This document shows, piece after piece, positions 1 through 64,000 of a DNA stretch of 64,000 nt. Under the pieces are notes generated by a model. The model was not told the DNA's origin. It made no database searches and saw only the letters and a list, made by a program, of their open reading frames with translations. The position numbers were made by a program, and so were the translations under genes. Origin of the DNA: Phalacrocorax aristotelis (lineage: Eukaryota > Chordata > Aves > Suliformes > Phalacrocoracidae); assembly GCF_949628215.1 (NCBI RefSeq), contig NC_134278.1:106497277-106561276 (forward strand). Reading direction: 5' to 3'. How positions within the stretch are numbered: the first letter of the stretch is position 1; every line of letters begins with the position of its first letter.

Positions 1-15565
<15,565 letters not shown>

Positions 15566-18107
15566 CTCTATACTGAAGAAGGTTTTTAGTGATCTTTAAA
15601 AATCCCAGTTAACCCTTTTTTAGCTCTACTGTTTCTTTGTTCCAGCTCTGTCTTCCTGCCCGTCTCTCTTTTGAAAGCTGTGTCCATAGTAACTGCTGCC
15701 GATGCCCGCGGTGTGTGACACAATTTATTACCAAACACGCTAGCCTTTCCTTTAATTTAGTAGCTATTCAGTAACCTTAAGGGCAAGGCTCACTTACTAT
15801 CTCATTTTTATTACTGCTTTCTTGTGGAAAATGAATTAGTTTTGTGATGTCTGTCTTCTCCTTCCCCCTCCAGCCTCGATGTAGTTATCTATAAAAGCTT
15901 TTAGCCCAAGCGAGCGAGAGCTGCTGGCTGGGTCAATCTTGCTGAAAGCAAGATGGCCACTTATATGAATAAGGCTTGCAGGATCAGGCCTGTGAGTTAA
16001 AGCTAGTATCTGATTTGGAACTGAACTTCCTTTTCCAGCTAATAACCTTCATCAGCATTACAAGAAACTTCACAAGTAACCTCAGTACTGCTCTTGATCA
16101 GCTTTTTGCTGACAATTAGCAACCCAACCCAAAAAGAAACAGACCCGAGCTTTTTGAGATGAAAGGCCAATATGATTCTACAGCAACTAGTTTATGCATA
16201 CTCAAGTTTCTTGGGTATCTTCTCTTTTGTGCAGGCAGAACCCCCAAACCTTGCACCTGTAGAATAGACAGAAACGTAACAACCTGCTGCGGAGATACAG
16301 GCGGATTCATCAATGCTGTTCTTGGTCCTCAGCGTTCTGTGCTGCTGAGCTAACTGCTCCACCCCACAGCCCAGTAATAAGTCAGTGGGCTGAAATTAAT
16401 GTTTATGGCTAAGCCTGAAAGAGTACTGTAGCATCAATATATGGAGATGGTAGAGGGGTGAAGGGAATCTGCATTAATCTACAGGGCTCTTTGTACAGCT
16501 GTGATAGTTAGGATCATTTTAACAAGCTACTGCTGTGAGTGACTGAACGGCTCTGGCAGTGGAAGATTTGCACCCTCAGTCTTCTCTCATGAGTGCTCAC
16601 AAGAGAGCTTTCCAGTATCACAGGCTGCTGACCAGTAGTTGATACTATTATGAAAGAATCTTTAATGCAAACTGAACAGCTTGTAGGCCAGCATGGTTCT
16701 GCTGAGACTTGGAAGAAACAGGAAAAGACGGCTGAGGAAAAGGTACCGGGGTCGTAACTTGGCATCTGTAAGGACAGCTCTCACCAGCAAAGGAAAGAGA
16801 ATGGCATGCTGTGAAAATCATGGATCCTGTAGAGAAGCCGAGGGCTAGGATGCTTTATGGTGACAAACAGGAGATGGGGAAGGAAGAGAGGGATTTCCCT
16901 ATATAACCAGCTTTTGGGGAATCATCCTAGTTGGGTATAGCCCTCTGGAGCACCCTGCAGCTTTACTGTTCTTTTGCCAGTTTCCAACTCTTCCCTGGGG
17001 ACCTTTGCAGCAGCATGTGGGTACTGCAGCCAAGATAAAACCCTTTGAAGCTGTGCCAACTCTGGGAAGAATTCCAGCACATGAAATCTATCCTAGAGTA
17101 GAAATGTGCAGTTTCTTCCAGAGATGGGGGAGGGCAGCATAAAACAAAGATCAAGATCAAACCCTTAAGAGCTCTTTAAGACTCTGGGATTCTGGCTCTT
17201 CCTCTCTCCCCTCTGGGCTATCTAAGATTGAACACAAGGCTTTCTTACTAGCACCAGGCTGTAGTTTCTAGCCCTTTGGTAAACTGCTGCCAGCAGCCCT
17301 CCTAGGGACAGAAAGCAGAAGCTCCCTTCTAAGCAAAAACTCAGGGCTTCCAACTACAGCATCCAGTTTGGGACAGGCTGTTTAAACTCTAGGTCAATAA
17401 GGGAGAGTTTAAAGCCTTCTGACAATCAGCTTGGTGTTTTTCAGCTATGTATCCTTGTGAGGTAATGTGATTGTGTATATGAAGTAAAAACAAAGGCTTG
17501 ACATACTTAGCACAGCTTTAGCTGTCTAGAAGATGTGGGATCTCTAGCAAGGGATCACCATAATTTGCAGAAAAATTTTTGTTTGGAAAAAGGTTAACCA
17601 TCTCTTTTTTTATATATTTGCAAGCCACTGTATGGTACTGAAGGCTGAGATGAGTTAATGAATTTCACGCTACAGCTCTGTACTCTTTTTATTTGCACTC
17701 ATGTTCTATTTTGACACCTTCAGTATTGACTGTATTGATGCAATATTTGATGGACTGTTGGGAGAGAGATGGCACATTCTGACACACTGACATAAAGCTC
17801 TTAGTTCTGATTCTCCTTAAGAAAGAGTGAGCACATTACAGCCACTATACTGTAACAAACTTCCCTACACCAATGTACAAAGCCAAGGAAATCACCTCAA
17901 GGGTGTTCACACTATCACAGCAGCCTGTGATTGTACTGTGTCCTTCATTAACAACTTCCAGTTAGCAGATACCATTCTCATTTGACAGCCAGGAAAGGGA
18001 GACAAATCTTTGGTCAAAGCCATGTATGTTATAGAAGCCAGGCTGTGGCAGTGCCTGCAACAGCTGTTGTGCCTCAACTTACCTATAACTTCTATTTCCA
18101 TAATAAA
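15566..18107 (+). other. RD3: probable RD3 3' UTR
   Basis: No coding exon is visible after the RD3 stop. The first clear AATAAA on the + strand downstream is at 18102-18107, with later ones near 18911, 20333 and 20738. Any of these could end the transcript. The assignment rests only on position and signal. Confidence 0.35.
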
Positions 18108-21100
18108 ATGTAATCCAAACTTTTAACCAGTATCATTCTCCTGTACCTCTTCTGCAAGTTACACCGGGCTCACAGTAGCCTCTGATGATAAAGGAATATT
18201 CAGATCCAAGCTATGAGGTTTCTATTTTTACTACATGCTATCTAGTACTCTTAAAGATATAGAAGTAATATGGTGTTTGCCCGTAACCAGCTCCTTGGAG
18301 ACTGACTGTGACATTCTGCACTGTGTGTGCACCAGTAGGTACTGAAGCAGAGCTGGGGAGGTGGTTAGGATACACGACTGCTGCGCTGTGCTTGTGGCAC
18401 TCATTTTCCTTAGGAATGCTGTAGGCTGAACCATAACTGAGCCTTTGGTCTCAGCATGTGGCAACAACTACCCACCTGTGTTTGCCTTGTCCTAATTCTA
18501 CATTTTGTGTGGCTAAATTAGTGTTTTAGTTCAAATGGGGAGCATGCAGCTCCTGGTTGTCCCCACCTACTGTGCTTGGTCCGTAGCACTGGGCATGCAC
18601 AGTGGACAAACTAGATTGCTTTTGGATTAAGCTAGCCCAAATGATCCATTGCAACTGGCTCACAGACCATAAAGCTGGACTAATGCTGGTCTAAAGTAAA
18701 CCCTCATGAAACTTGTATAGTGGGAACATTAGGTCCTCACCAACAACTGTCTGACTCTACAGCTCTTCTCCTCCTGGGCTGCACTGTTTGCAAGCAGAGG
18801 AAAAAGACCAAACAAACCAAACATTTCATTTCTACACAGCCCTGATGAGACTCTCTGATCTGGTCTTAGCCCCTCCTGAGAGCTAGGCCAGTGTCTTAAT
18901 TCTTTAAGAAGAATAAAAAGTGAAATAGCAGCACAACATCATTAACAAACAAGTGAACTGAACAAAAAATCATTCTAAATCCTCAATCATTCTCTTCTCT
19001 CAAGGCTGAGCAAGGATTTTTGGTATCAGCCCAGAGCATCACTATTGCTCCATTGCTGATAGTGTTATGCTGTCCAAAGGACATTGTTACACCCAGGGAA
19101 AAGCAGTCCTAGATTTACTATATATTCTAACAGGTAACGGCAACACCTTTATAGCAGCTTAGCTGCACTGCTCAGCTTCAGGGGGCTAACACTCCTCAGA
19201 GCCACTACTCACCTGAGAGAGACTCTGCAGCCCTGCTGCTATGGCTCCTACAGATGAGCCTGTCCCACAGGCTGTGTAGCCAGCAAAGGCATGCAGGAGG
19301 TGAGGTCCCTCACCCATGTCAGCATATAGTTCAGCCAGCTATCACGCTGTGGGGAATTGGACTAAGCTTTGCAGGAAATACCTGTCTGCTGAGATTGCAC
19401 TATGTTTCATCACAGAACCTCAGAGAATTAAAGCAAAGCTGTGAAATACAAACAAATTTTTTTGTACTTGTCTTTAATTAAAGATCTCCTGAAATATAAT
19501 CTGTCCACATCTAGCCAGACACAAAAGCTGGTCCACTGCCCTCCTGTGCACTGTGTACATAACAAATAAGGAAGGCAAGAACGGTAAAGGCAGTTGATCT
19601 AAACAAAAAGCCACCATACTCTCTACAGGCTACAACTGCAGCTGTCTACCTTCTAGCTTGTTAACTCTACAAACAGATCCCAAGATTTAAGGTGGTAAGT
19701 AATTGGGATTAAACAACTGCAAAGGTCTGAAACTCTGAAGCTAAGTGGTTTACAGATACAACCTTAAATTGAAGTCTTCATCAACATGCTCCCAAGCATG
19801 TCTTACATTAATGAGTACTACCACAAAATGAGAAGATAGAAGTGACAAAATAGATGTTTTGTCTTCAGATACTTTTGAGTCACACCTATTGATTCTGTAC
19901 CTGATCCTGGATACTAGAACACCTAAATATTAGTAGATGGCCCCAGATGGCTCAAGGCTCCCTCTGCTAAGCATTGTATATGCAAAGCATGCATGTGTTA
20001 AACAAAAGGAAGTAATTTTTTTTCCCCACACAAAGTATTACTGAAGCATGAATTGCATTGCTCAGCACATTCTGGAGATCAGACAGGTGAGTAGTTCCCA
20101 AAAGGGGACTACACAAGTTCAGAGGGTTAGCAGACCACAGTGGTCAGGATGCAGCCTACAACACAGGGCTTAAGCTACTCCTTGCCAGAAGCTGTGGACA
20201 AGCAAATCTGTGTTATTGCTTACGCCGCTTCCCCAGAATATTGCTACAGGCCTTTCCCAGGAGAAAAACTACGGACAGCTAGGCTTTGACTGGATGGCCA
20301 TTCTGATATTCCTGCCTTCTGCTACACCCCCCTAATAAAGGGCAACCCACTATAGTTTTGCCCCAAAAGCATTCTGGGAAGCCCTGGACTGCGTGAGGCG
20401 ATGCCTTTTTGGTTGTGCCCTACAACAGAGGCAGGGCTATTAAGTCTTCCTCAGTTCTGCCCACCTGTGCCAGCCAGAGACATCATAATCTCAGTGCCTG
20501 CTTTCCCCTAGTACTGCTGTCCATGCTGTGGGCTGTCGGCACAAGGGACCTCTTGTTCCCTTTGTATGATCAGACAAGCCATGTTTCAAGCTGGCTTACA
20601 TCAGAAAGATACTGTGCTGGCCCTGAGAGTTGGGTCTCGGGCCCAGGTCTCCCAATGACTACCATGTATTTTCTGTGCAGTTGCTGCACAAAGATATTCT
20701 CAAACTAAGGGAAAAATCTTTGCAGGATGAGATCTTAATAAACATGACAGAAAGGTGAGGGAAAGGGCTACAAGAAGCACAGTGAATTATGTGGCTATTT
20801 ATGGTTATCTGTGTATACCGTGTACTTCATAAAATTATAATTTCTTAGGGTCTTGGCTAGATTATAGCATCTCACCTCTATAATTTAGTCACAATTACAT
20901 TTTGTCACTTCCAAATAAATTTAATTGACCCAGTAGCAGATACTACAGAAGTGTGGGAAAGAGCATTTGTGTTTTCTACACCAGAGTATCTGCTCTCCAA
21001 ATGTAATTTGTCACACCTGTTTAGTGATCACAATGCCGTATTCTCAGAGGCCTCTATCAGGTCACAGTCCATGTGCAGTACCTTTTCCAACCTTCTTTTC

Positions 21101-24100
21101 TGCAGTGTCAGGTTGCCTAAAGCAATAGATTGCACCTAATTTAGTCCGAGGACTATTTAAATAACTGGATGTGATACGAAGCAGTGACAGTGAAATATTC
21201 CTCAGGTGGTTGGTTTTTTTTTTTTCTATATTCTGTCACTGAAGGTCTGAAATTATTTTAGAGATCGGGAAAAACAGGGTGCAGTTTCTGAAGAACTCAG
21301 CAGCCCCAAGTAGGGATGGTGCAAGAACACCTGATCCTTCCAGGTCCCTACTGCTCTCAGCAACGTGCTCCTGTTGCGTTCTGCTACTTGGAAGTTAAAG
21401 CCTTCCTTCTGCCTTTGGCACACAAGCAGCAGCAGGAGAAACTATGGTCTGCACAACCAAGAGCAAGAAACAAAGACTGGATAAAATTCATAGGACAGCA
21501 GTAACAAATGTTGCCCATAAATAACATGAAATTAGATAGGTCTTTGCAGGCTAATTATCGGGTTTCAGAGGAAGAAAGTGCTAAGTTAATGTCCAAAGAT
21601 TAAAATAAATTCCCGTGACAGTCCAGCTGGACAGCAGTGCCACCTGCTGGCACATTTCCCAGCGCTGATGAACCAGGAAACAGGCAGCAGCTTTCTAACC
21701 AGGCCTCTCCTGACAAATGCAGAGTCCTCATTCTCACACTACTGTCACCCAGAGAACAGCTCACGAATGGAGAGCAAAACGAACACAACTGGTGTTAGCT
21801 GTACCGTTTAGCGCCTTATTGGAAGATGGCACCAGTGGCCAGCGTGCCAGTATCAGAACAGTTGTAATCTTAAACATTGTACCTCTGTGATCACTGTACG
21901 CTTATCAGAGTGGATATTAATGACGTTCTTCACACTGCTTGAAAAGGCTCAGAACATGCTTCCTTAGAGCCCTCAGCACCATGTCCTGCTCTTCCCTCAG
22001 AAAACACTGCATGTTTCACACTCCTTGTGAATCACAATTTAAGACCAAAACTGAGCAGGCAGGAAAGAAAATAGCTGTCATCAACAGCCAAATAAATCAT
22101 CATCTCTGCACTGGATAGCAATTTTGATCACTCATTTTGTCCAGAGATGGAACTAGAAGGCTAGGTGTTGGCCAATAATTTTAAGAAGCTGCTCCTCAAA
22201 AGCTTATCACCCTACAGCTTCCAATATAGCCAAGTAGCAGACTGGAGGATTTTCATGTGTGCCCAGGACCTCATATCCTTCCGGAGGACCCACTACCACT
22301 TAAAATCCAGCCATTTCATGGAGTACCCAAATGAGAGTAGAGGTCCCAACCTTGGGAGTTGAGCAAGAACTTTGGAAACTTGTTTCCAAAGGAAACCAGG
22401 AGGAGTACGTTTAACACGTACAAACAAAGTGTATCAGAGCTCTATCCGGTGGTCAAGGCCCCCACCTGCACCTCACCAGGGCAGGTTCAGCAGGTGACCA
22501 CAGGAGAAGTTACTTCAGCCTCTCTGACCTCTGCTTTTCCCCTGCATGCAGAGCTAACTCCGTTTTCCCTGCTACGGAGGGTGAGTGGGAAGTACATCAA
22601 AGCAACACACCTTGCCTAAGTTTAAGCATACTAAACACTGAACAGGTATGAAAATTGCAGGCCCTGCTCAGCACTGCAGGATGATATGTCTTAGTTCAAT
22701 GGAGGCAAATGCATCCAAAGCAAGGCGGTGTTTATAAGTGTTTTCTCATCTTGATCTCTTGTACATTTTTGCACAGGCAAAGAAGTCAAGTTCAGGCAAA
22801 TCATAAAGGAAACAAGAGCAACAAAGAATTGCATGGCCCCTGAGAACTGGCTGAATCACATAATTGCTTCCATGAAGCATTCTTTGACATTTGGATTTTT
22901 GCCTATTTTCCCTGCATAAGAAAAGAAACTTATGTAACTGTGCTCCATCCCCTTCTGATAACTTTCAGGACTACCAGTTGTATCAATTGTAGAAAAATCT
23001 TTAGAAATACCTGGTTCCTTTCCTGCTTCATGACAACTACTCAATAGATCCAGGAGGTCCAAATTAGCACTTTCCACCATGGGACTGATGAAAACCACAC
23101 AGCCATATTACATTTATGCCTGCCTAACTGCAGCACACAAGCGGCAGGTAGGACTAGCGTGGTAGCAAGTGTTTAAAGAGCAACAGGCACAAATCCCAAG
23201 GGACCAAGTCTTACCAATTTGGCCGCCTGTGGCACAACTTTTTGTAAATGGAATAGAATACTTAGAACAGTGCCAAGGAAGATGGGCATGGTGGCAGCAG
23301 CTCAGAGAATATATCCTTATATCCTTCCCCTCCTTCCCACCCCAGTGACTTCTGTTTCTGGACTTTCTGTTGTCAAAAGAAAAAATCAGTTGAGTTCTGA
23401 TTCCCAGGTCATGATACCCAGAACGGAAAACGGTGCAGGGACACAGCAAGTAGGTGTGATAGGGAAGACTGTCACACACACACAAACAAAAAAGTAGGTT
23501 TCACATCTGAAAGACTTACATTATTTGGCATTTTAGCAAGAATCTCAACTTGTCCAGCCAGGTCCTTATCAACTGATTTCTGCCACTCCATGACTTCTGA
23601 CAGCAGCAGTCTCCTTCCATCTCTACCTCATACCTTTTCTATTGTTCTATTGTTTCAGCCTTCATCTTCCCCCACGATATGCACTTTTTTGAGACCTGGT
23701 AGCAAGGCTCTCTATCAGCCATTTGCATATCAGATCAACATCCCACGCCGCTTCAGTTCCCTCATGCAAATTTCTCAATCTGTATTTCATCACATTCCTC
23801 TACATCTCTTACCTTACTGTCATAACCTTCACATCTGGTTCACTCTTTGTTCAGCTTCACAACAGTAATCTGAAGCAGTACTAAGAAGCTATGCTTTAGC
23901 GAAAAGGTCAACAAAATGACCTTCTTTCCTGAGGTGGCAAGGCATGGACAGTTATTCTGGCTGTATGGGCTTGTGCTCACTAGGGAGACCGGAATCTGTT
24001 GGCCAGCTCCAAACAGCAGCCTCAAAGATACTCAGTCCCAAGAGGATGCACGTGATCTCTCTCAGTGCTTGTGGGGAAAGACGGGGGAGGGAAGGATGCA

Positions 24101-26410
24101 ACACAAACTCAAACCTCTTTAGAAACCCAAGAATCTACATGGAGACAGGTAGGAAAGAAAAGGAGGCTTATAAAGGCAGCAACTGCTGCGAAGTTTCTGA
24201 CAGCACTTATAAAAGAGTGGGCAGAAGAGAATAAAACTGAATCACTGCCACAGAAGTTACACAGCTTGGCTTTCTAAAAGAAACGATAGCTTAGAAGTAA
24301 ACGCTGGCATAGAAATAATTTAAAGCGTCACCAAAGCATAGCCAGCATGTCAAAACTGAACAGGAAAAATTCCTCCATGCTGAAACAGCAAAAAAGAAAG
24401 TGGCTTTGCTTTGGCCTTTTTTTTGGTTGGTTGGGTTGTTTGTTTTTTTTTTTTTTAAGAAAAAGCAGTCTGACTCATCTTTCTACCATCAGAGTTGGCA
24501 ACTACCAAAACTCTAAAAGAGGAACAGACCACATCGTATTACTAAAAGGTCCTTTGCCTTTTTCATACTAGCACGGAACAGTGAAGGAGTTTTTACAATC
24601 TTGACCAATCTTGAATACAGCAGTAAAATGCAGATTATTTCAACTGAGTCTGAAGCTTCCGACCAATGCAGTTCTTTACAAGTGTGATCTCTGTGTTTCC
24701 CCTTCCTATTTGCTTTCTATCTTCCAAATTTCTACTTTTCTTTTCCCCTCCTAAATTTTCAGGAAATACTATCTTTACATAAGATATAACCTAGGGAATG
24801 GCAAGGATGTTAGTGTCTTCTAAGAGCGTGTTTGGGATTAATCTTCTTAAGAGAAGTCCACAGATAAAAGCTGCTTATCTGGGCAAGATGCTTTGGCATC
24901 ACTAGCTAGAAGATACCAAAGCAGCATAAATCAAAGCACAATCCCCATGAAAAAAAACGGAGGGGGGGTGGGTGTTGCTTGTTTATTTTTTCCCCTACTG
25001 ACATTTCAGAACAGTGCTTCCACAAAAAGGAAACCATCACCAGGTTAAAAGTCAAGGAAATTCCAGTTTTTACGTATGTGTTTTCATGTTTTATGTTCAT
25101 AAGAATGTAAGGACTTGCTTTTCTGGATCAGGGCTTCAGTCTCTAAATTTAGAGTTACATCTCTGCAAGAATTGCAAAATGTTTCACAACAAAAAACAAG
25201 GGAAAAGACAGGATTCTAGCATCTTCAGAAGGTTTCACGCATCAAAAATATTAAAATTATCCCTTGAGCAATGGTACAAATCTTCAGATTTACTTAAAAC
25301 ACCATGGCAGACACAGACACAGTGTGTCTTCTGTTTGTTCGCTCTTTAATGAGCTCCCCACACTTTGACCACTGTACACCAGATATTCTTGTCAAAGCCA
25401 ACTACCCCCGACTCCTTTATCCAGGTGTTCCTGAATTGTGGTTCCCAAGGAGCACACGCACGCGTGTTATGCTGGAGTCCAGCTGCATAACCAGACCTCA
25501 CTGGCAACGCACCTGGAGGGTCACTGTCACTGCCTGCCTCGGCATCATTCCTATGGCTCAGACTAAGATATGCTGCGCTTCAGAGGAAGATTTGACATAC
25601 AGTTCACAGGATCAGAAAGGCAAGCCAGAACTCCAGAGTGTTTAGGCCTAGGAACTGCAACTCCAGATATGGGGGGTAAACTATCTACTGTGAGCTGCCT
25701 TTGAACAGCTGATCCAGATAAAAGAAACAGAACCAGAGACCTTTCCTGCTTCTAGTTTAGGACAAAAAAATCATTCAGCTACCATTATTGCTCTGGAGTA
25801 TTTTACTGTTACACTTTCTACTGAGAGCGCACAATAAACTGTCCAGAGAAAGATCATATCTCAAACTCTAAATATATTAGTGAATGAACTGTCTAAAAAT
25901 CATTTCCGTAAAAGCATGTTCTATTTACAAAGGTTAACTTGCTCTTTAGGACAAGTAAAACCGCCACTGGAAAAAAATATACATACAGAAATGCCTCATC
26001 TTTCAAAAGACATTTACAAATACTCTGCTTTGCTTAAACTACTAGAAACATTAAGACATTTGAAACTAAGAGTGTGTTCTGCATGCAGTTAGGATAGAAA
26101 TCATGTTATTGGACTTCAGTGTGTCATTTCTTATCACTGTCAATGACAGTGTCTTAGGCTCTTCTGAAAACACCACAGCCTGGCTATTACCTTAGGATCT
26201 CAAGAGGAGGACACAGATCTTCATTAACAAGTTATCAGTTACTCTTCATTTTGCCATTAAAAAAGGACATCCCGATTGTCTTCTCAGCAGGAGAGTCTGG
26301 TCTCGTCAAGTTTGGCGTCCTTTTTTCCCTGAGTTTCCCTTTAGTGTTTTGCTAGGCATGATGATTATTGGCTTGGTATATTTACAAGTCCTTGGTCAGC
26401 ACTCCTCCCA
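18108..26410. other. intergenic DNA between convergent genes
   Basis: This is AT-rich non-coding sequence between the presumed end of RD3 and the stop of the SR/Lys-rich gene, including that gene's 3' UTR (left of 26411). I could not fix its poly(A) site; a - strand AATAAA (TTTATT on +) lies near 24980. A run of 14 T lies at 24443-24456. No gene is recognised. Confidence 0.5.
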
Positions 26411-26461
26411 TTATAAGGCAGAGTTCAGAAATTCAAGGAGTTCTGCACGATTCCGGTCTCT
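26411..26461 (-). CDS. SR/Lys-rich gene, terminal coding exon 6
   Basis: The acceptor CTGTTACAG is followed by RDRNRAELLEFLNSAL and TAA (stop at 26413-26411). The charged, then amphipathic end continues exon 5 in phase 0. It lies 2.1 kb from exon 5, and the minisatellite begins 59 bp from its acceptor side. Confidence 0.85.
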   Translation of the reverse strand, partial: RDRNRAELLEFLNSAL

Positions 26462-29400
26462 CTGTAACAGCAGAAAAGCAGAGGCAGTGGTTTAACAGAC
26501 CTGTACTCAGTGGACTGAGGCTGCATAACCCTGCTTTCTGTGGGGCTTTCACGTCTCAGGCCGCATAACCCTGCTTTCTGTGGGGCTTTCACGTCTCAGG
26601 CCGCATAACCCTGCTTTCTGTGGGGCTTTCACGTCTCAGGCCGCATAACCCTGCTTTCTGTGGGGCTTTCACGTCTCAGGCCGCATAACCCTGCTTTCTG
26701 TGGGGCTTTCACGTCTCAGGCCGCATAACCCTGCTTTCTGTGGGGCTTTCACGTCTCAGGCCGCATAACCCTGCTTTCTGTGGGGCTTTCACGTCTCAGG
26801 CCGCATAACCCTGCTTTCTGTGGGGCTTTCACGTCTCAGGCCGCATAACCCTGCTTTCTGTGGGGCTTTCACGTCTCAGGCCGCATAACCCTGCTTTCTG
26901 TGGGGCTTTCACGTCTCAGGCCGCATAACCCTGCTTTCTGTGGGGCTTTCACATCTTGGCATGCTGCAGAGCAAATGCTACCACATTCAAACAGCTCGAT
27001 ATGACTAGCTACCAGTCAAGTGTGAGTGCCTGGTAGAAGCACAAGGCAGTTGGGTACTCAGGAGAGACGCTATAGGAGACAAGCTGTCACTATTTCGTGG
27101 TACATTTCCTAAGTGGCTCCCCATGGAGGCTCCATTGGGTTGTCACCATGTCACTCATAGCCTGCTCAGGAGGGAACTCACTAGCAGAAGAGATACAATT
27201 CTCTGGTGTCTGAGGCAACTTTCACTGTACATGCAGCAAGTCTCGTGCTTTGGGAAGTATAATTTTTTTCTAAGCATAAGCAGCAGCTTGCAGCATAGCA
27301 GAAAGAGAACCATGAATTTAGGTTCTTTCTTTACATAAGAGATGATCCAAACAGTCAAAAGACTTGTTCCCAGTGCTTTTAAAAATCACAATTTATAAAA
27401 CAATTATTGAATCTTAAAATACTGTGAAGAATGGATGTTGTTCAATTCAGAAAGTTCATGACCAGAGACACCAATCAAAAAAAGGAACACACAGCAAATA
27501 TTGTGACAAGGAGGTTACTGGGGTAAGGCTAGCATGCATTCAGCATTAACAGTGTCCAATGACTGGACAAGAGGCAAGGGGCACAAGTTAGAACACAGGA
27601 AGTTCCACCTCAATATGAGAAGAAACTTATTTACTGTGAGGGTGTCAGAGCAGTGGAACAGGCTGCCCAGGGAGGCCATGGAGTCTCCTTCCCTGGAGAC
27701 ATTCAAAACCCACCTGGATGCGTTCCTGTGCCCCCTGCTCTAGGTGTCCCTGCTCATGCAGGGGGGTTGGACAAGATGATCTCCAGACATCCCTTCCAAC
27801 CCCTACCATTCTGTGATTTAATGCAAACTTCCATGCCACAGAAAGAAGATAAAATATTTTTCATCAAATTTAACTTGGAATGCTCAGTTCTGCTTTGGTA
27901 GCTATAGAAGGAACTGTTATGGCTGAGTCAGAATCCACCAAACTAGATACCTCAGCAAAGTAACACTTTTAACACATACTGACTAGTACCAGAAGCCCTC
28001 TGCAGATTACTCTAAGGTGTGGAAACTGCTGAAAAGGGTGAACACATTAAAATGCAGAGTCCAAACACCCATAGCAACAGCACAAAATGCTATTCATGAT
28101 ATCCATTTCCCTGGTTATCTCAGCAAAAACATTTGTCTGCTTTGAGAGAATGTGTGAGCACATGGTCCTAATACTACTATTGTCTTTTTTTAATTCCTCT
28201 CTAAATAATGGCTAGCCTTGTGTGCATTAGTAAAACACAGTAAAGCAGCAATTACCACAGCTGATCACAAGAGACTGGAAGAAGATGAGGACAATTAAAA
28301 ATAGTGCAAATTAAATCAACAGAGAAAGGCACAAATCAGCTAAACATTACGAACTGAAATTCTAAGAAGTTGCACAAGCATCCTTGGGTTTATCCAGTCA
28401 TGCCTCAGTATTCCAAGCCCACTCATAACACAAAACCTGCCAAAAGAATGAACTAAAATTTCTCAGATGGCATCATAGCCACATTAAAAGCTACACTCAA
28501 TTTACAACTCTGAACGGTAAGATCTACTCTTCTACAAGAGACTACTATTAGAAAACTATTAAGAGATACAGTATTTTCCCTAGGGATATATAGACCATTT
28601 TAACTCTTACCTCTTTATCTTTCTTAGTCTTCTTTATTCTCATCTTAATTTTCTTTCCTGTTATCATGCTGTAGTTCTCATTCTTCTTTTTGTTTTTAAA
28701 GAACTAAAATGAGATCACACATTAGAAAGACATAAGCTTTGCTTTGTTTTATAATGTTACAAGTCTTAAATAAAATTACAGACATAATCTTTTATACTTC
28801 CTAACTGTCCAAAACAATAGAGATAGGTTTCTTTTCACTGATGACAAAACTAGTGGTGTTATGAACATTTTTATGACAGGCCAGATTAAGTGTTTAGATT
28901 AGAAGTATAAGGGGACTTCAGACACACACTAGCGTACCTTGGAAAGCTGGACAGGTCCTGTTTTCTCTCTCTTTTTCTTCTTCTCTTTCTTTTTCTTCAT
29001 TTTGTTCTCTTTTTTCCTTTTCTACAAGTATACAAGGCATATACTCTTATGCTTACAGACTCAAGGGCAAAATAAGGGAATCCACAAGTAGCTCTCAACA
29101 CCCCGGCTAGTCAAGACAGCCACTACTGCTTGCCCTGACCACCGCTGGATAGGTACTATCTGAACTACACAGAAGGTAACACAGTAGGTTTAGCAACCCT
29201 TGAGATCCTGAGAAACAGAAATGGTCTGATCCCCTATTTGCTCTTTTAATGTAACCCCAATATACAAAATCACTGAACAGAAGGTCCTGATAAAATTAAA
29301 AAGAAGAATTACAACAGGAAGACTATACTACACTCTCACTGACTAGAAATTGCTTCTTCTGACAAATTCTATAAAGTTATCAAGATTCCCCACGTCTCTT

Positions 29401-32400
29401 TTCTTCAGAGGCTACTCTAAACACAAGCTGGGCTACCAACAATTGGCAAAAGGAACCTTTAAATTATTCCTCTGTTAGTATACAGTCAAGTATATGCCAG
29501 CTTATCAGTTCACCTACTGTAACCCTAAAAGCATGATTCAGATTTACATAGCCTCAGGCAAAAGCATTACGTCTTACATGGCATTTAAGGTTATTGAAAT
29601 ATGAAGAACTATTTTCTGTCTGTTAACTACTTCATTCTCTTTGTAAATGTTTACCTTTTTGTTATGTTTTTCTTTTCTCTTTTTCTTTGATTTAGACTTC
29701 GGAGAATCTAAAATTAAAAAAAAAAACCAAACAATAAAACAAAGCAAAATCAAACCCTGTAAGTTTAGCATTTTGAAAAAGGCATTTGGTTTTAAGCTAA
29801 GGCACATAGGAATGTAAAACATAAGAGGAGAATGCCTTAATTCAGCTATATATATGAACACTGGTTGAAACTAACCTTGAGAAAAGCAACATGTTAACTT
29901 ACTGCCACTTACTGGTCTAACATGGAAACTGAAAATACCTGATTTACTCAATGATTACTTATATTAATATATTTTATTAATAGAGACAATACTTCTATCT
30001 TCTTTCTGCAGCTGTGCTCAACATATTGCAAGTATGTGTTTTATAGCCAGCAATCCTGACTCTCAAAGGACACAACAAAAACACTGTTGGGGCTGTCAAA
30101 CCACTGAAAATATTATCACTGCTCATGGCAAATGTAAAACTTTTCATACTTACTCAGCTCATTTTCCAACTTCAAGGCCTTTAGTAAGTTTTGTAAAGCA
30201 GAAACTCAAAAGATCTATAAGCCAATCATAGATTTTAAAGATTACACTGTGACTGGTATGTGAGGAAGTAGATTTTGAAGCACCAGCTTTGACTACGGGA
30301 CTGTAAACCTAGAAAGACTGTGAAACAGCTTCCTAGTCTTCCAACAGACTGTCTTCAAGCCATCAGCTCTGCAGTTTCTTTACAAGAAATTCCAAGCAAA
30401 AGATAACATTATAGGAACATACCAGAGCACAGCCAGACTCAAAAGTTAGAAAAGTCTAAGGTAAGACTGCCCAAGCAAGCCTTGAGGAGGCCATTTTGGC
30501 CTCCTAATGACAAATGCAGCACTAGCATGTCAGAAGAAATGATGAAAATATTAATTCTATGACCACATTCAGTCGTGATAACAATGGATTGGACTAAACG
30601 CGGACAGGGAATGTTATAACTGGCCAGAGGACTTTTACAAATGTTTGCCAACATCAGGAAGGAGGTACATTCACAAACACTGGGTTTCCTTCCGCTTTGA
30701 AAATCACTATGCTGTGGCGAACAGACTCTTGCCCAGTTTTATCCCTTTGCCCACATCTCTTCCAGACTCAGTTTTTATCTCCCACCATCCTAGCCACAGT
30801 TCTCATGACCACAAACCTTAGCAGAACTTCTCTAGAATTCTGCACTGAACTGTTGACTTCCTAGACTAAGCCAGGACATCTTTTCCTCCTGTTCACTCTT
30901 TCCGAGTTGCCATCCCTCACCATCTGGTCTCCCCAGTAGCTCAATCTGTTTCCGTACTCGGCCACCCTACCCCACTAGTTCTAGCACTGTTCGCCTGCTT
31001 GTCTCCTGCCTGAGGGGAACCCCCTTCCCAGCTCCACCTAACCAGCTGCATGCCCAGTTTCTATATCCCAATGTTTCTTTTTCCACAGCAAAGTGTGTCC
31101 TTTCTGCATTCAAGTTAGCTTCATTTTCCATATAACCTATGTTACCAGCAAGGTTGGAGAAGGTGGGTGGGGCATACAACTCCAGAGATCAGGATTCAGT
31201 TTCCCCCACTCTCCTCTCAGTTTTCCCCAGCCACTGCCCAGTGTCTAACAGACAGAATTACAGCTGCATTCACTAAGTAAGAAAAGAGGAACACAGATTA
31301 AAAAAATGCTGGAAGAAATCTCCATTCGGCTATCCCAAGGAATGTTAACTTCACTCCTGCTATACCCAACACATGAGACTGGGGCAACCTTTGTCATTCA
31401 AAGTCTTTAACTGCAGGTTAGGCAAGCTATTCCACTGTTCTGCTGCTAGGATGTATTTTTATTAGATCTAATTCAAACCCTTCCTGTTGCAATTTAAGAT
31501 CATTATTCCTTTCTCTGAAAGTCACAGAATGATTTTTCGCTCCCTCTGCACAGTGGCAACTACCCACACCTATGTATCTGTCTTAGCTCAATTACCTCGC
31601 ATCTTTTCTTGTCTAGATGGAGTAAATAGTTGTTTAAACATGCCCTCATAGGACGTTTTTGCTAGATCATCTGCTCTCCCCTGTGAATGGGAAAAGAGGG
31701 CATTTTTACCTGTGAAGTTTTAGCAAATCTCTGAGTATGCAGACTGACAACTTGAGCCTAATTCAGAATGATTTTTAAACTCAAATACATATGTCTTGAC
31801 ATCCCTCCCAAAGATGAGCCAGAGAGTACGCCAAGCACGTTCGCACAGTCAGTGCCTGACATGACAGTTTAATTCTTTTTAGAAGTTTTAGAGTGTATCA
31901 CATGTGGCAAAATTCATTCAAGGAGGGCCTCCCCCCATCAAATGTACAAGTTCATAGATTTGAACATTTTCAGAATTTCTTTGTGTCAGATACATAGAAT
32001 CAAGCCACTGAAGTGTGGGAACAAGTAATATTTCCACACAGATGTAAATCTGCTTTGAGGGAAGCTGAATTAAATAATTGTTAAACTGTGGGATACACAG
32101 TCACAAATATGAGGTCCTGTACTAGATGTTGAAGTTTTCAGCTGACCCTGATGTTAGACTTTTCCTCGGGTGAACTCTAGTTCATACTAGAGTTCTTCCC
32201 AATCATAGTAAAAAAGGATAAAATACACTTCAATGTTTAGCCTGACACCTTTTATTATAAACTGAAAATGTAGTCACTTTTCCTGCAGTAAGAGCAAATA
32301 TTTTGATACAGAATATCAAAACAATGCAGTCTTGATACAATCAGCAATACATTCCCTTCAATGTCACAAGTTACACCCATAGAAAAAAATATGCACTTAC

Positions 32401-33396
32401 TCCCAGACAGTATCTACCCCAAGTCCTCTAAGTAAGCAGCAGCTTAGCATGGAAAGTCTTAATCCTGCAATGCTTGCGTGTGTGTTTCCATTGAATTTGG
32501 TCACCGGTATTAATAAACTTCATGTGAGTCCTCAAAGTTAAATGCTTAAAACATTAAGACCAAAGTAAGACTAAACCAAAAAACCCCAATTCTGGTCTAG
32601 ATAGACAGGCGAAGTAGAAAAAGATCTGTGTGTTGCAAGTGTAACGAATACAGAGTTTTAAATATGTACAGCGTATTGTTAAGGTAACACTTCTTTGAAC
32701 GGCAGTTTCTATTTTGAAGTTATTTAAATTAACAGAAGAACATTGCATACTGTGCATCAACAGGTACCTTAGCACAGCAACAGGAAAGGTTTATGAGAGA
32801 AACACTCTGAAAATGCAGTATTGATATTCTACACTGGTACTTTGTGGTTGTTTACACATTTAAAATAAGCTTTAAATGTTTCCAGGAGTGCTATCAAAAC
32901 CAGTAAACATCACACATAGCCATGGAGGTAGCTTACCTCTGCTACTTGAAGACGACGACCTTGATGATGAGCGTGAGGAGGAGGAGGAGGAGGCGGATGT
33001 AGTGCTAGAAGACGATGTGGATGAAATGGATGATGATCTGCTTCTACTGCGTTTTCGTTTCCTTTCTTCTTTCCCTTAGGATAACATAAGACAACAGTGA
33101 CAAGCATGCTAGTAACTATGGTCTACCAAAATGACCCTTCACAGAATTTAAACACAATGAACCCCTATTTTGAGAGGCTGGTTGTGGTTTTCTCCCCTCT
33201 TCCAGTGTGCCATGGTCTATTACTGTTAGGAAGTGACAATACTCAATACCAGGGTCAATGATGGTAACTGACATAAAGGATAACACACCTAACACCACAG
33301 CATGGAAAGAGATCAGCAATGCCTACCTTGGACTTTCAGCCCTTCTTGTGAAGCTGCACATGGTGTCCTAATTTTTTCATCCTTCCCGTTATCCAT
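26411..33396 (-). CDS. SR/Lys-rich protein, 162 aa, six coding exons (probable LINC00467/C1orf97-locus orthologue)
   Basis: Join on the - strand: 33396-33327, 33074-32937, 29707-29655, 29021-28938, 28703-28611, 26461-26411 (489 nt, 162 residues plus TAA). Every junction is GT/AG and every phase fits. Residues 1-23 start MDNGKDEK. Residues 25-32 are basic, and 33-69 are almost only Ser with spaced Arg and a few Thr (RS-domain-like). Residues 70-115 are Lys/Arg/Glu-rich and end GPVQLSK. Residues 116-162 contain YSMITGKKIKMRIKKTKKDKE and end in RDRNRAELLEFLNSAL. The composition suggests a nuclear, disordered protein of RNA-processing type, but no catalytic domain is seen and I do not know its function. 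A GC-rich promoter lies to its right. Its place between RD3 and TRAF5, in TRAF5's orientation, matches human LINC00467 (C1orf97), so orthology is inferred from synteny, not from alignment. Confidence 0.85.
26521..26960. repeat. minisatellite, 40-bp unit x 11
   Basis: Units begin at 26521 and every 40 bases to 26921. Each contains CCGCATAACCCTGCTTTCTG followed by TGGGGCTTTCACGTCTCAGG. The first unit has one changed base near its start (CTGCAT), the last diverges at its end (ACATCTTGGC), and the nine inner units read identical. The array sits in the last intron of the SR/Lys-rich gene, just upstream (in transcript sense) of the final acceptor. Confidence 0.97.
27545..27822 (+). mobile_element. 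CR1 LINE 3' fragment
   Basis: The wording is typical of the CR1 3' end: frame remnants reading NMRRNLFTVRVSEQWNRLPR, then 'ctgctctaggtgtccctgc', 'gggggttggacaagatgat' and the terminal 'accattctgtgatt'. It is a 5'-truncated copy lying antisense in the last intron of the SR/Lys-rich gene. Confidence 0.88.
28611..28703 (-). CDS. SR/Lys-rich gene, coding exon 5
   Basis: This 93-nt exon lies between CATTTTAG and GTAAGA. It encodes FFKNKKKNENYSMITGKKIK and continues MRIKKTKKDKE (residues 116-146). It reads as the core of the conserved C-terminal region. Confidence 0.88.
28938..29021 (-). CDS. SR/Lys-rich gene, coding exon 4
   Basis: This 84-nt exon lies between ATACTTGTAG and GTACGC. It encodes 28 residues: a Lys-rich stretch starting KRKKENKMKKKKEK and a C-terminal part TGPVQLSK that is less repetitive and so probably constrained. 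Confidence 0.85.
29655..29707 (-). CDS. SR/Lys-rich gene, coding exon 3
   Basis: This 53-nt exon lies between TTTTAATTTTAG and GTAAAC. It encodes DSPKSKSKKKRKEKHNKK (residues 70-87). The first codon is completed by the last G of exon 2, which supports the join. Confidence 0.85.
29708..32936 (-). other. SR/Lys-rich gene, intron 2
   Basis: This 3.2-kb intron holds no recognised gene. It contains a perfect hairpin at 32172-32195 with nine-base arms GAACTCTAG and CTAGAGTTC and a six-base loop. Confidence 0.7.
32937..33074 (-). CDS. SR/Lys-rich gene, coding exon 2 (Arg/Ser tract)
   Basis: The acceptor is ATCCTAAG and the donor GTAAGC. The split Gly24 codon is restored across the junction. It encodes KEERKRKRSRSRSS followed by a Ser-dominated run with Arg at intervals (residues 33-69). 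The opposite strand shows an artefactual Asp/Glu-rich frame caused by the Ser-codon repeats. Confidence 0.88.
33327..33396 (-). CDS. SR/Lys-rich gene, coding exon 1 (start codon)
   Basis: On the - strand the acceptor TCTCTCACTAG ends at 33399. Two bases later comes ATG at 33396-33394, encoding MDNGKDEKIRTPCAASQ and so on to residue 23. The donor is CCAAG|GTAGGC at 33327/33326. The real transcript start must be in a non-coding exon further right. Confidence 0.85.
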
Positions 33397-33479
33397 ATCT
33401 AGTGAGAGACACAAGTACATTCGATAGCATCATTGCCAAAAGACTTTGGGAGGGAGAAACCACCAGAGCAGTGCAGAGA

Positions 33480-34014
33480 CAGAAGAAACCGGGGAGGCCG
33501 CCTGAGGGCAGCCCCAGCACCGCTCCCATCCAACCACACCACGCTACGGTGCGGCGCACGGTTAGGCTCTCATCCTCTTGCATCAGGAACCGGGGGCCAA
33601 AACCCTGTCTTCGTGTCATCTTCGATGACACCGTCAGTACGGGCGCAGCTGGTTTCGCCACAGCGGCCCCGTGTCAGGCCGCCGGCGGATGGCAGGGTCC
33701 GGCCTGGGCCGGCCGAGGCGGTCGCCTGCAACCGCCGGGAGGGCCCCGAGCCCGGGGACCCGCGTCCCGACCTGCCCTACACCGGCACTCACTCACTCAC
33801 CCACCGACCCACCCACGGGCTCACGGTCCGGCACCGGCCCCGCCGGCAGCCTGCGCCCAGGGGGGCTCCCCCGCCTCCCGGGGCCGGGCCGCCATTTCCC
33901 GAGAGGCATCGGCGCCCACGCCCTCCCCGCGGCCGGGCCCGGCGCGGCGGCCCGCAGGACACCACTGCCCCACCCACCCCGCAACCGGGGACACGGAGGA
34001 TGACCGCAGCCCCT

Positions 34015-34065
<51 letters not shown>

Positions 34066-34300
34066 CCGCTGCCGCCGCCTCCGCCTCCTCCTCCCCGCCG
34101 CAGCCGCGCCCCGGCTGGCGACCCGGAAGTGCTGGCGCGTCCCGTTGCACCGCCCGCCGCCGCTTCCTGCGCGGGAGCCGCCGGCGGCGGGCGGGAGAGC
34201 GGCCTGCAGGCCCTGCGCGGCCGAGGGCTTCCTCCAGGGCCCGGAGGCCAGCTCGGCCCGGCGCCCCCGGCGAGGAGAGTGGGGAACGCAAGCCCAAACT
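33480..34300 (-). promoter_or_regulatory. CpG island, probable promoter and 5' exon of the SR/Lys-rich gene
   Basis: The GC content and CpG density are very high compared with the flanks, directly upstream of the first coding exon. A strong - strand donor (GTGAGT) lies at 33800-33795 and could end a non-coding first exon starting near 34100-34300. Long Pro/Arg-rich frames on both strands are by-products of base composition. Confidence 0.65.
34015..34067. repeat. tetranucleotide repeat (CTGC)13
   Basis: Thirteen uninterrupted CTGC units on the + strand (GCAG in the sense of the SR/Lys-rich gene) are followed by GCC-rich imperfect repeats. The repeat lies inside the CpG island, and if the donor at 33800 is used it would be in the 5' UTR. 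Confidence 0.95.
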
Positions 34301-34369
34301 AACACGCACTTAAACTCCGACCTGAGCTGCACGCTAAGCTTGAACGGGTGTTTTGAAGCCTATGCTGAA

Positions 34370-35200
34370 CCTTGCGTGATAATTAATTTAGCCTTAAACG
34401 GAATTCCAATTAAAGTTTACAATTTATTGAATAGAGACAAGCAAGCAGCGCTGGATGCAGGGGGGATCCTTCCGCCTAACGTGCATACAGTCATACAAAA
34501 CTACAGGGTTTATATTCAGTTACTTAATAACAATTAGTAAAAACACGCCTAAGTTTACACTCATTGGTCAGTGATAAGCATCCCACTTGCCGTTGGTCAG
34601 CCGTATTTAAATTAGCCACGCTTGCCATGTAGATTAGCACGCATGCTTTTTACGGGTGTGGGGGGGAAGTCTTTTTGGTCCTGAACTGGGTCGGTGGTCG
34701 CAATCTCCCCCTGCCGGAATTACCTTTCCCCCAGTTTCCATGCTTCAGCACCTTCTGAGCCAAGAAGTTCCCTGTTATCACTACTGGCTGATTTGTGGCC
34801 TTCCCTTATCTTGGCACTCTCCTTTGTAGCAGGATGTTTCCACTGTTAGTCCTTGAAGCTCTACTGAGTTGTATTCTTTTAGGAGGCTTCTTGTCAATGA
34901 AGCATTCATTGCTAATGCCCTCTTGTCTGGCCTAAGCATTATTTATTATCTTGTTAAAATTCTCAGGTGTTAGTTTCTATTCCTAACTAAAATTCTTTCT
35001 TAACAATTAACTTAACAAATCGCCAATCAATATTCCAACCATTAAGACAGTTAACAAGTCAATTGAATGGCCCTCGGTTACACAAGCACAAGCAGAACGG
35101 TCAAATGTTAGAGGGTCACACTTCACCATGTGGCCCTAGCATTGTTCCATATTGACACGAATCAGATGAACACATTTTACACTTGGCTGCAACTTAAGCA
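34370..35200 (-). mobile_element. putative solo LTR of an endogenous retrovirus
   Basis: On the - strand the order is that of a U3-R-U5 unit. A long promoter-like segment is followed by a TATA-like AATATAAA (34516-34509), then about 85 bases later by an AATAAA poly(A) signal (34428-34423), and then an A/T-rich tail which could end in CA at 34377. It is an AT-rich block between two CpG-rich blocks. I could not find a convincing target-site duplication, so the ends are approximate and the family is not named. No internal retroviral genes are present. Confidence 0.45.
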
Positions 35201-35229
35201 GAAGTTAGTACCCCTGTACCCCTTCGGAA

Positions 35230-35730
35230 AGCTAACTGCTCCTGCCGCAGGAGCCTGTCCCGAACGAGGCTTGTCCCGGCTTCCCAGGACCCGCAGGGCG
35301 TCCTCCCCTCGCTGCCTGCCCAGCCTGGGCCATTGCCTTTGCGTGGTGCTGCCCTGCCGTTCTCAGCTCTGCAGTTAGCCCTGATGGGCAGCGGCCCAGT
35401 GCACGGGCTTCGCACAGCTCCCAGGGACAGCTCGGGGCGAGCCACGTCCCGCTGTGGCTCCTGCAGTGGAGACGCGCCAGCCACGCTTCCCCCGCCAGCC
35501 CGTAGCCGTGCGCCGGTAGGCGGACGCAGCCCTCCCGCGCGTGCTGCCTCGCGCGTGCAGACGCGTCAAGCAGAGTTGGCTGTGAGGGAATGAAGGGCGC
35601 CGGAGCCCTGCCCTGGTAGGGCCTCACGTCCCGCTCCCTCCAGCAGCGTGACGGCTGCTCTCGCACGGCCCGCAGCAGCGCAGCGCTAAGGCTGTCCGTC
35701 ACCTCCACCCGAGGTGCTGCATGCACGGAG
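35230..35730. promoter_or_regulatory. second CpG-rich block
   Basis: GC- and CpG-rich sequence with several CGCG motifs (35520-35570) lies right of the putative LTR. A 164-codon frame on the - strand has no recognisable domain and is probably a base-composition effect. The block may be the displaced distal part of the SR-gene CpG island or a separate promoter. Confidence 0.4.
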
Positions 35731-36244
35731 ATGGGACATCCCGTGGCACTCAGTGGGTGTCTGAGCTCTCACAGAGCAACGGGAGTCAGATGCTAACTTT
35801 TCTCCTGAGCTGATTTCCAACACTTTGGGCTTAAGCCCACCAAGTTTTCCATTCCCATTTTTAAAATACCATATTCTCAGGCATGAAGTAATCATGGGAT
35901 ACTGAACAATTCCACTTTTACTCCTGACCTGAAACAAATCTGACCTCAGCTGAACCCAAACCTGGTCCAAACAGAAATAACATCCTGGTTCGATTCCAGT
36001 GGATCCTCAGACCTTATGGCTCTTTGTCTGATCTAGTTTAGCTTGCAGTTTACTTAACTTCTATGCGCAGCTGCTTTACAATATTAAAGTATAAACCAAA
36101 ATACCTGTGAAGCACATTGATTCTTAATCTAAAGCAGTTTGGGTTTTTTTTTTTTACTGTAAACAAAGTTTTGGGTGCAAACATCCAGTATTCCATATCC
36201 TTCTACAAAGTCTGCTTAAAACCAGCCAAAAGGAATATATGCCA

Positions 36245-39200
36245 CACTCACTCCGGAAGAATGCTAAAATTATTTATTCTTACATTCGTTTACATATACA
36301 GGGATGACATTTGGCTAGAAAAATGCCTGTAGAGTAGTAAGAGATATTCAAACAACTACAAACTGTCAATAAATACATTAAAAACATACTGTATGCTGAT
36401 GTAGAAATACCCTATGCTCTTTTGGTTACTTACCCAGTACAATATTACTGAAAAGTTTTTTGGTGTCTTTCATGCAACATCAAAATTCTTCCCAACAGTT
36501 CATGCGATAAAACATATTTTTTCATTATTAGGAATGGGATGAAATTTAAAATCCTATTTGTTTACAAGTAGTAAAAATCGCTGAAAATTTTAACATAAAA
36601 CTCTCAATTCTTGTAATAAAAAGAACCAATTCAAAGAAGGTTGTCTTTAAAAAAATTAATTTTCTCAACTAATTCTTTATAAAACAGGCAGTATTTCAAA
36701 AGGGATGTTTCCATCACCCAGGATGAATCATTTGTGCTTCAAAATTTTAAAAGGAATATTCGTGGCAAAAACCTAAACCTAACTGGTAGGTAGAGGAGAG
36801 ATTGCAGTACGGATTCTCTAAAACCTAACATGCTTTCAAAATCTGTCCAGGAACACATTAAACACTTATCCACATCACTATGCCATCACCTACTCTAACA
36901 ATTAGAAATGGAGTTTTAATAATACTTAGCTCTTTTCATGCTCAAATTTCTCCACAAACATTTAAATAGTCCTAACGCTTCTGCAAGTATTATTATCCCC
37001 ATTTTATGCTTGGGGTGGTAGAGGCAGAGAGGGCTGAGAATTTGCCAGGACACAGACCGCATCCTTCCCCTCTTGCCTCCCTTCAGTGTCCAAGTTATTT
37101 AACTCTTTTCCGTATTTTACACTTAAAGTACTGTAGAGTCTCAGGAAACATGGGTGGTATGTTTCCATCAGTTATTAGTGGTTATTATGCAAACTGTGCC
37201 ACTTTAAAAGTTACCGGACAAATATTAAAGTAATAATTGACATGAAGACCATGTCTGAGGCTCGGGATTGACGTCCTAGAATGCCACACCATTTTCAAAC
37301 CAAGCATGCTCTTCCTGTAATGAAGCGTTAAGGACAGGAGGCCTAATTCTCTCTGTTGTACAGCCAAAATGACTCTTGAAGTCAGTCGTGGTTGTACGAA
37401 GAATAAAATCTGTCCCTCACCTGTCTCACCTCACCCTCATCTGTCCCTGGGAACACAGAAAACCCCAACAGTGGCCCAGTATGTCCTGGCACCGTGCAAC
37501 AAAAAGGACATCTAGATCAAAATGAAGATTTCAGATGTGCTAACTTACCATGAGGTACATATAACTAGGGTCTCCTCTCTCCCACCCCCAAATCTGAAAA
37601 TATTTGCGTCTGAATTATGTCCTAGAAACTGTGTGGGAAAGTAAATGCCTAGCAGTGAGGCTGCAGATACAAACTATGGTATTTTGCCTTTGTCTTAGTG
37701 TCAATCCCCAAACTGTATTATTTCAGTTGATATCAACATCCCGAGCAGAAAGGGCATTTTTGATTTTGCCACATCTGCCCCCTTGAATTTTCTACCTTAT
37801 ATCTTGCAGTCTCTGCCCCATTTTGGTTTTTATCCTGCCTAGTTTACTCTTACTCTAAACTCAGCTTGGATTCTTGATGTCTCTTGTCAAGCTCCGGGTT
37901 TTCTCGGCCAGTGGACTGCAGGAGCAGTGGATAACGTTGTGATGTTTCGCTACCTGATCTGTGAGAGATGAAAGACACAAAATTCTGTCACCTATAATAA
38001 CAAAACAACCGAGTGTGCAAAATTACATCCCTCTTACAGGCATCCAAAAGGCTTTAAAAAGGCACGTGTATTCTTTGTCACTTGGTCCTCAGTGCCTGAT
38101 CTTGGTGTTTTTAGTGCGTCTCCAATAAACCCCATACAATGCACATATTCCCTTGGAGGGAACCTGGAATAAAAATTAAGATCTTTAGACGTACTTCAGA
38201 GTTAGTGGTCATTACTTAGCAGCTGTCTCATCTTTTAACAAATGCTAGAGCTGCACTACCTGTGAGACCTGGGTTCTTATGGCAACCTCATTCCCTAGTC
38301 CATTTTCCTCCTCCTTTCCCAAATGTTCCCATTTCTAGCTGAGGGGAACAGTGCATTTTATGTGGGCTTTTCCTCAAGCAGATACCCAAAGCTCTTCCTG
38401 CCTTCTGTGGAGCTGGTAGGCCAGAAAACCTCTCTTTTGTGCAGATGTTGGAGCAAAAGTACAGGAGTTTTGTCCCCTTTTTTTCAGCAGAGCAGCCAAG
38501 AGCTGGCAAGCTGGCCAAGTACCCCAAGTACCAGGCCATGTCCTGAGAGGTGAGAAGCACCTGCGGCTTCTTTTGACTTCACATGGGGACTGTGGATGTT
38601 TACCACCAATGGAAATCAGTCCCAAGGCACTAGGCAGGAATGGAAAGGACATAACAAAGCTATTGTGACCTGGGGGTACTCTATACCGCTGAAACATCAG
38701 GCTAGAAAAGTAAGAGGCATTGGCATCTTCCTCTGGGCATTCTGGAAAAAAAAAAATTAAAATGAAAAAAAGATGCAAGATACCAGGCAAATATTTCCCC
38801 TGCCTGGCTGAAGCCATTCTCCCTGCTTCAAAAATCCAGGAGCTGGAGGGATCATAATACATTGATTCAAACATGCTAACGTTGAAATGTTTCCATTTCA
38901 GATGAGCACTTGCATGCTGGGGCATGGCATCAGTTCTGTGTGAGGGACGGGAGCCCGCAGGCCTGCTTGGGCTCCAAGGGGCTTACCGGAGGAGTTTCAT
39001 CTCCAAACACCAGTCTGGTGATGGGAGCCAAGCATTCCCTCCAGCCTGGACCAAGCCTGGTCTGGAACGAATGTGTGTTCGCATCAAACTGGACTTCTAG
39101 CTGCCTTAAAAACGCAGTCTTGAAAAAAAGGTTAAAAAAGGGAAGGCTGATGCTTTGGCAATTCATTATCTGTTATGCAGTCCAAAAGCCTCGAAACATT

Positions 39201-39301
39201 ATCAGTAGCTTGACTAGTGGCTATTCACTATTGCATGGCTGGTAGTCACCAAGAAAGCATTTCTTAATAGTTAAAGCAGTCACATTGATCAGGTATGCTT
39301 T
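36245..39301 (-). other. TRAF5: probable TRAF5 3' UTR
   Basis: After the TRAF5 stop there is no further coding exon leftward. A - strand AATAAA (TTTATT at 36273-36278) about 3 kb downstream is a reasonable polyadenylation signal. The frames within, including one of 183 codons at 38374-38925, show no known protein. The 3' end is a guess. Confidence 0.35.
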
Positions 39302-39879
39302 TCACAACTCCTCCAGATCGGTTAAATCCACAACGACTTTCAAAAACAGAGTGTCATCTCTGATGTAGGTGTTCTTTGTGTTCTCCAGGACCGTGTGCGG
39401 CACAAAGCGTGGACATCCAGAGGCAATATTCATTTCTCCGTCCGGCCTTTTGAAACTGCTGCTATTGGGGTCAGCTCTAAAGACTTCCACAATGTGATTT
39501 TTTTTCCCACTTTGGTCCAAAAGCATAAGTGTAACTTTTTGCTTGAAAGGCCACAGCAGCAGCGAGTCAAACTCTCCTCTCATCACAACAAAGTAGAGAG
39601 AGACGTGTGTTCCCTTTCCTGAGCCGTCCCCGTTCAGGTAGGCTCTTGCGCATAACCTGTACCCACAGCGGCTGGTGTAAAAGGGCTGGCTGAATATGGA
39701 GAGGACACGGCCTTCCACTGCTTCTTTTTTCTTCATCTTGTAGTCCGTGATTTTCCAGATTAATTTCCCATTGTAGCACGTGCCTTCCAAAAGCTTAAAT
39801 CGTTCTTCATTTTTATTTAGCTGTACTTTGTGAATATTGATCTGGAGATCGTGTTTGCTGGACTGACCTTCCAAAACAA
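39302..39879 (-). CDS. TRAF5: TRAF5 terminal coding exon 10 (MATH/TRAF-C domain)
   Basis: Residues 362-553 follow the acceptor TTTTTTCCTCCAG. The TRAF-C hallmarks are visible: FKLLEGTCYNGKLIWKITDY, FYTSRCGYRLCARAYLNGDG, LYFVVMRGEFDSLLLWPF, DPNSSSFKRPDGEMNIASGC and the C-terminal FLKVVVDLTDLEEL. This part trimerises and binds receptor tails. Confidence 0.97.
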
Positions 39880-42800
39880 CTGGAGGAAAAAAAAAGACAC
39901 ACACACACTTCGTAAAATAAAACTGTCAGAGCACTGGATATAAAGAGTAACCAGACTTGAGCTGGCAGAACTGAACTACTCAAGCCCGAGTACAGGCTGT
40001 TAACTGGTGTTACTATAGCTGTTAACTTTTTAAAATCGTAATTGCAGCTAGCAGCTGAATAAGGAAAACAAGTAACTACAAGCCAGATTTAATGCCTGAC
40101 TATGGATAGTACCACTGCCTCCATCACAGTGCACCAGCCTGATGAAGCCCAGCTCTCTGGCACTACAGAGCCACAGGAATTCAGGAGACATTGTGGAGTA
40201 GTGGAAGGTGGGAGGACGCAGCGCGCACCATCATGGCTTGATCTGTGAAAGCGAGAAGAAGAAAGCCCTTTCTGGCTAATAGCTGCAACTGACTGACTGT
40301 AGCACCAGAGCCTCTACTTAGCCACCAGTAAATCAGCAAAAACCCCACACCTGCACAGAAAAGAAACAAGTCCCAGCATACCCAAGCGCTGATCGTATGT
40401 CTCCATCAGGGCAATTTTCTGCTTTACATTTTCAATTGTGTCAAACAGGGGTCGCAAATCTAATTTGCTTTGTTGCTGGTTTGCCATCTGTATTAGCTGT
40501 TTGACTTGCGATTCCAGGCGTGCAGACTTATCCAGGTGACTGGCCAGAGCCTTCCCAGTTCATGCCATTGGAAGAGGGTGGAAGTGGAGACAAGAGACAT
40601 TCATAAGATCAGCCATTTCTTTTGAAATAAGATAAAGAAGCCTTTAGCATGTCAGCAGTATCAACTATATGGCGCATTTCAAAGTACTCTGCTGGCTTAG
40701 GAACCTATCCAAATGCTCCTTCACAATTAATTTGGCATTTAGTGACTGAGAAGCCACCCCTTACTCAGATCCATTCACACTGCATCACTTCATTCAACTG
40801 ATTATTCAAATTTACACCTGCGTATTTACCATGGGGATCTGGCTAGGAGGATTTCTACAGTGCTTTTTTGCCCAGATCAGACATCCAAACTTCTTTATTG
40901 GTTAAAATAAAAAGACAATACTGTATTGTGAAAAAACAAGAAAAGCTTGTGAAGTGTCTGGGAGACAGGATTTGTTATTGCCCTACTATTAATAACAACT
41001 ATTACCAGATAAACACATTTAAGGATACAAGAAAGCACTTGGCCAAAAAACATAAAATTAACGTCTCACCTGCGTGCTTACCATCAAGTTGCTATTTTTA
41101 CCAAACAGTTGTGTAAACTGCCTGAATTCTTTCTCGCACTTTTTAATGGCCTCTGCTAGCTGTTGGATTTTAATCTCTTTACATTCCAGACTCTTATACA
41201 GGTCAGATATCTACAGATGGAAAAAAGAGAGTACGAACACTAAGGCACACCAAAATAAATGATAAAATTAAAACATATGTGACTACATAGGAGAAAGTGG
41301 AAAAGTTTACAATGCAAAGCCTCTAACTTTGATATAGCACTACTTAATTCACAATTCGTGGATAAGCACTGGCAAGTACTGAACATAAGGTAGTCATATT
41401 CTTTAATAGATCTGTGTGGCAACAGGTGCAAAGAGACTCATATCTCTCATTCCCATCATGATGATCCAGCTATTGGGGGATAATACATACTTACATGTGC
41501 ATGTGTGTTTCTGTGTGTATGTATATACTTTTTTTTTCCTTCTCTCTCCTGAGGTCTAACCAGTAAAAGAGATGAGGCAGTGACGGATGCTAACTCCAAA
41601 GCCAATTGTAGCACTTTGGGGCATTTATTTTTAGCATAAACAAGCAGATAAGTAAGTCAACCATCAGTTTGGATGCATTTGCATTAGCAGGATCGGGCAT
41701 GTACCCAATGTCACCTGCTGGGAGCCACAGAAATGATTACGAGTGGAGAAGTGCTTGCAACTGGCTCTGCACTACTCCATGCTGCCTCCACAGAGGGGTG
41801 ACTTGGGCATCTAAAGGCTCGTTTTCAGAGAAACCTGACTGGTCACTGAAACTTTAAAATGCTCTATCTCCAAACCTCGTACCCACTGTAAGCAGAGACC
41901 AAATGCAAATGAGATGAGCGATGGCAACGAGCCTCCTACTGTGCTTGGTGGAAGATATACGTGCCTGAGCACAGAGGGATTTCCATCCACTTCTCTAGAC
42001 TTCTCTAGAAGAGCTTATTCTGACTTCTGAGGTATGCAAAGATGATAAAAACAGTGTTTAAAATGTAGCTGGGCTAAACCAGGCAACAAATGCAGAGCCT
42101 CAGATCATCCTCCAACCAGCCAAGAACCGCTGAAGAATGCTTGTTAAATGTGACTTACCTGTTCTTCCAACTGGGAGTTCTTGTCTAAAATCTGCAGCAT
42201 ATGTTCCCTTAGGGCGCTGTTTTCATGTTCAGCAAGTTTCCCTCTTTTAACCTTAGTGAGGTAGAGGGTGAAGTGAAAGAATGAAATAAGAAGATACACA
42301 GATTTTTTTAAGCTGCTACTAAAAAATTTATTGATGCAAATGTTTAAAGTGTCTCCTCTGTGCTTTGAAAGTGAGGGAATAGCAGTCCTGATTCCCTTGT
42401 ACAGTATCTTAGCCAATACTAGAAATGGCTGTGAAAGCACAAAAATTCGTTATTTTTATTAATTACTTTGATTGGTTTGGGAGAAGAATTCCATCCCCAG
42501 TACAAACAAGATCTATAAAACAGTACCTTTACAAGACAGCCATACTGCTTATACGGGCAGTCCACTTCTGCCTCGGGGCACACGGCATGGTGCTTTTCAA
42601 TCTGCATATATTAACAAAGAAATTTGTAATGAAGTAAATATTAAGCAACTTGTCACACTGATAAAATCTGAATGCCTGCATAAAGGGTGAGTAAAGGCCA
42701 ATGTCATGACACCACTGATAACATAAAGAGGAAAATGAGTATTCAGAGTCAACAAGCAAGCCAGATATTTTCCTGATACTGCAAAATGCCAATACTTTCC

Positions 42801-45800
42801 AGTGACCAAACACCTCACTTGTAAGATGGGACATATATCCCTTTTAGGACCAAACAAAGAAAATACTTGAAGCAACAAAGTTTTATTGGCATGGGCCAAT
42901 GTAGTCTGCGACGTAACTTTCAGTTTTCATAAATGTGTCTGACCTGATGAATCCCAATATATGCAAAAAATAATAGTACCTCCTTTTTCAGAATTATTTG
43001 TGAACAGTTTTGGAGACAAGGCACAGGGTAATCAGGACAGTCATTTTTCTCATGATTCTGGGGAAAAAGAAACAAAACAAGGCAATGGTTTGCATTTTTG
43101 TAAAGCAGTATATGTAGAGGAAGCTATGAAAAAGTAATCCCAAACATAGACATGCAAGCCCTGTATCACATTGCTGTTCATAAGAGAGCAACAGTAACTG
43201 GAATTATTTAGGGCATATTTATTATACTTTCAACTACTCAGCCAAATTTTGTTTCAGGAGTTGTTAAGCCCCATTGCAATGCTGGAAACTTTTCACTCAG
43301 CAACATTAAGAGGAAACATGTGCTATGGATTCCCAGGGAATGCTTTATAATCTTACCTTTATATTAATTAACACCACATATTTACTACAGTACTGACACA
43401 TTTCTTCTCGAAATTTACAGTGCCTGCTCAAATGCTCTTTCAAGTCTTTCCGAAGAATTTGATCACAACATCCATCATTAGTGCATTGCACGCTTTCAAA
43501 CAAACACTGCTGAAGATGCTCCTGCAACATGCAACAGCAAATTAAACCCCAAAGTATTTAATTGCATCTCCAATTGCCCAACAGACTCACAGAAACTCTC
43601 GGCACTTTGCTAACAAACAAAACTCCAAATACTCTTTCCTCCATAAGCTTTCCCTTTTTTCATCCTCAAAACGAAAGTGAACGCAAAAATTTGGAGAGTC
43701 CTTTGTACGACTGCCATCTTTCATTCAACTGATATACCAAAAAAAGACCCAAACAGCCAGTATGTCTTGGCAAGTTTTCTTTAATCAACCACCACGTAGC
43801 GCTTAAGCATACAGAAGGTATGTATAGATGCTGTGGATATACTAAAGCTACATAAAGCAAATGGTTCATATTAAACAAATAATCTAAGGCAAAGCTGTAA
43901 CAAGCTAACAGCCATAATATTTTGTGCTTAGCATTTGTTACTTAGCTAAGTCAATCTTTGTACTTAAACAACATCACTCCAATAACTCGGAAGTCTGAAG
44001 ACAATCACTGGAATTTAGCTTATCATAAAAACACAGGGTTTGCATGAAAATCAAAGGCTTCAAAATTTGATCAAGCAAACTAACCTGATATCGTCCCAGA
44101 ATTATTTTTGAACTGCAGTCAGGAATGTTTTTGCAGAACACATGCAAGTTGAGAACTTCTCTTTTACAGCAGTTGTCTTTGAACACCTGTAAAGGAAGCA
44201 AACCAGGCTTCATGTGCAGTCACATAGGATGTCATAAAGAATATAAAAAAGCAAAACATCACAACAAATCTTTTAAGCACACAAGTGTAGACTCCATAAT
44301 TGTGAATATGGTTCTTGGTAATTCATACTGGAAATGTATTCTAAAAATACAAATTAAAACATATATAAAGTCTCTAATAACCATGGGGTTTTTTCCCCAT
44401 ACAGTTATTCCACAGATGCTAATCCATCCCACAGCCAGCAGAGTTAGTAGCTCAGGAGCTATAAAACTGCTGCCAGAGCCTGCCTGAATCTAGAAGAAAG
44501 CAGCTGGAGCTAATGGGCCCCAAAGGCCAAACCAGCTCTGTGCATGCTCCTCCGATGTTCAAACAGTGCAGCACGCCTTTGGGACGGAGACAACGCTGAG
44601 ATATCCCTTCTACAGACTCTGAAAAACAGCACCGTTCCCAGTTGTGTATGCTGAAGCAAATTAAGCCCCCAGGGCAAACTTTCAGTCTTATTTAGAGATC
44701 TTCCTGTAAGAAGCATTATAAAGCTGCCCACTGTTGCATTACTGCCATCAAAATTTGCACGAAGTAGAAGGCAGCAAATGAAAAACAAAAATCACATGGA
44801 CGGTCTGATTACAATTTCCTATGAGAAGTAAGAGGGAGATAGGAAGGAGACATTTGATTTCACTGGAAAATTCATTCTGGCAGGACCAAGTATGTAGCAT
44901 GCTTTCAAGCCTTGGCATATAAATATGGACAAATGAACCCATTACAAAAAAACCAAGCAAACAAACAAACAACCACCCCAAACAAAAAAACACCCACAAA
45001 AAAAAAACCACAAACCATACCACCTCAGTAGATTGCAAAACAAGAAGCATGAGCTTATCTCTTCCTCTAAAAAGTTACCCAAAAGTAAATTAAGTCTTCA
45101 GGGTTAATGAGATATAATGGAAGTAGTTAAGGCAGAAAATTATAACCAAGTGAAAACAAAGACAATCAAATAAACAAGATGACCCAGCAAGATGGGACAT
45201 TAAAAAGGCAAGTCAATAAGCTTTCCGCTAAAAAAAACATCTGATGACCAGGGAAGATTTAAAACTTTGTGAGTGTCTTCAACACTTTACTGGAAATACA
45301 GAAGGCTAAAATGAAATAACTTCAGAACATGAGGTATAAAATAAAGCTTTAGCTATACACCCATACTTCCTTTCTGGGAGAGCATCCCTGAGTACACTGC
45401 TTCCCTTAGCATCATTTCAGAGACAAACACTGCTCTGCCCCTGAGGCCTAATAGACTAAGAGCCATCTTGTTCTCAGCTGTCTTGCCTCTTCCATGCAGA
45501 TGTTGACTGCTGAAGTAGAACTATAGTCACTTACCTCATGCATTTTTATTGTTTCTTTGTCAACAGGACAGGTGGGTACTGCATTCAACTCTCTAGATCA
45601 AAAGAAGAGTCCTGTTAACCCACAGAAAATTTGATTTATTCTATGAAATTGGGCTATGCTAGAAAAAAGTGCTTTGAAAACTCTTTCGTCTGGCAACTAC
45701 ACAGTCAAATTCTGCCCACAGCTCAAAGATGGCATTAAGCTGCAACAGTGAATATGTGACAGAAAGCAGAGTTTGTCCTGCGAGTGTTAATAAGATGTTT

Positions 45801-46921
45801 TTTAATTAAGAGGACTTTGTCACTCTCTGGCCGTCTGCTGCTCGCAATGTCACATCTTACAAAATCCCACTGTGTATATCAAACCCAGCCTTTGCCCAGC
45901 GCAAGCAGTGCACTCCTCACTACAGCAGTAAAAGAAACCTAATAGCTCCTGTCTTAAAAGGCTTCCAGAAGTCCTACAATAAGGGATGGGAAAACACTTA
46001 TTGAGGCAGTGCAAAAGGGAAGCAACTCAGCCAGAGAAAGCAGCAAACATGAAGCATCTAATATTCATAAAAGGTAAATGCCAACATCCATCCATATAAA
46101 CAGGCTCCTCTGCCCCCTCCCCAGGCCTAATCCTGCCCTCAGGTACACCAAACAGTATGAAATGTATTCCCAGACAGGTCTGCGGGGTAAACTTATTTGT
46201 ACCTGCAGATAAATCCCAAGCAGATGGATACCAGCAGCCTTGTGATCTGACTGTAGTATCAGGTAATACTAACATCAGTTTTCTACCTCCACTAAAATCA
46301 AAGAAATTATACAGAAGCAAATGAAAACAGCTTAATCTAACCACCCAGGCCACTACCGTGAGACACTAATGCAACAAATTCAACTGAACAGCACAATGCT
46401 AGACAGACTGACCGAAACAGCATCTCACGCAAAAGTGCTTAAGCTTACATCAACAATATCTTTATGCTGACTTCCCTGCAGTTACCAAAGTATTCCTCGC
46501 CAGCACCAGGTAAGGTCTTTAAAGACACCTTTAAAACACTGAGCACACAGTCATTTCGCTCAACAGTCTTTCCATTGACTCCTTCAGCACTTTATCAGCT
46601 AGGTACTATTATTATGGCACTCACTGCTGATTTATAGAAGGCATTGATTTCTTTTTAGGAAGGGGAGTACAGGGAACTTTCAGATGCAAGAGAAGCTTGC
46701 ACTGACCTCAAAGAAAGAATGCACTGCTGGCAGAATCGGTGTCCACATCCCGTCTGGTGGGGATTGCGAAGGACGAGGTGGCAGTAGGCACACTTGTACC
46801 GGTCTTCTAAGGTTTCAACAAATTTGTAGTCAGCATCAGGCTCAAAGTCCAGAGAGACAGCGCTAGCAGAGTTCTGGCGCATGAAGATGCTGGAGGGAGC
46901 AGCAGGTTCGTCACAGGCCAT
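39302..46921 (-). CDS. TRAF5: TRAF5, TNF receptor-associated factor 5 (553 aa, ten coding exons)
   Basis: TRAF5 is a cytoplasmic trimeric adaptor that binds TNF-receptor family tails (CD40, CD27, CD30, LTBR and others) and feeds NF-kB and JNK signalling. Exons on the - strand: 46921-46707, 45592-45535, 44186-44085, 43521-43357, 43057-42980, 42601-42527, 42251-42159, 41210-41082, 40550-40382, 39879-39302. All join in phase to 1662 nt, 553 residues plus TGA (human about 557). RING: C44, C47, C59, H61, C64, C67, C80, D83. TRAF-type zinc fingers occupy about 95-245, for example C109/C115/H127/C131 and C194/C198/H210/C214. A coiled coil spans about 245-355 and the MATH/TRAF-C domain about 397-546, ending LTDLEEL. 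The segment linking exons 8 and 9 is about four residues shorter than in human. The start ATG sits five bases inside its exon, so the promoter lies upstream, probably in the CpG island near 60 kb. Confidence 0.97.
40382..40550 (-). CDS. TRAF5: TRAF5 coding exon 9 (coiled coil)
   Basis: Residues 306-361 start ALASHLDKSARLESQVKQL and end ETYDQRL. The last base (G) completes Val362 in exon 10. The donor is GTATGC. Confidence 0.93.
41082..41210 (-). CDS. TRAF5: TRAF5 coding exon 8 (coiled coil)
   Basis: Residues 263-305 start ISDLYKSLECKEIKIQQL, with heptad-like spacing, and end FGKNSNLM before GTAAGC. The end is shorter than the mammalian equivalent. Confidence 0.92.
42159..42251 (-). CDS. TRAF5: TRAF5 coding exon 7 (start of coiled coil)
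   Basis: Residues 232-262 contain HENSALREHM and end KNSQLEEQ. The acceptor CCTCACTAG-like site (CACTAAG) was chosen because it keeps frame and gives the family length between GC-V and HE-SALREHM; AGs a few bases downstream would break the frame. Confidence 0.9.
42527..42601 (-). CDS. TRAF5: TRAF5 coding exon 6 (zinc finger)
   Basis: Residues 207-231 start IEKHHAVCPEAEVDCPYKQ. They close a finger (H210, C214) and give C221 and C228 of the last one. The donor is GTACTG. Confidence 0.94.
42980..43057 (-). CDS. TRAF5: TRAF5 coding exon 5 (zinc finger)
   Basis: Residues 181-206 read NHEKNDCPDYPVPCLQNC and then SQIILKKE. They close one finger (H182, C187) and open the next (C194, C198). Confidence 0.94.
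43357..43521 (-). CDS. TRAF5: TRAF5 coding exon 4 (zinc fingers)
   Basis: Residues 126-180 start EHLQQCLFESVQC. They complete one finger (H127, C131), hold another (C138, C143, H155, C160) and begin a third (C167, C170). Confidence 0.95.
44085..44186 (-). CDS. TRAF5: TRAF5 coding exon 3 (zinc-finger region)
   Basis: Residues 92-125 start VFKDNCCKREVLNLHVFC and end IILGRYQ. They provide the Cys pair of the first TRAF zinc finger (C109, C115). Confidence 0.95.
44945..45012. repeat. A/C-rich low-complexity tract
   Basis: A run of AAAC/ACAAAC units and poly(A) lies in TRAF5 intron 2 (between coding exons 2 and 3). No further function is visible. Confidence 0.8.
45535..45592 (-). CDS. TRAF5: TRAF5 coding exon 2 (end of RING)
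   Basis: Residues 72-91 read RELNAVPTCPVDKETIKMHE. They supply the last two RING ligands, C80 and D83. Asp as the final ligand is usual for TRAF5-like RINGs. Confidence 0.95.
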
Positions 46922-46926
46922 GGGAG
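46707..46926 (-). CDS. TRAF5: TRAF5 coding exon 1 (start, most of RING)
   Basis: The acceptor TCCCAGTGCAG is followed by CTCCC and ATG (46921-46919). Residues 1-71 include SLDFEP and the RING core CAYC...CGHRFCQQC. The donor is GAG|GTCAGT. Confidence 0.95.
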
Positions 46927-49900
46927 CTGCACTGGGAACCAGACACAGGAAGAATCCCTTCACCGGCAGCCACACCACCTCGGCTACCACTTGCAGCAGG
47001 CTGCCACTTGCGGGAGGGTTGACATGTGCAGCAGGGTGTGACAGATTTCGGAGGAAAGCACAGTGCCAGCTATGGAGGAACAACAAAACACTCAGAGAAC
47101 CACAAAACAATCATTACACAACAAAGCATCAAAGCACATTTCTTTGGAAAAGAGTTTCACAATTTGAAAATTGTCCTGGAGAATAGAGATTTTTATGGAT
47201 TTTTAAAATTTTCTTGCAGCAGTGCTTAGTCTCAAAAAAACTGCAGGAGTCACAGACAAGGTTGGGGAGAGCAGAGACCAAGTCTTGGCCCTAATGTCTG
47301 CCAGGAAAGTCTACACATAATGCAGAGCCCGCCCACATGACTTCACAAGTTCATTGCACTGGTTCATGCTTTGTGGTCCACAGCAAGGAGCGTACAAAAA
47401 AAAAGCAGCAATGGGATTTTACCTTCAGTTTAGGTGTTACAGGAGTCAAAGCCTCTTAACTTGACATCTTTCTTCTTCCCGTTGATCACTCATTTATAGC
47501 AGTAAACTCTAATCCATTTTTTCAAAGTTTTACTTATTTACGTGCAAGTTGTTGGCTATATTAATCCTGCCTGAAAGAGGTGGAAAAAAGAAGAAAGAAA
47601 AGCAAGATTGCAATCAGCAGCGTGACATAAGTTTTCCTCACAACCTACCAAAGCTCCTACAAAGCACAGGAATGCAATATTAATTTTCTAATAGGAAAAC
47701 AAGCAATGTTTGCTTCTGGCCCTAAGTCACAAACTTTGAGATTTGCCACTGGTCCCTCAATCTTGCAGTAGTTTTTCTGCAAGTAGCTCAAGACCTAGAG
47801 CCACTCTGGTTTTCATTTCTTGCGGCTTTGTACTCAGAGGACAATTTTTTCCTTACAGGATGTGTACAAAAGCACACAATGGAGCTCTCAGATCGTTCCA
47901 TAAGTGAAGGGCTCTATTTTATAGCTGTGCTGTGGGATGCTATTTCTCCCCATGTGCATCACCCGCCCTGTCAGTCACTCAAGTCACTCTTACTGGCATC
48001 AGCACCTCTCCAAGAGCTCTGACTCAGCTCCTGTAAGGTCACCAAGGGTATCTGCTGTTTTCATGGGGAAGCAGGGCCAACACATCACCATTAGTAACTT
48101 TACGGCTGGCATGAAATAGTATGCCAAGTACTGATACACTGCCCTACCTCCCTGCTGCAATGGATTCCTGGCCCACAAAAGCAGCGATTAGTACTGTGCT
48201 ACACACAGCTCAAGCACTGCCACAGACCACCTTAGGCTTCAGAAAGCAACATCCATTTTCCTTTTGACTTTAATATCCCATACTGGGCAAGGAAATCCTG
48301 CAGAAAGATAAAGTACCTGATTCAAAAAACAAGCCAAAGCACTTAACCAATGAAAGTGTGTTTCACAGCAAACATTTATGTGCACCTGTAACTTAGCACC
48401 CTTGTTCATGGTTGTACACAGTATTTACCTGCCAAGCTTGTGAGAGCCTCCCTGCCCTCCATCAAGCTGAATGTCAGGCCTACTCCAGTACAACTGATCA
48501 TCTAATGTCAGTAACCCACAGCGATATGAGCCCTAATCATATTCCAGGCATAAAGGCTTATTATTCCAACTGGAGTTTGCGAATTACCCTGTTTGGTCCC
48601 TCCCAATGAACAGCCTTCTGCTTCAAATCAGAGATGATTGTCCATGTTGCTCCTTTCATTTTTAAACAGCTGTCCTTTTCTCCTCTGAAAATGGGGTTCC
48701 CGGTTCTCTGACGCTTGATAACGAGCAATTCTATTTTCCTCACATCAACCAGAGATGCAGCCCAGGGGATTATCCGCCTTGTGCCTGGACTGCCTCAATA
48801 GCAGATGCCAGCAGCAGAGCACACCTGCTGCTTCAAAGGCAGATGGAGAGCTGTTGCCGTTAACTTCCACAGCATAGACTACCTACAGGATGAATTTCCT
48901 ATGAACTCATTCTGTCGTTGGTTGGAGAGAACCCCGAAACACATTTCCCTCCCCTCTTTTATTAGTGCTCTCTCCCATTTACATAGCATCCAATTTCCTG
49001 AGTCCTGTTACACTGCAGGACCTCCATCATGTGATGGTACGGTTTAGCAGGTTAATGCTGCACTGTGTAAAAACACATTAAAAAAAGAATCCATGTTCTA
49101 CCCATTTTGCCTTTAAGGGTCTACCTTAACTCCAGAAGTACTTCCAGCTGGGGTGAGCAATGTTACAGGGGTTGTAGGCGAGAAAGTTATGGGATGCATA
49201 AGAAGAAACACAGTCACCAGCCCAAAAACCCATCCAGAAACTCCTTCAGAAATCTTGCTGCTCATTAAATCAACCACATTAATTCCCATCTCTTTCTTCA
49301 AGGAGCACTCTGCTGTGGTACAATGCCTTCCAAATCTCTTGCTGAAATGAGAGCCTTTATCTCCTTAAACACCTTTGTAACACACCCAACCTAGATTCCA
49401 TTCCTAGAAACAGAGACTCTTGGCATCTCCATGAAAGCACCTCCTCCACCTCAGCCTCACCCAGGAGCATGTGGCATAGCTGAGGGCACCTCAGGGCACA
49501 GGAAAGAGCACTTCAGGTGAAAGGTGAGCCTGCCAGCCCAGAGGGCAGAACGGAAACCTCTGGGTGCCCAGAAGACCGCGGATGTTTGCCACTGCTGCCA
49601 GCCTTGCGGGAGGTTTGCTGTGGCGTTTGCAGCTGTTTTGCTGGAGGAAATGGGCTGCCCCAGGAGAGGGCCTGTGGATGGTGATGTTTCACCCAAGCTG
49701 GAGAGATGCCCATGTGAATCAGCTGGGAAGATGGGCTCTGAGGAGCCAAGAAACAGCAGCCCTGTGCCAGACCTACCGCCGGCCAGCACTTGGTGGGATG
49801 CGATCCAAACCACTGCAGGCGGCATGTAATTCCCGTCCCAGCACCCACTGGTGACTCAGGGCAGATTGCAGAAGCTCTTCTTCCACTTCTGGCTTCCAGC

Positions 49901-52900
49901 ACCTACGCCTGTGCTCTCTGGACTGAAACCAAAGGGAAACTGTCAGGGGAAAAAGTGCTTTTTGTGACAGTGAGAGCACACCAATGGTTAACTGAATCAA
50001 TTTCCTGCTTACGCTAATGCCTTCGTTGTCGTCTGGTCTGGTCTGAGAAAGAGGTACGCTTTCACTTCTGCCTGTTCATAGCTAAGAACAATGGGAAGGT
50101 GTCCTTTCTCTGCACACACTGTGATTTTTTCAGCACGCATGTGAACTGTAATGCTGTTTTAAAGTATTAGAGATCCGCTGACTAAGGCTGCATTAACGAT
50201 GCCCTTGTAGCGGATGCACAACACACGTGGCAAAGGGATTTTCATTGCAACGCCACTGCAACCGCACAAAAAACCTCCCAAAGAATCTATGAACACTGAA
50301 AATCTACATGCCAAAAAATGGATTTCCATATACTGAAATAAAAAGAATGAATTCTGACCACACACAGAAAGCAGTTTGAATCACTAGAAGCGAAGCCCAA
50401 GCTCAATGGCAGCACAGTACAGAGAGCTCCCAGCTGCACCTTCCTACCATTTCAGCATCCCAGCCCTGCCTGCACCAACAGCAACACATGCAAAACGCTC
50501 TGGAACAAATCTTTATATAACTGTGTTGTATGCAGATGCTTTAACCTCACTGGAAATATTCCAAAAGGGAGAATTTTCATAACAAAAATAAACTTTCTTA
50601 AATGTGGGCTATCCTGTTTGGGCTATCCTGTTTTAACCACCACCACACCACACTGAGCCCAAACGTTTTCCATTGAAATGCTCCACACTTATTATATCTT
50701 ACTGTTCAGAAACTGAGCTAGAGACGAGCAGAACATGATAATAAGGAGAAAAATCAGCATGGGCATGACTTACTGTAATACAGAAATTACATTTACATTT
50801 TTAAAGCCATGTTAAAACAGTTGCCCTCCGGCAGGTGCTGCTGCCTATCTACACCACCAGCAGTCAGAATGGGGAGAAGCGGTGTGCAACGCCAATAACA
50901 CATCGGGCTACTGTGGACAGGTTAACTTTTTTTAGCTATGAAAACATACTCACTGTACACAAAGAAAACCATCCCTATAATGTGGTTGTTCTTTTTTAAG
51001 ATAATGTTTTTCCTGTTTGCTCTTGCACAAAGCCAAGCCCCCCCTGAAAGGTCAGCAGGTTACCCCGTGAGATGTGAGTGCACCACTACAGCAGGCCGCA
51101 GCACCAAAACCTCCAGGACGGCAGGCCTGAGACACAGGCACTGAACGCCACATCTTTTAGACTGAGGAGGGCAAACATGTGAGTTGTTACCACAGATTTG
51201 GTTGTCATGCACTGACAAGAAGACAGGGTCCTTGGTCCTGCTGCCTAGCAAATAGGGGCTGAGAGCATGACTTCTATCAGGGTCACTCCACAAGGAGAAG
51301 GCAACGCTCAGCTACCCTCCAGGACTGGGTTATTGCTCAGTAAAAAGCACTGTGATTGCTTCCTTACTTATCATGCTTCCATGAAATACATATAACAGGT
51401 CAGAGGAAAAAAGTTATACACCTATATTCCTATACACCTAGCTCTAGTTCAGCTCTATTGCTTTGCTCTAAGGCATTTGGTAGGGACACGTCTTGGAAGA
51501 TGCCCTGCCCCTCCCTCTGAAAATTATCTACCTTTTATGGTACATCAGAACTGGAAGCCTTAGTCACGGTGGGGAAAGTTTTGTCAAATTTAGAAGTCTA
51601 AGAACAATTCACTTCATTGGGAGCTGACAGGCAGAAATATGATGGAGGGGAACATACATTGCATCAAAACAACCCTCTCCAAACTGCCTTATAAACTAGG
51701 TAGATTAGCTGCCTCCAGTATTTTTGAATTAAAATAAGAAAGTTATATGGTTTACTACTAATGTAAGGTCCTCCACAAAAACATTACATTATGGGGCCAA
51801 CAAATATATGCCCCAACTCTTAACATATGGAGTGGAACAGGTAACAGAGTCTGCTAAAGAATGACTAAATATATCTATAAACTTTGAAATACATATTTAA
51901 GATATAGCAGATTATATGGAGTCATGTGAAAACATCAGATGATGACATCTGACATCACTGAGGGATCATCTGTGTCCCTTCCATCCCAGGAAGACTTACA
52001 ACATTTTGACTGCTGACAATGAAACACTCTTGCAGAGTCCCCATGGCGGAGAAGGACCCCAGCTGCATCATTTGTGCCACTCCCGCCAGAGGTTGTGGAG
52101 GGAAAAGATCCCCTACTGCACCAACACAGACCCACCACTGATACTCAGGGCTTGCTCCTACTTCACCTGGCAGCAAATCAGCCTCAGGAGCTGTTCCACT
52201 GTTATCCTAATCACCTAAAAACCGTGGTGCAGTGACCAGCTGGTACCCAGGAGAGAATATTTCTAAAAGCAATAATTTCCTATTGGATATGTGCCTGGGG
52301 CCCCACAGGGGATGTTGCTGAAGAGGGCAGCAGAACAAATTAGTTTTCTTTTCTATATAGACAATATTATCCAATTCAAATTCCAGTATTACCTTATTCT
52401 CAAAGCATGGTGAAACCTTATTAAGCATGCATCAATTTGCTAATCTCCATAGGCAAATTTTCACTAAGCAGAGTAAGACGGTAGGGTTTCCTTTCCATAG
52501 AGTTACAGTGAAGCATTACGATAAATCCCCATAAGGCTAGACTTCATTGGTTTTTTAAGGCATAGATTACAGCACAGATAGCATTTTAAAACAAATTTTT
52601 TAAAAAACACGCTCTTACAACTAATGAAGTGTGTCTGGTGCTGAAGTAGCTTTTATTTTATGGACAACTTGATTATTTACTACTTCTGCTATTTTCCCTG
52701 TGTCTCTTATTCATTATTTGATTAATTTTGTAGTATCAAGAAATCTCTCTACATCTAATCAACGCAATATTATTACAGTGATATGGAAAATTTTTGTCTT
52801 AAAATCATCTCATTCACAGCTGGAAAATATTTTTGTTCCCATCACTTCTCTATGAATACCTGGATGTGTTACTGCCTTTCCAAGCACCAACAGAAATTTT

Positions 52901-55900
52901 GCTAACCAGACACCGCCACTTACCCCACGACACACCAGCACCTTGGCACCGCGTTGCTGTTTCAAGGGGTGATCTTGGTTCCTGAGATGTTTCAGGGTCT
53001 GCAGCCTCCCCCCCTGTGCAGCCCCACACCGCTCACACCCCTGTGCAGCACACCCGAAGAGCCCTTCAGAGATGAGAAATAATTCTAGCAACATTAGGCT
53101 CCTGTCAGCATTAACAAGATACGTTTTGGTAAAGCCGTACCTGAAAACTGAAGCTGGTCCTCAATGGGGAGAAAATGAGAGCGAGAGAGAGAGTGCGCCA
53201 GCATAAGCTTTGTGGTTAGAACAACAGTACGAGCATTTTAAAACAGCAAGGGAGTGGAAATCCCCCAGCGTAGCTTTGAAAAGATCATGTCTAAAAATAT
53301 TTTAAAAGTGTTAGGACAAAAGGCAAGCCATTGAAAAGTATTTTCCCTAGTGTGTGGATGTAGGGACTGCAGATTTTACCAGCTGGAGCAACGCAAGGTT
53401 ACCAAGAACTTTTCTCACAGTTTTCATCCAAGACACAGAAGAGTTTTCACCTTTCACAAAAGTGGTGAGTGATGTGAGCAAAGGAAAAAATGCATGGGCA
53501 GCAGGAAACGCATAAGGACATAAGGAAAATCCAGGTCTAGCCCTGCAATTCCCCTCACCATAGCCCTGTCGAGCCCAGGTGGACCCACTTATTGGCAGGA
53601 AGCAAAGGGACGGCTCATGGAGGAAACGGCACCGGCTCAGTCACAGAGTGACTACGTCAATTCATGCTACAGACTGCACAGGCATTTTGTATTTAAACCA
53701 GAACTCTCCAACTGAGATAAAATCCATGTTAAAAGGAATAAATGTTTATATTTGGGTTTGTAATAATTTAAGTGGCCATAAAACCTAAGGATTTTGTAGC
53801 CTGAACTTAATTGTGCACCTGGGATTCCTGGCAGCCTTCATCTCCACTGGACTCTGTGTGTGTGTCAGCCTCCTTCCCCAGACCAAAACACACTGCCCTT
53901 ATGGCAGTGCCACAGGCTCCATTGCTAACCCCACTCTTTCCTTATTCTCCTCTGCCCCCTCCCCTGGCTTTCTAGTCTCTTTATTTCTTTCCCCCCCTAA
54001 AGTAAGGTATCTTATTTTCTACAAAAGCAGTATTTTTTAGGTCTCCTGTTACTTAAAATACTAGTTTTCCGAAGAAAGCTTCTATTCTATCTTGTAGTAA
54101 ATGCAACACGTACCCTTTTTAGCCCGTTCCCTTTAACTGAGCTTGCTCCCAGAGCATTTCTAACTTATTTCAATTTCCATCTCCCCTCCCAGGAGGCATC
54201 TCAACCTACTGCATGTTTTCTGAACCTTCCCTGAAGCTCTGGAACAGACAAGTCATTGCTGAAATCAGTGGCAAAAGGAAAGGCATTGATTCAAAGGCAT
54301 GCTGCTTCTTTATGGGATCCATTAAATTGATCCAAGTTGTATTTCTAGAAGCAGCCTAAGCTCACTTTTACAGTCAAGCTTTTTAAACCAGAAGATACTC
54401 TTTCATCCTTGCCATGAACTCATGTCCTCAGGGTGCATCCTGGTCAAGCCGTTGACTATACAGAACCTCTGCACAGGTTGACATCAGGACAGCAGAACAG
54501 CTTGTACGTGGGCTTTCCTTGAACCTGGCAGCTATGGAGGAAGGATGGATCTGGCTGGTTTTATTGGGAGGAGGCAGTGCTGCAGGAAGCATAGTGCCCT
54601 GTGAGCACAGCTCCAGGAAGCGCCATCTGCTTCTGGGAAGCTTTGGGGAAAACCCCAAATGGAGAAGTTGAGTAGGAGCAGGATCTTAATTTTAAACAAT
54701 TTCACTCTGCAGATGAGTAGAGAGCAATAGGCTGGTGTCACTGTTTGTGGGCAGCCCTGGATCTCCTCCAGCACCAACTACAGTGCTAAAACCCTGACCA
54801 AGTTTCAAGCAGGCTCAAGGGCACGAAGGTGAGTGAAAAGACAGACAGCAACAGCATTTAGGAAACAGAATGAAGGAAAAGAGAGAGCGACAGAACAACA
54901 TAAAGAAACAAAAGGTACTGAAAAGAGGTAACAATAAGGGACATAGAGCAAGACAACTAATGGGTTTTAATTTTTTTTCTTTTAGCATATTCGAGCCAAA
55001 GTGAAGTCCTCACTTTTCCTAACAAATAATAGGCCGTTACACATTTTGCAGAACTGGGTCTTTGAGGCTTTTAAGTTTATGTCTTCTTCCCTGCCCCGAG
55101 GGGACACACTATCCTGGACTTCAGTTGCTTTGACCATTCAGTCGGTTTAACCACAAATACCTGCTCAAGGCATAGGAGAGTCTTAGTTTTAATTTTCCAC
55201 ACCCCTCTTTGACTTAGCCTTCCTGAAGAACTTAATGAACATGCATACAGAAACCCATAAATCAACTGAATGGTTATTCATCTGAATTACTAGGATGAAC
55301 TCAAATTTTGCTAAGGCTGCCCACCCCCTTCTCCTTGTTCTAGGAGTAAACGATTCCCCAGCATTGTGGCTTCAGAAATTAATGAGTTCAGTGGATTTTG
55401 CTCTAATGCACACATGTATTTGATGACATACAGACACACATTTTTCTAGTCACATTCCTTACAGAAAAGGTACCTGCTAATGTCAAAACCCAAATGCTAT
55501 CAGGGACCCCATGACCTTGCTGTTTGGAAAGCAGTAACAGCAGATTGTCATCATTTTCTTTTCCTAAAAAAAACAGAGGAAACAATGTGTTCTTAAGAAG
55601 TCCTTCCCATGAGATCAAACAGGACAGGCTGGAGATTTATGGAGGTACGAACTGGGAGTGGTGCTTTCTCTAAATGCGATCTGCAGTTGCAAGCTGCGCT
55701 GCCGCCCATCCATGCACACTGCCGCAGCCAGGCAGAAGCACAGCTGCACAGCGAGCACTGCCACGGGCATGGATGAGTGCTGGGAGAGAGGCACAGGGAC
55801 CTGCCGTGAGGGGTGCAAGGCAGAACCGCCCCTTTTGGCACCACGGGAGATGCTGTGTAAGAAGGATGTTAAACACGCCATGGTCAGCGTCCAACCCTGC

Positions 55901-58900
55901 TCTCGTTGTTGGCACCAGTTTAAGCTTTATTGCCTCTCGTAGTCACTTTTTTTAGTGACCTCAAGGTGCATCTCAGGCAGCACCAAGGTCCATGTTCACA
56001 ATTCCTCAGTAAAAAACTGGCATGACACAGGTTTAACGTTGATGCCAGTGACAGAGACAAGTGGACAAGTTTTTTTCTTTATAGATAGCACTCAGTAGCC
56101 TTCCGTAACATCTTTCGTTGAATATGTGATCTGGCAACTGTTTTCACCTGCTGGCTCTAAGGCAATATTAAGAAACAAAAGCCTTGATTTTACTTTCTTT
56201 CATAGTTAGTATGGGTCACATTCCAGTTTCATGTGCATGGATAAAGTGGGCAAGACTGAAAACCATATGACTTAGCACAGGCCTGATCACTGTCTGTCTC
56301 ACAGAGACTACTTTGGGAAAAATTGCTTTACAGATTGTTCCTCTCCTTGAGGTTTGGTTAGTTGCTAGGTGGCTTTGCATAATAACAGTAATAAAAATTA
56401 ACTTTTACATTTCAATATTATCTTCTGCAAAATAAGCACACAGCAACATACCGCCAGAGAATCCCTGTATGCAAATGTCAGTATATTACATACAAAAACT
56501 TGCTTTATCAGTGTCACCACCACCACCACCACCCCCCACCGAGACAAACACGGTTAACTATAGAGCACTCTGGGCAGTCCCATATCAAAACCACTGTGGT
56601 TTAGGGTGCAGACAGTTTCTCACACACTTGTTTATTTGTTGCAAGACTGAGCTGGGGAGGCTATGGAAATTTTTGCAACATTTTTATTAACAACATGCAT
56701 GACTCAAGCCTCCTCACCTTCCCAAGCCCAGCCACGCACTGGGGTAAAGAGGTTAGCTTCTTTCCCGGGCCAAGGGAAGAGGGTGGAACAATTGCACATT
56801 GCAGCCCAAACCAGCACAGATAAGGGACTGACAACTAACAGTGTGAATATTAACTCTTCATAGTCATCCACCATGAAACTTGGACAGAGAAGGACCAGAA
56901 AGCAAAAGAAGAGGTTCTGAAATCCTCACCACAACCCAGGGCCCAGACCCAAGGGCATGCTGGCCATAAGGTATCCCAGCCAGCTGGCTGGGGTCCTGCG
57001 GCAGCACCCTTGGTTTGGCATGCTGCTCTGGGCAGGCTGCTAACTGCTGCTGAGGACAGCACGTCTGTGAGATGAAAGAAACTGCCTACGTCAACTGCAG
57101 CCACCACCTCAAGAAGATCAGGAGCCCAGGAAGTGTTACAACCCATACAGATTCCCTGGAGGGCCAGAGAGAGGAATGTTCTCACATAACTATTTATTGA
57201 TGATAAATAACATCTATTCTTGTAAAACCAAAGGGTCAAAGTATTGAAGAAGATAAAGGGCTATAGGTTAGCTTAAAGATAAGACAAATAAAGCCCAGGA
57301 GATGAAGCATGCTATGAACGAAGAGCTCCTGACCTGGCCTGTAGCTTTGACGGCTGCGCAGAAACTACGCTCCTGTCTTAAGGAGACTGATTAGGGAGGG
57401 AGCCTGTGGGGTGGAACAAAGAGCTGTCTGGTTTCTGCTCTTTGCACTAATTTGAAATTCCTTTTGTCTAAGTCTCCAACAGCAACTTTCTAGCCTTAAA
57501 ACCTTGTCCCCTCCTGGATGTCATTCCTCATCCTCTCTGAACTCTGCAATTATTCCTGTGCCCTCTGCAGTTTCTGTGAGTGCCACAGGCTTTTCTTTCT
57601 TCCTTCCTGATGTTACTCTGAATCTTATCTTTCAGCAGCTGACACCTATTGAGCCAAAGTTTCCTGCCAGCTACTCATAGATGGGTCTGTGGCAGTGGGG
57701 CACTTTTCCTGAAGAAGCTGAACTCTCAGCCTTCCCTCTGGTATCTGGGCTGTGGATGACTACTGGCTCAGAGGTAGCCCACTGCCCCCAACCTTCCCCA
57801 ACACACCTTCTTCTGCACAGTATCTGAGCCTGACACAGCCAGCCTGTGTTCCACTTAGGTCCATAACCTTCACCTCCCTCTCTTGGGCTTAAAGCATTAG
57901 ACCTTCACAATGTCTCACCAACTCCTTCTGCTTCGTATCTCCATGTGATATGGTATTTCTTATCCACTTACACAAATAAAACTCGTCATTAACCACCATC
58001 CTCCTCCAGTTTCCCAAACACTCAGTTCTCTTGAAATGCAATCTTTTACTTATTTACCCAGCCAGGATGCTGCCACAAGGATCATTTTTTGAAGCCACAG
58101 CTATAACCACATGACCTCTCTGTCCATCCCTCCACTTCCCCACTGCACCAAAACCTCTTGGCTTTCAAAGCCTGCTCTAGTCTCCCTCCACTTGCCCTTG
58201 CATCACCTCTGATGGTTTAAAAGAGCTGGTTTCATCTCATGATGATACCAAGCTCCTCTGCCTACTTGACAGGTATTTGAGCAAGCACATACTGTGAGGG
58301 CAGATTTTTTGGAGGGATATTAACAGGCTATTCTACTTCAAGTCTCTTCTGTTAGATCTCCTTTGCCAATCAGTTGGGAACAACTGGCTTCTGATAAGCT
58401 GCAACGACCGAGTCTCACACTGGTCCAGAGGTTCCCGCTGCCTCCTATTGCTCTTGCATTCAGGCGCATCCATCCCTCCTGACTTGAACTATAAGCCTCC
58501 TTCAGCCAAGGGCTGCAGTTTTGTCCCCTGCTCGCATAGCTCCTGCCACGCCAGGGTCCTCACCCACAGCAAACACCTCTCCACGTGACAGGAATAAGAA
58601 AGATAATCAAGGCAAAGGAAGTTACTCTGGGTAACTGAGCTAACACATGACCACGACTTGCACTAAGATCAAAGACAACAATGCAATGCAGTCTGCAGAT
58701 GAAACAAGATGAAGCGCAATACTAGCCAGGCCAGTACTCCTGCACAACAGCATCCCAGAGCACCTCAATTTTACATTCATTGTTAAACCTACACACTCAC
58801 TGTAGAATCAGCTGGGATGGTTTAAAAATACCACCATCTTACTGCTGTCAGTCTGGAGACGTGCCTGACCTGAATACACCCGGTTATTCTTAGCACATCA

Positions 58901-59898
58901 TTGCACTCCTTCAGCTATCCTGTATTTATAAAACGGAAGTTATGAGGAAAGTTGTTCTTGGCTGACACAGGGAAGGCGCAGCTGAGCTAACAATAGGCAA
59001 AGCAATTCAAGAAGTGCAACAATAGGGGCTCTCCATTTTTCCTTCTAAATCTTAAGAGTGTTGAAAGCACTCAGTTAGAGCCCACTGCCTCCATACACTC
59101 CCCGAGTTCTATCAACCAGGGAAAGTCAAAGGACAGGCTGGGTCTCCCTGTGCACGCACAGAAGGGAAATTCCCTCCCCCCAAGCAGAATTCAGTTGACA
59201 CCAGCAGGGATACTTGTTTCGGTACCCTGCAACTGAAAAAGATCAGAGCCGCTGCAGACGCATCCATCCGAGCAATCCCTGCTTCTTTGTTTGCTTCCCA
59301 ACCTCCAAAATTTCGGCTCTGCCAAGCTCCAAGGCTTTCACTAGGCCTACCTCTCCCCACAGCACGGCCGGGGGCAGGCGGCGCTGGTGCATCCGTGGGT
59401 GAAGGGGGAGCGGGCTCCGGCGGCCAGCCCGCACCAGGGCGCGCCAGGCAGGGGCTGGGCTCGGCTCTGCGCACCGGAGGAAACCTCCGGCGCCATGAGA
59501 GGGGGGCTTTCCCACACCGGCGCAAAACTCCTGGGCGCACCAAGTTCAGGTTTTCTGCACGGGCCTCCTTTTTTAAGCGAGAAAGCGCCGCAAAAAGAAA
59601 AGCGCCGCGCAGGCTTCCCCCCCGGACCGAGGGGGCAGGAAGACAAGCCCTCGCAGAGGGTGTCACCCACCGTCCGGGGCCTCCCGGGCACGACGGAGAC
59701 CCAAGGGCCGGGGCCGGGCCCCGCCTGCACCGACCGCGGGCCCCGCGTACCCCCAGCCCTACTCCCCGACTCTCCCGAGGCCGCGGCGGCAGCACCTGCC
59801 GGCCCCGGCCCCGCTCCCGACCCCGCTGTGACCCCACGGCCCCGCCCGCCCCGCCCCGGCGCCCCCCGCCCGCCTCCGCCCACCCCCGCCCGCCGCAC
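46927..59898 (-). other. TRAF5: TRAF5 first intron (inferred)
   Basis: If the CpG island near 60 kb is the promoter, this is a 13-kb intron. I recognise no gene in it. Simple sequences include (CAC)6 at 56515-56532 and a GA-rich patch near 53175-53192. There is also a 14-bp tandem duplication GGGCTATCCTGTTT at 50606-50633. Open frames around 49450-50000 and 55600-55950 overlap on both strands and look like chance. Confidence 0.5.
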
Positions 59899-59987
59899 CT
59901 GCGCCGGCGCTCGCTGCCCTCCCTGCGGGGCCGGCGGGCGCGGGAGGTGCGGGGCGGCCCCTGCCTGCGCGGGGCGCGGCTCCGGGC

Positions 59988-60018
<31 letters not shown>

Positions 60019-60250
60019 GGCGGGGGGCGCGGCGAGGCGGCGCTCGTGCCGCCGCCCCCGGCGCTGCTGCTGCCGCTGCCGCGAGCCGGTTTCGGTTTCA
60101 TGGCAACCCCTGGGCGGGGAGACGCCGGCGGCGGCGCGGCCCCGCCCGCAGGGCCGGGGGGCGGCCCCACGCCGCTCGGGACGCCGACGGTGTTGCCGGT
60201 TTAGGAAGGAAGGAAGAGGCGGCGGTCCCCTGACAGCTCAGGAACGGCAG
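59350..60250 (-). promoter_or_regulatory. TRAF5: CpG island, probable TRAF5 promoter and non-coding first exon
   Basis: Strong GC and CpG enrichment lies upstream of TRAF5. Candidate - strand donors are CGCAG|GTGCGG at 59899/59898 and GGCAG|GTGCTG at 59796/59795. No coding sequence is recognised; the long Pro/Arg/Gly frames on both strands are compositional. Assignment to TRAF5 is from position; it could also serve a divergent transcript. Confidence 0.6.
59989..60018. repeat. trinucleotide repeat (CGG)10
   Basis: Ten uninterrupted CGG units on the + strand (CCG in the TRAF5 sense) lie within the CpG island, probably in or near the TRAF5 5' UTR. Confidence 0.95.
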
Positions 60251-61066
60251 CGGGGCTTAGCTTTCGCCTGAGCCGGGTGCTCCGGGCCCCCGCGGCTTAA
60301 GGAGGGCCCCCGACAGCCCCCGCTCGCCACCGCCGGCTCGGAGTTCGCCGCAGTGCTCTGCAGCCTCCCAGAGGCTCTGGAAGATTTGACAAAGTCAGGA
60401 CAAACGCCCTGGGCAGGCTGCGGAGTTAGTTTTCCGGGACGGGCTCCTGAGAGTCGATGGCGAGGAGCACCGCTGTGCTGGTGAGGAGCAGCGGGCTTTA
60501 CCCTCTCCTCCTTTGGGCAATACAACCACTCGCACCTCCCTGCCTGCCTGGAATACAGTTAATCTTACGATTTACATATACGGTACCGAAATAGCAAAAC
60601 AAACCCCATGCTAAAAGTCAAAGAAAGCAGACATCAGCTATTACTATACGCCAGTATTTTTTGCTAATTACTCAAGACCTACCGAAGGATTTTTTACAAA
60701 CACAGACAGCACATCCATCTTCCAGCCAAGAGTACTGATGCAATTGTTTTACCGCTTGCTCTCCACCACCTACTCCTGCACTTTGTTCTGTCTTTCATAT
60801 TAAACCACTTCTAGGAAAACCAGTCTCTGAGGAAAATACCGCGCTAGCACATGCACAAAAGAACTTAGGCTGATGAGAAAGAAACAATCAGAAAAAGAAA
60901 CAACTGGGCTGTGTTATCTGGATTGCCTTAAGGTGAGCTATAAAACTAATAGTTATAAAATGGTTTCAGATTCGTCTTTTGCTAAAATGACTCAGACTTG
61001 CCACTCCCAAGGGTTTCAATCCATATTGCATTCAGATTCTGGGAGTCCAGAGATGTACAGGCCATT
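60251..61066. other. sequence between CpG island and CR1
   Basis: GC content falls from left to right. No gene or repeat is recognised. Confidence 0.5.
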
Positions 61067-62112
61067 ATAGAATCATAGAATTGTTAAGACTGGAAAAGAC
61101 CTGTAGGATCATCAAGTCCAACCATCAACCCAACACCACCATGCCTCCTAAACCGTGTCCCAAAGTGCCACGTCTACACATTTTCTGAACACATCCAGGG
61201 CTGGTGACTCCACCGCCTCTCTGGGCAGCCTGTTCCAATGGCTGATATCTCTTTCAGTGAAAAAATTTTTCCTAATATCCAATCTAAACCTCCCCTAATG
61301 CAACTTGAAGCCATTTCCTCTTGTCCTACAGCAAGTTACTTGGGAGAAGAGACCAACACCCGCCTCACTACAACCTCCTTTTGGGTAGTTGCAAAGAGCA
61401 ATAAGGTCACCCCTCAGCCTCCTCTTCTCCAGAATAAACAACCCCAGCTCCCTCTGCCCCTCCTCATAAGACTTGCTCTCTAGACCCTTCATCAGCTTCG
61501 TTGCCCTTCTCTGGACACGCTCCAGCACCTCAATGTCCCTCTTGTCATGAGGGGCCCAAAACTGAACCCAGTATTCAATGTGTGGCCTCACCAGTGCCGA
61601 GTACAGGGGCACGATCACTTCCCTGCTCCTGCTGGCCACACTATTCCTGATACAAGCCAGGATGCTGTTGGCCGCCTTGGCCGTATGGGCACACTGCTGG
61701 CTCACGTTCAGCCAGCTGTCAACCAGCATCCCCAGGTCGTTCTCCACCAGGCAGCTCTCCAGCCACTCCTCCCCAAGCCTGTAGCGTTGCATGGGGTTGT
61801 TGTGACCCAAGTGCAGGACCTGGCACTTGGCCTTGTTAAACCTCATACAATTGGCCTCGGCCCATTGATCCAGCCTGTCCAGGTCCCTCTGCAGAGCCTT
61901 CCTACCATTGAGCAGATTGACACTCCCGCCCAACTTGGTGTCGTCTGCAAACTTACTGAGGGTGCACTTGATTCCCTCGTCCAGACCATTGATAAAGGTA
62001 TTAAACAGAACTGGCCCCAAAACTGATCCCTGGGGAACCCTGCTCATGACCGGCTGCCAACTGGATTTAACTCCATTTACAACCCTCTGGGCTTGGCCAG
62101 TTTTTTACCTAG
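61067..62112 (-). mobile_element. 5'-truncated CR1 LINE with open reverse-transcriptase fragment
   Basis: On the - strand the element ends in the CR1 3' signature; on + it begins ATAGAATCATAGAAT at 61067. A frame open from about 62110 to 61295 encodes the C-terminal part of the CR1 ORF2 reverse transcriptase: [14 protein letters not shown], then the catalytic FADDTKLGG, then [11 protein letters not shown] and [11 protein letters not shown]. The lack of stops over 250 codons points to a fairly young copy. The endonuclease and the N-terminal RT part are missing, so it cannot move by itself. Confidence 0.95.
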
Positions 62113-64000
62113 GAAAGAGTATACCTGCCTAAGCCATTACTACAACAGAGACCTTTTAAAACACTCCCTCTTGCAAAAAGGGAGGACTTCCCTCTCCCCT
62201 CCTTTAGCTTTTATGAATATCCTGATGACCCTGGGTACTACTTGTCTGGGAAGTCCATAGGAACATCCGTCAGAACAACAGGCATCGTTATTTCTGTAAG
62301 TAAATATTTCTAAATGTAAATGAAGTTTCTTTGGAGATGGGATCAGGTTCCCAAGAGGGATATCTGCTGCATTCATGATCCTCCTACTGCAGAACATTAC
62401 AATCCCCCAGAGTGGAGCTCTGTGGCGACAAAGATCTGTCATATGGATCATCAAGTATCAGGGTGGAGGCATTACTTTTAAAATCACAACTCTTACCATT
62501 CAGTGAGTGTAACAGGAGACCTGGTTTGCATTAAGACATAGTCATGTCCCTGAAGCAGCAGTAGAGGTCACAGTCCCTGGATGTCAGTTCTTCCTTTTGT
62601 GCCAGTCCAAGGGAAAACTTCCACATCAGTAAAAGCAACAAGGATTTACTTTGCTGAATTTCTACCTTATTATCAATTTTAAGGACGTCTGTTATAAAAA
62701 ATGGGACAGTTGCTTATTAAATAGCCAAAATACTATTGCCTGTATATTTTGCCTCTCCTCCCTACCCGAGAATAGATTTTTGACGCCTAATTCACCAGTA
62801 ACAGACTACAAGTGGTGTTAAAGGAGCTTATACTTGCCTTTTGTATCTCACATACATCCTGTGATCATAAAGCAGATGTCTGTCACAATGCACCTGCTTT
62901 CAACTCACTCAGAGAAAGGCAAACTCTGAGGTTTAGCTATTTCAACCTCAGGAAAAGCTGGAGGTTCACCACATTTATTAAAACAAGTTGCATTCAGCAC
63001 AATTTACAGTGCACAACTTTGCACTGGAGCTGTGACAGCTGCTAACTCCTTTATGGCTTCCTTTGCATTTTGAAATGCACCTCTGAGCAAACAATTTTGG
63101 TAAGTTTGTCTTTGCCCTGGCTTTGCTTTTGCCTAACCACATTTCTGCTTAGCACCAGCTGCAACTTCAGTCTATTCCTTTCTTTTGCTAGCAAGAGGCA
63201 CAACATTTAGTTACCTTCATCCTAAAGTCTTCCCTAAACTGTGCAATTCTGCTCTCTTCATATGTGAAGTCTCACATATATAAGCTACCGCTTTGTGCTG
63301 TTTTCTATGAACTCTGAAGTTTCCAGAATAAGCACCATATGGTTTAAGAAAAACCCCAACAATATAAAGAGGAACAAAACCCTAAGGACAGAGGTAACTA
63401 TAATTCCTTTTGCTCATGATCAACTGCAAGACAAATTAAACTGCTTTACTATGATGCACAATGTTTAGTGATTGTTTTATTAATGCAGAAATACCTGCTT
63501 AACTTCATACCCATTCTGATTTAAAGTGCAACAATTAAATCTGATAGCTCTTGTACATCCATATTTTGCAAGTGTTGTTCCTAGAAGACATGTCTTTCAG
63601 ATTATGCCTTGCATTTGTAAAATGTTTTTTAGTACCATTTTGCTTTATTAACTAAAATAAACTGTACAAAAAGCTGTAGAGTTACATTAGCTTTGAACAA
63701 TGTAGGATACACGTTCTCTGCGAAATGTCAGTGTGCAAACATTTTACATTTTTTTAAAGTGACAAAATTAAGCCAACCTTGAAGTCAGAGTTCATTACTA
63801 CATTACAAAACAGGAGACTAGATATGGCAAAAGAAATTCCCCACTGAAATCAACACCATTGTATAATTTTATTTCTAATTCTTAAAAAAATATAAATGAA
63901 TTTAGAAGAGAATCACAGTATAAGGGCCCTAACATATTAGACCATTACAAGGTACATAAAAATAGAAGACACAGATTTCTTTGAAACTTTAATCCTTTAA
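62113..64000. other. right-edge non-coding sequence, possible RCOR3 3' UTR
   Basis: AT-rich sequence without a recognised exon. By synteny RCOR3 should follow TRAF5 on the - strand. The - strand AATAAA signals (TTTATT on +) near 63476 and 63644 could be its polyadenylation sites. This is only a positional guess. Confidence 0.25.

Follow-up and report, generated by a model that had tools for sequence, protein, structure and literature searches.

At a probability of roughly 70%, the six short exons described here form a real protein-coding gene of the bird, the orthologue of human LINC00467 (C1orf97), whose mRNA would start from a CpG-rich promoter and encode a protein of ~162 residues. The orthology is probable in view of the neighbouring genes and of short similarity over exons 2/3 and exon 4. 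We infer that the gene is transcribed and translated and that its orthology to LINC00467 extends along the whole length.

The window, that is, the whole 64-kb stretch of DNA that was analysed, had been the subject of an earlier note, in which six exons were joined through canonical splice sites and matching phases into 162 codons. The re-derived model agrees with this: five GT-AG introns connect exons on the - strand whose incoming phases, 0,1,1,0,0,0 for exons 1-6, fit one another, and the resulting CDS of 489 nt, stop counted, gives 162 aa and then a stop (Table 1). The same note had every exon under 140 nt, and the longest one indeed has 138 nt. When scored with hand-written splice-site matrices, the five donors rank in the top 2.6% of GT sites on the same strand, and the six acceptors range from the top 1.1% of AG sites, the rank of the last one, to the top 16%.

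Table 1. Features of the six-exon locus and its flanks, in positions of the window
Feature	Position	Strand	Remarks
CpG-rich stretch; probable promoter with a 5' untranslated exon	about 33400..34600	-	directly upstream of exon 1
Coding exon 1	33327..33396	-	MDNGKDEKIRTPCAASQEGLKVQ; model frame is the sole open frame
Coding exon 2	32937..33074	-	Ser/Arg tract
Coding exon 3	29655..29707	-	Ser/Lys-rich
Coding exon 4	28938..29021	-	Lys-rich; a human LINC00467 siRNA site aligns here
Coding exon 5	28611..28703	-	C-terminal part begins; model frame is the sole open frame
Coding exon 6	26411..26461	-	RDRNRAELLEFLNSAL, then stop
Candidate polyadenylation signal AATAAA	24982..24987	-	about 1.4 kb past the stop
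RD3, two coding pieces	7311..15562	+	Pfam PF14473, 2.7e-40 and 8.6e-07
TRAF gene (TRAF5 by position)	39302..47110	-	Pfam TRAF2/3/5 RING 4.1e-10, MATH 1.4e-47; coordinates are the outer ends of two scanned ORFs

The locus and its human counterpart

The location between RD3 and TRAF5, which had been proposed for the bird gene as for human LINC00467, holds: Pfam matches identify RD3 and the RING and MATH domains of a TRAF gene, taken as TRAF5 from its position. The TRAF gene is the upstream neighbour and shares the - strand with the six-exon gene, and RD3 is the downstream, convergent neighbour on the + strand. In human, we take TRAF5 to lie on the + strand and RD3 on the - strand. LINC00467 is reported to be on the forward strand with TRAF5 and RD3 as its neighbours. 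As for the mouse, A130010J15Rik is presumably the orthologue of human C1orf74, and hence not the counterpart of LINC00467.

Sequence from published oligos made it possible to compare parts of the human RNA with the bird exons, and the outcome is mixed. A 27-nt piece, joined from such oligos, aligns over the predicted exon 2/3 junction with a score matched by 0/2118 genomic tiles but by 2-5/1000 shuffles; for a 42-nt piece, 22/1000 shufflings of the Ser part in place reach the score. In exon 4, CDS nt 300-321 pair with an siRNA site more closely than do any of 997 tiles outside the locus. Over the 13 LINC00467 pieces, a set that leaves out one printed oligo (a 3' cloning primer), 5/13 gave values under 0.03 and 8/13 above 0.4; those eight gave no sign of similarity. 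The best of 22 control oligos from other human genes stands at 106/1060 tiles; the matching LINC00467 pieces are short and partly low-complexity, and the control oligos are not low-complexity. When scanned without gaps, the Ser pieces fit elsewhere in the window equally well or better. Over exons 2-3 they are collinear. A further match, of a probe to QEGLK in exon 1 (24/1060 tiles; 20/997 outside the locus), was discounted because, by the human primer pairs, the sequence in question comes after the Ser tract. Collectively, the human RNA seems to retain at least the Ser-rich and the Lys-rich exon sequence, judging from these short alignments.

What, then, is LINC00467 in human? Many cancer papers treat it as a non-coding RNA, and one line of work treats it as a micropeptide source; it is reported to encode ASAP, a 94-aa peptide described as mitochondrial, and the RNA is reported to associate with polysomes and to yield detected peptides (literature covered: PMC3726457, PMC9198549, PMC10494854, PMC9541002, PMC9634437, PMC3929584, PMC7171408, PMC8170392, PMC8194349, PMC6856745, PMC8346510, PMC8113855, PMC11499885, PMC9275949 and PMC9563794). 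The plain label "non-coding", which the earlier note gave to the human gene alongside "degenerate", is out of date because ASAP has been reported.

Human LINC00467 may be a shortened but still translated orthologue with ASAP as its product, the lncRNA label being a matter of annotation. This reading stands not far short of even odds: besides the ASAP, polysome and peptide reports, a piece of the human Ser tract has no stop when read in the frame corresponding to the bird's, PSSSSSSSGSQTDS; on the other hand, an SR/Lys-rich protein does not suggest a mitochondrial peptide such as ASAP. A more specific proposal, put forward tentatively, is that LINC00467/ASAP, instead of being a lncRNA that gained a micropeptide, is what is left, in shortened form, of an SR/Lys-rich and probably nuclear protein conserved in amniotes. 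If this were true, the mitochondrial role reported for ASAP would reflect a functional shift that followed the loss of the C-terminal part, or would need re-examination.

A conversion from coding gene to lncRNA in human is possible as well. Here LINC00467 would be a true fossil, its ancestor having coded as the bird does until its reading frame was disrupted in the mammalian or primate lineage, as the earlier note proposed. We consider this rather unlikely. LINC00467 has long been annotated as non-coding, and a class of mammalian lncRNAs that descend from lost coding genes has been described (Hezroni et al. 2017, PMC5577775); however, the reports on ASAP and polysomes speak against the fossil, and the name LINC00467 is absent from the main text of that paper.

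Ends of the gene and coding signal

Another question concerns the ends of the gene, which might be real yet wrongly bounded, with a start in the CpG-rich exon or with a different last exon. In 400-nt windows over 33401-34600, GC is 0.51-0.81 and CpG o/e 0.80-0.88. The best donor of this stretch, at 33800 (score 4.71), permits an in-frame N-terminal extension of 37 residues, and two of the five donors tried give such extensions, of 37 or 33 residues. At the other end, exon 6 has only 51 nt and lies behind an 11-copy minisatellite, and no match to the bird C-terminus was found among the printed human oligos compared. Against these points, the model runs without internal stop or frameshift and its last acceptor is the best ranked of all, and wrong ends appear improbable. 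Past the stop, an ATTAAA is present at 25350.

The six-exon chain had been considered one that chance would not give. This argument from splice sites and frame fails because in 40/54 control stretches six open exons can be chained with a splice-score sum equal to or above that of the model, 37.1. The controls were 54 stretches of 7.4 kb from the window, taken on both strands, with chains of at least 450 nt; they overlap each other, none overlaps the locus on its own strand, and some contain real TRAF or RD3 exons. A different, better chain inside the same locus scores 43.3, a value reached in 17/54 control stretches. Splice sites plus frame alone do not exceed chance.

The composition of exon 2 is another matter. 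In the model frame, Ser and Arg make up 78% of this exon, and 0/5000 dinucleotide shuffles reach this value. All six Ser codons and all six Arg codons are present in the CDS, and this full use of both sets means that the tract does not stem from a simple repeat of the DNA. The Ser/Arg coding of exon 2 is non-random. No Lys/Arg/Glu richness beyond that of the shuffles was found in exon 3 (reached by 348/5000), exon 4 (3065/5000) or exon 5 (659/5000). Exons 2, 3 and 4 have one further open frame apiece; exons 1 and 5 have none. A reading in which the bird, too, has only a conserved RNA gene here, with exons open by accident, is quite improbable. The equally good control chains and the missing Pfam family match would suit it (an Rfam search of the whole window gave 0 matches as well); the Ser/Arg coding of exon 2, with its complete set of Ser codons, stands against it.

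The predicted protein and known systems

The preferred reading, a bird gene orthologous to LINC00467, suggests the following course. Transcription would begin at the CpG-rich promoter downstream of TRAF5 and run towards RD3, and splicing would yield a message whose product, a basic protein, has about 162 residues and is disordered for the most part. Its predicted layout is a short N-terminus, the Ser/Arg tract, the Lys-rich tract and a possibly helical C-terminus; exon 5, modelled alone as a single sequence, is predicted to form a helix over its residues 6-30. A phosphorylatable SR tract and the Lys tract could bring the protein to RNA or splicing bodies, and the C-terminal helix could bind a partner. 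That the protein is nuclear or nucleolar and acts in this manner is a guess from composition, with the odds somewhat against it.

Searches for relatives returned little. Pfam gave nothing above cut-off for the 162-residue protein and 0 matches for the last 55 residues alone, and the sole PDB match (E 1.4) was rejected. In the bird's own genome, the last 56 residues had four matches among the best-scored candidates, two of them the locus itself. The other two look like chance: one (L003, E 0.64) is a Lys-rich open stretch with 38% identity, stops close on both sides and no upstream Ser tract, less probably a very old broken copy, and the second (L005, E 6.7) has an internal stop. Six peptide words of or like the C-terminus, two of them variants that possible relatives might carry, were absent from the papers searched, and so were names for a C1orf97-type protein; of 11 papers that mention C1orf97 or A130010J15Rik, none has a bird gene in its title. 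A bird annotation may exist in gene databases.

If the preferred reading is true, LINC00467 gains an ancestry: the Ser- and Lys-type stretches under the published primers and siRNAs would date back to coding exons, and attention would turn to testing the full-length protein. The lncRNAs that arose from coding genes would number one more, or else LINC00467 would cease to count as a lncRNA.

As for known systems, the protein is not a classical SR splicing factor, in which an RRM stands beside the RS domain, since Pfam, with E values up to 1 allowed, listed no RRM. SR-25/ARL6IP4 is an SR-rich nuclear protein. The bird protein resembles it in its Ser/Arg and Lys low-complexity tracts, and differs in that the SR-25 Pfam model scores 7.8 bits, below the cut-off of 40, for a query carrying one extra residue, and is unlisted at E up to 1 for the exact 162-residue query. 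Human LINC00467/ASAP shares with the bird gene its neighbours TRAF5 and RD3 and has similar Ser-run and Lys/Arg-type stretches in its RNA, but it is annotated as non-coding and its reported peptide has 94 aa vs 162 in the bird. With the lncRNAs from lost coding genes (PMC5577775), the likeness is a coding gene in the bird where human has a lncRNA: the bird model holds a frame intact in one lineage, with its translation predicted.

The locus and its neighbours

Between RD3 and the TRAF gene, the six-exon locus probably represents a genuine gene of the bird and the orthologue of human LINC00467 (C1orf97). Genome size, a reverse-transcriptase repeat and gene order are taken as marks of a bird genome. 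As the earlier note claimed, six exons on the - strand join through GT-AG introns with matching phases into a product of 162 residues, after which the reading frame terminates with TAA. The true start of the protein is uncertain, because the best donor of the upstream CpG-rich stretch, at 33800, would permit a 37-residue N-terminal extension.

Predicted coding exons and other elements in the window
Feature	Position	Strand	Remarks
Predicted coding exon 1	33327-33396	-	GT-AG chain, phases match
Predicted coding exon 2	32937-33074	-	GT-AG chain, phases match
Predicted coding exon 3	29655-29707	-	GT-AG chain, phases match
Predicted coding exon 4	28938-29021	-	GT-AG chain, phases match
Predicted coding exon 5	28611-28703	-	GT-AG chain, phases match
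Predicted coding exon 6	26411-26461	-	GT-AG chain, phases match; ends chain
CpG-rich stretch	~33400-34600		directly upstream of the gene
(CTGC)n / (GCAG)n array	34015-34067		13 perfect copies, within the upstream CpG-rich stretch; possibly variable and transcribed
Minisatellite	26518-26956		40-bp unit repeated 11 times (99% matches); lies in last intron, stops 57 bp short of last exon
Interspersed-repeat-like stretch	27560-27820	-	in last intron; CR1-like by eye
Second GC-/CpG-rich stretch	35200-35800		GC 0.69, CpG o/e 0.76-0.84; between LINC00467-like gene and TRAF gene, assigned to no gene
Reverse-transcriptase open frame	61295-62104	-	269 residues (PF00078, 2.4e-12); CR1-like by eye

RD3 is found on the + strand (Pfam PF14473, 2.7e-40 and 8.6e-07), and the - strand carries a TRAF gene, recognised by its TRAF2/3/5-type RING (4.1e-10) and by a MATH domain (1.4e-47); its position fits the name TRAF5. 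Human TRAF5 is a + strand gene and human RD3 a - strand gene. In the papers cited, human LINC00467 is a forward-strand gene of chromosome 1 (PMC9563794), RD3 lies immediately downstream of it (PMC3929584) and TRAF5 is a neighbour (PMC9541002).

Chance, composition and likeness to the human RNA

Could such a chain arise by chance? All five donors are in the top 2.6% of GT sites. The earlier note held that chance would not give this chain, a claim for which splice sites and frame alone are insufficient: of 54 control stretches, each 7.4 kb long, 40 hold a six-exon open chain (450 nt or longer) that equals or exceeds the model's score of 37.1, and a different chain in the locus itself scores 43.3, although the test is rough because the controls overlap one another, some contain genuine exons of TRAF and RD3, and the splice matrices are approximate.

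In the model frame, 78% of exon 2 is Ser or Arg; over 5000 dinucleotide shuffles, the best open frame averages 27% (802 shuffles without an open frame entering as zero) and reaches 58% at most. A simple DNA repeat is ruled out as the origin of this coding, since all six serine codons (TCA 10, TCC 9, TCT 6, AGC 4, TCG 3, AGT 2) and all six arginine codons occur over the CDS. The Lys-richness of exons 3, 4 and 5 is within the shuffle range (348, 3065 and 659 of 5000, respectively). The model frame is the sole open one in exons 1 and 5; exons 2, 3 and 4 have one additional open frame apiece.

For the human side, LINC00467 oligos printed in papers were joined where they overlap, and 13 pieces were tested. 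A 27-nt piece aligns to CDS nt 190-212, spanning the predicted exon 2/3 junction (208|209), with a score of 29 that is reached by 0 of 2118 genomic tiles and by 5, 2 and 2 of 1000 CDSs after dinucleotide, codon and Ser-part-only shuffling. A 42-nt piece, which presumes one more 5-nt oligo overlap, scores 35, a value reached by 0 of 2118 tiles, by 2 of 1000 in each whole-CDS shuffle and by 22 of 1000 when shuffling in place was confined to the Ser part. An siRNA site has its alignment in exon 4, over CDS nt 300-321; its score is reached by 4 of 1060 tiles, all of them the locus itself (elsewhere 0 of 997). In an ungapped scan of the window, its two best places are exons 3 and 4 (16/19 each), and the Ser pieces match other places equally well or better. 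Against the tiles, five pieces fall below 0.03 (two single Ser oligos, the 27-mer built from one, the siRNA site and a probe, which matches exon 1, out of order), and the best of 22 control oligos from other human genes is reached by 106 of 1060, the matching pieces being partly of low complexity and the controls not. The other eight exceed 0.4, as untranslated or human-specific parts, or equally an absence of homology there, would give. The C-terminus is untouched by any oligo. Judged from these alignments, the similarity appears real but short.

Possible function

The composition would make the product small, basic and for the most part disordered. It has no Pfam match above the cut-off, its C-terminus has no PDB relative (best match E 1.4), and a search of the assembly (1.279 Gb, 352 contigs) found no convincing second copy. 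With the last 56 residues, the search hit an open, Lys-rich stretch at another place on this chromosome (L003:1501-1644, - strand; E 0.64) that is 38% identical over the exon 5/6 junction; it is either a chance match or an ancient, broken copy.

SR and Lys tracts tend to bring known proteins to the nucleus or nucleolus and into contact with RNA or splicing bodies; those of the bird protein could do the same. The C-terminus may be a partner-binding helix; exon 5 alone is modelled as a helix (mean pLDDT 83), a single-sequence prediction that says little. The predicted protein is not a classical SR protein, because it lacks, in the Pfam search, the RRM that these have.

The probable human counterpart

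The earlier note took human LINC00467 to be non-coding. The sources, in the passages cited, contradict this: the gene is reported to encode ASAP (PMC9198549, PMC9541002), a peptide of 94 residues (PMC11499885), and polysome association and detected peptides are reported as well (PMC9634437). A Ser-tract piece of the human RNA is open in the frame matching the bird's (PSSSSSSSGSQTDS). Mouse A130010J15Rik is presumably the orthologue of C1orf74. A human gene that is shortened yet still coding is at least as likely as a conversion from coding gene to lncRNA, and coding ancestors of mammalian lncRNAs are, in the passage cited, an already known class (PMC5577775).
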